From Pycnococcus provasolii (Eukaryota; Chlorophyta; Pseudoscourfieldiophyceae; Pseudoscourfieldiales; Pycnococcaceae): a stretch of 64,000 nucleotides of DNA. Positions within the stretch are counted from its first letter, which is position 1, and each line of letters starts with the position of its first letter. The notes beneath the pieces are model-generated. The model was not told the origin of the DNA and did no database searches. It saw nothing but the letters and a program-made list of their open reading frames with translations. The stretch is taken from NCBI GenBank assembly GCA_938743325.2, contig OW568863.1, forward strand, positions 992,001 through 1,056,000. Reading direction: 5' to 3'. Both the position numbers and the translations under genes were made by a program. This document shows, one piece after another, positions 1-64,000 of the stretch.

Positions 1-647
1 CTCAGAATCAGCAGGAGCAGCAGCCAATGGAGGCCCTTGGAGGGCAATGGAGGCTGCAGCAGCAGCAGCAGCTCGACGCTGAGGACGGCTATGACCGGAC
101 ATGGCGCGAAGTCTGATGTATGTGAGTCTGGTCCTGGGGGGGGGGGGGGGGGGAGCCGGAACCGAAAGACAAGAATACGTTGGCGCGAGTTCCGATTCCC
201 TGGCAGCCTGGGTGGGGGCAGAAGTGGAAAGGGTGATGGAATTTTCCCCGGGGAAATTTATTTTTTGAAAATAAAACTGGCACATGGCGTAAGTGCAAAA
301 GGTGGGAGAGGAGAGGAGCCCAAGGCAGCCGGGGGCGGGGGGCTGCCGGGGGCGGGGGACTCTGGGCAGGCGACTACCCTCGTCTTAACTAGCTAGGGTT
401 AGGGTTAGCACTTCACTTACCAGCACGTCAAGCAGTCATGACGCTCGTCTTCAAGAGGGACAAGGACCAAGTAAAAGGTAAGCTTACATACTGTACTGTA
501 CAGTATGTCGTCTTGTGACAGACAAGTAAGTACTGTACTGCATGACAAACAAAATCTGTTTGTTTACTTGTTTTCTATCCTATATAAGCGTGCGTTCGTT
601 ACACTTACTGAATAGACTAGGTAGATACTAACAACCCAATCAATTAA
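1..647. other. Left-edge intergenic stretch, no supported gene
   Basis: I see no convincing coding region here. The stretch holds CAG/CTG-rich low complexity near the left edge, an 18-base G run at about 136-153, a TTAGGG-type tract at about 393-408, an exact 12-base palindrome TACTGTACAGTA at 494-505, and a plus-strand TATA-like box TATATAAG at 581-588. The only plus-strand open frame downstream of that box is antisense to the nucleotidyltransferase-like gene, so the box has no obvious target. Confidence 0.6.
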
Positions 648-2375
648 TTAAATCGACGATGCAATCTTCGCGTGCGCAGCCTCCGCCTCAGCATAGCACT
701 CGTTGACGTCGGTTGTCTTGCCAAGCTTGTAGACGTCCTGGAACGACATCGGGTTGCCGTTGTCCATCTGCTTCTTGAACACCTTTCCGCCGTCCGTCGA
801 TGTCGTCGACTTCATGACGAGCTTCTCCTGGCCGGGAATGAATACATTCGTCACAACCTCGCCATCCTCGAGCACGAGATCGCCGTCGTGAGCGACGTTG
901 TACAGGACGACGCCCTTGCCCTTCACGCTCTTCGCCGTCACGTTCACGAGAATGCAGCCCTCGACGTCGCACGTTCCGATCGTGCAGTTGTTCAGCACGC
1001 TGCCCTTGATCGACCCGCCCTTGATATTGCATGCCATCGCAAGCGAGTCGGCGCTCAGCTCAGCGCTCACGCTTCCGCCAAACGCGTTGCCCAGGCTCTC
1101 GGGAATGTTGAGGAATTTCCTGTATGCGCGGCCTGCGGCACTCTGCTCCGTCGCGAGTCGCGTGTTTGTGATGAACAGCGACAGCTTTCCGTAGTCCCAC
1201 CAGTACCCTTCTGTTCCCACCGGGATGGCGCCGAACACGCCCTTTTCGGTCGGCAGCTTCGCCTTGACGCCCTGCATGCGGTCCCAATGTGCTTTCGCCT
1301 CCTCCTCGGTGAACTCCTCCTTCGACACCATGATGTTTGCATACGCATCCTTCGCGAGCGTGAGCGGCATCCAGAAGTGCGGGTCGCTGTCCATCTTCGA
1401 CTCGTGACCGGCAAGTTCCGCGGCGAACTCCTCGAGAAGCACCGTGATCAGATCGGAGCTCATCGAGAACGAGCCAAGGCTGGGTCCGACGAGCTTCACG
1501 GAGCCGAGCCCCTTCAGCAGCTCCATCGCCATGTCGTAGGAAACCTTCTCCACCTGAGCGGCGTCGCCTTCATCATTCACGGCGATGAGTCCGTATGTGT
1601 CGAGTCCCTTCGCCTTCCAGTCGTCCGCGCTGGGCATGGGCCCAAGCTGCGCGAGGATGTCCGCGTGGTGGCTTCCCGACGGGTTGTGCCCGGCACTCGG
1701 CACGAACACCTGGTCGCCCCAGAAGACGGAGACGCGACCGGACCGCAGGGGCGCGTAAACGCCCGTCTGCTGCACCACCGCCTCGAGGATCGTGAGGCCC
1801 TGCTTCTTGCCGTCCACCGTCACGATGCTCGGCAGCTTCACGCCAGGCTTGTTGTTGTTCTCCGCGCCGGGCAGCGGCGCGAGGCGCGTTCCCTTACCCG
1901 CGGTGTGGTACATGCCCACGGATCCTCCGTCGGCGAGCAGTTTCTGGATGTCGACGTTCTTCGTCTCCTTTGCCACCTTGCACGCCTTGTGGAAGGCGTA
2001 GAGCGTTCCGAGACCGTTGCCCGCGCCGTCACCGGCCCAGTCTTCGTCAACGGCGAGGATGATCGCGTCCTTCTTCGCCGCCTGCCCTCGCGTTGTTTCA
2101 AGGCGCTTCTGCCAGTACGTTGCCTGTGCCTCCTGCGACGTGCACACGATGATGACGTCAAAACCCTGCGAGCCGTTCATCTTTGCGATCTCCTCCAACA
2201 AAGACGCCTCGCCTGTGAGCGGCGCAGGGGGTGGTGCAGGTACTGCTGAGGCTGCCGCCTGTTTCGCAGGTACTGCCGCGACCGCCGATGGCTTTGAGGA
2301 GGCACCTGAGGCCGCCCCTGAGACATGGGAGGTAGGTGGTGAGGCTGACGCTGTTGACGATACGCACCCTCCCAT
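648..2375 (-). CDS. Acylated nucleotidyltransferase-like protein with C-terminal beta-helix
   Basis: This 575-residue protein contains GKGTRLAPLPGAENNNKPGV, a clear nucleotidyltransferase signature (GxGTR followed by KPG), as in UDP-sugar and GDP-mannose pyrophosphorylases. The last ~100 residues have the short repeating pattern of a left-handed beta-helix (GGSIKGSVLNNCTIGTCDVE). The start at 2375 is preferred over an in-frame upstream ATG because it gives MGGCVSS, a textbook N-myristoylation start with a palmitoylatable Cys4. A flexible Ala/Pro/Ser linker of about 50 residues follows. By family it should join a sugar 1-phosphate to an NTP, but the substrate cannot be told from sequence. Membrane anchoring would be unusual for this enzyme class. 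The gene is GC-rich and intronless, and its long antisense frame is a shadow. Confidence 0.7.
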   Translation of the reverse strand: MGGCVSSTASASPPTSHVSGAASGASSKPSAVAAVPAKQAAASAVPAPPPAPLTGEASLLEEIAKMNGSQGFDVIIVCTSQEAQATYWQKRLETTRGQAAKKDAIILAVDEDWAGDGAGNGLGTLYAFHKACKVAKETKNVDIQKLLADGGSVGMYHTAGKGTRLAPLPGAENNNKPGVKLPSIVTVDGKKQGLTILEAVVQQTGVYAPLRSGRVSVFWGDQVFVPSAGHNPSGSHHADILAQLGPMPSADDWKAKGLDTYGLIAVNDEGDAAQVEKVSYDMAMELLKGLGSVKLVGPSLGSFSMSSDLITVLLEEFAAELAGHESKMDSDPHFWMPLTLAKDAYANIMVSKEEFTEEEAKAHWDRMQGVKAKLPTEKGVFGAIPVGTEGYWWDYGKLSLFITNTRLATEQSAAGRAYRKFLNIPESLGNAFGGSVSAELSADSLAMACNIKGGSIKGSVLNNCTIGTCDVEGCILVNVTAKSVKGKGVVLYNVAHDGDLVLEDGEVVTNVFIPGQEKLVMKSTTSTDGGKVFKKQMDNGNPMSFQDVYKLGKTTDVNECYAEAEAAHAKIASSI

Positions 2376-2977
2376 ATTACTGATGTGATGCGGATGCGGA
2401 TGCGTTGATCCGTTGGCGACCGGAGGATAGAATGATCGAGCCGCGGGAGGATGCGACCTCCCTCTTGCCCCGCGCCCCGCGGGGGACTGGGTGAGGCGCC
2501 CATCCATCTACCAAACAGAGACGTTACGGCACGCGCCCCAGGCCCAGGCCCGGGGTTCGTTCGGGATAGGGGATACCGGATCAAGAGAAAAATGGTTTCC
2601 TCCTCCCTCCTGCCTGGGTTACCGTAGTCCTTAGGGTCTCTCGAGGGGGATCCTTTGTAGCACGGTGATCTGGTGTGTTTCATCAAGCTTGGTTCGCGGT
2701 TCGGTGAGCTTTCTGGTGAGCTGTGGCAGTGTCCTCTACCACAAGTGTGTCTCACGTTGATTATTGGGGCCTTCAAAGGTGAGTTCGGCAAAAAAGACAA
2801 GTTCTCGCTCGGCGAAGACAAGAAGGGCGACACGAAGGAGCACAAAGCGACAGCTGTGAAGGCGGGGCGCGCAGGTAAGGGCACTAAACCTACGAAGCCT
2901 CATTAAAAAACAAATGCGAGCTCCTCGCAAAAGACGCCGACTTCAATAATATTTTGTATTAATATTACAAAAGTCGT
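2376..2977. other. Intergenic stretch with a possible tiny plus-strand gene
   Basis: A 77-codon plus-strand frame at 2673-2906 ends in a very basic tail (GKKDKFSLGEDKKGDTKEHK and onward) followed by an A-rich run. Inside it are splice-like sequences, AAAG/GTGAGT near 2779 and GCGCAG/GTAAGG near 2874, so it might be one exon of a small gene divergent from the nucleotidyltransferase-like gene. I do not recognise the product, and translation is unproven. The rest shows nothing notable. Confidence 0.25.
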
Positions 2978-5900
2978 TTAATCGTACGCTCCGTCAGGCG
3001 TCGTGCAAACGCGAAATGCGTGGTAGTCGACGTGAGCACAAACTGCATGGTCATCACAGCACTGGCTCTTGTCAGAGCAGAGCTCGCCGTGGTGTAAGCA
3101 CGCCTCCCTCCAGTGGTCCAACTCGTCGTCGTTGTCGTCACCATCAACGTCGTCATCAGAGAGCCAGCGACGGACAGCTTCCTCAGCGTCATCATCAGCA
3201 CTCGTATGATTTCGGCGACGTGGTGGTAGAATCGCGTCAATAAGCGCCTCATATAACGGAGGAATATGCAAGGGTATGACAAATTGAAGCACGTCCTTGG
3301 GAAAGAAAAAGTCCAAAAAGTCCTGGAAGCACACAACACCCGTCGTGAATGAGAAGATGTTATCCGGGATGATGTCCTTCTGAAATGGGATCAAATCCGC
3401 AATCGCTTCCGCAAACAAACCTGCACCACGCCTCGTGAGTTCTGTAAAGGCCAACATGCCGGCCGGGCCTCCTGCAATAAACATTCCTATGGGACCTGTT
3501 GCCCCAATCAACGCCATGAGCAGACCCTGCAAACTTGCGGTGGCCAAAAACTGCAGTATTGTCATTTTCGTCGACTCCAATCCAATATTGGTAGAAGCGA
3601 TATCCGTGTACACGTACGGAGGATCGTACTCGTCCCAATTCCACTTCATGAGGGTGATCGCCCCACCTACAGCGGCATCGCCAACTACTTGTCCAATTGG
3701 CGTGTCAACTGTGATCATAATCTTTGGCCACGGTGCATTGATGTATAAACCAGCGAGGATAAATTCGCTCTCCGCCTCGTTTGCACATTTCGAAGCAGCT
3801 GCGATGCTATCCTCTGGGTACGCAATAAACTTATTCGGTGGATCGATCAGCGGGCTATAGTCTTCGAAGCTTGCGATAATGTTGTTCGCAGCGCCCGCGC
3901 CTGTTTCCGTTGAAGCGGATGCTGCGACGGCGTCAAATCCTATCGTCACGACATTCCAGAACATCTCACCCCTTACAGTTATGCAGAACGACGCCGCACA
4001 TAGGCCCACGCCAATTCCTAAATGCAAATCCACGCCCATTTGGGCGTGTCCACTGAAGCTGCCCTTCACCATCCGCACGCCAGTCTTCTTATCGCGCGAC
4101 GTGTCAATGCGCGCGGTGAAGGAGCCGGTAGCCGCGTCGAAAAATGCCTTTGCTTCATATAGCAAACGAAACTCCACCTCAGCCTGATCACTGACAAGCA
4201 GAAACTTGTACGGCGCAACAATGTCGAAATCGAGAATCACCTCCACGGAGATCGCGGTGGTGACGGGGAAGATGCGCGAGATGCTCAGCTTCGGCATGCC
4301 AAGATCCTGCATCAGGTCACCCTGGCGTAGGAACAAAAAATTGGGAAGTGCCACGGTGAACACGAATTCGGCGCTGAAGTCGAACGAGATGGGGATGGTT
4401 TTGAACCAGAACATGTTCTTCACGTCCTCAGCTGATGGGAGCATGAATAGCTTGCGGCGGCGAAGACCGCCACCCTCACCCGTGTCGCCTGCCGCCTGAG
4501 CCTTAGCACGTGCGCGGAGGTTGTCGACGTGGTAGATCTCTCGCGCGGTTGCCTCCATGCGGCGTCTCGCAACCTTGTTCATCGCCATCTCAAACGCGTC
4601 GCGAAGCGGTCCGTTGGTATCTTTGTGCAGCAGCATGTGCCGCACGTGCACACGCTCTGGTAGCGTCCGATTTTGCTGCAGTGCCTCTGAAGTTACCTCG
4701 CGCATTACTGCACTAAGCTTGCGGCGCATCATTCTGACCCTCTTCCTTCCCGAAATTTGATTGGGAAGGATGGGGTACAGGAAACTCTCGAGCTTCTCTC
4801 GAGCTCCGCGGCCGAGCATCCGCTCGACGAAATCAAAGAAGGCGCCGTTGAACTGCCTATACCAATCCGCGAGCAGCGTTGGCACGGTACTTGCCATTAG
4901 GTGCACCACCTCAGAAATGATCTCTCCGATAGGATTCGAATTCATGATACGATCGAAGAATGCTTTCACCTTCATTTGGTCAATCTCAATGTCATTCCAC
5001 TGCACTCCACCGCAATTTCGCTCTGCGGGCATGTGTAGCTCCGCACGATACAGTCCATCATCGCTCTCCCAGTCTATACTACCTGGCTGCGTGCCACCGC
5101 CGAGGGGACTAAAGCAAATTCGTCCAGAGGAGTCAATCTGAATCCATGATTTCAGCTCGTCCGTCAACATGCCTGCGGCGTCTCCAAAAAAGCCTGTAAG
5201 CACCGACCTGAACAGTTCGTACACTTCCTCCCAGCTCGTTGGTAGCCAGTCGATGAATTCGGTAAGGGGCTTTGCAACTTCGGATAGCACCGAAATCACG
5301 CCGTTGATGAGATCGTCGACAAAATCCCTTAAACCCAAGCCTTCCAAAACCTCGCCAACCGCATCGATCGCCATATCAAACAAATTTTCGCGTCGCGTTG
5401 CACTCAATTCTGGAGACAGGAGCTGTCGACGGAAAGCGTTCATGTCGGTGTTGTTTGCATGCATCCGCGGGAACGCCATGGTGTAGGTTACCGCATCCGT
5501 GTTCATATTCTTCGTCTCCGTCAAGACGAGCCGTGGCTTTTCTTTCTGATCGGTGTAAAACATCAGGTGAGCCATGGATGTGTTCGTTTCCATGTCCACG
5601 TTAGTGTACGACTCGTAGCCGGAAACCTTGACGGTCTCTCGACCTTCTTTTGTCTGTATCGTAATCTTCCGCAGGTCGGACAGCTCGCTTCTCGTCATTC
5701 GCATGATGCGCTTCGCGGTTACCGCCTGGTTGTTTGCTCGTAGCGGATCCGTTTTGACCACACGAGACTTCGCGGTCATGTTTAAGCCAGTCGTATTCAC
5801 GGGAGTCGCCGACCTGAGCGTCGGAGGTTGCTCATAAGCGTTTCGACGTTTTGCCGTCGTCGCCGACTCACCGTTATCCACGTAAAAGTCAGTGGACTTT

Positions 5901-7012
5901 GCTTTCACTGGGGCACCGTTTCGCGTGATGGTCCCGTCATCATTGCTGCGAAATTCCTTGGTGTAGTGCACGGCTGTGAACGTCACGCCAACCAATCCTC
6001 CGAGAAGGACGATCGCGATCACGACGGTGACCACCAAGAGGTTGCGTATGAAGGCTTTTCTCTTCACCTCCTTGATTCCGCCCTCGACGGCTTCGCGAAA
6101 CTCCTCGCGCGAGAGGTACCCGTTGTTGTCTTTGTCCACTTTCATGATCATCCTTGCGATTTCGCCGCCCTTACCCTTGCTGCCGAGCAGCGCCGGTAGG
6201 TACAAGCCGTCCGGGTTGTTCTGCCAGAACATGAAGCTGCGTGCCTCGCTGGACAGGTCTTTCGTCTTCTGGCGATTCAGCAGCAACAGTTCGTCGGCGG
6301 GGCTGGCGTAAAGAACCTCTTGCTGAGGTTGCGGTGACATGTCATCGGGCTCGACGACGTGCGCTTGAGGCGACGGCACGGCGTCTGCAGAGAATACCAC
6401 GTTATCGTTAAGAACCACCTCCTCCACTCGCGTTGCACCGCCGTCGCGATCGTCGTCGAAGAGCACGCGCACCGTGCGTTTGTTTGCGACAGCCTGTTGC
6501 ACGTCAGGAATATCGTCCAAGAGTTTTCCTTGTACTCGTGTTGACCGCGAGCCCGTGCGTCCGAAAGCGTGACGCGCGGACGTGGTTAAGGATGCGCCTC
6601 GCTGCAAGGTACCACTGACCGACGTCTGAGGGCGTTGGCCTTGCGAGGGCACGACCGTCGTTGGCGGCACGGCGTCTGCAGAGAATACCACGTTATCGTT
6701 AAGAACCACCTCCTCCACTCGCGTTGCACCGCCGTCGCGATCGTCGTCGAAGAGCACGCGCACCGTGCGTTTGTTTGCGACAGCCTGTTGCACGTCAGGA
6801 ATATCGTCCAAGAGTTTTCCTTGTACTCGTGTTGACCGCGAGCCCGTGCGTCCGAAAGCGTGTCTCGCGGACGTGGTTAAGGATGCGCCTCTTGGTAGTG
6901 ACTCCAAGTACTGAACGCTAGTCATTTCTTCTTCTTCTCTTGGGTCCCAGACAGAGGGTTGCTTTGCGTCAAGTTGAGATTGAGCTTGAGCTTGCGTGGG
7001 TCCCATCATCAT
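2978..7012 (-). CDS. EF-hand, single-pass membrane protein with C-terminal cystine-knot-like motif (paralogue A)
   Basis: This 1344-residue protein has a disordered N-terminus containing a near-perfect duplication of about 76 residues, then one clear EF-hand (DKDNNGYLSREEF). A hydrophobic helix follows (VVTVVIAIVLLGGLVGV), then about 950 residues predicted to lie outside. The end carries six cysteines spaced C-x6-C-x5-CC-x5-C-x10-C, the spacing of inhibitor-cystine-knot folds. With no signal peptide and a cytosolic EF-hand, a type II topology (N-in, C-out) fits. The first ATG is 7012; the open frame extends only to a GTG upstream. It is divergent from and paralogous to the gene at 7538, with shared EF-hand, membrane helix, ectodomain blocks and Cys tail. 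I do not recognise the ectodomain. A Ca2+-responsive surface protein is inference. Confidence 0.75.
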   Translation of the reverse strand: MMMGPTQAQAQSQLDAKQPSVWDPREEEEMTSVQYLESLPRGASLTTSARHAFGRTGSRSTRVQGKLLDDIPDVQQAVANKRTVRVLFDDDRDGGATRVEEVVLNDNVVFSADAVPPTTVVPSQGQRPQTSVSGTLQRGASLTTSARHAFGRTGSRSTRVQGKLLDDIPDVQQAVANKRTVRVLFDDDRDGGATRVEEVVLNDNVVFSADAVPSPQAHVVEPDDMSPQPQQEVLYASPADELLLLNRQKTKDLSSEARSFMFWQNNPDGLYLPALLGSKGKGGEIARMIMKVDKDNNGYLSREEFREAVEGGIKEVKRKAFIRNLLVVTVVIAIVLLGGLVGVTFTAVHYTKEFRSNDDGTITRNGAPVKAKSTDFYVDNGESATTAKRRNAYEQPPTLRSATPVNTTGLNMTAKSRVVKTDPLRANNQAVTAKRIMRMTRSELSDLRKITIQTKEGRETVKVSGYESYTNVDMETNTSMAHLMFYTDQKEKPRLVLTETKNMNTDAVTYTMAFPRMHANNTDMNAFRRQLLSPELSATRRENLFDMAIDAVGEVLEGLGLRDFVDDLINGVISVLSEVAKPLTEFIDWLPTSWEEVYELFRSVLTGFFGDAAGMLTDELKSWIQIDSSGRICFSPLGGGTQPGSIDWESDDGLYRAELHMPAERNCGGVQWNDIEIDQMKVKAFFDRIMNSNPIGEIISEVVHLMASTVPTLLADWYRQFNGAFFDFVERMLGRGAREKLESFLYPILPNQISGRKRVRMMRRKLSAVMREVTSEALQQNRTLPERVHVRHMLLHKDTNGPLRDAFEMAMNKVARRRMEATAREIYHVDNLRARAKAQAAGDTGEGGGLRRRKLFMLPSAEDVKNMFWFKTIPISFDFSAEFVFTVALPNFLFLRQGDLMQDLGMPKLSISRIFPVTTAISVEVILDFDIVAPYKFLLVSDQAEVEFRLLYEAKAFFDAATGSFTARIDTSRDKKTGVRMVKGSFSGHAQMGVDLHLGIGVGLCAASFCITVRGEMFWNVVTIGFDAVAASASTETGAGAANNIIASFEDYSPLIDPPNKFIAYPEDSIAAASKCANEAESEFILAGLYINAPWPKIMITVDTPIGQVVGDAAVGGAITLMKWNWDEYDPPYVYTDIASTNIGLESTKMTILQFLATASLQGLLMALIGATGPIGMFIAGGPAGMLAFTELTRRGAGLFAEAIADLIPFQKDIIPDNIFSFTTGVVCFQDFLDFFFPKDVLQFVIPLHIPPLYEALIDAILPPRRRNHTSADDDAEEAVRRWLSDDDVDGDDNDDELDHWREACLHHGELCSDKSQCCDDHAVCAHVDYHAFRVCTTPDGAYD
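6376..6893. repeat. Two direct repeats (~227 bp, period 291 bp) inside paralogue A
   Basis: The blocks at about 6376-6602 and 6667-6893 are nearly identical and in frame, duplicating a segment with LLDDIPDVQQAVANKRTVRV and flanking residues. The near absence of silent differences indicates a recent tandem duplication or homogenisation. Paralogue B lacks the segment. Confidence 0.85.
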
Positions 7013-7537
7013 TATGAATGTGCCGCACACTAATCACCGACCTATGGCCGCACTACAGTACAGTACGCACTGTAGTGGTTTAGTGCAAGGTCGAGTGTAA
7101 GGTGGTAAGGTCAGAGCTACCAACGAGGAACAGGAGTGTCTGCCGAGCGTAATGGCGTTGGTTGAGTTCGTGGAGGCACGGTGGGAACCCCCACCGTGGC
7201 ACCGTGCACCACCCACCCACCCGGTTGGCGGTGCGCAACCAGAAGAACGTAACTTAGGCTGTTTCCCGTGGTACTGTACCAACGGTACGGTACGTTGGGC
7301 TCCTTCTCGTCGTCGTGATCATCATCGGGATCGTCGGATCGTCGTGATCATCACCGTGATCGTCGTCGGGATCGGGATCGGGCGAGCAAGTTTGCTTGAA
7401 AGGGTAAGAGAGAGGTCCCCGAATTCGGAATTCAGCTTGGCACGAACACTCTATGATAGTAATAAGTACCTTAAGTTATCGGGCACGTTGTATCCTCGGA
7501 GTATTTGGTTGGCCTTTAAGGTGAGGCCTTTTAAGCC
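7013..7537. promoter_or_regulatory. Shared divergent promoter region of the EF-hand pair
   Basis: The paralogues are transcribed away from each other from this 525 bp spacer. It contains overlapping ATCATC/GATCGTCG/GGGATC short repeats at about 7315-7385 and CAGTAC-rich sequence near 7055. No TATA box was identified with confidence. Co-regulation is inference from the layout. Confidence 0.4.
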
Positions 7538-10500
7538 ATGTCGTTAGTCGCCATGTCTCCGGCAACGAGTACAGGTACAGGTACAGGTACAGGTGGCCGT
7601 CTTGACTTGACCTCCTCTCGAAAGATGTCCTCTTCTTCGTACAATAACAACCTTAGTGGTATTGCCAGCAATATTAATAGTGGTGATGACACGGCTGGCT
7701 CGCTGGTGCGCGAGTTCTGGAGGCGCAACCCGCAAGGCGTCGACATCACCGCCATCTTCGGGCCCAACGAACACGGCGAGATTGTGGACAAAATCAAAAG
7801 CCTCGACAAGTCAGGGGACGGATTCCTGTCGCCGGACGAGTTCAGAGAAGCCTTGGAGGAGATGGCGTCGACGCAGGCGTTCAACAAAAAGTCGTTCAAA
7901 ATGCTCGTGCTAGCAGTCACAGCTCTCACCATGCTCATAGCCGCGTTTGGGGGACTCGTGTACGTCGTCGTCGAACTTACGAAGGAGGTGAACGTTGGGG
8001 ACGATAACGTCATGCGCAGCTACTCGGGAAACCAACCCGCGCGCTTGGCAAACGTAGAGTTCAACGTCAGCGACGACGGACTCGACACACGTTTCAAAGC
8101 AAGAACGCACGCGAAGGCAGCCGGCGCGGCAAGAAGGAGCGGTGAACAGGCAAGCACGCAGTCGAGCAGCACGGTCGCGACGGACGTCAACCGCGTCAAC
8201 AACTTGAGGACTCAAGCCAAGGACCTATTCTCTATGCCTCCGGAGGCGCTGTCGGATATGACTTCGATCACCACCACGGTGAAAGAGGGACAGAACACGA
8301 CGCTCGTGAGCGTCGGCGTGACCGGCTATACATCGAATCAGATCACCGCGGCGAGGTGCGGATTGACTCTGCGCCAGCTGCTGTTTCAAACAACGGATCC
8401 CTTGTATCCTGTCCTGAACGTCATGTACCTCGAGATGGAACGAGTAGGACAGGAGAAGTATGAGACCGTGACGTCCGTGCTGCTCACTGATGAAGGCGTC
8501 GATAAACTCAAACTGCGCGACGGCGTGCCAGAATACGCGGATATCTGCACGGGCACGTTGGCAAATGGACGGCGGCTTCTGAACGTAGCGTATTTCGAGG
8601 AGATGCGCGACACGTCTCATGAACTTGTGTCCCAAGGCCATATCCGCGGCTTGTTATTCTGGGATGCATTCGTAGAGCACGTCGTCAAGCCCGTTGCAAA
8701 TACTGCGCAGCAAGTCGTTAATGTGGTTGTCGAGGTCGTCAGCGAGGTGGTGGAAGAAGCAGCGAAGACATTTGCGGATGTATTTGGCGTCGACATCATC
8801 GGAGAAGCTGTCAAATTCCTGCTGGGTGGCAAGAGCGTCAGCGAGGTGGCTGGTGACATCAAGAACATGGTACTGGGCATCCTCGGTGACGTTCTGAAGG
8901 GACTTGAGGGTTTCGTGGACTGGCTGCCGTTCGACATCTTCGCTTTCCCTAAACAGCTGCTCAACTACATTATAGACCTTGGAAATCAGTTCATGCCAGG
9001 AATGGAGGCGTTCTTAAAGGACACGCTCGGCTTTTTGGCCGACTGGCTGTATCTTGATGACCGTAGTCGTCTCTGCATTGGAAAAGGTCTTTCCGATGCG
9101 ACGAAAATGGAGTACACTTCAGATGATGGGCTGTGGTCTGCGTCGATGGCCATGCCGCAGTCTGAGAATTGCTTTGGCTTTCATTGGGATGAAATTCAGC
9201 TGGATTTTGATCGCATCGGAGCTTGCTTTAAGAGCATTTTCGAGGACAACCCGATTGGTAAATTTGTGGCCGAGGTTGTGGACGAGATGATCAAGTTCAT
9301 TCCTGATTCTCTGATAAGAATGCTCGGCGATATCGAGAATATGATTCTGAATTTCATCGGAGACATTTTTGGCGCCGGCGCGCGCGACTTTGTGCAGAAG
9401 ACGCTCGACGAGCTCGACTTTACAACCCAGCAGATAAAGGATGCCTCCGCGGGTCGTCGCAGAGCGATCCTCGAAGCGGTCAAAGAGATTCCCGACGAGG
9501 GTACCCCACAGCACGTTCGCAAACTACTCTTGCACCACACAGCAACGCCGCACGAGCGCCGTGTGTTTGAGGAGATTCTGCAAAACGTCACGCATCGTTT
9601 CATGCTTGCCAGTTTGCACAAGCTGTATGGAGCGAATGCCACGCTTCACCCCAACGCAAAGACGCACTCCAGCTCGACAGACACATCGGAGAGGCGGAAT
9701 CTTCTCTTCTTCACGGCTCAGGACATACGCAATCTGGCTTGGTTCAAGTCGATTCCCTTCTCCGTGTCGATGGGTGCAGAATTCGTGCTCACGAGAAACT
9801 TCGACATGCTCGTTGACTTTGCAGGTGATGTCATGGAGCACTTTGGCGTGCCAATGCTTGAGTACGAGGGCGAGTTTCCCGTATTCACAGCCATCACCAT
9901 AAAGGTGGGCGTTCGACTGAAGCTGAAAGCGCCGTACGAGTTTGTGATGGTCGCGATTGACTCTGGTATCGAGTTTCGCCTCAAGCTGAACATGGACACG
10001 CGCCTCGACATTGCCACAGGCGAGATTATGGCCAGCTTGGACTCATCCAAGGGTGGACGAACGGGTGTGCGGCTGTTTGGGAGTACGCTTTCGGGCCATG
10101 CCTTCGCCGGCTTTCAGGTTGAGCTTGGCCTTGACGTAGGCGTTTGCCTGGCAACGTTCTGCTTCGACGTGAAAACAAATTACACCCAGGATGTGTTTGG
10201 TATGGGATACGACTTTCTCATGGACCCAGGAAAATCTGAAGACTTTAGGGAGAGCCGCAACGCTAGCGCCTCGTCGTCGCCGTCGTTCAATGCCTCCTCT
10301 TCAAGAGCTCTTTTGCAGAATTCACCTTCGGAGCTAGAGGCTGTGAAGGATCGACTTAAGTTCCAGCTGCAGCCAACCAATCGCTTCTACAAGTACCGGG
10401 ACATCAATTTCGAGAAGGCTGCGCAGTGTGTCCTGGATGCGGAGCGTGAGTACTTCGTCGGCGGTGCCTACATGGTGTCTCGCTGGCCGATGATTGAGGT

Positions 10501-11185
10501 GAAGCTAAGCACGCCGGCTGAACAATTTGTCGGTGAGACAGCCATTCCTATGGTAGATTGGGTGCTTCTCGACTGGAACCATCGCAAGTACAACCCAAAT
10601 GCACTTTACAGCGACTTTGTGCTTGATGGGTTCGTGGATGGCGTTAGCAATTTCATCAACGACCACTTCGCGGGCGCCGCGCAAAAGGTTTTTGGCTTTA
10701 TGGGCCTTGGTGATGCGGGGGAAGACCTTGCTAATGCTTTTGCGAAGACCAGCATCCCGATTATCGGCGATGCGTTGCAATTCACGGCAACAATGGCAGC
10801 GGCGAATATCCCTGAGCTCGAAGGTATCCTGCCACCCAATATCTTCCAGTTTGGCATTCCGATGTTTTGCGCAGCTGACTTGCTTCCCGTCGAAGAGCTG
10901 TGGTGGACGTTCCCCGTTTACATACCACCCTTACTGAAAATGTCCTTTGATGCGCTGACGACTGGCCGCAGGAAACTCCTTGGCGAGGAGAATGCGGTTG
11001 AGCCGAGGCGCCGTCGTCTCGTGCCGCCCAACATGACGTGCTTTTCCTACGGCCATCCATGCTCGTCGTCCACTGAGTGCTGCGGTGCTGGTGGCGACGG
11101 CAGCACCACGGTGGTATGCGGATATTCAAAGCATTCCATGTGGGCACTTTGTCTGCACAAGGATGACGTTGGATTTGTGCTATAG
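7538..11185 (+). CDS. EF-hand, single-pass membrane protein with C-terminal cystine-knot-like motif (paralogue B)
   Basis: This 1215-residue paralogue of the divergent neighbour starts at ATG 7538. It has a Thr/Gly-repeat N-terminus, an EF-hand at residues ~90-101 (DKSGDGFLSPDEF), a transmembrane helix at ~122-146 and a large predicted ectodomain. The C-terminal six-cysteine module is spaced C-x6-C-x5-CC-x11-C-x10-C. The ectodomain aligns with paralogue A throughout, for example in a segment introduced by GLEGFVDWLPFDIF (LTEFIDWLPTSWEE in A), and includes the conserved DWLY/DSSGRLC-like and SDDGLW blocks. B lacks the duplicated N-terminal segment of A. No catalytic motif was seen. The topology and the knot fold are inferred from sequence pattern only. 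Confidence 0.75.
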   Translation: MSLVAMSPATSTGTGTGTGGRLDLTSSRKMSSSSYNNNLSGIASNINSGDDTAGSLVREFWRRNPQGVDITAIFGPNEHGEIVDKIKSLDKSGDGFLSPDEFREALEEMASTQAFNKKSFKMLVLAVTALTMLIAAFGGLVYVVVELTKEVNVGDDNVMRSYSGNQPARLANVEFNVSDDGLDTRFKARTHAKAAGAARRSGEQASTQSSSTVATDVNRVNNLRTQAKDLFSMPPEALSDMTSITTTVKEGQNTTLVSVGVTGYTSNQITAARCGLTLRQLLFQTTDPLYPVLNVMYLEMERVGQEKYETVTSVLLTDEGVDKLKLRDGVPEYADICTGTLANGRRLLNVAYFEEMRDTSHELVSQGHIRGLLFWDAFVEHVVKPVANTAQQVVNVVVEVVSEVVEEAAKTFADVFGVDIIGEAVKFLLGGKSVSEVAGDIKNMVLGILGDVLKGLEGFVDWLPFDIFAFPKQLLNYIIDLGNQFMPGMEAFLKDTLGFLADWLYLDDRSRLCIGKGLSDATKMEYTSDDGLWSASMAMPQSENCFGFHWDEIQLDFDRIGACFKSIFEDNPIGKFVAEVVDEMIKFIPDSLIRMLGDIENMILNFIGDIFGAGARDFVQKTLDELDFTTQQIKDASAGRRRAILEAVKEIPDEGTPQHVRKLLLHHTATPHERRVFEEILQNVTHRFMLASLHKLYGANATLHPNAKTHSSSTDTSERRNLLFFTAQDIRNLAWFKSIPFSVSMGAEFVLTRNFDMLVDFAGDVMEHFGVPMLEYEGEFPVFTAITIKVGVRLKLKAPYEFVMVAIDSGIEFRLKLNMDTRLDIATGEIMASLDSSKGGRTGVRLFGSTLSGHAFAGFQVELGLDVGVCLATFCFDVKTNYTQDVFGMGYDFLMDPGKSEDFRESRNASASSSPSFNASSSRALLQNSPSELEAVKDRLKFQLQPTNRFYKYRDINFEKAAQCVLDAEREYFVGGAYMVSRWPMIEVKLSTPAEQFVGETAIPMVDWVLLDWNHRKYNPNALYSDFVLDGFVDGVSNFINDHFAGAAQKVFGFMGLGDAGEDLANAFAKTSIPIIGDALQFTATMAAANIPELEGILPPNIFQFGIPMFCAADLLPVEELWWTFPVYIPPLLKMSFDALTTGRRKLLGEENAVEPRRRRLVPPNMTCFSYGHPCSSSTECCGAGGDGSTTVVCGYSKHSMWALCLHKDDVGFVL

Positions 11186-11228
11186 GAGTAGGAAGTAGAC
11201 TATCATCTTACTCAGCAGAACCCGCTTC

Positions 11229-11248
11229 CTAACCCTAACCCTAACCCG
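11229..11248. repeat. Telomere-like CCCTAA tract upstream of the CWF19-like gene
   Basis: About three CCCTAA units followed directly by a ten-base C run (11249-11258), roughly 95 bp before the start codon at 11344. It resembles the plant telo-box and is probably a promoter element rather than a telomere remnant. Confidence 0.7.
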
Positions 11249-11343
11249 CCCCCCCCCCTTTGCCCTGCCCCCTCCGCCGCCGCCGCCGCCTTGAGAGCCC
11301 CGCGCACCCAAAACAACACGGTTCCGCGTCGGAGGACCTTGTC

Positions 11344-13656
11344 ATGCCCAAGGTGCTTGTGAGCGGCGCGCCGCTGGGCAACCTCGACCATTTGTTTTCC
11401 CGCGTGTCCAAGGCGAACGCCAAGTCAGGGCCGTTCGACGCGCTCTTCGTCACAGGACCTATCTTTGAGACTGCAAATGACAACGAGGCACCTGAGGGGT
11501 CCTCCGATGTCGCCAGCTACGTGTCAGGCGCGAAGCGTGCTCCTATACCTACGTACTTCATAGGCGCGTACGGTAAGGATGCCAAGGCGAGCATGAGAGC
11601 AGCGAAGGCGCCACCGGAAACAGAACCTCCCTCTGATGCGAGTCAGCCGAACGTCTTTTACCTGGGACGTGCGGGTGCTGTGCACCTGCACGGATTGACC
11701 GTCACGTACCTCGACGGGCTGTACGACGTGGACGCGTTTGAGTTGCCGCCACCACCCGACGCGGGTGATGCCTGCTCGCACCACACCCAGCTGGACGTTG
11801 ACGCGCTGCGAAAATCCATGCGACAACTGCACAAGCTTGACGCCGACGCGAAAGATGACCAGTTCCCACCCGCTGACATCCTCATCACGTGCGCGCACCC
11901 GCAAGGTTGGGAACGGCTTACCGCCGAAGCCGAGGTGCCGACTGCCACGACGGCAGCACCCACGGCGTCGCCTGCTGCAGCTGAGGCTGCTGCGCTCGTC
12001 CGACCGCGGTACCACTTCGTCGGCGGAGCGTTCACTGCGCACGCGCGAAGCCCGTACGCCGCGCGCGGCGTATCTCACGTCACGCGCCTCGTCAGCTTGG
12101 ATGCTAGCGACGGTGCCAAGGGAAGAGGGAAGCACCTGCACGCACTTCAGCTTGACGCGATTCCCTTCACGGCACCTACGGCGTACGTCGTGCCCGAAGG
12201 TGCGACGTTGGACCCATACGAGACTTCGATTGCGAGCAATGGAGCGAAGCAGCAGCAGCAGGAGTTGGCTGCTGCTGCGTTGGCCAGCACGGCATGGGCG
12301 AGGCGCCTCGAGGAGGCGGAAGAGGCTGAGACGCGCGGTGCGGTGGGTGGTGCCGCGGGCATTCATCTCTGGGACCAGTCGGCGGCAACAGGTGCGGCAT
12401 CGCACAAGCGCGCGCGCACCGACGATCGTGGTCGCGTGCTCGGCGACATTGGCTGGTGGAGGCGTGGCGCGGGCGTGAGTTCTATGGAGGAGGCGAAGGC
12501 ACATCCACTGGATACGTCGCGGTGTGTTGTCGTGCTCGGACTTTCTTACATGGCTTCATTTTTCGACGTCATCTCATTTTTCCAGGGAACTGGGAAGCAG
12601 GTGGAGAAGGAGGAGGAGGAGGAGGAGCTGCGCGATGGCGAGCTGCCATCCCGCAATGGCGGCGGCGGCGGCGGCGGCGGCGTCAGCCCACCTGTGGTTG
12701 TGGAGGAGATTCGACGCGGCACGCGTATGGACGGCAAGCCGAATGCGTTTACGCACGTCGTGCTTGCAGATGCTGAGAGTGCGGCGCGCGCGGTGGCACA
12801 GCTGGCTAGCGGGCACGCGTTGTGCGGTCGTGAGGTGCGCGTGGAGATGGCCAAGGAACGTCGTTCGACGACAGATGCTTCGGCGGGCGCAGCGCAGGGT
12901 GCTGGCGCTGTGGGTGCAGCCTCGCAGGGCCCACCTCCCGACTGCTGGTTCTGCTTGGGATCGCCCACGTGCGCAACGCACCTCGTCGCGCAGGTTGGCG
13001 AGGACATCTATGTGGCTCTCGACAAGAGCCCAATCGTGACGAACCATTCGCTTTGCTTGAGCATCGACCACGTCGACAACTCGCTACGCCTGAAGCCGAA
13101 GGCGTCGTTGGAAATGTCGTCAACGCTTGCTCGCATGAACGCCATGTTCGCGAAAGACGACGGAAGCCACGCCCTGCTGTTCGAGCGGTACGCCGCGCTT
13201 CGCCACCGTGGTGGCAATCACTGCCACGTGAACGCCATTCCACTTCCAGCGAGCGTGCGATGCGAGGATGCTGCTCTGAAGATTGCGGCGTTCGCATCTC
13301 AGGGAGGCGGCGGGCCACCACGCGCATTCCAGATTGTGACGTCGCCGGACACGTGCGCAACCTTCGAAGACCGCGTCGCGTTTGCGCTGGAGACGGCGAG
13401 GTCGTCGTGCCTTGGCACGATGAACGGGGCGGATCGTGAGTACGTGTGGTTTATGCTTTCGAATGGAACGGTGCTCCTTCACACCGTTCCGAACGGCCGG
13501 CGCATGGACCTCAGCTTCCCGCGACAGGCTGTTTGTGCTCTGCTTGGCTGCGCCGATCGAGCGGACTGGAGGCAGTGCGTTGCTTCGGGTGGCCCTGAAG
13601 AGGAGACGAAGTGGACGGACTCGTTCCGGGAGAAACTCGAAAGCGTTGCTGCTTAA
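11344..13656 (+). CDS. CWF19-like (CwfJ family) splicing/debranching factor with inserted RRM
   Basis: The 770-residue product begins MPKVLVSGAPLGNLDHLF, matching the N-terminal metallophosphoesterase-like part of CWF19L1/Drn1. Residues ~530-650 form CwfJ C-terminal domain 1, with PDCWFCLGSP and the HIT-like HCHVNAIPLP motif. The end matches domain 2 (DRADWRQC and an EEE cluster). Between them, about residues 390-505, is an RRM-like unit (RCVVVLGLSY, then THVVLADAESAARAVAQL and REVRVEMAKE), interrupted by an acidic/Gly-rich loop. The family assists lariat-intron debranching in the late spliceosome. Start 11344 is chosen over the earlier in-frame codon at 11260 because family homology begins there. 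The RRM is not part of the usual animal CWF19L1 layout as I know it. Confidence 0.85.
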   Translation: MPKVLVSGAPLGNLDHLFSRVSKANAKSGPFDALFVTGPIFETANDNEAPEGSSDVASYVSGAKRAPIPTYFIGAYGKDAKASMRAAKAPPETEPPSDASQPNVFYLGRAGAVHLHGLTVTYLDGLYDVDAFELPPPPDAGDACSHHTQLDVDALRKSMRQLHKLDADAKDDQFPPADILITCAHPQGWERLTAEAEVPTATTAAPTASPAAAEAAALVRPRYHFVGGAFTAHARSPYAARGVSHVTRLVSLDASDGAKGRGKHLHALQLDAIPFTAPTAYVVPEGATLDPYETSIASNGAKQQQQELAAAALASTAWARRLEEAEEAETRGAVGGAAGIHLWDQSAATGAASHKRARTDDRGRVLGDIGWWRRGAGVSSMEEAKAHPLDTSRCVVVLGLSYMASFFDVISFFQGTGKQVEKEEEEEELRDGELPSRNGGGGGGGGVSPPVVVEEIRRGTRMDGKPNAFTHVVLADAESAARAVAQLASGHALCGREVRVEMAKERRSTTDASAGAAQGAGAVGAASQGPPPDCWFCLGSPTCATHLVAQVGEDIYVALDKSPIVTNHSLCLSIDHVDNSLRLKPKASLEMSSTLARMNAMFAKDDGSHALLFERYAALRHRGGNHCHVNAIPLPASVRCEDAALKIAAFASQGGGGPPRAFQIVTSPDTCATFEDRVAFALETARSSCLGTMNGADREYVWFMLSNGTVLLHTVPNGRRMDLSFPRQAVCALLGCADRADWRQCVASGGPEEETKWTDSFREKLESVAA

Positions 13657-13955
13657 AAGTAGTATTATGTATAAACGACATACCTTACATAGACCACGAA
13701 GTCCTCCTTGTTCACCTATCAAACAAGTCAAAACCGGAGCCCTCACTACGCCAACGAAAGCGCCCTGATAGAGTGATACAGCCTTCGAAATCACCTGCGC
13801 CATGAACAAAAACGCGCAGTGAATGGCACCGGTGAATGGGCTGAATGGTGAAAGTGAATGATGTGAATGGACGACGTTGGACAAACCAAATTGCAACTTC
13901 ATTACTGAACGAGGGCAAAAAATAAAAAATAATTGGAACTTGTGTGTCAGCCTCC

Positions 13956-14819
13956 TTAGGGAACCCAAGCGATGGCTGGCACAAGCGCAGGGGTTTCTAC
14001 CATCCTTGGCGAAACAACCTGCGAAGGGGGCGTCGGCGGCGTTGGTGGTGCAAGAGAAGCTTCTTCCGCACGTCGAACGACGACGCCAGTGGGAAGGCGT
14101 GTCACCTGCGCACCTGGACTTGGTGGTGGCATGGTTTCGTCGCACATCAGCGCGCGCGTGAATGGTGACGCGACTTTCGGCGACCTTGGCGATGGCGACG
14201 TCGCTCGGTGCAGCAGCCGACGCGCGACGTACGTCGAGCCGTATCTCGGCGAGTCGAGGTTGTGTTGCGCACCACTCTGCTGCTTGGGTGGTGTTTTATC
14301 GTATCCCGACGCCTCTCGTGCCCAGTGTGGTATCCACGCGAGCGAGGTGGGCGTGAGAGGCGGCTGGTTTTCGTGTGACTCGTGTTCGTTGAGCGGAGCT
14401 GTCTGTCCTGCACCAATGACGTTATCGTCAACGTTGTATAGTGCGAAGTCGATGGTCTCACCGCACATCATCACCGTGAGCATGTCAGCCGAGCGTGGTG
14501 ACGGCACGTCCCCACGAGGCGACATGGGCGTTGGCAGGGGCAAGGGCGGCATCATGGAGGTTGCGTGGTGAAGCTGTTTGAGCGGGAATATGGCTCGCCC
14601 ATTTGGCGAGTTGGCGAGGAGCGCGTGTTCACCCCCCCCTACTGTGTCTTGGCGAAGCGCGTGGTCCATCAAGATGCCTGGACCACCACCACTGGCACCA
14701 CCCTCGTGAGCGTCGTCGACGTTGTTGTCCACCATGTTCCCCATAATCATATTCGTCGCTCGTCCCTGGGAGCGGTCGTCCCTGGAAGCAGTCATCGTCT
14801 TTGATGTCGTCGTCATCAT
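13956..14819 (-). CDS. Unknown Pro/Ser-rich protein
   Basis: This 287-residue frame starts at the double ATG near 14819; the longer open frame upstream has only a TTG. It is rich in Pro, Ser, Thr and Met, with many SPR/TPP motifs that look like proline-directed kinase sites (TPMSPRGDVPSPRSAD, RATSPSPRSPKVAS). One more ordered stretch is MLTVMMCGETIDFALYNVDD. There is no signal peptide, membrane segment or recognised domain. It ends close to the 3' end of the CWF19-like gene (convergent). I do not recognise it. It could be a lineage-specific, disordered regulatory protein. Confidence 0.45.
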   Translation of the reverse strand: MMTTTSKTMTASRDDRSQGRATNMIMGNMVDNNVDDAHEGGASGGGPGILMDHALRQDTVGGGEHALLANSPNGRAIFPLKQLHHATSMMPPLPLPTPMSPRGDVPSPRSADMLTVMMCGETIDFALYNVDDNVIGAGQTAPLNEHESHENQPPLTPTSLAWIPHWAREASGYDKTPPKQQSGAQHNLDSPRYGSTYVARRLLHRATSPSPRSPKVASPFTRALMCDETMPPPSPGAQVTRLPTGVVVRRAEEASLAPPTPPTPPSQVVSPRMVETPALVPAIAWVP

Positions 14820-15657
14820 CACAACTTCGCTCGCTTGTGTGGAAAACGAAACAAGACGAAACAAGCGAAGATATCTACGGTACCTTACCACACAAATAAA
14901 ACGCACGTGAAAGGTCTCCAAAGCCAGCCAGCAGCTTAACACACGCCTTAAGGGTGCGGCCGCGGCCACAAACAAGGTACAACTGAGAGAAAGAGGAGAA
15001 GGAAGGGATGATGAAGGTGCGTGCGCGTGGTCCTAGGGCCTTGTCAGTTGTCACCAGGTGGGCCGAGTGAGTGGTTGGTTGTGACGTGGAGGGACAACTT
15101 CCGGAACGAAAATTGCGACGGAGAGGAAAAGTTCGAGTTTCGACGAAGAGGAAACCCACAGGCTGACAGGCCACAGGCCACAGGACGAGCCTTCAAGATG
15201 ATGGCACGCGCATTACAGTATCTTGAACTCACATCACAGGCCACAGGGCAGGATCAATGCTGAATGCTGAGCCTCCATAGTCCATTCCGCCTGGGCGAAT
15301 ACTGTAGTCCTTCCACCACCTGGTACAGACTACAGATGTATGTACCTTGCACCTTGCACCTTGTTGGCACTTGGCAGCTGTCCTTCGTTCCAGGAAAAAA
15401 AATGTTTTAACTTTTATGTAGAAAACGAGCAGCTTCCGAACGGGTACATACGTTCTCATCATCCTGGGTTCTGGATTTTGATCAACAGCTCAAGGGGTGA
15501 GTGAACTCGCTCAGTATTGCTCCTGCTTTGCTTCCCTCTTTGTATCGGCCCTGGAGGTCGGTCGGTCGGAGGATAGCGGTGTAGATAGACTATCCATAGT
15601 CTAGGGACATAGGGTGGTATTTTTTGTTTTGGACTTCATCCCTTGAGCGGCACGCCT

Positions 15658-15775
15658 CCCGACCTGTAGCGCCGACCAACAAAACTTGCCGACCTGTAGC
15701 GCCGAACAAGAGGAGCCCCCTCTCCCGACCTGTAGCGCCGACCAACAAAACTTGCCGACCTGTAGCGCCGACCAA
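15658..15775. repeat. Four copies of GACCTGTAGCGCCGAcCAA
   Basis: The unit CCGACCTGTAGCGCCGACCA occurs four times in about 118 bp, mostly separated by CAAAACTTG; the second copy has A for C in the conserved CGACC. Read on the minus strand it translates as repeated VGATGRQVLL, but the frame has no further support as a gene. It lies ~190 bp upstream of the NMT start and could be a clustered protein-binding site. Confidence 0.75.
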
Positions 15776-15865
15776 AACATTCCAATTACCTTAGGTCGGG
15801 GGATCCGTCCTAGAAGGAGCTCCCCCCCCTGGCTGCCCGGCAGCCTGGGTCCCTGGGTTTCCGAG

Positions 15866-15890
15866 TTAGGGTTAGGGTTAGCTAGGGTTA
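15866..15890. repeat. Telomere-like TTAGGG tract upstream of NMT
   Basis: Two tandem TTAGGG units plus a broken third (TTAGCTAGGGTTA), ending about 70 bp before the NMT start codon. Confidence 0.7.
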
Positions 15891-15962
15891 TTCACTTCTT
15901 CTCCCCGTTGCCCGTGGCGGCTACCAGTGCCTCTCAACTCAACGAATCTCAGCTCTCCATCC

Positions 15963-17291
15963 ATGGCGGACGACGATCGCCCCGCGCCGCGCCTGCCCGT
16001 CGTCGACTCCGCGACGCTCTCGGCGATGATGAAGGCGATGGCGGTCACGCCAGGCTCGGAGGACGACTTCACGCAAAAGGACTTCGCGTTCTGGACCACG
16101 CAACCCGTCGTGCAGTTCTCCGAAGCGCCGGGGTCCTCCGAGGGCGAACCGGGACCGATCGAGCCAGCCATACCCGTCTCCGAAGTGAAGCAGGAGCCGT
16201 ACACGCTACCCCCAGGTTTCGAGTGGTGCACGTGCGACACCACTGACGAGGCGACACGGCTTGCCATATACAAGCTCCTCAACGAGAACTACGTCGAGGA
16301 TGACGACGAGATGTTCCGCTTTGACTACAGCGACGCCTTTCTCGCGTACGCGCTGCGACCTCCGGGATACGAAAAGGAGTGGATTGTTGGCGTGCGCGTC
16401 ATCAAGACGCAAAAACTAGTTGGGTTCATCACCGGAGTTCCTGCGCACGTCAAGGCGGAGGGGAAGACGGTGCGCGTCGCGGAGATCAACTTCCTCTGCG
16501 TGCACAAGAAAATTCGCGACAAGAGGCTCGCGCCTGTGCTAATCAAGGAGGTGACCAGGCGCGTTCACCTCACGGACACGTGGCAGGCGGTGTACACCGC
16601 GGGCAAGGTTCTCCCGCGCCCGTACGCCACGGCGCGCTACCACCATCGCAACCTGAACCCGAAGAAGCTCATCGAGGTTGGATTCTCAAGCCTGCGCGCA
16701 AACATGACGATGGCTCGCACAATCAAGTACTACAAGCTTCCAGAGCAGCAGACGCTCGCCGGGTGGCGCCCAATGGAGCCGCGCGACGTGCCACGCATCA
16801 CGGTGCTGCTGAACGAGTACCTCGACCGGTACCTCATGCATCCCGTGTTCTCGGAGGAGGAGGTGGCTCACTACTTCCTTCCGAAAACCGACATCGTGAA
16901 CAGCTACGTCATCGACCCGCAGATTGCCTCCGCGGCGGGAAGCGGCGAACCACCCGCGAGCAGCGAAATTAAGGACTTTGCGAGCTTCTACACGCTGAAT
17001 TCGACCATCATCAGGCACCCGAAGCACAACATCCTTCGTGCAGCGTACGCTTACTACAACGTCGCCAACACCGTCAGCTTCCACGACCTCATGTACAACA
17101 ACCTCATCGCCGCGTACAACTTGCAGTATGACGTCTTCAACTGCCTCGAGCTCATGGAGAATGGCGGCGTGGTTAAGGATCTGAAGTTTGGCATGGGCGA
17201 CGGCTTCCTTAGATACTACATGTTCAACTGGCGCTTCGCCGAAAAGGCTGGTCACATCCGCGGCGACCAGCTCGGATTAGTGTTAATGTAA
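15963..17291 (+). CDS. NMT1: Glycylpeptide N-tetradecanoyltransferase (N-myristoyltransferase)
   Basis: This 442-residue protein transfers myristate from myristoyl-CoA to N-terminal glycines. Hallmarks are present throughout: FEWCTCDTTDEATRLAIYKL, a VEDDDEMFRFDYS-like block, EINFLCVHKKIRDKRLAPVL (the myristoyl-CoA binding core), and the YHHRNLNPKKL segment. The C-terminus is GLVLM, next to the free carboxylate that acts as catalytic base in this family. ATG 15963 in a ccATGG context is preferred over the upstream non-ATG frame. Length and ending match eukaryotic NMTs. Two genes in this window encode proteins with typical NMT substrate starts (MGGCVSS and MGCGASSE), though adjacency does not show a functional link. 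Confidence 0.95.
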   Translation: MADDDRPAPRLPVVDSATLSAMMKAMAVTPGSEDDFTQKDFAFWTTQPVVQFSEAPGSSEGEPGPIEPAIPVSEVKQEPYTLPPGFEWCTCDTTDEATRLAIYKLLNENYVEDDDEMFRFDYSDAFLAYALRPPGYEKEWIVGVRVIKTQKLVGFITGVPAHVKAEGKTVRVAEINFLCVHKKIRDKRLAPVLIKEVTRRVHLTDTWQAVYTAGKVLPRPYATARYHHRNLNPKKLIEVGFSSLRANMTMARTIKYYKLPEQQTLAGWRPMEPRDVPRITVLLNEYLDRYLMHPVFSEEEVAHYFLPKTDIVNSYVIDPQIASAAGSGEPPASSEIKDFASFYTLNSTIIRHPKHNILRAAYAYYNVANTVSFHDLMYNNLIAAYNLQYDVFNCLELMENGGVVKDLKFGMGDGFLRYYMFNWRFAEKAGHIRGDQLGLVLM

Positions 17292-17472
17292 TTGGTAGAA
17301 ACGCTTAAAAGTGAATTTGGATTCCTTCGTTACACACGAGATGAGCGTGACAGTCTGCGTACCTGTCTGTTCCGTCCGTCGGTTCCCACCGTGTGCGTTG
17401 CGTTTTTTTCTTTTTTCCTCGTCGATTTTTTTTATCGGTGCTGCCGCCGCCGTGCAGGTGTGGCTTTTTTCA

Positions 17473-18225
17473 TCACCACGCGCTGAGTGGTCTGTCCGTC
17501 TTGCGTCCAATGCCAATTGGCACGGAACTTTGTAGGCCAAGGACCTTGTTGCGTCGTGCGTCAGCGCGTGACTGCTGGTACTCCCTCGGCCCACCTCCAG
17601 ACATGGTTGCTGGCATGCCTGTACCCCTTGAGCTCATGCCAGTCACATTATTGTGGTCGCGTCGCTGGACGGCGGAGGACGTCTGTGGCCGCTGCATGCC
17701 CCAGTGCCTCTCAATGAGCGCGCCGGTCTTGTTGATTTCCGTCGCGCAGACACCTGCCGTGAACACCTCCGTGCTCCTATCCGCCGCCGCAAGGTCAATG
17801 CTTCCCATAGCCCCCTTTTCCTTGTTCATCCTTGCTGTGTACTTCTGCGCGCGCTGCGGCTCGTACGAGCTGTTCTCGCTCTTATCCCAGAACGTTGCGA
17901 CGTCCGCGTTACGCGTTCGGCTGGTTGGAATCCACGGCCCTTCGTAGTCGAAGCCGCTCGCCGCCTTGAGTTTGCGCGGCGTGACGACGGGTCCACTTTT
18001 GGTTTCGCTTTCGAGGAACTTGTGCCTGACCATTGCTGGTTTTTGAGGCACACCGACGTTCGAGGGTACGGGTCCGACGCCCTGTTCCGCGACGCCTCCG
18101 AATGTGTACGAGTGCGCCGAGGTTCCCGCGCGGTGCATGCGCGCGGTGTCGAAGGCGGCGGAGTTTCCCATGTCGGAATTGTGCGCGAGACGCTGCGAAC
18201 CCGCGTTGCGCCAGTAGCCCGCCAT
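17473..18225 (-). CDS. Unknown small basic protein
   Basis: A 250-residue protein starting MAGYWRNAGSQRLAHN at 18225 (the longer frame begins with GTG). It is rich in Arg, Gly, Asn and Ser, with short aromatic motifs (FDYEGPWIPTSRTRNADVATF, SSYEPQRAQKYTARMNKEKG) and no signal peptide, membrane helix or enzyme motif. It is convergent with NMT, 180 bp apart. The composition, with scattered Tyr/Trp/Pro short motifs and low order, is reminiscent of axonemal microtubule-associated proteins, but that is a guess. I do not recognise the family. Confidence 0.5.
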   Translation of the reverse strand: MAGYWRNAGSQRLAHNSDMGNSAAFDTARMHRAGTSAHSYTFGGVAEQGVGPVPSNVGVPQKPAMVRHKFLESETKSGPVVTPRKLKAASGFDYEGPWIPTSRTRNADVATFWDKSENSSYEPQRAQKYTARMNKEKGAMGSIDLAAADRSTEVFTAGVCATEINKTGALIERHWGMQRPQTSSAVQRRDHNNVTGMSSRGTGMPATMSGGGPREYQQSRADARRNKVLGLQSSVPIGIGRKTDRPLSAW

Positions 18226-19454
18226 ATTGACTATCACCTATCACAAAACAAGAAGACCAACAAGGAAAAAAGGAAGGACAGGACAGGAAAAAACAAACGA
18301 CCTTAAGCTGAGAATAGAATGAACAGGTCGTCGACGAGAAGAGGCCGGAAAAGGCTCTTAAGAGTCGCGGCCGGAACGAGGAGGGAGCGACAACACTGGG
18401 CCGGAACGACGGGGGGAACGACAAACACTACAGTGACAGTATGTTGTTGTTGTTGTTAACACCCGATTGCTTGTGCGATATACTGTATGGGGTGGAGCAA
18501 CACGACAAGCATAGACTATTGCATTGCATTGCGTTGGCCGTTGCGTTGACTGGCAGTGACTGACTCCAGTGCTCGGGCTCCCTCCAGGCTCCCTCTAGCA
18601 GTCCCGATTTCTCGAGGAAACGAAGCGTGGGACAATGGGACCGACTGACTGGGACTGGCAACTCGCATAAGTACTACTCATTGCCACATTTTAGTTCTCG
18701 CGACAACTCGGGTTATTATTACTGTACTGGTAAACTTAGTTCTTACTTAAGGCCGAGGACCGACGATTTCTCGAGCACCGTCGACGGTCCGGCGCTCGAT
18801 GCCCGATCTCCAGATGCGAGGCTCGGCAAGGAAGGCGAACTATTTTTTAAAGAGACCTAAAATGCCCCCTTCGAAGCCAAAAATGATTGGGCTGACACTT
18901 CACTTCGAGGCGTCAACTTCGTAGACGGTAGTTTAGGTCGGGTGTCGCACTTCGTAGCCAAAAACACAAAAATGAGACACCCGCCGACCTAAACTACCGC
19001 CTTCGAAGTACGGATACGGATCGGAAAGGCCCTAGCTAGGTGGGGTTGTTCGGGCTTGGTAAAGGGTTATTCAAGCTCTTCTTGTTGAAAGCACGCGCTC
19101 GCCGGCATGACGAACGATCGCGCACAGTTCACTCTACAGTGGGCCAGGCCAGTGGGCCGCGGGAGGGTGGTTCCGGCGCTTTTTGGTCAACAACGTCGTC
19201 ACAAGAGTGGAGGTTAGGGTTAGGGCTAGAGCGTCTGTCTCGGCGTCTCAGCCTCTCAGGTTCGCTCTTGACGTCACGTAAGTATTCCTTTTTACAGCTT
19301 TGCTTTGCTGTTTGCTTAGCCTATCCATAGCAGAGCCGTTTGCCCACCTTTAACGGGTAGGGTACTCGCAGACTGCGCGTAAACCAAAACCACCGCGACG
19401 GACGACAGAGCGCCTCCACTCACTCAGACCTTTTCGTGACGACGTCGTCGAGAG
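18226..19454. other. Intergenic stretch left of the bZIP palindrome
   Basis: No supported gene in 1.2 kb. It contains an imperfect inverted repeat at 18916-19009 (listed separately) and a degenerate TTAGGG tract near 19212-19228. Confidence 0.5.
18916..19009. repeat. Imperfect hairpin (31-34 bp arms)
   Basis: Arms 18916-18946 and 18976-19009 share CGGTAGTTTAGGTCGG with flanking ACTTCG and GGTGTC, separated by a 29-base A-rich loop. It could be a miniature inverted-repeat element or a structured non-coding site. No target-site duplication is evident. Confidence 0.6.
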
Positions 19455-21050
19455 CCAACAAGAGTGTAGGGTACCGCACGAACAATAGGGTACCGCCAAG
19501 GGGCACAAAATAATATGTATGTTACCAGATGGTGCGCGTGCAGAAAAAAGAAAAGAAAACGAAAAGCTCGTCGGCAACCACACGACCATGCGATTACTAC
19601 CTAGGCCTCTGGTGGCCTCGGTCTGTCACCCCCTTCCGCCAAAGTCCGATAACGATCGAGGTCCCGGCGCAACTCAAGCTCGACGCGACGCGCGTCCGCA
19701 GCCTTCTCATTCAACGCAGCGTTCTGAGCCAGCAGAACGTCGCGCTCCGCCTTCATTCTCGCGATCTCGTCGTTGTCGGCACCAGCACTTTTCTGCGCCT
19801 TTAGAGATTCCGCCTCCGCCTCCAGACGCCTAACCTCCTCCTCGAGCTCTTTCACGTACACCACCTTGCGCTCCTTGCTGCGTGCCGCGCTCTGCCGGTT
19901 CGCCAAAATGCGCCGCGCACGTTTCGGGTCCGCCATCGCGAGATCTTCGTCGCTCACGCCATTCGCCGCGGCGCGTCGACGGTGCGAGCCGTTCGCTTCC
20001 ACACCCGCCGCTTTCATCAGCTCCTCCGTTGTTCCCGCCAGAGGTAGCTTGTTCTGCTTCAAGACCGTCCTGTGCGCCAGGGCCTTCGCGTGGCACAGCT
20101 GAAGAGTGCTCAGGCCGCCTGCACCGGCCGCAAGAGGCGGTGGAGGTGGAGGAGGTGCAACCCCACCTGCTCCTGGAGTCAAGCCGGCCGCGGCCGCGCC
20201 CATCAGACTGTTGAAGTCTCCCATACCTTGCAGACCCGCCGCGGCCATGGCAGCTGCGGTGACGGCGTTGTCCACCTGCGCATTCAGCCAGTTGTTGGCG
20301 TTTGCTACCCTGGCCGATTCCTGGCTATATGCAGCTGCAACCTGCGCCATCGCAGCCACCTGAGCTGCGCTGGCCGAGTCCATCGTCACCTATGCAATTG
20401 TAGCTGTAAAGCTCTCTTTAGCGTGTTGCTGGACACCTGCAGGCTGCCTCGGTGTACTTGGCACAAGCTAAAAGGGCTCGAGGTCGCCTGTAGACGTCAA
20501 AAAAGCACTATAAATACGCCGATATCGCACGATAGTGCCGGAATACGAACACGGTTGTAGCGGATGGAAAGCTGTTTAGCGAGCTCTTGAGCACGTACGA
20601 GTGGTCTGAGCTGCTTGGCACAAGTTCAAGGGCTTCCGTGTGAGCTCAAAGACTTCACAAGAAGTTGCAATACTCGCCGATATAGGCCAATACAACACAA
20701 TAGTATCCTGCGATACAAACCGATATTGAACTGTATTGCCCAGAATACGCACTATCGGTGCGTATTTAGCAGCTGGCAAGGGTGCGTGTAGCGCGCGCAC
20801 GGCACGAGAACAGCACCGTGGCACCTGGCGGCATATTTTACGCGCTCCGCGGGCGCTTCAATGGAGGCGGATACTGCAGTATCGATACAATACCGCATAC
20901 TCGTATCGCTATCGATACAATACGGCAATACTCGACAAAAAGCCCCCTCGAGGAGGCTTTGCAAGCAGGCCGGGCTAGGGCTTTTGCAGGCAGGGCTTTC
21001 GCAAGCTGGCACACCCTTTCGCGCAACGGCTCTCTCGAAGGCTGGCGGGG
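19455..21050. repeat. Left arm of 3.3 kb palindrome
   Basis: 1596 bp, paired base for base with 21179-22774 (paired coordinates sum to 42229). The arms are almost identical, but at least two mismatches exist (20603/21626 and 20737/21492), so they are not one sequence read twice. Each arm holds a whole bZIP gene and its upstream region. Confidence 0.92.
19601..20383 (-). CDS. Group I-type bZIP transcription factor, palindrome copy 1
   Basis: This 260-residue protein has a basic region RRILANRQSAARSKERKVVY (with the Lys of NRQSAARSKER typical of plant group I/VIP1-like bZIPs) followed directly by a heptad leucine zipper (LEEEVRRLEAEAESLKAQ) and a longer coiled coil. The N-terminal half is Ala-rich with a poly-Pro stretch (APPPPPPPPLA). 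It should bind DNA as a dimer in the nucleus. ATG 20383 is used; the frame begins at a GTG two codons earlier. An identical protein is encoded in inverted orientation at 21846-22628, and the two genes are divergent around the palindrome centre, each with the same 1.46 kb-wide upstream region. Confidence 0.9.
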   Translation of the reverse strand: MDSASAAQVAAMAQVAAAYSQESARVANANNWLNAQVDNAVTAAAMAAAGLQGMGDFNSLMGAAAAGLTPGAGGVAPPPPPPPLAAGAGGLSTLQLCHAKALAHRTVLKQNKLPLAGTTEELMKAAGVEANGSHRRRAAANGVSDEDLAMADPKRARRILANRQSAARSKERKVVYVKELEEEVRRLEAEAESLKAQKSAGADNDEIARMKAERDVLLAQNAALNEKAADARRVELELRRDLDRYRTLAEGGDRPRPPEA

Positions 21051-21845
21051 CAGCCGAGGGGGGGTGGTCCCAGGAGGTGGACCGAGGCAGCCTGGGACAT
21101 CGGATCGCCACATTTGGCTCGACGCAGCCTGGGACATCTGATCGCCACATTTGGCTCGACGTTGATGCTGCGCGAATACCCCGCCAGCCTTCGAGAGAGC
21201 CGTTGCGCGAAAGGGTGTGCCAGCTTGCGAAAGCCCTGCCTGCAAAAGCCCTAGCCCGGCCTGCTTGCAAAGCCTCCTCGAGGGGGCTTTTTGTCGAGTA
21301 TTGCCGTATTGTATCGATAGCGATACGAGTATGCGGTATTGTATCGATACTGCAGTATCCGCCTCCATTGAAGCGCCCGCGGAGCGCGTAAAATATGCCG
21401 CCAGGTGCCACGGTGCTGTTCTCGTGCCGTGCGCGCGCTACACGCACCCTTGCCAGCTGCTAAATACGCACCGATAGTGCGTATTCTGGGCCATACAGTT
21501 CAATATCGGTTTGTATCGCAGGATACTATTGTGTTGTATTGGCCTATATCGGCGAGTATTGCAACTTCTTGTGAAGTCTTTGAGCTCACACGGAAGCCCT
21601 TGAACTTGTGCCAAGCAGCTCAGACAACTCGTACGTGCTCAAGAGCTCGCTAAACAGCTTTCCATCCGCTACAACCGTGTTCGTATTCCGGCACTATCGT
21701 GCGATATCGGCGTATTTATAGTGCTTTTTTGACGTCTACAGGCGACCTCGAGCCCTTTTAGCTTGTGCCAAGTACACCGAGGCAGCCTGCAGGTGTCCAG
21801 CAACACGCTAAAGAGAGCTTTACAGCTACAATTGCATAGGTGACG
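20384..21845. promoter_or_regulatory. Divergent upstream region of the two bZIP genes, palindrome core
   Basis: No independent gene is supported; the open frames here mirror each other. The sequence between about 20503 and 20935 (mirrored on the right) is dense in CGATA, AATAC and GATAC motifs, including two copies of TATCGATACAATAC (about 20878 and 20915). The unique centre is 21051-21178. Confidence 0.55.
21051..21178. repeat. Palindrome spacer with two 37 bp tandem repeats
   Basis: The 128 bp unpaired centre contains 37-base direct repeats at 21087-21123 and 21124-21160 (start GCAGCCTGGGACATC, end TTTGGCTCGAC) differing at one base. Such a spacer separates the two arms and may be what makes the palindrome clonable and stable. 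Confidence 0.85.
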
Positions 21846-22774
21846 ATGGACTCGGCCAGCGCAGCTCAGGTGGCTGCGATGGCGCAGGTTGCAGCTGCAT
21901 ATAGCCAGGAATCGGCCAGGGTAGCAAACGCCAACAACTGGCTGAATGCGCAGGTGGACAACGCCGTCACCGCAGCTGCCATGGCCGCGGCGGGTCTGCA
22001 AGGTATGGGAGACTTCAACAGTCTGATGGGCGCGGCCGCGGCCGGCTTGACTCCAGGAGCAGGTGGGGTTGCACCTCCTCCACCTCCACCGCCTCTTGCG
22101 GCCGGTGCAGGCGGCCTGAGCACTCTTCAGCTGTGCCACGCGAAGGCCCTGGCGCACAGGACGGTCTTGAAGCAGAACAAGCTACCTCTGGCGGGAACAA
22201 CGGAGGAGCTGATGAAAGCGGCGGGTGTGGAAGCGAACGGCTCGCACCGTCGACGCGCCGCGGCGAATGGCGTGAGCGACGAAGATCTCGCGATGGCGGA
22301 CCCGAAACGTGCGCGGCGCATTTTGGCGAACCGGCAGAGCGCGGCACGCAGCAAGGAGCGCAAGGTGGTGTACGTGAAAGAGCTCGAGGAGGAGGTTAGG
22401 CGTCTGGAGGCGGAGGCGGAATCTCTAAAGGCGCAGAAAAGTGCTGGTGCCGACAACGACGAGATCGCGAGAATGAAGGCGGAGCGCGACGTTCTGCTGG
22501 CTCAGAACGCTGCGTTGAATGAGAAGGCTGCGGACGCGCGTCGCGTCGAGCTTGAGTTGCGCCGGGACCTCGATCGTTATCGGACTTTGGCGGAAGGGGG
22601 TGACAGACCGAGGCCACCAGAGGCCTAGGTAGTAATCGCATGGTCGTGTGGTTGCCGACGAGCTTTTCGTTTTCTTTTCTTTTTTCTGCACGCGCACCAT
22701 CTGGTAACATACATATTATTTTGTGCCCCTTGGCGGTACCCTATTGTTCGTGCGGTACCCTACACTCTTGTTGG
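21179..22774. repeat. Right arm of 3.3 kb palindrome
   Basis: Reverse complement of 19455-21050. Identity stops at 22774, where GGAACTTAAG begins on the right and ...AGAG stands on the left. Confidence 0.92.
21846..22628 (+). CDS. Group I-type bZIP transcription factor, palindrome copy 2
   Basis: Encodes the same 260 residues as the copy at 19601-20383, with no amino-acid difference seen. The homology also covers about 146 bp beyond the stop codon, so the 3' ends are shared as well. Both copies are intact, which suggests a doubled dose of the factor or continuing gene conversion. Its partner and target genes cannot be read from the sequence. Confidence 0.9.
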   Translation: MDSASAAQVAAMAQVAAAYSQESARVANANNWLNAQVDNAVTAAAMAAAGLQGMGDFNSLMGAAAAGLTPGAGGVAPPPPPPPLAAGAGGLSTLQLCHAKALAHRTVLKQNKLPLAGTTEELMKAAGVEANGSHRRRAAANGVSDEDLAMADPKRARRILANRQSAARSKERKVVYVKELEEEVRRLEAEAESLKAQKSAGADNDEIARMKAERDVLLAQNAALNEKAADARRVELELRRDLDRYRTLAEGGDRPRPPEA

Positions 22775-22876
22775 AACTTAAGAAAATCAAATCGCAACAA
22801 ATGTACAGACAACAAGTTACATCATCAATATTAAAACACCAGCACGACGGTCCGTCAATTTTCCGTCATTTTCACT

Positions 22877-25800
22877 TCAGGCAATAGGTAGATGTCTCCT
22901 CTCACACAGCCCAATGAGTGCATGACCTCCGTGTTCACGAGAATCAAGCGCAATGCTTGCCGCCACCGCAGCACTTTCCCGATTGCTTCCATCCGCGATC
23001 GCCCTCTTCGTGCGACTTCCTAGCGCGTACAGGTACACCTTGGCAGATCTACCAGCGCCTTTCTGACCAAGGTATTCGAGCAGAATCTTGTCCGTGTGAT
23101 GAGATTTCACCTCGCAAACAGCCACATTGCCGTTGCCGCTTCGGAGATACCCCTGCAGATTCTTAAGATCTTCGCTGGGGCTTGCTATCACGAAGGGTAC
23201 GTGGCTGGTGCGAAAGAGGCCGTAGCACTGCGTCAATTCGCTGTCCTTGCTGCAAAAGCCGACAACGTTGATGGAAACGGGATGAGTTGCCACGTTCCCA
23301 AGCCGTGACAAAAGTATGCGATCGTCCGAGTGGAGGATGGCTGAAGATTGGGAGACGTCCGCAGACGACGGAAGTTTCCACGTGATGCGAGATGGTATGG
23401 ATGCACCCGATACTGAGATCGTCCTCGACGGCGCAAGAGCTACGAGTGCCCTGAGTTGTCCTTCAGCACCCTCTGTGGTTATGCCGCCGCCGCCACCACC
23501 ATTACCTGCAGCATCGTCCCACATGATCGAAGTTGGCGGTTGCTCCACCACGGGAGCGGAGCTGGCAGCCTTCATTCGCTTCGCCGCAGGCTGCTCTACA
23601 GCATCCACTTCGCTTCTCAAGTGACTTGGCGGCGGCGGAGGCCTCTTCACACCACCACCACCACCACCACCACCACCACCAGCTGCTGCTGCTCCAGCTC
23701 CAGCTGCTGCAACTAAATGACTCGGTGGTGGTGGCATGGGCAGTGGCACAAAACCACCTGCTTTAGGAAATGTTAAACCACCCACTCCTCCCGATGCTCG
23801 GTTGTGCTCGGTTGCTGTCGTCGGCTCCACCACATCCTCAAATAAGTGAGAAGGAAGATAATCATGATTTCTCCTCCCACCAGCACCAGCACCAGCACCA
23901 GCAGCTACATCTCGGTTCATCTGCTGCTGCACTCTTCGCATCTCATCCGCCTCTAAGGTTCTTGCCAGCGGACTAAGCTTGTCCACGCCGCCGCCGCGCA
24001 TCTCAATCCCCTTCTGCGTCTCCTTCATCAGGTTTTCAGCATCGCGCACTTTCGTCGCAAGGTCGCACTTGCCGCATTGCTTTGGTTTCTCTTGATGGGT
24101 GTGTCGATATTCCCCGGTGGGTCTATTTAGAGACAGATCCATGTTGCCACATGTAGGGCATTTCATCTCCTCGAAAGGTTGGAGCAGCCCACCATCATAC
24201 CACATTTCAGCCTTGGGTGTGCTGGCATCCTTGAGAAGTCCAATCACCGGAGTGCGGGCCTGCACAGCAGCCATCGCCTGACGTTTCCACTTCTTACTGG
24301 CTTTCCGCACATGCCCGGGAGGCTGTGGCATGCAACGCTGGTCCGGCTTAGAGTCGTCCACCATAATGTCCGGATCCTCCCTAGTCTTGCCAGCTTTCGC
24401 CACCTCCCACCACCGATATCCGTGCGCATACCACGAAATGGGATTGACCCAATCGTCTTGCTCTATCATGATCCAAAAAAAGGGATGAGGAGGCAACTCG
24501 TCGCTCAAACCTATTCCACAGTCCTTGGCCTTGGCCGCGTCGATGCTTGGCGGCAATGGTCGACTCGGAACGAAGTAGATAGTTGATTGCGTCGACTTGT
24601 AAATCTGTGATTGATGGTCAAACTGCCCCCCCGATGCGCGTATCTGAAGGCACGAACGGCGCAGGTGGAGTACAAGCCAGAGTCTCGCGAAGTTGCTGAG
24701 AGACCCGCCACTCAACAGCTCAAGCGCCCTGCTTGCGTCACCGCGGTCGGCAGCTGCCGCAGCAGCCTCGAAATCCTCGGGAGGCACGCTGCTCTCCCTC
24801 TCCGTTGACGTGGGAATAGCCAAAAGGCATGCGCTATGCCGCGGATCACCCAAAATCTCCGGTGGCATATCCCCTGAGAACAGATCCAGGGAATTGCCCG
24901 ATCTTTGATCCTTTAATTGCTTGCTATGCTCAAGTCTCTCAGTCGGAACACATCTCCACATTTCGGAATGTGGGTGTGCATTTGGGTCACACGTGCTGAT
25001 TGTTTGGACCACATCATTGACCGCGTTGTGCAGACATGCTTTCGTGTTCTGCGGGTCGACGACACTTGGCATTGTCGCCTCGGCGGTGGCATTCAGAGGA
25101 GTATTTCCAAGCAGCATAGACACGCTGCCATGCCACAAGGATGGGTTGGGTACGACGTCCAGGGCAACCCTCCTGTCAGAAACATTTGGGAAGCACCTCG
25201 GGTCGTCTGCAGAGATGAGCGGCATGCGATTCACGTTCGGCGCATCAACCGCCGTATCGTCTGAAAATGTCACCTCTCTTCGCCTCGAGGTTGTCGCCTG
25301 CGACGCCGGCGTCGGCGCCACCATTGCCGATGCCGCCGCATCACTGACGACTGCACGAGAGACTAACTCGTCATCTGCTTCACGTGGAAGCAATCTAAAT
25401 GGCATGTGGAACCCTCGCCTCAGGCGAGGAACCGTTTGACCATTTCTCAGGTGCAGCGACGTCTCGTTTGCCAAGCCTCCCGAATGGTGCGGGTGGCGAA
25501 GTCTGGCTGCATCCCTACCTGAAGGAATCACTTGCAGAAGGTCATCAATGGCTGTAGGCATTTGCGCAACAGGTGCGGCTGTGACAGCCGGTGGAGGAGG
25601 TTCGTCGTCGTTGTCGGCGGCCTTGGAAGCAGCGCCGCCACCTCTGCGCTGCGCTGGTGCGTTGGTAGCATCTGGTGGATCGAAGAAACTCGGTCTCCGC
25701 ATCTCGTTCAAAGCGCGCTGCTCAGCAACTCTGCCTGAGGTGGTGGTTGGTGGCGTCTTCTTGGCTGGCGGTTGTTGTGTGAAGGTTTTGGCGGCGGGTT

Positions 25801-27055
25801 TCGCGGTCGCAGCAGCCACGGCAACCCCGGTGAGATCCGGTATTATCGTCGGTTCGCGACTGGCTGTCTTCTTCGGGGGCTCTTTCTCTCCAGCCTCGGT
25901 AATTAAAGGCTTTTCTTCGCCGTCGGCGACTGGCTGTGCGGCTATGTATGCCCGACATCCAAGGCAGTAGTACGTTTGCTTCCGAGTGCCGAGCAGAGGC
26001 GGATGCTCGCAGTAGTAGTGCAGAACGCTATTGTTGGATTGGCACAAGTTGCAGCGCACCATGTTATCGCAATCGTGCTTGGAACCGCAGGAGAAGCACC
26101 TCCACTCTTGTTTCTTCTCTGGCAGCACCTCCGGCTCTGGTAATGCTGGCGGCGGAGGTACTGCCGCCAATGCGGATGCACCCTTTGACGACCCTGCGGC
26201 TGAAGTAGGCTTTGTCGGCGCAGCCATCATCTTCGCCCTTTGGTCTTTTCTTTGGCATTTTGGGCATATCCAGTCACCCTCCGGGATGACGGTAACTGGC
26301 GGGAACAAGCATCTTTGGTGATATCCTTTGTTGCAGTCATGCTTGCCATTCGCATCCTTGTGGTCACAGATCAGCATTGCCCCTTTCTTTGGGTGATGGG
26401 CTTCTTCACTTCGGCAGACTTCGCACGGAGTCTCAGGGTCAATATCGTCCAACTCCGCCGACTTGTTGTCAGCCGCCGCATCAGGCTCTGATGAGTGCGC
26501 TTTGTCCTTGTTCGCCGGCGGTTCGGCTGCTGTCGGTGGAGATTCCTTTGCTGCTGCTGTCGGTGAAGATTCTTTTGCTTCTTTTGACGGCTGCTGCTGC
26601 TGCTGCTGCAGCATTACCTTTGGCGCCGACGCGAACATCATCGCGTAGTTCGGCACGGTCGCCGGTTTCATTTCACGCGTCAGCGGCGGCGCTGGCGGCG
26701 GTGCGCGAGCCCCTTTGATGGCGACAGCTGATTGCCGTCCAGCAGATGCGAGTTTGCGTTCTGCTGTCGCATTTGACGCTTTTGAAGATGAAGACAAAGG
26801 CGTTTTCAAAGCTGACCCGGAGGCGGAAGAGAAGGAAGCTGACATCGCGGATGCGAGCTTGGACGCTTCGTTTGCATCGTACGAACGACTGGTTGATGTG
26901 AAGGTAGGAACGGTGAACAAGCTTTGAAAAGGACTGGAGGAGGGCGGCTTCTTCTGAGAGGAGGAGGATGAGGAGGGTGGTTGCATGCCTGGAGAGGACA
27001 TGAGCTGCGAATGCGAATGCGAATGGATGGCTCCTAGGGACTCCTCCAACGGCAT
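22877..27055 (-). CDS. PHD-finger chromatin reader-like protein
   Basis: This 1392-residue protein starts at MPLEESLG; longer in-frame starts lack support. A Ser/Pro-rich N-terminus precedes a PHD finger at ~207-265 (CEVCRSEE..CDHKD..CNKGYHQRC..WICPKC). A second Cys-rich motif lies at ~313-375 (CFSCGSKHDCDNMVRCNLC..YYC..CLGC). A zinc-ribbon-like CPTCG..CGKCD pair is near 965-995. Poly-Gly and poly-Pro linkers follow, then a C-terminal conserved-looking domain at ~1195-1392. A mid-protein LWHGSVSM block is faintly like the SPOC-like region of plant AIPP2-type PHD proteins; that link is weak. A nuclear histone-reading role is inferred from the PHD. The gene sits directly beside the palindrome, sharing its right flank. 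Confidence 0.75.
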   Translation of the reverse strand: MPLEESLGAIHSHSHSQLMSSPGMQPPSSSSSSQKKPPSSSPFQSLFTVPTFTSTSRSYDANEASKLASAMSASFSSASGSALKTPLSSSSKASNATAERKLASAGRQSAVAIKGARAPPPAPPLTREMKPATVPNYAMMFASAPKVMLQQQQQQPSKEAKESSPTAAAKESPPTAAEPPANKDKAHSSEPDAAADNKSAELDDIDPETPCEVCRSEEAHHPKKGAMLICDHKDANGKHDCNKGYHQRCLFPPVTVIPEGDWICPKCQRKDQRAKMMAAPTKPTSAAGSSKGASALAAVPPPPALPEPEVLPEKKQEWRCFSCGSKHDCDNMVRCNLCQSNNSVLHYYCEHPPLLGTRKQTYYCLGCRAYIAAQPVADGEEKPLITEAGEKEPPKKTASREPTIIPDLTGVAVAAATAKPAAKTFTQQPPAKKTPPTTTSGRVAEQRALNEMRRPSFFDPPDATNAPAQRRGGGAASKAADNDDEPPPPAVTAAPVAQMPTAIDDLLQVIPSGRDAARLRHPHHSGGLANETSLHLRNGQTVPRLRRGFHMPFRLLPREADDELVSRAVVSDAAASAMVAPTPASQATTSRRREVTFSDDTAVDAPNVNRMPLISADDPRCFPNVSDRRVALDVVPNPSLWHGSVSMLLGNTPLNATAEATMPSVVDPQNTKACLHNAVNDVVQTISTCDPNAHPHSEMWRCVPTERLEHSKQLKDQRSGNSLDLFSGDMPPEILGDPRHSACLLAIPTSTERESSVPPEDFEAAAAAADRGDASRALELLSGGSLSNFARLWLVLHLRRSCLQIRASGGQFDHQSQIYKSTQSTIYFVPSRPLPPSIDAAKAKDCGIGLSDELPPHPFFWIMIEQDDWVNPISWYAHGYRWWEVAKAGKTREDPDIMVDDSKPDQRCMPQPPGHVRKASKKWKRQAMAAVQARTPVIGLLKDASTPKAEMWYDGGLLQPFEEMKCPTCGNMDLSLNRPTGEYRHTHQEKPKQCGKCDLATKVRDAENLMKETQKGIEMRGGGVDKLSPLARTLEADEMRRVQQQMNRDVAAGAGAGAGGRRNHDYLPSHLFEDVVEPTTATEHNRASGGVGGLTFPKAGGFVPLPMPPPPSHLVAAAGAGAAAAGGGGGGGGGGVKRPPPPPSHLRSEVDAVEQPAAKRMKAASSAPVVEQPPTSIMWDDAAGNGGGGGGITTEGAEGQLRALVALAPSRTISVSGASIPSRITWKLPSSADVSQSSAILHSDDRILLSRLGNVATHPVSINVVGFCSKDSELTQCYGLFRTSHVPFVIASPSEDLKNLQGYLRSGNGNVAVCEVKSHHTDKILLEYLGQKGAGRSAKVYLYALGSRTKRAIADGSNRESAAVAASIALDSREHGGHALIGLCERRHLPIA

Positions 27056-27223
27056 GTGGAGGCTTTGGAAAATGGAACCAGTTGGGAACAGTTGGGAACT
27101 TCTGGGACGCGCGTCGTTTGGGGAGAACAGGGCGCGGAGGAGGAGGAGGAAGGGAGGAGAGCAGAAGAGGAAAACCAGGTCCAAGGAGATAGATGGTCCA
27201 AGGACTGTCCAGGGCTCCAGGGG

Positions 27224-27257
27224 AACCCTAACCCTAACCTTAAAACCCTAACCCTAC
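27224..27257. repeat. Telomere-like CCCTAA tracts
   Basis: Two short CCCTAACCCTAAC tracts separated by CTTAAAA, between the divergent PHD and kinesin genes. Confidence 0.7.
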
Positions 27258-27259
27258 CT

Positions 27260-27442
27260 TAGTATGACATTTCCCCGAAAACATGACCGCCAAAGTTTTT
27301 CCCCAAAGTTTGATTTTGCGACCAATTCGCTGGTTACGGCCCAGGGCAAACTTTTTCAACTTTTTTTTTGGTCGCGTCCGAAGGTCGAGAAATCAAACTT
27401 TGGAACTTTTGGCGGTCATGTTTTAGGGGAAATGTCATACTA
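27260..27442. mobile_element. 183 bp MITE-like inverted-repeat element
   Basis: The element begins TAGTATGACATTTCCCC and ends with the exact reverse complement. Pairing continues inward for about 55-60 bp with few mismatches (AAACATGACCGCCAAA and CAAAGTTTGATTT recur in inverted form). There is no coding capacity. Outer TA/TA bases could be a 2-bp target duplication, as in TA-inserting miniature elements. Confidence 0.65.
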
Positions 27443-27795
27443 CTGTACTTTACTTTTGAGAGGAGTTTCAATCAATCCACCTGATAATTCCAACTTCCAC
27501 GTTCACTCCCGTTGTGTTGTGTTTCTCGTCTCCCGCCTGTTCCACACGCATCTATTAAAGTTTATCATTCCTCTCGCCCGTCCCTTCCCGTCCCTTCCCC
27601 CTCCGTTCCCAAGCAGAAGCAGCGCGTGTACACGCTCCGACTTCGCTCGCACGAGTCTCGCACGAGTCTCCAAGAGGTGCACACCCCGGGGACTCATCAA
27701 TCATTTCCCTTTCAGCCGCTTACTCACTTATACTTACTTAAGGCGGGAAGTACAGCACAGCACAGCACCTGTTTCGTCGTCCTGCTCACAGAGTG

Positions 27796-30639
27796 ATGAA
27801 CTTCTTCCGCAACCGGCGCAAGTCCCATGGGAACGCGGGCCCTGGAGACGGGGATGGTCTCATGATGGCCTCGGACGGGTTCCTCCCGGCGAGCCCCGGA
27901 TCGCCCGGGGCGAACGCGTCGTCGAACGAGATCGGCATGCTCGCGTCGGCCGCGATCAGGGAAGTGGCAGAAAGCAACCAGGCGCCAAGTGCTGTCAACT
28001 GGGACGCAGTCAGCAGCCTCGTCGAGTGGACAAACGAACGAAACGGCGCGCCAGCAGCCGACGTGCTCGCGGAGATCAAGCCCGCTGTCAAGTCGCCAAG
28101 TCCCGCGCAGGCGCTCAGGGCACTCACCGTGCTCGACACCGTCGCTAGGTCCGTCGGCGCGAGTGCGTTTGCAGAGCTCGGAAGCCGCAAGTGGATCCAG
28201 AGGCTTGTTAAGCTCGCGTCGGGCGCATCCGACGGACGCGTGCGCGTCGCCGTGCAGCAGCTTCTCGCCGACTGGAGCGTAACATGTCCCAGGACGGGGT
28301 CTGGAAGCAGAGCGCCGTTCGAGAATGCGCTCTCCACGCTCGCAAGGTCGCACGCCATCATGCCGCCGGCGGGAAGCGACGGGAACGGGTGCGTGGGTGG
28401 CATCTTCGTAAGAGGCCGACAGTTTTCGTGGGATGTGCCAGCTGCCGCAGCCTCCGCCACGCCGCCGCGACCGCAGCAGCAGGTTCCGCCGCCGACGCAC
28501 TACACCCCGCCGCCCCCCGTGACGGCGGCGTACAACTCGCCCCCCATGATGGCGATGGGGATGCCCCCGCCCATGGCCACGCCGCAGCAGGCTATGCAGC
28601 CGGCGATGGCGGCGGCTCAGCAGCCGCTGTCTCCGTCCGAGCTCGTGTCGCGCATGCGTGGCGACCTCGACGACCTAGGGCGGGCGTGCAGCAAGATGCG
28701 CGAGAGTGCGTCGGATGTGCAGGCGGTGCAGCAGGTGGCTGAGCAGTCAGCCGGGACGTTCGAGCGGTGCCTGCGCTGGCAGGAGGGCGTCTCGTCTCTC
28801 CTCGAGCAGCCGCTCAGCGAGGGGGACCTCATGTCCGTGCTCGACATGAACGATCGGCTCAACACGCTCATCCCTCGTTGGCAGGCTCTGCTGTCGTCGT
28901 CGACGGGGGAGCACAGCGAGGAGAGCAGTGAGGGCGTAGCCAGCCGCCGTCTGACGGCGGACGACCTCATGGATAGCGACTTTGGCGCGACGGGTGGCGG
29001 CGCGGGGGTGCTGCCCCCGTCGTCGTCATCAGCCAGCGACGCGGCGGAACTCGAGGCGCTTCGTCGCGAGCTTGCCACCGCCAAGGCGACAGCCGCGGCG
29101 GAGCTCGCATCCGCGGCGGCGGCACATGCCGAGGAGGTGGCGAACGTCAAGAGCCTTGCGGTGAACAAGCTGAAGGAGCTGCAGAGGGAGAACGAGGAGC
29201 TGAGGACGGCTGCTGCTGGCGGTGGAGGTGGAGGAGGAGGCGGAGATGATGCGAGCCAAGCGGATGACGGCGCGGCGGAGAAGGTGGCGACGGCGGTGAA
29301 GGCGGCGGAGGTGGCGGAGATGCGTGCGGCAGAGCTCGAGGCTGAGGTGGCGCAGGGAGTCGCGTCGCTGAATGCGGCGCGAGGCGAGATGGAGGCTCTT
29401 CGCGTGAAAATGGCGGCGCTCGAGGCGGAGGCTTCGAACGTGATGGCGCTGAAATCTCGCGCCGAGGCTTCGGAAGCGGCGGCGAAGAGGATGGAGCTTG
29501 AGCTCAGGAAGGAGAGCGTGCTGCGCAAGAAGGCGTACAACCAGATTCGGGAGCTGCGCGGGAACATCCGCGTCGTCGCGCGCGTGAGGCCAGCCACCGC
29601 CGGTTCCAGCGAGCACGTTCAGTCGGCTGGCGAAGGTAGGTCTTGCACCGTGTCCGACGAATACACGTGCCAGCTGCTGCACGACGACGCACGCGGCGAC
29701 TCGCAGATGCGGCGCTACGAGTTTGACGCCTGCTTGCCCGAGGGCACGACGCAGGAGCAGGTGTACGACGAGGTTGGCGACGTGGTGCAGAGCGCCCTCG
29801 ACGGATACAAGGTTTGCGTGTTTGCGTACGGGCAGACGGGCAGCGGCAAGACGCACACGATGGTGGGCAGCGACGACACGCCAGGCTTGCTGCCACGCTG
29901 CGCGCGGCAGATGTTTGCCGGCGGCGACTCGAAGGGCAACGTGACGGTGAGGTGCCAGATTCTCGAGCTCTACCAGGACAACTTGGTTGACCTGCTGCAC
30001 AGCGGCAGCAAGGGATCGGCGTTGACGATTCGCCGCGACGCCTCGACTGGCAACGTGTCGGTTGAAAATGCCGAGACGGTGACGTCCACGGACGCCGACG
30101 CACTGTTGGACGTGTGCAAGAAGGCGTTTTCGAGAAGGGCCACCGCGTCGACGAAGATGAACGTCGAGTCGAGCCGAAGCCACCTGATGCTGATGTTTTC
30201 CACGGAGCACGTCGCCGACAACACGGGTGCCATTTCCAAGGGCAAGCTCACGCTGGTGGACTTGGCGGGAAGCGAGCGCGTGAAGAAGAGCGGCGCGGAG
30301 GGCAAGCTGCTGGACGAGGCGAAGGCGATCAACCAGAGCCTGAGCGCGCTCGGCGACGTCGTGAGCGCGTTGACGAAGGGCGAGAAGCACATCCCCTACA
30401 GGAACTCGAGGCTGACGCAGCTGATGAGCGATAGTCTGGGTGGGCAGGCGAAGACGCTGATGATTGTGAACGTGAGCCCGCTTGGCGAGGACAGCTCGGA
30501 GACGAAAAACAGCCTGGACTATGCCAGCCGAGTGAAGCTGGTGACGAACGACGCTTCTAAGAGCATTGAGACGAAAACTGTCCTGGCTTTGAAGAAGGAG
30601 GTGGATGAGCTGAAGAAGAAGCTTCTTTCGAGTAAGTAG
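27796..30639 (+). CDS. VHS-GAT-kinesin-14 fusion motor
   Basis: One uninterrupted frame of 947 residues. Residues ~40-185 form a VHS domain (ALRALTVLDTVARSVGAS, then RKWIQRLVKLASG and QQLLADWS). Residues ~275-370 form a GAT three-helix bundle (LVSRMRGDLDDLG, LMSVLDMNDRLNTLIPRWQ). About 410-580 is coiled coil with a poly-Gly break. From ~585 there is a C-terminal kinesin motor: neck ELRGNIRVVARVRP typical of minus-end-directed kinesin-14, P-loop GQTGSGKTHT, switch I ESSRSH, switch II LVDLAGSE. VHS-GAT is the ubiquitin- and endosome-binding module of TOM1/TOL/GGA proteins. A role in moving ubiquitinated endosomal cargo toward microtubule minus ends is inference. ATG 27796 follows a GTG in the same frame. 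Confidence 0.88.
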   Translation: MNFFRNRRKSHGNAGPGDGDGLMMASDGFLPASPGSPGANASSNEIGMLASAAIREVAESNQAPSAVNWDAVSSLVEWTNERNGAPAADVLAEIKPAVKSPSPAQALRALTVLDTVARSVGASAFAELGSRKWIQRLVKLASGASDGRVRVAVQQLLADWSVTCPRTGSGSRAPFENALSTLARSHAIMPPAGSDGNGCVGGIFVRGRQFSWDVPAAAASATPPRPQQQVPPPTHYTPPPPVTAAYNSPPMMAMGMPPPMATPQQAMQPAMAAAQQPLSPSELVSRMRGDLDDLGRACSKMRESASDVQAVQQVAEQSAGTFERCLRWQEGVSSLLEQPLSEGDLMSVLDMNDRLNTLIPRWQALLSSSTGEHSEESSEGVASRRLTADDLMDSDFGATGGGAGVLPPSSSSASDAAELEALRRELATAKATAAAELASAAAAHAEEVANVKSLAVNKLKELQRENEELRTAAAGGGGGGGGGDDASQADDGAAEKVATAVKAAEVAEMRAAELEAEVAQGVASLNAARGEMEALRVKMAALEAEASNVMALKSRAEASEAAAKRMELELRKESVLRKKAYNQIRELRGNIRVVARVRPATAGSSEHVQSAGEGRSCTVSDEYTCQLLHDDARGDSQMRRYEFDACLPEGTTQEQVYDEVGDVVQSALDGYKVCVFAYGQTGSGKTHTMVGSDDTPGLLPRCARQMFAGGDSKGNVTVRCQILELYQDNLVDLLHSGSKGSALTIRRDASTGNVSVENAETVTSTDADALLDVCKKAFSRRATASTKMNVESSRSHLMLMFSTEHVADNTGAISKGKLTLVDLAGSERVKKSGAEGKLLDEAKAINQSLSALGDVVSALTKGEKHIPYRNSRLTQLMSDSLGGQAKTLMIVNVSPLGEDSSETKNSLDYASRVKLVTNDASKSIETKTVLALKKEVDELKKKLLSSK

Positions 30640-30742
30640 CAGCTCCTCCTCCAAACCAAAAGAAAGTAGTCACCATGTAAAGCCCGTACTCTTGTTTATA
30701 TAGATTCCCTTCGGTGAATATGTTTTTAATCCCAGATAACCT

Positions 30743-31100
30743 GAAGTAAGTAAGTAAGTAAGTACGTTTTACACATGTGATTACGACAGAGGCAGACGCG
30801 CGTCGTCGGAGGAGGAGGACAGAATGGAGGCGGATGAAGTAAGTAAGTACGTTTTACACATGTGATTACAACAGAGGCACACGCGCGTCGTCAGAGGAGG
30901 AGGACAGAATGGAGGCGGATGAAGTAAGTAAGTAAGTAAGTAAGTAAGTACGTTTTACACATGTGATTACGACAGAGGCAGACGCGCGTCGTCGGAGGAG
31001 GAGGACAGAATGGAGGCGGATGAAGTAAGTAAGTAAGTAAGTAAGTACGTTTTACACATGTGATTACGACAGAGGCAGACGCGCGTCGTCGGAGGAGTCG
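30743..31100. repeat. Four tandem ~80-100 bp repeats copied from the RPC5 3' end
   Basis: Units 30743-30835, 30836-30920, 30921-31021 and 31022-31100 each carry a variable (GTAA/AAGT)n run, ACGTTTTACACATGTGATTA and the stop-proximal codons of RPC5. The unit at 31022-31100 is the functional end of the gene (stop at 31064-31066). The other three lie downstream as non-coding copies. Read on the minus strand each contains TGTAA, the usual green-algal poly(A) signal. Confidence 0.85.
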
Positions 31101-32017
31101 TCCATGTCGTCGTCGTCAACATGATCGTCGTCGTTGGAATCATCGTCGTCGTTGGAATCGTCGTCGTTGGATGTTGTCGTCGTGTGCTCGCTCTTGAGCG
31201 CTTGCCCGGTGCCGTTAGGCTGCTTGCCGCTTGCTCCTGATGGAGGGTGATTCGGGGCTGACGGAGGAGGCCCAAGAGAGGCTAGCACACCCGTTGGCGA
31301 TAGCTTAAGGAGTTCGCTTGGTGCGGATAACGCCGATGCGACGAGTGACGCGGCACTTGCGACGACTGGCTGCGCCGGCCTCCACCTTTCCTCCTCCTCG
31401 CGCCGGCGTAGGTGCGCATGACTCTGCTGTCGCAGTTCAGCCTGCCTTTCCGTTTCTCGCGTACGAACGGACGTGGTGATGCGAATGAGGTTGCTGGAGT
31501 CTTCCTTTAGGACGGAGGACGGAGCTGCTGCTGCCCCTGCTGCCCCTCCTCCTGCTCCTGACGGGTCGTCGTCGTCGTCGTCGTCGTGGTGGTTCTCGTC
31601 GTCTGGCTGTGATTGTTGTTGGGAGTTGTACTGTGGGTTGGTTACGGCTGGTAGTATCTGCACACCCGCCTCCACGGGAACGAGCACGAGCGAGCGGCCG
31701 TCGTCAGCCCACATCGCCGCGAGCGAGCGCGTCGTGTGCGTCGACGTTGCGAGCGACGACGTGCGAGCGCGCGCGTTGACATGCCGCGTGTCGAATGCGG
31801 ACGTTTCGTTGAGCGTCGTTTCCACAAGTCCGCACACGGGCTTGTGCTGCATGTGCGTGACGTCGGCATGCTCGTACGCGCGCGTCGGAGGTCGGAGCGG
31901 GTACTGGAACACGAGAGGCTGGTAGGACGCTGGCAACGAGGGCGCGAGGTGGAGCGGGATGGAACGCACGACGGGGTCAGCATTATTGTTGGGGGAGGAG
32001 GAGGGTTGAGACGCCAT
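31064..32017 (-). CDS. RNA polymerase III subunit RPC5 (Sin-like)
   Basis: This 317-residue protein matches the RPC5/POLR3E N-terminal Sin domain: VRSIPLHLAPSLPASYQPLV, QYPLRPPTRAY, a KPVCGLVETTLNETSAFD block and MWADDGRSLVLVPVEAGVQI. It forms the TFIIF-like RPC4-RPC5 subcomplex of Pol III, needed for initiation, termination and recycling. The C-terminus is an acidic Asp/Asn tail. ATG 32017 is used; the frame upstream starts at TTG. The stop codon lies inside a tandem repeat array. It is convergent with the VHS-kinesin gene. Confidence 0.8.
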   Translation of the reverse strand: MASQPSSSPNNNADPVVRSIPLHLAPSLPASYQPLVFQYPLRPPTRAYEHADVTHMQHKPVCGLVETTLNETSAFDTRHVNARARTSSLATSTHTTRSLAAMWADDGRSLVLVPVEAGVQILPAVTNPQYNSQQQSQPDDENHHDDDDDDDPSGAGGGAAGAAAAPSSVLKEDSSNLIRITTSVRTRETERQAELRQQSHAHLRRREEEERWRPAQPVVASAASLVASALSAPSELLKLSPTGVLASLGPPPSAPNHPPSGASGKQPNGTGQALKSEHTTTTSNDDDSNDDDDSNDDDHVDDDDMDDSSDDARLPLS

Positions 32018-32103
32018 CAGAGAGGGCAATGGCGGCGGACTTTGCAATGAGAGAGAAGAAGAAGGAGGAGAAGAACGAGGGAACTGGGAGTTCTGGTTCT
32101 GGG

Positions 32104-32129
32104 GGTTAGGGTTAGGGTTAGGGTTAGGA
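32104..32129. repeat. Telomere-like TTAGGG tract upstream of RPC5
   Basis: Four clean GGGTTA units, about 90 bp upstream of the RPC5 start codon on the minus strand. Confidence 0.75.
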
Positions 32130-32166
32130 GAAAGAAAAATGCTTCTTACTTACACGAACCTTGGAG

Positions 32167-33042
32167 TTATGCCTTTTTCTGCGTCCTCCGCTTCGCCCGG
32201 AACTTGATGTAACCTGTGACGATGCCGTGCGCCCACTGCCAGCTCACGCTTATCGTAATAAATACCATGAGGTACACGAATGTGCAGAACGGCTGAGGAC
32301 TGATGAAAGAGAGAGGAACGTCGCCGCCCGTGCGCAAGTTGTAACGCGTGTACCACACGTAGATGTGGCGCAGCGTGAAACCTGGCGCGTAGAAGACGCG
32401 GCAAAGCACGTATAGCAAGGTGTAAGGCAAGCTCAGTGACTCGTACAGCCGCTTGAGATCCCTGGAGGTTGCCAGCGCGGCGTCGGTCCGTTTTTCGGAC
32501 AGCTTTTTCGAAGCGATGCGCGCAAACTCCCAAGGAAGCTGCAGCGGGTTTGTCAGCTCTCCAAAAAGAATGGCGTTCACTGTCAACCACTGAGTCGTCG
32601 AAAGCAACCGCGTCGTCGCGATCGTGCCCAAGCTGCCGACATGGTGGCAGTAGTAAAGCCAGTTGGGCTCGAACGTCGCCATGAACGCAAAGTCGTACAG
32701 AAAGTAGCCAAACGCAACGTCGTGCGTGAGCATGGAAAGCGGCGTCACGTCAATGCTCATCAGCGACCACCCTTGCTTAAAACCCGCCTCGAAGTACACG
32801 AGCGCGCCCAGGGTGACAACGATCACGGCGTGCGTGAACGCGGCGACGCGGTTCGTGAACTGGATGCGTAGAAGCTTGGAGTGAAGCCGCTCGAGCTTGG
32901 AAGCGAACGGGAGGAAGTAGGCTATGGCTGTGACGGCGGTGAAGAAGACGAACGATAGTATGGAGTTGTTGAGAAGGGAGGAGAAAGGCGGAGAGGCGGG
33001 GTCGGTGGAGAAGAGACGGAGAAAAGAGTAGTCGGCGGCCAT
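32167..33042 (-). CDS. TLC-domain (TRAM-LAG1-CLN8) membrane protein
   Basis: This 291-residue protein has about six or seven hydrophobic helices and the TLC pattern: LHSKLLRIQFTNRVAAFTHA, a HDVAFGYFLYDFAFM helix, WLYYCHHVGSLG with the conserved His pair, and a basic lysine-rich C-terminal tail. TLC proteins include ceramide synthases and lipid-trafficking proteins of the ER. The Lag1 motif of true ceramide synthases is not clear, so the lipid role is open. ATG 33042 in caccATGG context is well supported. The first third of the gene and its promoter lie in an inverted duplication, and a truncated copy is at 40436. Confidence 0.85.
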   Translation of the reverse strand: MAADYSFLRLFSTDPASPPFSSLLNNSILSFVFFTAVTAIAYFLPFASKLERLHSKLLRIQFTNRVAAFTHAVIVVTLGALVYFEAGFKQGWSLMSIDVTPLSMLTHDVAFGYFLYDFAFMATFEPNWLYYCHHVGSLGTIATTRLLSTTQWLTVNAILFGELTNPLQLPWEFARIASKKLSEKRTDAALATSRDLKRLYESLSLPYTLLYVLCRVFYAPGFTLRHIYVWYTRYNLRTGGDVPLSFISPQPFCTFVYLMVFITISVSWQWAHGIVTGYIKFRAKRRTQKKA

Positions 33043-33214
33043 GGTGGTGAGGATGTTTTTTTTTGTGGATGATCTATATCTTCTCGGTGACTCGGTGTGC
33101 TTGTGTTGCCAGTGGTGGTGTGGTGGTGTGGTGGTTGGTGTGTTTGGTTGCTTGCCACCGTAAGTACTGCACAAAATCTTTTCTGTACAATGTCACTATG
33201 CGTTTAGGGGTTAC

Positions 33215-33350
33215 GGCTCTGTGGCTCAATGGTAGAGCAATTGATTCCAGAAATTTCCTGAAAACAACTCCCTGCGAAATGAAAATTTCGCGGAAAAATT
33301 TTCGAGTGCGACAACTCAATAGGTTGTGGGTTCGATTCCTGCCAGGGTCT
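33215..33350 (+). tRNA. tRNA-Trp (CCA) with 64-nt intron, copy 1
   Basis: A full cloverleaf can be drawn: acceptor GGCTCTG/CAGGGTC (two G-U pairs), D-arm GCTC/GAGC, anticodon stem ATTGA/TCAAT, T-arm GTGGG/CCTGC with loop TTCGATT. The anticodon CCA is at 33247-33249. An intron at 33251-33314 follows position 37, the canonical place for nuclear tRNA introns. A nine-T Pol III terminator lies downstream at 33414-33422. CCA is not encoded. Confidence 0.93.
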
Positions 33351-33413
33351 TGTTCGAAATAAATGCAAATTTCGATCAACCTAACTTCGACGTCTTAACG
33401 ACGTACTGGCGTC

Positions 33414-33422
33414 TTTTTTTTT
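33414..33422 (+). terminator. Pol III oligo-T terminator of tRNA-Trp copy 1
   Basis: A T9 run 64 bases after the tRNA 3' end, the first T run of four or more downstream. Mirrored at 40056-40064. Confidence 0.6.
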
Positions 33423-33947
33423 GCTTACAGTTACCACCATTCGCCCGGACGAGTGCGTCGGAGGACACTCAGGATAGCGACAAAGCACGGCGTACTATGG
33501 TAGTTAGTACCCCGAAACGTGCGTCTATTTCGAACGTGGTATGTGGTTTTCCTCAAGGACGGACCAGTTGTTTAAAAATTTCCGTTCAAAAATCGGTATT
33601 TTGGGATCCGCCGCGAAGTGAACTGTCTTAGAGCTACGACCAAATAAATGGGTGGATTTCGCCCCGCGCGCCGTAGTAAGTTTAGGTTGTGCGAAAAACC
33701 GCTCAGCCCCCAACCTCCGACTAGAGAAAAAGACTCCTTGGACAGGTCCCTTGCTGCCTTGCACACCGGCCGGTGTTGCATCGCGCTGATTAAGGTGGTC
33801 AAGAGCCCGAACGCGGACCTGAAAGCTCTTGCAAGCTCTTGCCAGCTCGCGGCCGGTGTGCAAGGGGGGTCTTTTTTTTACTGGCCGGAGTTTGGTATTT
33901 GGTAGGCCTTGGACCGGACCATCCACGTTCACGTGAGACACCTTGTC

Positions 33948-35561
33948 ATGCAGCCCGGCGACGTCGCGCGCAAGCTCTTCGCGCAAATCGACCTTAACGG
34001 CGACGGCGTGCTCTCGGCTCAGGAGACGCGCGCGTATTTGGAACGCAACGGCGAAGAAGAGCTCGGGAACGCCATCTTCGCGCAGCTCGACGTCGACGGA
34101 GACGGCATCGTCACGCTCGAAGAGTTTCTGCAAGGGTTCGGCAAAATGAGAAACAAGCTCGCGAAAGTAGTTGACAATAGTTCACCAGTGTTTCGCGCAG
34201 TGTCGCTAGAGTGGCTCGAGCAGCTCGTGCAAGATAACGCAGGGACGACGCACAGCTGGGAGGTGAGCAAGGAGTTCATGAATGAGGAGGATGGCGGTGG
34301 TCAGGACGGGACGTTGACTGTGACGCCTGAGAATCTCGAAATGCACCGCACAAAGCGACGCACCGCTGAGAAAGCAAAGAGCGGTAAGCCTGTGCCCGTG
34401 ACATATCGTGAGATACCTTTCGAGCACATGTACACGACGGACATCGTCGAGTGCTTCGTGCGCTCGCTCGCACGGACAGAGCACAAGAGTTACGCGCAAG
34501 CGAAGAACCTACCTGTCGGCACGCCGACGTACTTCATATCGCACGCTTGGAGTAGCCGGTTTGTGGACCTTGTGGAAAGCGTGACTTCTGCACTTGCGGG
34601 TGCTGCGAAGAACGATACGTTCGTTTGGCTTGACATATTCGCCATCAACCAGGACGATACGGGCGGAGTATTTTCAGCCATGGCTGAGCTCGACGACGGC
34701 CGCACGCTCGCTGGTACGATAGCGACGTCTCGCGCAACACTCGTCGTGCTGGATAAAGATCGCGTCATTCCGTTGACGAGGTTGTGGTGCCTGTACGAGA
34801 TCGGGTCGACACCACCGCAGAAGCTGCAGCTCGTGACGCACGGCTTCTCAGAAAAGGACGTGTCGCAACACATTCGCAGCATCGACGCGGAGACGGCGCT
34901 GTGCTTTTCGCCCGCGGACAAGGAGATGATTCACGGCGAAATCACGGGCGAATGTTTTGAGCGGCGCCACTCACTAGCCCATTTTTACTTGGTGGTCGTA
35001 AATTTCGACGGGTTTATTGCAGCGTTTTTCATTCATCATACAATCAGTTTACAAGAGAACAAAACGTCACTCCCCCGACTACATAGTGCTTCGTACATCC
35101 CACACGCGAACGGTCTTGTCGTCGCTCGCGGAGACGATGCGCGTCCCATCCGCGGAATACGATGCGGATCTCACCCGATCGGAATGGCCTTCCAGCACAG
35201 ATATGCACGCGCCGGTCGTCGCGTCCCACACGCGAACGGTGTTGTCCGAGCTCGCGGAGACGATGCGCGTACCATCCGCGGAATACGAGGCGGATGTCAC
35301 CCCATCGGAATGGCCTTCCAGCACAGATATACACGCGCCGGTCGTCGCGTCCCACACGCGAACCGTTTCGTCCCAGCTCGCGGAGACGATGCGCGTACCA
35401 TCCGCGCTATACGAGGCGGAAGTCACAGGACCAGAATGGCCTTCCAGCACGGATATACACGCGCCGGTCGTCGCGTCCCACACGCGAGCGGTCTTGTCGT
35501 AGCTCGCGGAGACGATGCGCGTACCATCCGCGGAATACGAGGCGGAAGTCACAGAATCTGA
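33948..35561 (+). pseudogene. Truncated EF-hand/TIR-like receptor copy
   Basis: From the ATG at 33948 to 34949 this equals the first 334 codons of the intact receptor gene (39530 leftward). It holds two EF-hand-like loops (DLNGDGVLSAQE, DVDGDGIVTLEE) and the TIR-like block (TPTYFISHAW..WLDIFAINQD..LWCLYEI). Identity ends at 34949. The frame then runs through the 3' flank and antisense to the WD40 repeats of the intact gene, stopping at 35561, so the last ~200 residues are probably meaningless. The break falls just after the TIR-like domain, so a short EF-TIR protein could still be made. It may equally be a dead fragment. Both copies share the same promoter sequence. Confidence 0.8.
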
Positions 35562-38528
35562 ATGGCCTTTCAGCACAGATATGCACGCGCCGGTAGTCGC
35601 GTGCCACACGCGAACAGTCTTGTCCTCGCTCGCGGAGACGATGCGCGTACCATCCGCGGAATACGAGGCGGACGTCACCCTATTAGAATGGCCTTCCAGC
35701 ACAGATAGACAAGCGCCGGTCGTCGCGTCCCACACGCGAGCGGTGTTATCGTAGCTCGCGGAGACGATGTGCGTACCATCTGCGGAATACGATGCCGAAG
35801 TCACAGGACCAGAATGGCCTTCCAGCACAGACAGACACGCGCCTGTCGTCGCGTCCCATACGCGAACGGTCTCGTCCATGCTCGCGGAGACGATGCGCGT
35901 ACCATCCGCGGAATACGATGCGGAAGACACCACAGAAGAATGGCCTTCCAGCACAGATATGCACGCACCGGTCGTCGCGTCCCACACGCGAATGCTCTTG
36001 TCCTCGCTCGCGGAGACGATGCGCGTACCATCTGCCGAATACGAGGCGGAATTCACCCTATTAGAATGGCCTTCCAGCACAGATATGCACGCGCCGGTAG
36101 TCGCGTCCCACACGCGAACGGTCCTGTCGTCGCTCGCGGAGACGATGTGCGTACCATCCGCGGAATACGATGCGGAAGTCACCGCATCAGAATGGCCTTC
36201 CAGCACAGATATGCACGCGCCGGTAGTCGCGTCCCACACGCGAACGCTCTTGTCCTCGCTCGCGGAGACGATGCGCGTACCATCCGCGGAATACGATGCC
36301 GAAGTCACCCTATTAGAATGGCCTTCCAGCACAGATATGCACGCGCCGGTCGTCGCGTCCCACACGCGAACGGTGTTGTCCTCGCTCGCGGAGACGATGT
36401 GCGTACCATCCGCGGAATACGAGGCGGAAAGCACCCAATGAGAATGGCCTTCCAGCACAGATAGACACGCATCGGTCGTCGCGTCCCACACGCGAATCGT
36501 TTCGTCCTCGCTCGCGGAGACGATGCGCGTCCCATCCGCGCTATACGAGGCGGAATTCACCCATCCAGAATGACCATCCAGCACAGATATACACGCGCCG
36601 GTCGTCGCGTCCCAGACGCGAACGGTATTGTCCCGGCTCGCGGAGACGATGCGCGTCCCATCCGCGGAATACGAGGCGGATAACACAGGACGAGAATGGC
36701 CTTCCAACACAGATATACACGCGCCGGTCGTCGCGTCCCAGATGCGAACGGTATTGTCCTCGCTCGCGGAGACGATGCGTGTCCCATCCGCGGAATACGA
36801 GGCGGAAGACACCACAGAAGAATGGCCATTCATGTTGTTCAATATCGTAGCATCAATATCCACGCGAGCAGGTATGCAAAGGCTCGGCGGACACGATGAC
36901 ATTTCCCTCTTTCCTGGACTCTGATACCATGCACTCGTACACGGCACATTCGCCGCAATCACTCCAGCCTGCGAATACGTCCCAACTCCCCACCGAAGCA
37001 CGCGAATAAAGGCATGCAGCGATTCTACAGTCGCCACCAACCCAGTAGCATAATCTGCCAACTTTTCCTTCGCATCCAAAAGCGCCTTCTCGAGGCGCAG
37101 CAATTCCACCACGAGCACGCCTCTTCGACCTGCATCTATCTGACGCTTCAACCACAGACCCGCAAACTCTGTCGCACACCAACGTGACGCCTTGTACCCC
37201 TCAGGAATCATCGCCTCCTTTTGACGCTCCACCATGAACGCGGCATGCCACTCCTTCATGACATTTGTCGTCAATGTCTCATCCCCACCATACAGCATCT
37301 TCTCAACCGCTTCGGTCAAGTGCACGTGTGCATATCGCAAGGAATACGCCACAGCCGGCCCCTTCTCGTCGTCACCACGTTTCAGAACTTCCAGGCACGA
37401 TCGCGTCAGCTCACCATGTCCACGAGACACGTTAGCTGCGTGCTCGCCTGATCGCTTCGTATCTCCCAAAAACTCACGCAGCGACAAGTGCAACGTCTGC
37501 AGCAGGTGATCGCGCTCCTCGAACAGAAGTCCCCAACCAGGTAGGCGCTTGCACGTCTCTCGCAAACGCAAACGATCAATATGCACCGACGAGAGAGGTT
37601 CACGCGAAGCGAGTACAATGTCAATCAGCCTACGAACTTCCTCGTCATCCTTCGCTGCGCGATCAAACCAAAGCTTATACGCGGCATCAATATCCGCAGG
37701 TGGCTCCACGCTTGTGCCGTATCGCTTGACAAACTCGCGAGCAACAATCTGGTACACCTTTATGCTCTGCATGTTGCGCATCGCCTCTTCCCAGGGTCCT
37801 AGAAGGCGACTCTCCTCCTTTTCCACTTCCACCGCCACTGTCGCCGATCCCAAAACATGTGCAGGCTCCATCACGCGCATGCCACCCTCCCAATCGTGCT
37901 TCAGCACGCGTCGACGAGGATAGTCACCATCTGCATCTGGGCGCGTCGTCACAAGTACAGAAACACTCGAGCGCACATCACGAGCGAGATGCCGGAGCAA
38001 CCCAATCGCAGCATTGGAGATGTGCCGGTCATCGTCCGCCTCGTCGAGCGCATCCAGCAAAATCACCGCATGCTTCTGCGATTCAATCAGCTTCTTCAGC
38101 GGTTTCACCAAAAGCGCATTCACCGCAACATCCGGGTCGACGAGCGCCTTTGCCGCGGTATCTTCCTCCAGATCAATCAGGCATTCGCGAACGACGTCAA
38201 AGCGTTGACCAAGCTGAAAGCCAAGCGACCTCACCATCTCGAGCACGTCCTGGCGCCTGACGTCCGCACGTTTGCAGAAGTGAGCCGCGTGAACCATGTC
38301 GAGGGCTGCCGAGGCCACACTCGACTTGCCCTCTCCTGGTCCGCCAACAATGCATGCAAGACGTCCACCAGTCGACGTCACATGTGCACGCAGATCCTCC
38401 AACTGGTACTCGTTGCTCTGTCCACGTTCTCGCAACGCCTGCAAATCCGACTCGTAGCTCATCGGACGGAGCATAAAACGCAGCTTGAGCTCCTCCGTGA
38501 AGTGCTTCATGCTCGCAAACCCAAACTT
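34950..38528. repeat. Core flanked by the inverted arms (potentially invertible segment)
   Basis: This 3579 bp unique core carries the NACHT and WD40 parts and the 3' flank of the receptor gene. Because both arms end at the same codon of the gene, inversion of this core by arm-to-arm recombination would join it in frame to the left arm copy and leave the right copy truncated. Only the present orientation can be seen here. Confidence 0.7.
35079..36840. repeat. 14 tandem 126-bp WD40-coding repeats
   Basis: The units are nearly identical in DNA. Consensus residues SASYSADGT and RVWDATTGAC barely change, whereas the two residues after GHS, the residue after the next V, and the residues around SAS-x-D-x differ from unit to unit. 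Confidence 0.92.
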
Positions 38529-39530
38529 GCCCGTGATTTCGCCGTGAATCATCTCCTTGTCCGCGGGCGAAAAGCACAGCGCCGTCTCCGCGTCGATGCT
38601 GCGAATGTGTTGCGACACGTCCTTTTCTGAGAAGCCGTGCGTCACGAGCTGCAGCTTCTGCGGTGGTGTCGACCCGATCTCGTACAGGCACCACAACCTC
38701 GTCAACGGAATGACGCGATCTTTATCCAGCACGACGAGTGTTGCGCGAGACGTCGCTATCGTACCAGCGAGCGTGCGGCCGTCGTCGAGCTCAGCCATGG
38801 CTGAAAATACTCCGCCCGTATCGTCCTGGTTGATGGCGAATATGTCAAGCCAAACGAACGTATCGTTCTTCGCAGCACCCGCAAGTGCAGAAGTCACGCT
38901 TTCCACAAGGTCCACAAACCGGCTACTCCAAGCGTGCGATATGAAGTACGTCGGCGTGCCGACAGGTAGGTTCTTCGCTTGCGCGTAACTCTTGTGCTCT
39001 GTCCGTGCGAGCGAGCGCACGAAGCACTCGACGATGTCCGTCGTGTACATGTGCTCGAAAGGTATCTCACGATATGTCACGGGCACAGGCTTACCGCTCT
39101 TTGCTTTCTCAGCGGTGCGTCGCTTTGTGCGGTGCATTTCGAGATTCTCAGGCGTCACAGTCAACGTCCCGTCCTGACCACCGCCATCCTCCTCATTCAT
39201 GAACTCCTTGCTCACCTCCCAGCTGTGCGTCGTCCCTGCGTTATCTTGCACGAGCTGCTCGAGCCACTCTAGCGACACTGCGCGAAACACTGGTGAACTA
39301 TTGTCAACTACTTTCGCGAGCTTGTTTCTCATTTTGCCGAACCCTTGCAGAAACTCTTCGAGCGTGACGATGCCGTCTCCGTCGACGTCGAGCTGCGCGA
39401 AGATGGCGTTCCCGAGCTCTTCTTCGCCGTTGCGTTCCAAATACGCGCGCGTCTCCTGAGCCGAGAGCACGCCGTCGCCGTTAAGGTCGATTTGCGCGAA
39501 GAGCTTGCGCGCGACGTCGCCGGGCTGCAT
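35079..39530 (-). CDS. NLR-like receptor: EF-hands, TIR-like, NACHT, 14 WD40 repeats
   Basis: This 1483-residue protein begins MQPGDVARKLFAQ (ATG 39530; the longer frame begins with TTG). It has two EF-hands at ~7-65, then a TIR-like block at ~180-300 (TPTYFISHAW, WLDIFAINQD, LWCLYEI). The NACHT NTPase has Walker A GGPGEGKSS at ~396-404 and Walker B HAVILLDALDEAD at ~488-500. A helical linker follows, then 14 WD40 repeats of 42 residues from ~900 to the end. This is the layout of STAND signal-transducing NTPases: a repeat sensor, a nucleotide switch and an effector head. By analogy with fungal HNWD/HET-E proteins a role in recognition of non-self is plausible, but unproven. The 5' quarter lies in the right arm of the inverted duplication. 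Confidence 0.9.
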   Translation of the reverse strand: MQPGDVARKLFAQIDLNGDGVLSAQETRAYLERNGEEELGNAIFAQLDVDGDGIVTLEEFLQGFGKMRNKLAKVVDNSSPVFRAVSLEWLEQLVQDNAGTTHSWEVSKEFMNEEDGGGQDGTLTVTPENLEMHRTKRRTAEKAKSGKPVPVTYREIPFEHMYTTDIVECFVRSLARTEHKSYAQAKNLPVGTPTYFISHAWSSRFVDLVESVTSALAGAAKNDTFVWLDIFAINQDDTGGVFSAMAELDDGRTLAGTIATSRATLVVLDKDRVIPLTRLWCLYEIGSTPPQKLQLVTHGFSEKDVSQHIRSIDAETALCFSPADKEMIHGEITGKFGFASMKHFTEELKLRFMLRPMSYESDLQALRERGQSNEYQLEDLRAHVTSTGGRLACIVGGPGEGKSSVASAALDMVHAAHFCKRADVRRQDVLEMVRSLGFQLGQRFDVVRECLIDLEEDTAAKALVDPDVAVNALLVKPLKKLIESQKHAVILLDALDEADDDRHISNAAIGLLRHLARDVRSSVSVLVTTRPDADGDYPRRRVLKHDWEGGMRVMEPAHVLGSATVAVEVEKEESRLLGPWEEAMRNMQSIKVYQIVAREFVKRYGTSVEPPADIDAAYKLWFDRAAKDDEEVRRLIDIVLASREPLSSVHIDRLRLRETCKRLPGWGLLFEERDHLLQTLHLSLREFLGDTKRSGEHAANVSRGHGELTRSCLEVLKRGDDEKGPAVAYSLRYAHVHLTEAVEKMLYGGDETLTTNVMKEWHAAFMVERQKEAMIPEGYKASRWCATEFAGLWLKRQIDAGRRGVLVVELLRLEKALLDAKEKLADYATGLVATVESLHAFIRVLRWGVGTYSQAGVIAANVPCTSAWYQSPGKREMSSCPPSLCIPARVDIDATILNNMNGHSSVVSSASYSADGTRIVSASEDNTVRIWDATTGACISVLEGHSRPVLSASYSADGTRIVSASRDNTVRVWDATTGACISVLDGHSGWVNSASYSADGTRIVSASEDETIRVWDATTDACLSVLEGHSHWVLSASYSADGTHIVSASEDNTVRVWDATTGACISVLEGHSNRVTSASYSADGTRIVSASEDKSVRVWDATTGACISVLEGHSDAVTSASYSADGTHIVSASDDRTVRVWDATTGACISVLEGHSNRVNSASYSADGTRIVSASEDKSIRVWDATTGACISVLEGHSSVVSSASYSADGTRIVSASMDETVRVWDATTGACLSVLEGHSGPVTSASYSADGTHIVSASYDNTARVWDATTGACLSVLEGHSNRVTSASYSADGTRIVSASEDKTVRVWHATTGACISVLKGHSDSVTSASYSADGTRIVSASYDKTARVWDATTGACISVLEGHSGPVTSASYSADGTRIVSASWDETVRVWDATTGACISVLEGHSDGVTSASYSADGTRIVSASSDNTVRVWDATTGACISVLEGHSDRVRSASYSADGTRIVSASDDKTVRVWDVRSTM

Positions 39531-40055
39531 GACAAGGTGTCTCACGTGAACGTGGATGGTCCGGTCCAAGGCCTACCAAATACCAAACTCCGGCCAGTAA
39601 AAAAAAGACCCCCCTTGCACACCGGCCGCGAGCTGGCAAGAGCTTGCAAGAGCTTTCAGGTCCGCGTTCGGGCTCTTGACCACCTTAATCAGCGCGATGC
39701 AACACCGGCCGGTGTGCAAGGCAGCAAGGGACCTGTCCAAGGAGTCTTTTTCTCTAGTCGGAGGTTGGGGGCTGAGCGGTTTTTCGCACAACCTAAACTT
39801 ACTACGGCGCGCGGGGCGAAATCCACCCATTTATTTGGTCGTAGCTCTAAGACAGTTCACTTCGCGGCGGATCCCAAAATACCGATTTTTGAACGGAAAT
39901 TTTTAAACAACTGGTCCGTCCTTGAGGAAAACCACATACCACGTTCGAAATAGACGCACGTTTCGGGGTACTAACTACCATAGTACGCCGTGCTTTGTCG
40001 CTATCCTGAGTGTCCTCCGACGCACTCGTCCGGGCGAATGGTGGTAACTGTAAGC

Positions 40056-40064
40056 AAAAAAAAA
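40056..40064 (-). terminator. Pol III oligo-T terminator of tRNA-Trp copy 2
   Basis: An A9 run on the plus strand (T9 on the transcribed strand), mirror of 33414-33422. Confidence 0.6.
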
Positions 40065-40127
40065 GACGCCAGTACGTCGTTAAGACGTCGAAGTTAGGTT
40101 GATCGAAATTTGCATTTATTTCGAACA

Positions 40128-40263
40128 AGACCCTGGCAGGAATCGAACCCACAACCTATTGAGTTGTCGCACTCGAAAATTTTTCCGCGAAATTTTCATT
40201 TCGCAGGGAGTTGTTTTCAGGAAATTTCTGGAATCAATTGCTCTACCATTGAGCCACAGAGCC
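40128..40263 (-). tRNA. tRNA-Trp (CCA) with 64-nt intron, copy 2
   Basis: The exact inverted counterpart of 33215-33350, including the intron and the anticodon CCA at 40231-40229. Both copies keep all stems, so both should be functional. Confidence 0.93.
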
Positions 40264-40435
40264 GTAACCCCTAAACGCATAGTGACATTGTACAGAAAAG
40301 ATTTTGTGCAGTACTTACGGTGGCAAGCAACCAAACACACCAACCACCACACCACCACACCACCACTGGCAACACAAGCACACCGAGTCACCGAGAAGAT
40401 ATAGATCATCCACAAAAAAAAACATCCTCACCACC

Positions 40436-40690
40436 ATGGCCGCCGACTACTCTTTTCTCCGTCTCTTCTCCACCGACCCCGCCTCTCCGCCTTTCTCCTC
40501 CCTTCTCAACAACTCCATACTATCGTTCGTCTTCTTCACCGCCGTCACAGCCATAGCCTACTTCCTCCCGTTCGCTTCCAAGCTCGAGCGGCTTCACTCC
40601 AAGCTTCTACGCATCCAGTTCACGAACCGCGTCGCCGCGTTCACGCACGCCGTGATCGTCGTCACCGTGACCGAAACCGTAGCAAGGTAA
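40436..40690 (+). pseudogene. Truncated 5' copy of the TLC-domain gene
   Basis: Starts with the same caccATGG context and the same first ~77 residues as the TLC gene at 33042. Homology breaks at 40666, and the frame stops at 40690 after VTETVAR. Only about the first two hydrophobic helices remain, so a working TLC protein is not expected. Confidence 0.88.
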
Positions 40691-41535
40691 AGAGTAAAGA
40701 CTAAAGAAACCAAAAGCGGCCGCTAACCTTAAGAGGCCTTAAGCTATGCCACACTTCAGAGCTGGTATCAACTTCAGAAGAAATCGCCGCGCGTTGAAGT
40801 AAGTGTGCCACCGCAGTGTTTGGTATAAACCTAATCTGAAAATCTCACAACCATCAACGTCGACCCTTTTTCCTCGTGTAATAGACAGCCACTCTTTACG
40901 TTGCTACTACTTAAGGACGTTCTTACTTAAGGTCACTAGCCGTTGTCCTGAGACGGTCAGACGGTGGGGCAACTGGAGGAGTTCAGCTGAGGTACGCCGT
41001 CACAGAAACTGTGGACACAGTCATACAGTGACCTCTACGCGTCTCTTCTGGACATCCAGGGCATTTCACGCCTTGGGTGCCTGGGTTACCTCTGTAACCA
41101 GACCACTTTCTTTCATTCTAACCTGTGCCCACTTTCCCACAGTAGACTGCGGCGACAAAACTCAAAAGCACAGGATGCCCCGCTCAGCGCCTGAGCGCGG
41201 CAGAGGATGAAAGGAAGGAGCCCGCCCGCCCAATTGCCCAAAGGAACAAAGGAAGGAGGGTAAGAACCCTACTTGCCGCCTGATTAGGGTAGTCTAGGAA
41301 GTAAGGGGGAAACCCCTGTTAGGGTAGAGCTTGTTAGGGTGCATCTTGTTTTTTGTTTGCCCCTAAACCTTTACCCGGGTGCCCGCGGGGGGGGGGGGGG
41401 GGGGGGGGGGACCTGGGGGGGGGGGGGTAAAAAGAGAAGAGTCCGAGGATGAATGAAGTTTGACGTTGTTTGACCCGGCAGCCGCGTCTGTCTCCATTCT
41501 CTCTCCCTCTCTGCTCGCAGAAGCTGTCACCCACC
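40691..41535. other. Spacer upstream of the ankyrin gene
   Basis: No gene supported. It contains several TTAAGG sites, degenerate TTAGGG-like units at 41284-41340, and long G runs (24 G at 41387-41410 and 13 G at 41415-41427) about 110-150 bp upstream of the ankyrin start codon. The 135-codon frame at 40803-41210 has no recognisable content. Confidence 0.5.
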
Positions 41536-44034
41536 ATGCCTCCAAAGAAGCCGGCTGGCTCCAAAGCGTCGTCGTCAGGTATGTCGTCGATGTGGGCGAA
41601 GGCGAAAACCGCCGCGGCCATGTCATCTGCAGTTGGTGGAGCTTCTTCTTCTTCTTCATCGAAAAAAGCTCCTGGACCTGCTGCCCTTAATAATAAGGGC
41701 AAAAGCCCAGCGGCCGCTTCCTCCTCAGCAGCCACCTCCTTGCCACCTGCTCAGTACCACCCGCTCTCGCAAGGAAAAGGCCCCACCGAATCCCTCTCGA
41801 ATATGGACCCGCTCGAACGCGCAGTCATGTCCATACTTGCCATAAATCCCGTGGGACTTTCCTTAAACGCGTTCGACAACGACTTCACGCAACGACTTCG
41901 CAAGTTCAACGAGGCGGTGCACGACGCAGTCAGGAACTCCACTTCACAACTAGATGCCAAAATGCTCAAGGTGAAGACGCGCACAGAAAAGAAGGAAAAC
42001 GAAGCCAAGGCGGTGGCGAGGCCCGTGCTCGCACTGAGAAAGACCCAGCAGAAACTCCTCGCGATGAGAAACTACAGCGACGCATGGGATCAGATGAAGG
42101 AGATACGGAGGGCGGAGAAAGATGCTGTCGCGGCGTATCGCGCGCAGGCACGCCCGGAGATGGAGGCGGAGCTGAATGCCGTCCAAGATGAGCGCGAGGT
42201 GGTGGAGGTGCAGCTGAAAGCGCGGATAAACACCGCGGAGGAACGCATACGCGCGTTCCGTCAGGAGTGCATCACGCAGATTCACCTCGACCATGGCTTG
42301 CCACCACCACCACCACCACCACAACGACAACAACAACAACAACCACAGCAGCGGCCACAACCACAACCACCACGACCACAGCCACTCCAACCACCACCTC
42401 CACAACATCCACAACAATCAGGATCCGCCGACGACCCGAATTCGCCACCCATTGAAATCATTCCATCACCCGAATTCCACGTTCCAAATTCCGTTGCGTA
42501 CTATCCGCAGGCGCACTATCACGCACCACAAGCTCCTCACCACCACACCGCCGTAGGCAGTGCTGTCGCAAGCATGATGATGCACACACCTCCAGCGCTG
42601 CTCTCGCGACCGCTCGTGCCGGAGGCGGCTGCTCACGTGGATCCCACGGTCCCTCCACCCGCTCTCTTCCAAACGACGCCAGCGCCGTACACTGGCACGT
42701 TCGCAGGCCAAGTTCCCATGCGCCCTCTTCCACCCGCCTGGCAGCCTAACGCCTCCTCCTCAATGCCAATGGCATCTCCTTGGATTGGGAACAGCGGCAT
42801 GAATAACAACGTGCAAAGTGCGGCAGAGGCGCTCATGTCAGCTGCAAGCATGTTGCTCGGCCGCACGACGCCATTCCCTTCATCGTACGCGCCCATTTCG
42901 CCGGCGCCAACCCCAGCTTCATCGCAGGGTGTTTACAACGCGCGTGCGGCGAGAGCCGCGTCCACCACGCCGGCACCGCCATCCGCGCTCAAGCAGCACT
43001 CCGCACCTGCACCAGCTCCCGCCACAGCAGTAGCAGCAGCAGCACCCTCCTCATCCTCACCAAGCAAGGCTGCCGGAAGGGGATCCGCCTTCGCTCACAA
43101 TAGCTCGGACAGCGACTTTGACGAGGACGATGTGCCACTCACAACGCCGACGAGAACGTCGACGAAACCGAGCAATCGTGACGACGTTCCTGGCATCACG
43201 CTATCTAATCTCCCCAAGCCAAACATATCGGCAGCAGATCGCAAGCGCGATGCGGCGCAGAAGGAGGATGGCGCCAAGGCTGGATGGAGTCGAGCAGGAA
43301 ACTTTGTGCGCAGCCAGGCGATGCCCGCGTTGCGGTCGCTGAATGCCGCGGCGAAGGATGCGCGCGATCGTCGCGATCTCGAGGACAGCGATCGGGCACA
43401 ACCTGAGAATGGACCTACGGAGAAGCAGCGTGCAGCGGCAAAGCTGCTTATGGGTGCCGCGGGAAAGGCGGGAGCTGCGCCTTCGGCAGCAGGAGGAGGA
43501 GGAGGAGGAGGCGGGAGACTTGCCGCAGCACTCAGCCGCGCTCGCGCGCAGAAGCCTGAGACGCTCCCAGAAGCTCCCACCGCGAATAACAACTCCGCCG
43601 CTACAAACTCCTCCTCTTCGTTCTCTGGCGTCGTGGCAGCACAAAAGGCTGCCCAAAAACTTCGATCAGATGCGGCGAAAAAACGCCTCTTCACCACGGA
43701 GGATTTCAAGCAACTGTTCAGCAACTGCCGACACGGAAGAAAGGAGGCTGTTGTGAAGCTGCTCGAAAATGGATGCCCGGTGGATGGGCGAGACTCCTTC
43801 GGGAATACGCCGCTTATTGTCGCGTGCCAGAATGGCCAGGCGAGAATTGTCAAGGCTTGCTTGCGCCACAACGCAAATCCGGATGCTCAGAACAAGCAGG
43901 GGAATACCGCTTTGCATTACTGTGTGGCGTACGGCTTCTCCGCCCTTGGAGATTACCTCATATCCAAGGGTGCAAGGGACGACATTAAAAATCGCGCTGG
44001 ATTAACACCATACGAAGGCATAGGCTTTAAGTAG
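41536..44034 (+). CDS. Ankyrin-repeat protein with N-terminal helical domain
   Basis: This 832-residue protein starts MPPKKPAGSKASS in a caccATGCC context. Residues ~90-260 are a long charged helical region (LRKFNEAVHDAVRNST, LRKTQQKLLAMRNYSDAWDQ) suggesting a BAR-like or coiled-coil bundle. A long disordered Pro/Gln/His and Ala/Ser-rich middle follows. The last ~110 residues form three ankyrin repeats (DSFGNTPLIVACQNGQARIV, NKQGNTALHYCVAYGF, KNRAGLTPYE). A helical bundle plus ankyrin repeats recalls ACAP/ASAP membrane proteins, but no ArfGAP or PH motif is present, so only a scaffold role can be suggested. A GA microsatellite directly follows the stop codon. Confidence 0.75.
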   Translation: MPPKKPAGSKASSSGMSSMWAKAKTAAAMSSAVGGASSSSSSKKAPGPAALNNKGKSPAAASSSAATSLPPAQYHPLSQGKGPTESLSNMDPLERAVMSILAINPVGLSLNAFDNDFTQRLRKFNEAVHDAVRNSTSQLDAKMLKVKTRTEKKENEAKAVARPVLALRKTQQKLLAMRNYSDAWDQMKEIRRAEKDAVAAYRAQARPEMEAELNAVQDEREVVEVQLKARINTAEERIRAFRQECITQIHLDHGLPPPPPPPQRQQQQQPQQRPQPQPPRPQPLQPPPPQHPQQSGSADDPNSPPIEIIPSPEFHVPNSVAYYPQAHYHAPQAPHHHTAVGSAVASMMMHTPPALLSRPLVPEAAAHVDPTVPPPALFQTTPAPYTGTFAGQVPMRPLPPAWQPNASSSMPMASPWIGNSGMNNNVQSAAEALMSAASMLLGRTTPFPSSYAPISPAPTPASSQGVYNARAARAASTTPAPPSALKQHSAPAPAPATAVAAAAPSSSSPSKAAGRGSAFAHNSSDSDFDEDDVPLTTPTRTSTKPSNRDDVPGITLSNLPKPNISAADRKRDAAQKEDGAKAGWSRAGNFVRSQAMPALRSLNAAAKDARDRRDLEDSDRAQPENGPTEKQRAAAKLLMGAAGKAGAAPSAAGGGGGGGGRLAAALSRARAQKPETLPEAPTANNNSAATNSSSSFSGVVAAQKAAQKLRSDAAKKRLFTTEDFKQLFSNCRHGRKEAVVKLLENGCPVDGRDSFGNTPLIVACQNGQARIVKACLRHNANPDAQNKQGNTALHYCVAYGFSALGDYLISKGARDDIKNRAGLTPYEGIGFK

Positions 44035-44148
44035 AGAGAGAGAGAGAGAGAGAGAACGGAAGTCAAAAACAAAAACGCTGTACTGTAGACTATGTAACTC
44101 TGTGTATATATTCTAATATCAACCATTGTTTTTCCTTTTTTGAGTAGC

Positions 44149-45759
44149 TCAGCTCTCCTCCGGCGCTGGTGCTGACGCGTCCACGCACACGACGCGACCT
44201 TCGACGTGCGCTGATACGGCGAAGTGCTCTCCAATCGGCGCCGCGTACCTGATCTTGCTCACGCTGCCTTTGAACTTGCTAGCCGCCTTCGCCACAGGGC
44301 TGAAGACCTGGCTGAAGCCGTTCACAACGGAAAGCGTCTGAAAATGATTTCGAATGATGGTGGGAAGGAATGGGCTCACCTCAGTGTCCCTAATCACCTT
44401 GCAGTTTCCAAACACGTCATAGCCATCCTTGCCCTGTGCAAGGTATGCCTTGGTGCACATGGTGTACACGCGATCGTCTTGGACCGCCTCGTCACCGACC
44501 ACCACGCTCTCACGCTCAACACGGCTGCCAGGCTCCCTGTCAGCGTGGAACTTGAACTTCATGCCGCTAATCTGCGGAAAGCGTCCCTCGAGCTTCGGGT
44601 ACTGGCTTACGCCATTCTCTAGCGCCTCGATGAGCTGCGTGCCCGTTATCTCGATGGTTACCGTTTCGTCGAGCATCGGAAGGATCGATATCAGGTCGCG
44701 CATTAAAAACGGACCTGGAGTATGCACGACATCCGAGCGCAGCGTTCCGGAGTTGAGCAGCGCCATGTCTGCGCCGGAGCTCTCGCGGAACAGGTCGCAG
44801 ACAAAGTTGCCCAGCGCCGTTTCCGAAGTGCGAATTGACGTGAAGCGTCCATCGAGCTCCGTTGCCAGCTCGCCGATGATCTGGTCCATCTTCGAACCCA
44901 CCACCCCGGAATATGCCGCTACGATCTCCGCCACAGCTTCGTCGACGGGCTGCGTACTGTCAATCACCACGCGCTCGTGCTTAGCAACCGAAGGGCGCGC
45001 GCCACCCGGCGGCACCTTCATTTCGATGCGCGTGATGTCTCGAAAGTCCGTTCCAGACTTGCATAGCAGCGTGCCGTGTGGCTCAACCGCGGCACAGTGA
45101 TAGTGGTGGTCGTGGCCACCAAGCACGAGGTCAAACTCAGGCGCGCTGGCAGCGAGGAGTTCGTCGTTTGGCTGGCGCATGTGTGTGAGAGCAATAACCA
45201 TGGCACAGCCCTCCTCCTCTCGCAGCTGCGTGGCCAAGCGTCGACCCTCCTCCACAAAGTCAAGGTAGTCCACCGCCGACTCATCCACCGTGGCGAGCGT
45301 GGCGAGCCACTCGCGCTCGACGAGCCCAACGACACCAATCTTAACGCCAAGGTGGTGGATAATGCAGGTGCGCTTCGCCATGCCGAGCGGCTCTGAGGTG
45401 GACTTGTCAATCACGTTCGCCATGAGCCAGGGGAAGTTGCACTCGGAATTTAGAGCCATGAGATTATCCACCCCAAAGTCAAAGTCGTGGTTCCCCACGC
45501 ACGACGCGCTCACTCCGCACGCATTCAACACGGGTGGCATTTGCTTCCCCTTCGTGACCTGGCTCATCAGGCTAGGGTTGTACGCATCGCCGGAGAACAG
45601 TACTAGCACAGGGTCGTCGGAGGACGTACCAAGCAGCGCCTTCGTTTGCGCCTGCATGCTATTGAGCGCTCCAACGAAGCGCGCTGCGCCGGCAACGGGC
45701 TCTCGGGCCGCCTCCTCGACATTGTAAACATCGTTGAAGTGTGCGATGATCAAAGTCGT
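44149..45759 (-). CDS. 5'-nucleotidase-like metallophosphoesterase (5' end not resolved)
   Basis: About 536 residues of a UshA/CD73-type two-domain enzyme. The metal-binding motifs HFNDVYN, FSGDAYNPS and GNHDFDFG and the GGHDHHY histidine motif are intact, followed by the C-terminal substrate domain (GNFVCDLFRESSGADMALLN). It should hydrolyse nucleotides or related phosphomonoesters. There is no ATG before HFNDVYN: the frame is closed upstream by TAG at 45762-45760, which reads as a splice acceptor (CGATAG/ACGACTTTG). A short first exon upstream is therefore likely. A 19-G run at 45783-45801 lies in the presumed intron. No signal peptide is seen in this part. Confidence 0.82.
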   Translation of the reverse strand, partial: TTLIIAHFNDVYNVEEAAREPVAGAARFVGALNSMQAQTKALLGTSSDDPVLVLFSGDAYNPSLMSQVTKGKQMPPVLNACGVSASCVGNHDFDFGVDNLMALNSECNFPWLMANVIDKSTSEPLGMAKRTCIIHHLGVKIGVVGLVEREWLATLATVDESAVDYLDFVEEGRRLATQLREEEGCAMVIALTHMRQPNDELLAASAPEFDLVLGGHDHHYHCAAVEPHGTLLCKSGTDFRDITRIEMKVPPGGARPSVAKHERVVIDSTQPVDEAVAEIVAAYSGVVGSKMDQIIGELATELDGRFTSIRTSETALGNFVCDLFRESSGADMALLNSGTLRSDVVHTPGPFLMRDLISILPMLDETVTIEITGTQLIEALENGVSQYPKLEGRFPQISGMKFKFHADREPGSRVERESVVVGDEAVQDDRVYTMCTKAYLAQGKDGYDVFGNCKVIRDTEVSPFLPTIIRNHFQTLSVVNGFSQVFSPVAKAASKFKGSVSKIRYAAPIGEHFAVSAHVEGRVVCVDASAPAPEES

Positions 45760-45922
45760 CTATCGGGTGTGTACGTGTGTGAGGGGGGGGGGGGGGGGGG
45801 GCGTAGGGGAAGGGTAGGGCCAGTCTCGGCGTAAGTTGGTGCTCAATGACTTTTTTCCATCGAGAATCTAGCCATAACATATTCCATTCAGTCAAAAAAA
45901 AGCAGTCAACACAAACAGGCAA

Positions 45923-48133
45923 TCACGCAGCAGGGACCTCCTCCGGGGCAGGCGCAGCGGCCTCCTCCGGGGCAGGCCCGGTGGCCTCCTCCGGGGCAGG
46001 CGCAGCGGCCTCCTCCGGAGCAGGCGCGGCGGCCTCCTCCGGGGCAGGCGCAGCGGCCTCCTCCTCCGGAGCAGGCGCGGCGGCCTCCTCCGGGGCAGGC
46101 GCAGGGGCTTCCTCCGGGGCAGGGGCCTCCTCAGACTTTACCTCTTCCGTTGGTGCCGGTGCTTCCTCAGCCGGCGCGGGTGCCGCCGCCTCCTCAGCTG
46201 GTGCTTCTGCCGGCGCCGCCTCCTCAGCTGGTGGCTCCGCCGGTGCCGCTTCGCCAACTGGCGTGGGAGTCGCGGTACCGTCGAAGACAGCCGTCACCTC
46301 CACGAACACCTCCTCGGGCGGAGGCACCGCAGACACCACGAACGCCTTGCCCTGCTCCTTGTACTTGTCAAGCACAGGCAAGCTCTGGTTCTGGAACGTG
46401 TCGAAGCGCTTCTTGATCGTGTCGATGTTATCGTCCGCGCGGCCGCTCGACTCTCCGCGCTTCAGCAGGCGCGCCTGCATCGTCTCGAGCGGGCAGTCGA
46501 AGAAGAGCACCTTCTTGCACGGCATGACCAAGCTCTCGAACGTCTCCGCCTGGTCGAGCGCGCGCGGGAAGCCGTCAATGAGGAATTGCTTGCGGCCGCT
46601 CTTGATCATCGCCTTCTTGAGCAGGCCGATAGTCACCTCCTGCGGCACGAGCTTGCCCTCTGTCATGAGCTCGTGGCACATCTTGCCCGTCGCCGACCCC
46701 GACGCCACCTCCGCGCGAAGCAAGTCGCCGGCGGAGAGGTGCTTGTATCCGTACTTCTCGACGATACGGTCGCACTGCGTTCCCTTGCCGCTTCCCGGCC
46801 CGCCGAGCACGAACACGATCTCCGTCTCCGGGTCGAGCGTGCCCTCGATAGCCTTCTGCACCTCCACGAACACCTCCTCGGGCGGAGGCACCGCAGACAC
46901 CACGAACGCCTTGCCCTGCTCCTTGTACTTGTCAAGCACAGGCAAGCTCTGGTTCTGGAACGTGTCGAAGCGCTTCTTGATCGTGTCGATGTTATCGTCC
47001 GCGCGGCCGCTCGTCTCTCCGCGCTTCAGCAGGCGCGCCTGCATCGTCTCGAGCGGGCAGTCGAAGAAGAGCACCTTCTTGCACGGCATGACCAAGCTCT
47101 CGAACGTCTCCGCCTGGTCGAGCGCGCGCGGGAAGCCGTCAATCAGAAACGACATCGCGCCGCTCTTGATCATCGCCTTCTTGAGCAGGCCGATAGTCAC
47201 CTCCTGCGGCACGAGCTGACCCTCCTTCATCAGGTCCGCGCACATCTTGCCCGTCGCCGACCCCGACGCCACCTCCGCGCGAAGCAAGTCGCCGGCGGAG
47301 AGGTGCTTGTATCCGTACTTCTCGACGATACGGTCGCACTGCGTTCCCTTGCCGCTTCCCGGCCCGCCGAGCACGAACACGATCTCCGTCTCCGGGTCGA
47401 GCGTGCCCTCGATAGCCTTCTGCACCTCCACGAACACCTCCTCGGGCGGAGGCACCGCAGACACCACGAACGCCTTGCCCTGCTCCTTGTACTTGTCAAG
47501 CACAGGCAAGCTCTGGTTCTGGAACGTGTCGAAGCGCTTCTTGATCGTGTCGATGTTATCGTCCGCGCGGCCGCTCGTCTCTCCGCGCTTCAGCAGGCGC
47601 GCCTGCATCGTCTCGAGCGGGCAGTCGAAGAAGAGCACCTTCTCGCACGGCATGACCAAGCTCTCGAACGTCTCCGCCTGGTCGAGCGCGCGCGGGAAGC
47701 CGTCAATCAGAAACGACATCGCGCCGCTCTTGATCATCGCCTTCTTGAGCAGGCCGATAGTCACCTCCTGCGGCACGAGCTTGCCCTCCTTCATCAGGTC
47801 CGCGCACATCTTGCCCGTCGCCGACCCCGACGCCACCTCCGCGCGAAGCAAGTCGCCGGCGGAGAGGTGCTTGTATCCGTACTTCTCGACGATACGGTCG
47901 CACTGCGTTCCCTTGCCGCTTCCCGGCCCGCCGAGCACGAACACGATCTCTGTGTTGCTTGGCAGTTCGCCGAGGTCTTCTTCGACGGGCATTTTGGGTT
48001 CCTCGGGCACGGGCTTGAGTGCGGGTGCGGGTGCCGGCGCGGGTGCCGGCGCGGGCGCCGGTGTGGGCTTAGGCACGGGTTTGTTCCCCGTTCCTGCCGC
48101 AGGCGGTGCTTCGGACGACGCTCCACATCCCAT
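45923..48133 (-). CDS. Triple-domain adenylate/UMP-CMP kinase with acylated N-terminus
   Basis: This 736-residue protein starts MGCGASSE, an N-myristoylation/palmitoylation signal, followed by a Pro/Ala linker. Three nearly identical ~188-residue kinase domains follow, each with P-loop LGGPGSGKGTQC, NMP-site DGFPR, and a short lid (KRGETSGRADDN; SSGRADDN in the third), typical of the short AK1/UMP-CMP kinase class. The C-terminal ~110 residues are an (APAPEE)n repeat. Nucleoside monophosphate kinases exchange phosphate between ATP and an NMP. A multi-domain, membrane-tethered form would suit local energy buffering, as proposed for ciliary adenylate kinases. All three active sites look intact. 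Confidence 0.9.
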   Translation of the reverse strand: MGCGASSEAPPAAGTGNKPVPKPTPAPAPAPAPAPAPALKPVPEEPKMPVEEDLGELPSNTEIVFVLGGPGSGKGTQCDRIVEKYGYKHLSAGDLLRAEVASGSATGKMCADLMKEGKLVPQEVTIGLLKKAMIKSGAMSFLIDGFPRALDQAETFESLVMPCEKVLFFDCPLETMQARLLKRGETSGRADDNIDTIKKRFDTFQNQSLPVLDKYKEQGKAFVVSAVPPPEEVFVEVQKAIEGTLDPETEIVFVLGGPGSGKGTQCDRIVEKYGYKHLSAGDLLRAEVASGSATGKMCADLMKEGQLVPQEVTIGLLKKAMIKSGAMSFLIDGFPRALDQAETFESLVMPCKKVLFFDCPLETMQARLLKRGETSGRADDNIDTIKKRFDTFQNQSLPVLDKYKEQGKAFVVSAVPPPEEVFVEVQKAIEGTLDPETEIVFVLGGPGSGKGTQCDRIVEKYGYKHLSAGDLLRAEVASGSATGKMCHELMTEGKLVPQEVTIGLLKKAMIKSGRKQFLIDGFPRALDQAETFESLVMPCKKVLFFDCPLETMQARLLKRGESSGRADDNIDTIKKRFDTFQNQSLPVLDKYKEQGKAFVVSAVPPPEEVFVEVTAVFDGTATPTPVGEAAPAEPPAEEAAPAEAPAEEAAAPAPAEEAPAPTEEVKSEEAPAPEEAPAPAPEEAAAPAPEEEAAAPAPEEAAAPAPEEAAAPAPEEATGPAPEEAAAPAPEEVPAA
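46286..47949. repeat. Three direct repeats, 564 bp period, in the kinase gene
   Basis: Each repeat encodes one kinase domain. Only a handful of base changes separate the units, including at silent sites, indicating recent amplification or continuing homogenisation. Confidence 0.9.
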
Positions 48134-48966
48134 GTTGCACAACAGCTGCTTTTGGAAGCACTTACAGTACTTACTTACTTACTTACGGTACGGTATCGTA
48201 TGTACTGTACAGTATCGTGTGCCGACCACCGATATTGTTGACAGGACTACGCTAATGGCGTGGAGTGATGGCTTGAGACACAGGGCGGAGGAGGAGGAAG
48301 CCCCCCGGGCGGGCGGAGAAACCAACAAGACAACGACCGGTTCAGCGAAACAACGCTTGCAAGAGCTTCGTTGCCAACTCCAGGATACATCACCTTGCTT
48401 GTTATCCATGGAGGGGGGGTGCTTGTTATCCCTTGCAACCTGTTAATGTTATTGTGGCCTGTTCTTCCTGATCACTCACTAGACTACTCACTTGACTAGA
48501 CAACAGGTCGGCCCGAACGGTGGTCTCAATGCTTGTCCGTCTGTCCCTGTTGTGTGTTGTGTGCCATGTGGGCCCCAGAACGAACTGGTGAGACCGGTCA
48601 CTCCCCTTTCTCTTCGGACTCTTCGGACCTCTTCGGACAGGTTCTTCGGACTGCCTCTCTCTTCGGACTTCGATGAGGTACAGTAGGTCTTCGATGGGAA
48701 TCCAATACACCTTTATTAGGAATGAGGAGACGGCTCTTCTAGACGGCTCCCGAGTCCCGACCCTCTCCTGTAAAACCAGGTACACGTGCACAGGTGGATC
48801 CCCCTGGGAACTCCTTCCTACGGGGAGAAATAGGTGGCGAGAATCCTACGTCCTACGTACGGTGTTTTTGGAAGGGGCCTATCTCCTCTTTGTCTTGTTT
48901 GTCTACGTCACGATTGTGCCATCAGTGTTGTTTGCCATCAGTTTCATCGTCGTCGTTCGGAAAGAA
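48134..48966. promoter_or_regulatory. Divergent spacer between the kinase and DCAF11-like genes
   Basis: 833 bp with an ACTT microsatellite at about 48167-48186, the palindrome TACTGTACAGTA at 48203-48214, and a repeated CTCTTCGGACT motif near 48610-48668. An in-frame extension of the DCAF11-like frame to 48673 encodes a hydrophobic stretch, but I treat it as leader. Confidence 0.45.
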
Positions 48967-50967
48967 ATGGCGCAGGAGGACTCCTCCCTTCTTCATATAG
49001 GTTCTCGCGGTGGTGGTGGTGGTGGTGGTGGTGGTGGTGGTGGTGGTGGTGGTGAGGAGCTTGAGGAGGAGTCATTGGAGGAGGAGTCATTGGAGGAATC
49101 GTCCTTGTTGTTGGAGGATTCTAGGGATTCTGGTGAGGAGTCTTTGTGGGATGAAGAAGAAGAAGAGCTTGAGGAGGAGCTTGAGGAGGAGGATGATTTG
49201 GATGACGACGACGACTTTGAGGATGCTCGTGGTGGTGGTGGTGACGACGACGACGACGATGACGACGACGACGATGATGATGACCGTGACGACTTTGTGG
49301 ACTACGGAGGTCGACTGTGGAACTTTGTCACCGGCTTGGGATCCGCACGCGCAGGAAGTCGCAACGCATCACTGCAAGAGGCGTTCGAACCCGCACCGCC
49401 ACCGGCGCCACTCGAACACGAAGACCTCAGGGCGGAACTGCTCATGAGAACGGCGTCGGACGCACACGCAAGGTTAGCGACGAGATGCACAACCTTACCT
49501 GAAACACCAACAAAACCACCACCTGCAGTGTCGAGGAAACGCTCGCATCCAGAACCTGCCGTCGGCGCCATGCTGCGAGCCAGGGAACTTGGTGGTTCGC
49601 CATTTGGCGCCAACCGAAACTCAAAACCGGCATTCACCGCAAGCCAGAAAACATTCCTCGGAGGACAGAGAATACCCAACTCAAATCCACGCGTCGTCGA
49701 CCGATTCCCGTCAAGAGGGTACTGCGGGCGGTTCTCCGGCGACGGGAACTTGTACTTTGCCGCGTTCCAAGAGAGGCGCATACGAGTGTACGACTACCGA
49801 CGCAACTACAAGCTTACGAAGGATATTCAGGCGAGGAACCTGCAGTGGACCATCACGGACGCCACAAGCAGCCCAGATAGCCGATTTCTCGTCTACACCA
49901 CCATCGCACCCGTCGCTCACTTGGTGCGCCTCGAGGGAGGAGGTGTCGAGGGTAACGACAACGGTCCAGTCGAGAGCATTCAGAATGTGACGGACTTGCA
50001 CGAGACGCTCGAGTTTGGCGTGCAGAACAATGGACGCACCGTGCACCACGGTGGAGTGTGGTCCATCAGGTATCTGCACGATGGCACGCAGCTCGTCGCG
50101 GGAACGAGCGACGGGCTTGCATTCTACGACATTCCCTCGATGAAAGCCAGCCAAAGCGTCACGGGCGTACACGAAGATGACGTCAACGCCGTTGCGGTCG
50201 ATGGTGGCTGCGGCGGTAGCTCGCAAATGATCTACAGCGGCAGCGATGACACGCTCATCAAGGTGTGGGATCACCGCATCTTAGGTGGCGCCCCCACGAG
50301 CACGTCGTCCGTCGACCCATTCGGAGACGGCGACGGCATGCGTGATGAGCCTCCAAAGAGCCAGTGCAAGGCGGTTGGTGTGCTCGCGGGCCACACGGAG
50401 GGCATCACACACATCGACGCGCGTGGCGACGGAAGGTACATCTGCAGCAACTCCAAAGATCAGACGCTGCGCATCTGGGACCTTCGCATGATGTACAGCT
50501 CATCCGACCACCGCCGAAGGGAGCAGGAGGAGGAGAGGAGCATCATCAGAACACGCATGAACTTCGACTACAGGTGGATGGAGTACCCAATGCGCGGGTA
50601 CGACATTCGCCACCCGCTCGACTGCAGTGTGAAAACGTTCCGCGGCCACAGCACCCTGCAGACGCTCATCCGCGCGTACTTCAGCCCTGCTCAGAGCACC
50701 GGCCATCGCTACCTCTACACTGGAGGATACGACGGCTACGTTCGCATCTTCGACATCCTCAGCGGCCAGGTGGTGGAGTGCCTTTCGTATCACAACGGAC
50801 TGGTACGTGACGTTGCATGGCACCCGACAGACCATGTGCTCAATTCGCTCGGATGGGATGGGAGGGTGGTAACCTGGGAGCACAACAGTGATGGTGATTC
50901 GTGTCATCAGGACTCGGAGGAGGAGGAGGAGGAAGAAGAAGAAGATGAGGAGGAGGAGGAGGCGTAG
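48967..50967 (+). CDS. DCAF11/LEC14B-like WD40 protein
   Basis: This 666-residue protein starts MAQEDSSLLHIGSRG in a gaaATGG context. A poly-Gly and Asp/Glu-rich N-terminus is followed by a WD40 propeller beginning at ~255 (YCGRFSGDGNLYFAAFQERR, VWSIRYLHDGTQLVAGTSDG, MIYSGSDDTLIKVWDHR, GRYICSNSKDQTLRIWDLR). The order and the YDYRRNYKLTKDIQARNLQW segment match DCAF11/LEC14B, substrate receptors for CUL4-DDB1 ubiquitin ligases; WDHR/WDLR fit DWD boxes. The C-terminus ends in an EEEE run. The poly-Gly is encoded by a GGT microsatellite at 49010-49053, likely length-variable. Confidence 0.87.
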   Translation: MAQEDSSLLHIGSRGGGGGGGGGGGGGGGEELEEESLEEESLEESSLLLEDSRDSGEESLWDEEEEELEEELEEEDDLDDDDDFEDARGGGGDDDDDDDDDDDDDDRDDFVDYGGRLWNFVTGLGSARAGSRNASLQEAFEPAPPPAPLEHEDLRAELLMRTASDAHARLATRCTTLPETPTKPPPAVSRKRSHPEPAVGAMLRARELGGSPFGANRNSKPAFTASQKTFLGGQRIPNSNPRVVDRFPSRGYCGRFSGDGNLYFAAFQERRIRVYDYRRNYKLTKDIQARNLQWTITDATSSPDSRFLVYTTIAPVAHLVRLEGGGVEGNDNGPVESIQNVTDLHETLEFGVQNNGRTVHHGGVWSIRYLHDGTQLVAGTSDGLAFYDIPSMKASQSVTGVHEDDVNAVAVDGGCGGSSQMIYSGSDDTLIKVWDHRILGGAPTSTSSVDPFGDGDGMRDEPPKSQCKAVGVLAGHTEGITHIDARGDGRYICSNSKDQTLRIWDLRMMYSSSDHRRREQEEERSIIRTRMNFDYRWMEYPMRGYDIRHPLDCSVKTFRGHSTLQTLIRAYFSPAQSTGHRYLYTGGYDGYVRIFDILSGQVVECLSYHNGLVRDVAWHPTDHVLNSLGWDGRVVTWEHNSDGDSCHQDSEEEEEEEEEDEEEEEA

Positions 50968-51207
50968 GTGGGTGGAAGCGGCACAGGCTGCATGATTTTG
51001 ACCCGCCGAATTTGCAAATCGTTGCTGTAATTACAGATTTTAATCACCACACAAGTTGTTGAAAAGCTGTCATTACTGCTTCAATTTTTTAATATTTCTT
51101 TCTTATGGTTGCAGTTGATGTTGTTTGTCCTCTTCGCGCACCCCTATGTGCGTGTATAAAAAATAAATTCGACAATCACCCAAACCCACATTCAAATGCT
51201 TTGCGGC

Positions 51208-52629
51208 TTACTTCGCCTTGTATTTTTGGTTCATCGTCGTGTACAGGTACGTGCCGGCGATGGCAATGCACGTTCCGATGATCGTCTTCTGCGTCATGAC
51301 GTTTCCGAAGAAGATGACGCTCGAGAAGATGACGACGATGCGCTTGACGACGTTGCAGACGCCGTGCGCGACTGGGCTGACGCGGTTGAGCGTCTGGTAT
51401 GCAAACTGGTTGTAGAGGTGGTAGAAGATGCCAACGAGGAAGAGCTGGAACCAGAAGGTCGTCGCGCCCATCGACGCGATGGCCGTCTTGGCACCCTCGA
51501 CGACCGATCCACCCTCGAAGATGAGAGCAAGCGGCGCGCAGATGAACATCGAGATGACGCTCGTGTAGGCGTAGTTGTTCGTTGCCGTGAAGTTCTTGAC
51601 ATTCGCCTGGCACTCCTTCACCCACACGGCGCGGAAGCTGAACGTGAGGTTCGAGAGCATAGCGGTGATGAAGCCGAGCCAGTTGAAGGACACCTCGGCG
51701 GCTGACGCCAGAGCAACGCCGATGATGATGGGAGCCAGTGTAGCCACCACCGGGAGCGGCGTGACGGTTCCGAGGATGAGCTTGCTCATGATGACGTTGA
51801 ACGCCGGCTCGAGCGTCTTCACGGTGTGCGTGAGGCTGATGGCCACGGCGGCGAAGCTCAGGTTCGCGGCGATGTGCCCGAGCGCGTGCATGGTGGCAGG
51901 CTTGACGAGGTATCCAAACTCCTTCTTGTCAATCGGGCGGCCGAAAGACGCATCCTTGAAGCCGAACGCGTACAGCACGGCGCAGTAGATGGAGCCGACA
52001 ATCACGTGCACGGTGGAAACGGTCCACGGGAACGGGAACTGGTTGAAGAGCGCCTTGTTGTTGATGTTGAAGCCAATGTTCAGCGCGTACCAGAAGAGGA
52101 TGAACCCGAGCGTGGTGAGTCCCTCCTTTCCGAACATGCCACCATCCTCCTTTTTCTCTTCGGAGGCGCCGCCGGAAGCCGCTGCACCGGCGCACCTCGC
52201 GACGACGCTGGCGTGGCGTTCGGCGACACGCGCAGCCGGCGCACGTGCGACGGCCACGTTCGCTGTGGACAGGCAAGGCGCGGGTGCCGGCGCCGCCAAG
52301 AGGTGCCTGGTAGCGTTCGTCTGTGTGTGTGTTTACGTGTGTGTACGCGCGCGTTGGTTTTATTAAAAAAAAGTGGGTGAGTTCTTCTTGCTTTCCTGTT
52401 GTTTCGTGATCCTCGAGGGTTTCTGCCCCTTCGTCCCTTGCGGGCTTCGCGAGAGACGACGCGAAGCTTCGACGAAGAGAGAGGGTTGGCCAAACCCTTT
52501 GAAAAGGCCAAGGCTTACCTTGGCACCGGCGCGCGAGGTACGCGCAAGGGCGGCCGGGCGCTTGCTGAAGGACGGCCGGGCAGGACAGACACCTGCTCCT
52601 CCTGGAGTGACACGCGCAGCCATGAACAT
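51208..52629 (-). CDS. Plastid triose-phosphate/phosphate translocator, two exons
   Basis: Exon 2 (52320-51208) has no ATG and is closed upstream by a stop, but starts right after a CACACAG acceptor. Exon 1 (52629 or 52623 to 52519) encodes MFMAARVTPGGAGVCPARPS and onward, ending AAG/GTAAG. Joining them in phase 0 removes a 198-nt GT-AG intron (52518-52321) and gives ~407 residues, the usual length. The N-terminus is a typical Ala/Arg/Ser-rich transit peptide. The mature part has the TPT blocks (NIGFNINNKALFNQFPFPW, EVSFNWLGFITAMLSNLTFS, NVVKRIVVI with the substrate-binding KR) and multiple membrane helices. It exchanges triose phosphate or 3-PGA for Pi across the plastid inner envelope. Confidence 0.92.
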
Positions 52630-53692
52630 GACAAGTAAGCAAGGATAAGGGAAAGGTTATGACAAGTAAAGTGCGAGGGTTTCCAAAGGCGGGCAAGGTG
52701 GCACACCCCACCCACGGTGGCAACAATGTTGTGTTGGACGGCTAAAGCTGGGCAAGTGGGCAAGTGGGCAGGGAAGGGCGCCGAGGCTCCGAGAACACGG
52801 TGGACTTGCTAGACTATCGTAGAGTAACCCAATTCACTTCAGACTTGAACGTCGCGGAATTCACACACACACAAGTCACCTTGCATGCATGCGAAGTGCG
52901 AAGGTGGCAGTGAGTGAGTGAGGAACGAACAACCCTTTTGTTATCCCGTTTCTTTTCTTTTCTTTTGTATAACATTTGTGGATGGACACCCTCAGGCTCA
53001 GGATGAGACTAACCTTAGGAGAGAGAGGCTGTTTCTTTTGGGTGGCCTTGTGCCCGTTGCAGTATGTATTCTGTCCTCTCCTCCCTCTGACTGTCTGAGG
53101 GCTCGCTGACGTTGGCTGACGAGCGGCAAACGTGGCAACGGCAGATAATAACGACCTCCTGTCTCCAATCGCATCATTGGACATTGGCGGCATCGATGCA
53201 TAAAGGTACAGTATTCGCATAAAAAGGGATTCGCATCTAAATACCTTAACGCAAGTCGCATCGACTATGCCTCTGACCTCGTACCTCGTACCTCTACTGC
53301 TCTACAGAGTCTATCACCTATCCAGATGCACTGCGAGTCTCTCTCTCTCTTGAGCTTTGCCACTACTGTACAGTAAAAAAATCTACCCGGTACAGTAGTT
53401 GACGTCATGGAGACATCGTACTGTACAGTAAAGGTAATATCGTTATCGTACATAGGTCATGCATGTTCAAAATCTCTCGAGACAAAGGAGTGCTAACGCT
53501 AACACGTGAAACAGAAGAACCCGAATAATAATCGGGTTTTGGCTTCAGTTTTTGGCTGCTCGGCATTCCCGTTTTTTTAGGGGTTCACCAGCGGCGCGCC
53601 TCTTCTTTTGTTTTTGAACCAAACCAAACAAACGCGCCTTCTTTTGCAAATTGTTTTTATTTTGGGAAAACGCTGCTGGTTGGTTGGGCGCC
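52630..53692. other. Divergent spacer between translocator and ARID-SET genes
   Basis: No gene supported in ~1.06 kb. It contains two TACTGTACAGTA palindromes (53364-53375 and 53419-53430) and a 39-base motif at 53551-53589 that recurs upstream of the second kinesin gene. Confidence 0.5.
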
Positions 53693-55900
53693 ATGGCGGA
53701 GTTGGAGCCCTCCTCCCCATCTCTCTCGGATGACTCGTTGTTGTTGGATCCGTGGAGGATTGCTCCTGCTCCTGTTGCATTGGCAGGACCGTGTATTGTG
53801 ACGCCGGAGGAAAAATCACAGGTGCAGCACCAGCACCAGCAGCAGCAGCAAAATAATAATAACGACAGCCAGTCGCCACCACCCGAAGCGCCGTGGCCGT
53901 CAGGACCCGCAGATGACCACCGTCGCGTGCTCTCGCGCAAAAAGGCGGCTGCAAAGACAACGGCAGGTCCCAGCGTGGCGTTGCCGCAAAGGGTGGACGA
54001 CGAGGAGAACGACGGAAGCGACAAAGATAGCAGAGATAGAGACTTCGTGTTTGTGCCACTCCCAGTCGCACAGAGCAGTGGCGAAGACGACGACGCGGAC
54101 ATGCCAGACGACACGACGGGCGTGCGCGTCACCTGCTGGTCCGACGCAGCAAGTGCGCTCACGCCTCAGCAGCTCATGAAGCTCAGTGGACTAGAGCCAA
54201 CGGAAGAGCAACTTGAGGCGCGATTCGACGACCCTATGCCCGTGGTCGCGCGCCTCTGGGGTCGCACCATCAGCACCGTCTCTATGTACCGCGAGACGAT
54301 GATACTTGGCGGATATGACATGGCAGTGTCGCGCAATCTGTGGAAGCACATTGGGGAGACTCTCTCGTTACCGAACCGACCAGATTGTCGTGGGACTGGT
54401 AGCCTGGGGCATGAGGTGCGTGTACTGTACGAGAAGCTTCTGCTCGAGTGGGAGCGCAGCAGCGTGGGCCAGAATTATGCCAAGCTGCTCGACCAATTTC
54501 TTGGACCCAGCCAAGTCGACGACAGTGGCGACGGAGCCGCCGTCAAAGCCAGAGCCAAAGCTGGATTCGCCGTCGGAGGAGGTGCAGGTGGTGCAAACAT
54601 TTGCGTGCAGCCAGAGGACGATGCCAGGATGACGTCAAGAAAACGCACGAAGCGTTCAGGGCCGGCTTCCGCAGCAGCTCAAAAGAAGCCGCGCGTGACT
54701 CCCGCCGCCGCCGCGGAAGAAAAGAAGCCGCGCGTGACTCCCGCCGCCGCCGCGGAAGAAAAGAAGCCGCCGCCGCCAAACAGTTCGAAGGGAAAGAAGA
54801 AACAGCCAGCGCCTGCCGAAAAAGGCTCGATGTCATCCTTCCTCGGATGGCGTGTCATCAAGCAATTCAACGGCAAGCCGTTCCATGGAACTGTTGATAA
54901 GTTCGATCCAAAGACGCGCTGGTATCACGTAACGTATGATGACAAGGATGAGGAGGAATTTTCGACGCAAGAACTCCTTCCCATCGTTAAGATGCGACAG
55001 TTCCTCGCGAGAGTGCGACCAGTGCCAGCGGACCTTAAGAAAGGTAATCGCGTGCTGGGATGCACATTCTCCCCCTACGCTTCGAGGCTCTTCGCAGAGC
55101 GGCGGCAATGGTGGGCGCAAAGCTCCACCGAGCCGAAGCCACCTCCGCTTCGCATCACGTCGTCCACGGCACGATGGGCTTCCGAAGGTGGGCAAGAAGC
55201 ACTGAGCAAAGCTGTGGCGGCATACCTCGTATCCATCGGAGTGGATATCGACGCCACCAATGCGAACGGCTTTCCCCTCATTCTTCCATGTGATGCGACG
55301 TGCAACCCGTCCGTGGAAGTATACCGTGTTCCCGAAGACGATCCGCGAGTTGGGCTCCGTGGCGAACTTGGATGCCGCGCAAAGGAGGCGCTGGCTACTG
55401 GCACGGTGGTTGGCGTCTACAGCGGACATGTTTTTGCGAATGACGAGCTGTACGAGATTCCCGCACTCGCGAACCATCCGTCCGTGTTATGCCATCCCAT
55501 TACAGCCGACGCCGACGAGAAATTGATCGCACGCCTGAAAGCCGAGTGGGAGGCTGAGAGCTACACTGCGGAGTTCTCGGCGTACAATGAAGCTCGAAGG
55601 CACGAGAACCTATCTGACAAGCGGCATCTCATGGTATGCGCTCTTGGCTTCGACGGCATCTGCCATCGCGTAAACGACGCGCTGCTGAATCCATTCTCGC
55701 TGTCGACCACGATGCACGGCAGCTACAATACGGAGTACGTGGAAGTTGAGTTGGATGGCTGGCCATTTCTTTTCGTGATTACGTACAAATCCTTGGATGC
55801 CGGCGATGAGCTTCGCGTGTCGTACACATCCAGCTACTGGCGTTTAATGCGCGAGCTGCGTAAGCGCGTTGACTTTATTCAAGGAAAGTTCGTTGAGTAA
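53693..55900 (+). CDS. ARID-Tudor-like-SET domain chromatin protein
   Basis: This 735-residue protein begins MAELEPSSPSL (ccATGG). Residues ~195-265 match an ARID DNA-binding domain (MILGGYDMAVSRNLWKHIGE, then LYEKLLLEWE). After a Lys-rich linker with a duplicated KKPRVTPAAAAEE unit, residues ~380-435 form a Tudor/Agenet-like fold (GWRVIKQFNGKPFHGTVDKF..WYHVTYDDKDEEEF). The last ~200 residues resemble a SET lysine methyltransferase (GTVVGVYSGHVF, CHRVNDALLNPF, GDELRVSYTSSYWRL). The usual NHxC motif reads VNDALLNP, so catalysis is uncertain. A nuclear role in histone modification at AT-rich DNA is inference. Confidence 0.75.
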   Translation: MAELEPSSPSLSDDSLLLDPWRIAPAPVALAGPCIVTPEEKSQVQHQHQQQQQNNNNDSQSPPPEAPWPSGPADDHRRVLSRKKAAAKTTAGPSVALPQRVDDEENDGSDKDSRDRDFVFVPLPVAQSSGEDDDADMPDDTTGVRVTCWSDAASALTPQQLMKLSGLEPTEEQLEARFDDPMPVVARLWGRTISTVSMYRETMILGGYDMAVSRNLWKHIGETLSLPNRPDCRGTGSLGHEVRVLYEKLLLEWERSSVGQNYAKLLDQFLGPSQVDDSGDGAAVKARAKAGFAVGGGAGGANICVQPEDDARMTSRKRTKRSGPASAAAQKKPRVTPAAAAEEKKPRVTPAAAAEEKKPPPPNSSKGKKKQPAPAEKGSMSSFLGWRVIKQFNGKPFHGTVDKFDPKTRWYHVTYDDKDEEEFSTQELLPIVKMRQFLARVRPVPADLKKGNRVLGCTFSPYASRLFAERRQWWAQSSTEPKPPPLRITSSTARWASEGGQEALSKAVAAYLVSIGVDIDATNANGFPLILPCDATCNPSVEVYRVPEDDPRVGLRGELGCRAKEALATGTVVGVYSGHVFANDELYEIPALANHPSVLCHPITADADEKLIARLKAEWEAESYTAEFSAYNEARRHENLSDKRHLMVCALGFDGICHRVNDALLNPFSLSTTMHGSYNTEYVEVELDGWPFLFVITYKSLDAGDELRVSYTSSYWRLMRELRKRVDFIQGKFVE

Positions 55901-56136
55901 GTATACAGTAAGTAATTTTAACAAACATTATGATTTTTTTAGCTAGTACTACAGTATTCAAAACACGCAAAGCTCTCCTTGGACCCTTTGTCTCTCAACC
56001 GCCTCCTTGAGGAGTCACACAAGTAGGGCATCCATCCTCTGGCCGATTCGGGTTAGGGTTAGGGTTAGTGCCGATTTTTCCTGGCCACTCCCCTCCCTTC
56101 CCTTCTCTTCCCTCCACACGCCCACACCACACGCTC
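55901..56136. promoter_or_regulatory. Spacer with TTAGGG tract upstream of the DUF1350 gene
   Basis: Three TTAGGG units at 56050-56068, followed by a CT-rich leader (CCTCCCTTCCCTTCTCTTCC) just before the start codon. Confidence 0.55.
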
Positions 56137-57324
56137 ATGTCGCACTCTCCTTGCGTTCACGCGCGTTCTCGTCATGTTTGCGTGCCGCATAGGGTCACTG
56201 GTGTGCGACAACACAACAACGTCGCCGGTGGTGGTGGGCCTTTAGGGCACACCACTCCGTCTCGTTCCGGTCATATGCCGCGGGCGACATCATCCTTGCA
56301 GGAAGATGGTGTGATCATGGAGGGACCGTGGAGACGCGTCGGCGGATCATCGGCGCCGTCGTGGGCGCTCGAGCCTAAGACCGAACGGGCGCGAGCAGAC
56401 GGCGCTGTCGCGCACGTGCTAGGAGGCGCGGCGGTTGGCGCGGCGCCGCACGTCGCATACGGCGCGATGTGCGAGGAGCTCAGTCGCGCGGGATTTCGTG
56501 TCGTCGCCACGCCGTACGCGCTCACGTTCGAGCACCTGCGGTGTGCGGAGGACGTGCTCGCCGCGAGGCAAAGGGCAATACAGGAAATGGGGTGGGCACA
56601 AGACGCACCAGTTGTTGGCGTGGGACACTCCAACGGCTCGCTGCTGCACCTGCTAGCCGCGACACGGGGTGGCGAGTACGCCGCCAACGCGCTCGTTTCG
56701 TTCAACAACCTCGTCGTCAGCGAGGCTGTTCCAGGAGGGATACCGGAGAACCTGCCCACGGAGGTACCCTCAGCCGCGCGACAGCTTACCGCGGCTATTG
56801 CAGACGCTGCCGCCGCCGCTGCCGCGCCGTCCACGCAGCAGATCGCCGCAGACGTGTTTGCGGGTATCGCAGCCACCGCGGGCGTGGGCGCGATGGTGGC
56901 GGCGCAGTTTGCGCGCGATGTGACCGCGCAGCTGCCGCTCGCCGCCGCGGAGCTCGAGAGGGGAACGCGCGACTTCACGCCATCACCGGAGGAAAGCCGG
57001 GCGTTGATTCGGGAGGGGTATCGTGTGCCGGCGACGCTTCTCGTGCGCTACACGGACGACAGCATTGATCAGACGCCGGAGATGGAGAGCCTGCTCTTGG
57101 ACGCGATGCCGCCGGAAACGTGCCTGGTGCAGCGCATTGACCTTGAAGGCAATCACGCAAGCGCGTGCGGCCCCGCGTCGCTGCCGTACGACAGTGACGC
57201 GGGCGCTGCGGTGTTCACGCCGATCGATGCCATCGGCATGGCGGCGAGTAAGCTCGCCGCGGGCGACGCGCAGCGCACCGCGCGAGAGGTGATTTCATTT
57301 CTCGAGCGATCGCTCATTCAGTAA
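56137..57324 (+). CDS. DUF1350 alpha/beta-hydrolase-like protein
   Basis: A 395-residue protein of the DUF1350 family found in cyanobacteria and plastid-bearing eukaryotes. Evidence is the nucleophile-elbow motif GVGHSNGSLLHLL, the GGAAVGAAPHVAYGAMCEEL region and the conserved VVATPYALTFEH block. The first ~70 residues after MSHSPCVHARSRHVCVPHRV are Arg/Ser-rich and acid-poor, consistent with a plastid transit peptide. The start at 56137 is the first ATG; the frame upstream begins with GTG. The Ser of GHSNG could serve as the nucleophile. Substrate is unknown for the family. Confidence 0.8.
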   Translation: MSHSPCVHARSRHVCVPHRVTGVRQHNNVAGGGGPLGHTTPSRSGHMPRATSSLQEDGVIMEGPWRRVGGSSAPSWALEPKTERARADGAVAHVLGGAAVGAAPHVAYGAMCEELSRAGFRVVATPYALTFEHLRCAEDVLAARQRAIQEMGWAQDAPVVGVGHSNGSLLHLLAATRGGEYAANALVSFNNLVVSEAVPGGIPENLPTEVPSAARQLTAAIADAAAAAAAPSTQQIAADVFAGIAATAGVGAMVAAQFARDVTAQLPLAAAELERGTRDFTPSPEESRALIREGYRVPATLLVRYTDDSIDQTPEMESLLLDAMPPETCLVQRIDLEGNHASACGPASLPYDSDAGAAVFTPIDAIGMAASKLAAGDAQRTAREVISFLERSLIQ

Positions 57325-57395
57325 TTGAACGTACTTTACTTTGTCCAACCGGTTCGAGATGACCTGACAAAAGTAGTCTATGGATTCATCATCTT

Positions 57396-58382
57396 TTACA
57401 ACTCGTCGCGCACGAGATTTGGGTCTTTGCTCACGCCAGTACCGCCGTCTGGAACCTTTTCCTGTGTCGCCTCGCGGAGCTCCTCCTCTGCGAGATAAGC
57501 CCGGCGACGCTCCTCCTCCTCCGCGAGTTTCCCCGCCTCCTCCTTCTCACGCGCGATGCGCTGCGCATCACGCCTCGGCTTATCTTCAAGGTCTAGTTGC
57601 TCAAACTTCTGCTTCAACCTCCTCTTGTTTGCCAAAATCGCCCTGCGCTGTGCCTTGATCAGCGCGGCAGGTTTGAACTTTGCCAAGTTTGGGTCCTTTT
57701 TGAGCTGTTCCTGTAAATGAAAGTTCTCCTCAACCGTGACGGGCGACTCCAAAAACTCGCGCTCCTCCTCAGTCGTATCATCTTTGTCGCCACTCGACTT
57801 CACCGCCACCTCCACCTCCTCCTCCTCCTCCCCCTTGGGTCGGCCCACGGAAGGTTGCGTGTTGTCGTCCGGCGTGCGAAGTTTCCCGAGAAGCGCACGT
57901 TCCATGGGAGACTCCGTCATGAGAAGTTGGTCGTCGCACGCGCTCGTCGCGTTCACGCACAGCCTTCTCGTGACGGCGGCCGCACTTGTGTCTATCACGC
58001 GCCTAGGATCCTCAGTGCCTCGCAGTGCCGCGAAGAGCTCCGCGCGTGTCAAGCTTCCGAGCAGCTTCGGGCAAGCCTGCTTGACAGGCATGGATGCCGC
58101 CGCGACGGCGTCGTTATTAGCGCAGAAGTTCGCAGCGCGATCCACGACTTCGTCTCGCGCCGTTAAGCCTTCGACGTATGTCACGAGCGCGGGTGCGATG
58201 GCTTTGCAGATTCCGCAGTACAGAGACGCGGAGAATCCCTTGGGTGTAGATACTGCACCTGCTGACGGTGAAGCTGCTGCTGCTGCCGTAGTGAGGGTCG
58301 CTACTACTGCTATCAGGAGTGTGAAGACGAAGACGAGGCATGCCGGCCGCGATCGCGATCGCCATGGAAGCGTCGACGACAT
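57396..58382 (-). CDS. ER-resident saposin-like protein with RDEL tail
   Basis: This 328-residue protein has a hydrophobic signal sequence (ACLVFVFTLLIAVVATLTTA) at about 14-33, then a ~100-residue domain with six cysteines (CGIC, NFC, QAC, RLC, SAC) spaced like a saposin-B fold. A charged, coiled-coil, Lys/Glu-rich tail follows. It ends VRDEL, an ER-retrieval signal of the (K/H/R)DEL type. Lumenal ER location is therefore well supported. Function is not: saposin-like ER proteins include lipid binders and folding cofactors such as Canopy and pERp1. ATG 58382 is chosen because it starts just before the signal sequence. It is convergent with the DUF1350 gene, 71 bp apart. Confidence 0.78.
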   Translation of the reverse strand: MSSTLPWRSRSRPACLVFVFTLLIAVVATLTTAAAAASPSAGAVSTPKGFSASLYCGICKAIAPALVTYVEGLTARDEVVDRAANFCANNDAVAAASMPVKQACPKLLGSLTRAELFAALRGTEDPRRVIDTSAAAVTRRLCVNATSACDDQLLMTESPMERALLGKLRTPDDNTQPSVGRPKGEEEEEVEVAVKSSGDKDDTTEEEREFLESPVTVEENFHLQEQLKKDPNLAKFKPAALIKAQRRAILANKRRLKQKFEQLDLEDKPRRDAQRIAREKEEAGKLAEEEERRRAYLAEEELREATQEKVPDGGTGVSKDPNLVRDEL

Positions 58383-59956
58383 GTCAAGAGCGAGAAAAGA
58401 GCAAGTTGTGTTGTGTTGTGTTGTGTTCTGGGTCCCGTTGCGCTTGCACGCGGCCCCGGAGGAGCGAGAAATGAGCGGTGGCGATGACGATACCAAGGGG
58501 AAGCCTCAGAATTCCGCTCGCCTTGGCGAAAAAAAAAAACAAAACTTTCACGCAAAGAGAATGTTGTGTTCCACCTTGCGTCGCCGGTGCTGATGGTGGT
58601 ATTCACGTTGATCACCTTTTTGGTCCAGAATCTTGTTCCAGGGCCGCCTGAATTAAGTTTGCACGGAGCTCATCATTGTGCACGGGGATCCTTCGTAGAA
58701 TCTTTTTTTAGCGAGGCCCGGAAAAAATCCGGGCCCGACTAACTTGAGCGAACGAGACTTAGGAGACTATGGCGGCTGGTAGGGACCATGTTAGAGGTTT
58801 CTAACCATCTTAAAACAAAAACCTAATCTCGAACCCCCTCTTTCTTCCTTTCTTCTTTTTTTTTCAGGCGGCCGGCGCCATGGCTGAAGTATACATGCCG
58901 CCGGAGCGAGACGGTCTCTTTCGACTACATGTCCGTGTTTCATGGCTAAACCATGTATGTGGCTGGTGCTGATATTTATGTACAACCAACGGCAACTGAG
59001 GTTGATCTCAGTAACGTGCCTCAGTTTCAAAACATGATCATGACTGAAGAGCAGGCGCGCGAGGGACTTACAGTGCATATGGAAGGAGGGGGAGGAGAGA
59101 ACCCACAGTACAGCGTAGACGTGGTGAGGCGCTTGGCACAACATGCTTCACTGTCACCTTCGTAGCGTACGGTGCTCTCCGATTCTTTCTCGTCCATGTC
59201 GTATATCAGGTGTGAAAGTATGGCCTTTGACGTCTCGCGCTGTAACTTAAGCAGTTCACCTGACCTCATGTTGCGAGTGATTCTTTGCGGCCGGACGGGA
59301 GCGACAAGTTCTTCCTCTTCTAACTCCATTGTTGATTCGAAGAAGGTTGTTTCAAATAGTAATTCTTAAGCGATTCCTTTAGTTACTCTTTTAAAACTTA
59401 AGTATTATGTGTGCGGACTTCCAACACTAGCTAGTGTGGCGGCGAGCTCAAGCCGTCCTCTTTCACTACACGTAAGACCGCCAAGCCTACGGTAGACACA
59501 CCTTAAGTAAAAGTTAAGAGTGGTTGGGTTACACGGAGGATACTAAGGGAGGTCCCTCGAGAGAGGGGGATCACGTGATAACCTCCTCATAGTGGGCACT
59601 GCCCTATATAAGGTGGGCTGATGAATCACGTGATACCTCCCTGTTGGGGGTTTTGGCAGTTCGGCGTATCCCGTTTAGGGGTTCACCTCACATAGACCCT
59701 ACGATAGCCGGGCCCTAGCTAGAGCTAGCTATCCGTAGTAGTAGGCCCTTCCGGATTCCCATAATTAAGATGGATCCCCGGTTTTTCTACTCTCGGGGTT
59801 AACGCAACTTCTCCCGCCCCAAAAAACTACGAATTCGTGGCTACCTGTCTCTGCTCGACTATTTTCCGCGCTGCATTTTTCCCCTGCCGCACGGGTTTGA
59901 ACTCTCGTCGTCGTTCAGACTTCAGTGGTGTTTTTGATTCCTACTTCATTTGTCGC
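58383..59956. other. 1.6 kb divergent spacer upstream of the second kinesin gene
   Basis: No gene is supported. Short frames on both strands near 58790-59330 have no recognisable content. It contains a GGCCCGG/CCGGGCC hairpin at 58715-58735, two ATCACGTGATA-type sites (E-box/G-box-like core CACGTG) at about 59569-59580 and 59625-59634, a TATA-like box TATATAAGG at 59605-59613, and a motif at 59652-59687 shared with the region upstream of the ARID-SET gene. Confidence 0.45.
59605..59613 (+). promoter_or_regulatory. TATA-like box upstream of the second kinesin-14
   Basis: TATATAAGG about 344 bp before the start codon, flanked by two CACGTG-containing sites. It implies a leader of some 300 bases if used. 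Confidence 0.35.
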
Positions 59957-62305
59957 ATGTACGGCATGATGCACCGCTACGGCTGGCTCTCCAACAACAT
60001 GCCGCCGCAAGGTGGTGGTGACCGTCGTGGCAGCCATGGTGGTGGCTCTGGCTCAGATTCCGCGCGATCCTATTCGAGCAGCAAAAATAATAATACGACG
60101 ATGACGACAGCATTTTTAAAGCAGCAGCAGGATTGCTCGCTTTCGTCGCTTGCTGACAATCTTCACCAGCACCACCAGCAGAACATGAACAATAACGACG
60201 ACGACGACAACAACAACAGCAGCAGCGTCACGACAACTCCCCGACTTCACCAAACCACGACGCCAATCATCAGGAAAAGTCCTCCAAACTCAACGACACA
60301 CATGATCAACCTCGACGACATGGATCCATCGATGATGCCTTCACCACCACCATCGTCTTCGAATAACAACAGCGACCTCATGGTGACACCATCCACAATC
60401 GCCGCGTCGTCAGCCCAATCCGTGAGAGCGAGCGTTGTTCTCCCAGGAAGTGGATACGTGGTGGATTTTCACAACCCCGCCACCACCACATCATCGTTAT
60501 CGTCATCATCAAAAACTTACAGAAAACATCGCCGAGATAACACCGCAGATCTCCAGAACACGGTGAAGGAACTGCAATACCTCCTGAGCGATGCCGAAGT
60601 TCGCAGACGCGAGCTCGAGCACGAGCTGGAGGCGCGTGAGATGATTGTTGCGGAGGCTGAGCGAACGATGAGGCGACACTACGAGGCGCTCGATCGCAGG
60701 TCGCGAGACATGGAGCAGCGTATCGTGAGCAAAAATCGCGAGCATGCACGCACCGTTGCCAGCATGCAGCGCAAAATAGAGGCACTGCTCGAGGAGCGCG
60801 CGACTGTCTTGCATGAAAGCTCGCGTCGACGCCAGGATCATCACCGTTGCCCTCGTGGCGAGCAGGAGGAGGAGGAGGAGGAGGAGGTTGATGGAGACTA
60901 CACGATTGAACCATCGAAAGGTTTCGTCTGGGATGACGACAGCGATCTTCTCAGCGAACTGGAAAAAAGTCGTCGCGAACCAGTGTCGGATCCGAGCCTT
61001 CAATCTAAGATGCCATGTTCCAATTTAGACTCTCATCACCACAAGCAAATTAGCTACCTGACCCAGCAGCTGCGCGCTGCAAAGCTTGATCTGGAGGAGG
61101 CACGTAAGCATCATCAAGAGCTCGAGAGCGAGGTGGAATCACTCAGAAACCAGCCTCCCGCAGACGAAGAAGTGCTCGCCCGTCTCGCAGAGGCAGAACG
61201 TCGTGCTGATGCACTTGCGCAGCAGCTATACGCGGAAAGCGTCGCACGCAAGAAGGCACACAACCAGGTGCGTGAGCTGCGAGGGAATATACGCGTCATC
61301 GCACGCCTGCGTCCCAAAGGCGTGTGCGGCGGCAGGGACACGGCACCCTGTTCCCTGCAGCCATACGACAAATACACGTGCGAGCTCAAGGTGAGTGCCC
61401 GCGGACACAATGCGAGCAATCAGGAGGACGAAACGCGCAGGTACGAGTTTGACGCCTGCTTGCCCGAGGGCACGACGCAGGAGCAGGTGTACGACGAGGT
61501 TGGCGACGTGGTGCAGAGCGCCCTCGACGGATACAAGGTTTGCGTGTTTGCGTACGGGCAGACGGGCAGCGGCAAGACGCACACGATGGTGGGCAGCGAC
61601 GACGCGCCAGGCTTGCTGCCACGCTGCGCGCGGCAGATGTTTGCCGGCGGCGACTCGAAGGGCTGCGTGACGGTGAGGTGCCAGATTTTCGAGCTCTACC
61701 AGGACAATCTCGTCGACCTGCTTGCTCCCGCCGACGGCGGTAGCGAAAGCACGTCAAAGCTGACAGTTCAACACGAGCCCTGCACGGGTGACGTTTTCGT
61801 GAAGAGTGCCGAGACGGTGACGTGCACGGACGCCGACGCACTGTTGGACGTGTGCAAGAAGGCGTTTTCGAGAAGGGCCACCGCGTCGACGAAGATGAAC
61901 GCCGAGTCGAGCCGAAGCCACCTGATGCTGATGTTTTTCACGGAGCACGTCGCTCACAATGTGAACAACGTCACGTACGGCAAGCTCACGTTAGTGGACT
62001 TGGCGGGAAGCGAACGCGTGAAGAAGAGCGGCGCAGAGGGAGACCGGTTGGACGAGGCGAGGGCGATCAACCAGAGCCTGAGCGCGCTCGGCGACGTCGT
62101 GAGCGCGTTGACGAAGGGCGAGAAGCACATCCCTTACAGGAACTCGAGGCTGACGAAGCTGATGAGGGACAGCCTCGGTGGGCAGGCGAAGACGCTGATG
62201 ATTGTGAACGTGAGCCCGCTTGGCGAGGACAGCTCGGAGACGAAAAACAGCCTGGACTATGCCAGTAGGGTGAAGCTGGTCACGAACGACGTCGTGAAGA
62301 AATGA
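59957..62305 (+). CDS. Kinesin-14 motor protein (second copy)
   Basis: This 782-residue protein starts MYGMMHRYGWLS at the first ATG; the frame extends upstream only to a GTG. The N-terminal ~190 residues are Asn/Ser/His/Thr-rich and disordered, followed by coiled coil at ~190-450. The C-terminal motor has the kinesin-14 neck ELRGNIRVIARLRP, P-loop GQTGSGKTHT near 535, switch I ESSRSH and switch II LVDLAGSE. It ends soon after the motor (NDVVKK). Position of the motor and the neck sequence predict minus-end-directed movement. It lacks the VHS and GAT domains of its paralogue at 27796, but the motor-coding DNA has long tracts identical to it. Confidence 0.9.
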   Translation: MYGMMHRYGWLSNNMPPQGGGDRRGSHGGGSGSDSARSYSSSKNNNTTMTTAFLKQQQDCSLSSLADNLHQHHQQNMNNNDDDDNNNSSSVTTTPRLHQTTTPIIRKSPPNSTTHMINLDDMDPSMMPSPPPSSSNNNSDLMVTPSTIAASSAQSVRASVVLPGSGYVVDFHNPATTTSSLSSSSKTYRKHRRDNTADLQNTVKELQYLLSDAEVRRRELEHELEAREMIVAEAERTMRRHYEALDRRSRDMEQRIVSKNREHARTVASMQRKIEALLEERATVLHESSRRRQDHHRCPRGEQEEEEEEEVDGDYTIEPSKGFVWDDDSDLLSELEKSRREPVSDPSLQSKMPCSNLDSHHHKQISYLTQQLRAAKLDLEEARKHHQELESEVESLRNQPPADEEVLARLAEAERRADALAQQLYAESVARKKAHNQVRELRGNIRVIARLRPKGVCGGRDTAPCSLQPYDKYTCELKVSARGHNASNQEDETRRYEFDACLPEGTTQEQVYDEVGDVVQSALDGYKVCVFAYGQTGSGKTHTMVGSDDAPGLLPRCARQMFAGGDSKGCVTVRCQIFELYQDNLVDLLAPADGGSESTSKLTVQHEPCTGDVFVKSAETVTCTDADALLDVCKKAFSRRATASTKMNAESSRSHLMLMFFTEHVAHNVNNVTYGKLTLVDLAGSERVKKSGAEGDRLDEARAINQSLSALGDVVSALTKGEKHIPYRNSRLTKLMRDSLGGQAKTLMIVNVSPLGEDSSETKNSLDYASRVKLVTNDVVKK

Positions 62306-62501
62306 GGGGAGGAGAAGGGTACTATCCCACCTAGCAGGTGGGAGAAAAAGCTGGCTTGATCTTAGCTGGTACCAACTACAAAGTGCTTGTGTTGTTTGGG
62401 TGCGGAGATGATGAGACGAAAACAGAAACAATAGGACTACATAACAGACAGATGTGTAACGTTTGTTGTTGTTTGTTTTACTGAAAATGTCAGACCTTAA
62501 G
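62306..62501. other. Short convergent spacer
   Basis: Nothing beyond the 3' flanks of the kinesin and methyltransferase genes is seen. Confidence 0.5.
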
Positions 62502-64000
62502 TTACATGTTTGCCGGCGAATACATCGCAAGTACCGTCCGTCCATACCGTCGCTCACGCGCAAGACGCAAGTCTCCATTCACCGCCGATGCGTCTTCATG
62601 CGTACTAACGCAAAGCTTCTCTGGGATGGCTCGCGATTCCTCGAGCGGGAATTCGACGAGAACAGTAGAGCGATCGGAGCACAGCGCACCGCTGCTGCCG
62701 AGCAGCTCAAGGAGAACCGAGTAGTCAACGAGCTGATACGGCGGTGTCACCGAGATAAATTCGAAAGGTTCTCCGCGCGATTCGCGATGGCGATTCAGAA
62801 ATACCTCCACGGTCATAGGGTGCACCACCACATCGCCGGCAGCTCCTCCGTTCTTGCTTGCGACGCCGTGCACGTCGAGCGAACGAAGATTCACGTTGAG
62901 AACGCGCTTCAGAACATCTGAGTCGCATTCGACAAAGTGCGCGCCAGCGCATCCGCGACTCACCGCTTCCACACCCACCGCGCCCGTTCCAGAGTACAAG
63001 TCAAGCCACCGGCTTCCAGTGGGGAAACCGCGTGCGGACTTTGCAACACGAGCAACGAGCATGTCCATGGCGGCGCCACGCACACGCTCCATCATAGGAC
63101 GCACGGACGGCGTGTCGGGGCTCAGGATGCGTCGTCCTCCGAGCGCGCCGGACACAATGCGCAGCCTCTTGTGCGTTTTCCACTTGCCCCTTTCCGCACC
63201 GGGGAGAGTGTTCGGGTTGACGTAGGCGTTGTCCAAGAACTCCGTCTTCGTCGTTCGCGCGTCTCCTTTCGCCGTCGCACTCCTTGTTGCCTTACTTTCC
63301 GCCTCAGCTGTCTCCGCGAGCTTATTACTCGCCAGCTTTGCAGCCTTCTGCCGCTGCTCGCGCCGTCGTTCACGTCGCATTTGACGAGCGAGGCGCTGTG
63401 TCGCGACGTCGTCAACATTCTCGAGAATTTTAATCTCTCTTTCAAATTCGGCATCGTCTCTGCTGCTCGCTTTCTCTGTCTGCTTGCGCACTGCTGCTGC
63501 GGCGGTGGCGGCTGCGGCGTCGTCATCTTTTATAAGGTTTTCATTTGCCTGCTTTGCCTGCTTTACCGTGAATTGGATGGAGTCGTCCATGTCGTCCACG
63601 TCGTCGTCGTTTTCGTCACTGTCAAGGAATTCCGGCCACTGCACGCGTGCCACTCCATCGTCGTTACCATCATCGTCAGTCACGACCGACCTCACCTGCC
63701 TACTCTGATTCTGTCGTTTTTTCTCCTCAACAATCATGGGTCCCACAGGTAAGTCGCTGTCTTGTGCGAGTTCCGCCCAGAGAGAGGCGACATCCATGTC
63801 ACCAGCATCACCCAAGCCCTCACCACCATCATCACCCTCACCAATTATGTTGTCCTGAGAGCTGCGAGAAGATGACTTTGAAGCTGCAACTACACAAGAC
63901 AATGACTTTGAAGAGCGAAAACGACAAGAAAAACGAGGAGGACGACAAGCACCAGACGTGTAGCACAAAGACAAGGACAGGTGACCAGGCGGAGGGCAAG
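62502..64000 (-). CDS. RsmD-like rRNA guanine-N2 methyltransferase (5' end beyond window)
   Basis: At least 498 residues. The C-terminal ~200 match RsmD: RIVSGALGGRRILSPDTPSV, VRPMMERVRGAAMDML, the SAM-binding LDLYSGTGAVGVEAVSRG, then ECDSDVLKRVLNVN. RsmD methylates G966 of small-subunit rRNA, so a plastid or mitochondrial target is likely. Motif IV reads TPPY where bacterial enzymes have (N/D)PPY. The N-terminal half has a Ser/Arg-rich, transit-peptide-like region (FSCRFRSSKSLSCVVAASKS) and a long acidic/charged stretch not found in bacteria. The frame is open to the window edge with no ATG before that region, so the start lies outside or in another exon. Confidence 0.85.
   Translation of the reverse strand, partial: CPPPGHLSLSLCYTSGACRPPRFSCRFRSSKSLSCVVAASKSSSRSSQDNIIGEGDDGGEGLGDAGDMDVASLWAELAQDSDLPVGPMIVEEKKRQNQSRQVRSVVTDDDGNDDGVARVQWPEFLDSDENDDDVDDMDDSIQFTVKQAKQANENLIKDDDAAAATAAAAVRKQTEKASSRDDAEFEREIKILENVDDVATQRLARQMRRERRREQRQKAAKLASNKLAETAEAESKATRSATAKGDARTTKTEFLDNAYVNPNTLPGAERGKWKTHKRLRIVSGALGGRRILSPDTPSVRPMMERVRGAAMDMLVARVAKSARGFPTGSRWLDLYSGTGAVGVEAVSRGCAGAHFVECDSDVLKRVLNVNLRSLDVHGVASKNGGAAGDVVVHPMTVEVFLNRHRESRGEPFEFISVTPPYQLVDYSVLLELLGSSGALCSDRSTVLVEFPLEESRAIPEKLCVSTHEDASAVNGDLRLARERRYGRTVLAMYSPANM

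Follow-up and report, generated by a model that had tools for sequence, protein, structure and literature searches.

The window analysed here, a 64,000-nucleotide stretch of chromosome 3 of Pycnococcus provasolii CCAP190/2, carries on its minus strand (35079–39530) a gene for a receptor. The product starts with a pair of EF-hands, followed by a divergent TIR-like domain, then a STAND/NLR nucleotide-binding module and finally an array of 14 WD40 units with a length of 42 residues. With its stop at 35079, the reading frame is uninterrupted from a TTG at 39569, from which residues are numbered. Its first ATG lies at 39530, where a preliminary description of this DNA had also placed the end of the gene, and a relative (P0001) starts at the equivalent methionine. 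The following features were located within the window:

35079–39530, minus strand: whole receptor coding sequence from the first ATG; frame open upstream to 39569, intron not required
39330–39524, minus strand: EF-hand pair, residues 16–80 (Pfam EF-hand_5, E 5.3e-11; EF-hand_7, 1.8e-9)
38475–38957, minus strand: divergent TIR-like domain, residues 205–365, PTYFISHAW...WLDIFAINQ...RLWCLYE (hhalign and PDB profile match)
38679–38681, minus strand: codon of Glu297 in WCLYE, candidate TIR catalytic Glu (invariant in aligned relatives)
37425–38462, minus strand: STAND/NLR nucleotide-binding module, residues 370–715 (Pfam NPHP3_N at 400–543; structural matches)
38322–38345, minus strand: Walker A, GGPGEGKS, residues 409–416 (from sequence; columns nearly invariant in alignment A1)
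38037–38069, minus strand: Walker B region, ILLDALDEADD, about residues 501–511 (from sequence; D506, D509 and E510 invariant in A1)
37320–37643, minus strand: possible winged-helix region, residues 643–750, TANC1-like (Pfam HTH_TANC1, E 5.7e-4, below the curated cut-off)
35082–36827, minus strand: WD40 array, 14 units of 42 residues, variable codons 4, 5, 7, 23 and 25 (from sequence and TRF)
38523–40669, no strand assigned: right arm of an inverted repeat, with the 5′ part of the gene, its upstream region and the 5′ end of the neighbouring gene (blastn, 99.8% identity to 32809–34957)
32809–34957, no strand assigned: left arm of the inverted repeat, with a second gene head, EF-hand and TIR-like, of 349 residues (blastn)

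The EF-hands of the preliminary description are present in the window gene, with PDB matches to a calcium-binding protein and to calmodulin chains. However, they are atypical of the family, as 10 of 12 copies begin with MGCxxS and EF-hands were found in the window copy and one other. The MGCxxS start is presumably myristoylated and palmitoylated, and either N-terminal module may serve to position the receptor in the cell.

The TIR-like head proposed earlier was retained in a weaker form. No TIR family was called by Pfam at E 1 for the protein or at E 10 for nine domain sequences, and searches of the own genome for TIR and TIR_2 picked out other genes. Scans of the head with Pfam, NCBIfam and PADLOC returned no named TIR or defence family, with all NCBIfam rows below cut-off and an EF-hand similarity as the top row. 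On the other side, an hhalign comparison with a profile of 12 TIR_2 domains from the same genome (18 matches, of which 13 were retrieved and 12 aligned) covered 75 columns with an E value of 5.7e-7 and a probability of 92%, and the best PDB profile match was the TIR protein 3h16 (E 0.0093, borderline). Glu297 was unchanged in all 33 aligned sequences of relatives (alignment A1). In the hhalign comparison it coincides with the Glu of the WCxxE type in TIR_2, although the HMMER alignment to 3h16 places it two residues away from the Glu of that protein; the role of the catalytic TIR Glu (E75) is described in PMC7075850. A structural search with the head barely covered the TIR region and returned mainly NLR cores and AAA+ ATPases, and the overlap with RPP1, beginning at the TIR-like domain (model residue 202/203 onwards), had a poor rmsd of 12–13. 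These matches point to a divergent domain homologous to TIR with the candidate catalytic Glu in place, which may also have TIR activity.

The designation of the protein as NLR-like was upheld by the NPHP3_N match, by the Walker A and B motifs of a P-loop NTPase of the NACHT/NB-ARC type and by the AlphaFold model of the core, for which VIA-align gave matches to NRC1, Apaf-1, NLRC4 and NLRP3; the NACHT model of Pfam itself, however, scored below its cut-off. The 14 WD40 units supply the C-terminal superstructure-forming repeat of a STAND/NLR protein. Sister genes with the same repeat were found, and the window gene belongs to a family of probable intracellular receptors of this type with at least 12 copies in the genome (11 open and one frameshifted). 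Nine of the 11 open copies have 14 units, as do more distant relatives, the exceptions being C12 (12 units), the diverged C30 (15 fragments) and the relative P0002 (13 units). The expected polymorphism in repeat number was thus not borne out, the count being nearly fixed at 14 in this comparison between paralogs and assemblies; it is the content of the units and not their number that differs among relatives. Scans with two short patterns each gave 20 stretches in virus contigs, none a relative by tblastn, and 95 in prokaryote genomes, again with no relatives.

TRF described the array with a period of 126, 13.7 copies and 87% matches, the last unit of the window gene being shorter than 42 residues. 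The residues listed for successive units in the preliminary description (SV, RP, GW, HW, NR, DA, NR, SV, GP, NR, DS, GP, DG, DR) match the array exactly, and the claim of near-identical units that vary at fixed positions was confirmed, with 68% of the nonsynonymous differences in the window gene falling at five positions, more than chance would give. To describe this variation, 121 of 138 units from 10 paralogs were used; length variants, short last units and every other unit not exactly 42 residues long were left out, as were C30 and C33. Exactly five of the 42 positions (4, 5, 7, 23 and 25) are hypervariable, being the sole ones above 1.5 bits of entropy. Taken by itself, the window gene, with 13 full units, has the same five as its most variable positions, and the top five were identical in seven of the 10 paralogs, with four of the five shared by C12 and C23b and three by C23a. 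At these codons, whose first and second positions show three or four different bases, piN/piS was 1.80 (gene bootstrap 1.61–2.13), compared with 0.34 (0.29–0.38) at the other 37 positions, and the ratio of their piN to the piS of the core was 3.2–4.5. These values show an excess of nonsynonymous change at the five codons, but since the pooled units exchange sequence and no alleles are compared, the ratio does not amount to a formal test of selection. Elsewhere purifying selection prevails, the heads of the same 10 copies having pN/pS of 0.19–0.40 by region (C33 left out of the alignment and C30 out of the counts).

The five positions map to the d-a loop and start of strand a and to the b-c turn of a WD40 model of which the local secondary structure was used. 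This single-sequence model had a pTM of 0.50 and overlaid on the two-propeller chain 2ymu with an rmsd of 29. It was rejected as support for a two-propeller arrangement, with its strand pattern alone being kept, and the arrangement was therefore borrowed from 2ymu and the unit count.

Sequence is exchanged both between units and between genes. Copies C32 and C21, on different chromosomes, have in common an array tract of roughly 2 kb that is 95–100% identical per 150-base step (99.1% in the array core). It starts 318 nt ahead of the array and extends nearly to the end of it, whereas the heads of the two copies are 87–97% identical and their flanks unrelated. Such a tract between diverged heads and unrelated flanks shows that an array was transferred between chromosomes. 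Across the family the distance between unit cores (111 nt) is 8.03 nt for units of the same gene and 8.73 for units of different genes, and concerted evolution within and between loci, claimed earlier by analogy with the fungal HNWD proteins, was substantiated by both results. Identical codes were found in 10 of the 13 unit pairs with identical cores, several of which probably stem from the C32–C21 transfer.

The variable residues have been completely turned over between relatives matched by their heads. Thirteen foreign proteins were compared by head, of which six could be paired with own copies; P0005 and P0008 (truncated arrays) and P0009–P0013 (no partner clearly nearer than other paralogs) remained unpaired. 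Pairing was by head similarity alone in five cases; for the window gene, paired with P0001, the relative of the neighbouring gene was in addition found on a contig equal in length to that of P0001. Although the heads of the six pairs are 91–97% identical, five-residue codes were kept in the same place in 0/14, 0/14, 0/13, 0/14, 0/14 and 1/12 units, or 1 of 81, and in each pair the identity at the five sites was no higher than with shuffled unit order. When codes were pooled (P0005, P0008 and P0011–P0013 left out), 114 were found here and 107 elsewhere, with four in common and 1.8 expected by chance. It should also be noted that the neighbouring gene is 93% identical to P0035; the organisms compared are diverged, so in absolute time the variable residues need not have changed quickly.

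The likeness to fungal HNWD/HET-E proteins that had been drawn is close in the sensor. As described for the HNWD/NWD proteins of Podospora anserina (HET-D, HET-E, HET-R), a STAND core is followed by highly uniform WD40 units that are exchanged within and between genes, and 14 blades in two propellers have been modelled. The positively selected HNWD sites 7, 9, 25 and 27 lie in pairs on either side of two conserved sites, and the hypervariable sites 5, 7, 23 and 25 of the alga have the same spacing, the HNWD codons being assigned to the d-a loop and start of strand a and to the b-c turn (PMC1805685). However, of the seven HNWD sites given in PMC12222747, 10 and 39 are not hypervariable in the alga; the HNWD model has 11 uniform and three cryptic blades, whereas all 14 are uniform in most algal copies; and the length polymorphism described in HNWD is nearly absent. 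The likeness also fails at the head, which is HET in HNWD and EF-hand or MGC plus TIR-like here, with no HET domain called by Pfam at E 1. For HNWD, a function in cell fusion has been shown. Plant TIR-NLRs such as RPP1 also have a TIR-like head ahead of the NLR core, with NB-ARC and an LRR sensor instead of the core and WD40 units of the alga. The best solved relative, both by sequence (E 5.5e-129) and by Foldseek, was WRAP/Npun_R6612 of Nostoc punctiforme (PDB 2YMU), described as having 14 near-identical blades in two seven-bladed propellers, with this array borne by a STAND ATPase to which a TIR-STAND partner is coupled. In the 2ymu blades only the site equivalent to position 7 varies visibly (R, W or N), with almost constant residues at the remaining four. 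The same class of architecture is reported in Chondrus crispus, with WD40 in 58 of 61 NB genes and TIR in 23 of those 58 (PMC7145615), and as NACHT-WD40 in Chlamydomonas (PMC4773052); uniform units with hypervariable sites and array turnover are not described in the available parts of these two papers. Among the matches listed, from open-licence papers, no such receptors were found in Pycnococcus or Pseudoscourfieldia, which is not proof of absence.

Taken together, it is probable that the gene encodes a rapidly diversified recognition receptor that works as HNWD does but with a different effector head and a sensor of fixed size. This agrees with the fast-evolving recognition receptor first suggested, the recognition role being inferred from evolution and architecture. 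The 14 blades would form two seven-bladed propellers, the need to close both keeping the unit count at 14, and the loops on one side would be the surface that reads the ligand, for which a protein of a pathogen or some other non-self source is a likelier candidate than a stable partner in the host. Binding would free the nucleotide-binding module to oligomerize and bring together the TIR-like heads, which may use up NAD+ or turn it into another product, or signal in some other way, and so lead to defence or cell death. Mutation at the five codons could create new specificities, as could patch conversion from unit to unit and the transfer of whole arrays from gene to gene.

The same machinery could instead serve allorecognition or mating-type recognition, with a variable conspecific protein as ligand. 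Somatic cell fusion is not known from this unicellular alga, which counts against this reading, and a dozen parallel receptors would seem to exceed the need of one polymorphic partner. HNWD, the closest functional analogue, does read HET-C alleles in fungal fusion cells (PMC12222747), and allorecognition is considered possible but improbable. Neutral concerted evolution, in which a recently amplified WD40 scaffold is kept uniform by unequal exchange and its loops are free to vary, would agree with the homogenisation of units across the family, with piN/piS having been drawn from pooled units rather than alleles, and with the reported view that near-identical WD40 arrays, such as that of Nostoc WRAP, may be recent amplifications (PMC9218822). 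Relaxed loops should nevertheless give a piN/piS of about 1, below either estimate obtained at the five positions; the loops on the opposite side (unit positions 12–16 and 32–36) stay at or below 0.52 bits, and the unit number is held at 14. This explanation is accordingly judged less probable still.

Targeted hypermutation of the five codons, driven by a retroelement or deaminase, was suggested by the 10 of 24 unit pairs that have 0–1 core differences and yet differ at three to five variable codons, and in bacteria sensors of this kind are reported to be targets of diversity-generating retroelements (PMC10907252). However, the codons amid the variable ones are fixed (V6 and D24), codon 4 ends in T in 109 of the 121 units, and the shared codes of units with identical cores fit copying and selection, making such a process very unlikely. 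Near-identical tandem units and inverted arms of 99.8% identity are hard to assemble, but a collapsed or chimeric array is scarcely credible in a HiFi assembly with 444-fold coverage and a QV of 58.2 (PMC11130579), and the pattern recurs in proteins from other assemblies, for the most part with an equal number of units.

A probable recognition receptor of the HNWD kind, equivalent to it position by position, is thus present in a unicellular prasinophyte green alga, so such a design does not depend on hyphal fusion, and here it is joined to a TIR-like head as found in plant and bacterial immunity. The result also suggests that diversification can go on with array size nearly constant, and offers a testable case of how plankton keep pace with viruses or other partners. 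More tentatively, and with rather low probability, arrays of fixed size could be rewritten continually, by unit and by array, through conversion among about a dozen genes and the ligase gene mentioned below, fast enough that clones or isolates differ. Were this so, unicellular plankton would hold an anticipatory receptor repertoire at the level of the population or even the culture.

The second, inverted copy of the 5′ part of the gene (32809–34957) was absent from the preliminary description, and its head stops before the nucleotide-binding module. Three inverted partial copies were seen, one in the window and two on C23, and in the DNA examined none had its own WD40 array. The inverted repeat was considered as a possible switch, or as a store of donor units for the sensor, and, these being partial copies with no array of their own, rejected as a source of sensor diversity. 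Separately, contig C25 was found to encode a probable WD40-RING ligase made of the same blades.

The receptor gene had been placed in a green alga by the preliminary description, and this was borne out, Pycnococcus provasolii being a member of the Chlorophyta. A search of the assembly (46 contigs, 32,333,900 bases) with the N-terminal head of the window gene gave at least 12 near-full receptor copies, counts being lower bounds as 50 of the 83 candidates were scored. These are named by contig as follows:

C3 (window, at 992001–1056000 of this contig; gene at 35079..39530 of the window, minus strand), C44, C33, C6, C32, C23 (twice), C21, C7, C41, C12 and C30: near-full receptor copies

The 11 other copies show 79–93% identity to the window gene, and the open reading frame is kept in 11 of the 12, with C33 losing frame within the first WD40 unit. 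Ten of the 12 begin with MGC(A/G)(A/S)S, which we take to be an N-myristoylation and palmitoylation motif; EF-hands replace this start in the window copy and C44. The 16 NPHP3_N matches in the assembly comprise the 12 near-full copies, a pair of inverted partial copies on C23 and two further ones.

To describe variation among the 42-residue WD40 units, those with exactly 42 residues (121 of 138 units, from 10 copies) were analyzed. Entropy at positions 4, 5, 7, 23 and 25 was 2.91, 3.39, 2.37, 3.44 and 2.23 bits, with no other position exceeding 1.49 bits, and 62.6% of nonsynonymous differences fell at these five positions. The piN/piS ratio, which is descriptive as it was taken from pooled units that exchange sequence, was 1.80 at the five positions against 0.34 at the other 37 (gene-bootstrap intervals of 1.61–2.13 and 0.29–0.38, 500 resamples). 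Exactly these positions were the five most variable in seven of ten paralogs, and they also led in more distant relatives from other assemblies (for example, five of five in P0012 and four of five in P0020). In the WD40 model, strand a follows positions 4–5 and opens with position 7, and the stretch from strand b to strand c contains 23 and 25. Positions in the other two loops (12–16 and 32–36) did not exceed 0.52 bits.

A similar pattern is known from the HNWD receptors of Podospora anserina, for which strong positive selection was described at codons 7, 9, 25 and 27, paired on either side of codons 8 and 26, which are conserved, at the top of the propeller (in the relevant passages of Paoletti et al., PMC1805685). 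Positions 5, 7, 23 and 25 of Pycnococcus flank V6 and D24 with identical spacing, the registers being matched through spacing and the description of flanking sites rather than by sequence alignment. Seven HNWD sites are listed in part of a further account (10, 11, 12, 14, 30, 32 and 39; PMC12222747), and the five Pycnococcus positions plus seven give 11, 12, 14, 30 and 32 in that register. Unlike in HNWD, the equivalents of sites 10 and 39 are not hypervariable in Pycnococcus.

The residues at the five positions, here termed the code of a unit, were then compared with those of related public proteins, encoded in further assemblies that carry the label P. provasolii or Pseudoscourfieldia marina, pairing being by head identity. 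Six of 13 foreign proteins were paired, the others being truncated or without a clear partner:

Head-matched pairs, with head identity and identical codes at equal array place
Window gene and P0001: 91.4%; 0 of 14
C44 and P0003: 93.1%; 0 of 14
C6 and P0002: 96.1%; 0 of 13
C7 and P0004: 95.7%; 0 of 14
C41 and P0007: 95.0%; 0 of 14
C12 and P0006: 97.0%; 1 of 12

In total, one of 81 codes was identical. Five-site identity in the pairs (0.10–0.27, against an all-against-all baseline of 0.14–0.29) was not above chance, with 876 to 1731 of 2000 shuffles equal or higher. When codes were pooled, 114 occurred in 138 own units and 107 in 111 foreign units, with four common to both against 1.8 expected (maximum of 7 in 500 random draws). 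The pairing of the window gene with P0001 is also supported by position, since P0035, a relative (93%) of the neighbouring gene at 41470–44034, and P0001 both lie on contigs of 1,272,376 bases; for the remaining five pairs the basis is head similarity.

Unit number, counted with an HMM built on the units, is nearly constant. Nine of the 11 open own copies carry 14 units, with 12 in C12 and 15 fragments in the diverged C30. Among the 33 foreign proteins, 14 units were found in 13 (P0001, P0003, P0004, P0006, P0007, P0009, P0010, P0012, P0013, P0020, P0023, P0024 and P0027, with the units of P0023, P0024 and P0027 scoring weakly), 13 units in P0002 and P0032, 15 fragments in P0011 and P0025, 1–10 in 11 truncated or poorly scoring proteins and none in five. 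The best PDB match of the array was the Nostoc chain 2ymu, in which 14 blades are described as forming two seven-bladed propellers (sections of PMC5587647 and PMC9218822).

With regard to how arrays change, the mean core difference between units (of 111 nt, outside the five positions) was 8.73 between genes and 8.03 within genes. For 82 of the 121 units the closest unit belonged to a different gene. The 39 units whose closest unit was in their own gene exceed the approximately one in ten expected if gene had no effect; exchange is thus strongest within genes, yet not limited to them. C32 and C21, on different contigs with unrelated flanks, have heads of 87–97% DNA identity (150-base steps), rising to 95–100% from 318 nt upstream of the array to close to its end, with codes agreeing in 12 of 14 units. 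This common stretch is a transferred tract of approximately 2 kb. The two copies differ in unit 11 by a single short patch, SAR against GPS (C32 and C21, respectively), GPS also being the start of the unit 12 code, and the simplest reading is a conversion between adjacent units since the transfer. A two-code block is repeated in the C41 array. Heads recombine too, as the first 180 residues of P0010 match the window protein without a difference and the two diverge thereafter.

Residues 205–365 of the window protein (PTYFISHAW...VWLDIFAINQ...PLTRLWCLYEIGS) gave no Pfam match. With a profile of nine of these domains against PDB, the sole chain under E 0.05 was the TIR protein 3h16 (E 0.0093), in whose alignment the candidate Glu sits two residues off the nearest 3h16 Glu. 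Using hhalign against a profile of 12 of the 18 TIR_2 matches in the assembly, an alignment of 75 columns was obtained (E 5.7e-7, probability 92%, 23% identity), which places the candidate Glu opposite the WCxxE-type Glu of TIR_2. The candidate Glu was invariant in all 33 aligned sequences. VIA-align paired the head region with RPP1 from residue 202/203 onward (rmsd 12–13). The region is here called a divergent TIR-like domain, and any enzymatic activity is putative. It should be noted that C44 (34983–39197) matches both this domain and Pfam TIR_2 on the same strand, seemingly in one 2099-aa frame, where the two may be separate modules within one protein.

STAND proteins are closed monomers which open upon ligand binding, exchange nucleotide and oligomerise, after which TIR domains act through proximity. 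The family probably represents fast-diversifying recognition receptors; a putative TIR NADase output is suggested tentatively, at a little under an even chance. The evolutionary pattern says that the sensor tracks a changing partner, which could be viral, bacterial or conspecific. A pathogen is favoured in view of the dozen parallel receptors and because cell fusion is not known from this alga. NB-WD40 and TIR-NB-WD40 proteins are reported from algae in parts of PMC7145615 and PMC4773052, and WD40 units that are uniform but diverse at hotspots are described from fungi and bacteria in parts of PMC4986451 and PMC5587647. As far as searches of open-licence literature show, what is new is the presence of such a family in a green alga, the constant unit count combined with complete renewal of the codes, the TIR-like and the lipid or EF-hand heads, and the caught array transfer.

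Related loci were also seen. On C25 (L050, 215600–218000), a 419-aa frame carries seven units of the receptor kind, then charged sequence and finally, as judged by eye, a RING-like zinc finger, possibly a single propeller on a ubiquitin ligase and a second use of the sensor blades. Two loci (L033 and L035) encode EF-hands and a related TIR-like domain (41% and 43% identity over both), then, as judged by eye, near-identical TPR-like units of approximately 42 residues, and could possibly be a sister receptor class with a different uniform repeat. DNA of approximately 2.3–2.5 kb at L025–L031 (C5, C31, C4, C3, C15, C13 and C2), 98.6–99.5% identical and bearing a broken receptor head, looks like a mobile element with a captured receptor fragment.

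An inverted repeat in the window has its arms on either side of the receptor gene's 3' half:

32809–34957: left arm, 2.15 kb, arms 99.8% identical; keeps the EF-hand and TIR-like head alone
38523–40669: right arm; contains a cut-off copy of the neighbour gene 5' end

The same layout was found at both C23 copies (arms 99.2% and 99.8%). A second inverted duplication lies at 19455–21050 and 21179–22774 (1.6 kb, 99.9%, 128-base spacer). TTAGGG-type telomere-like repeats occur inside chromosomes, at 32103–32128 in the window and in many places in the assembly, where a telomere-like 18-mer had 2695 forward and 2629 reverse matches (overlaps counted); the reversed control gave 1 and 2. A kinesin-like gene stretch (29716–30553) shares approximately 90% DNA identity with 61442–62291, and a direct repeat of approximately 0.56 kb, with copies 97–98% identical, is located at 46295–47950.
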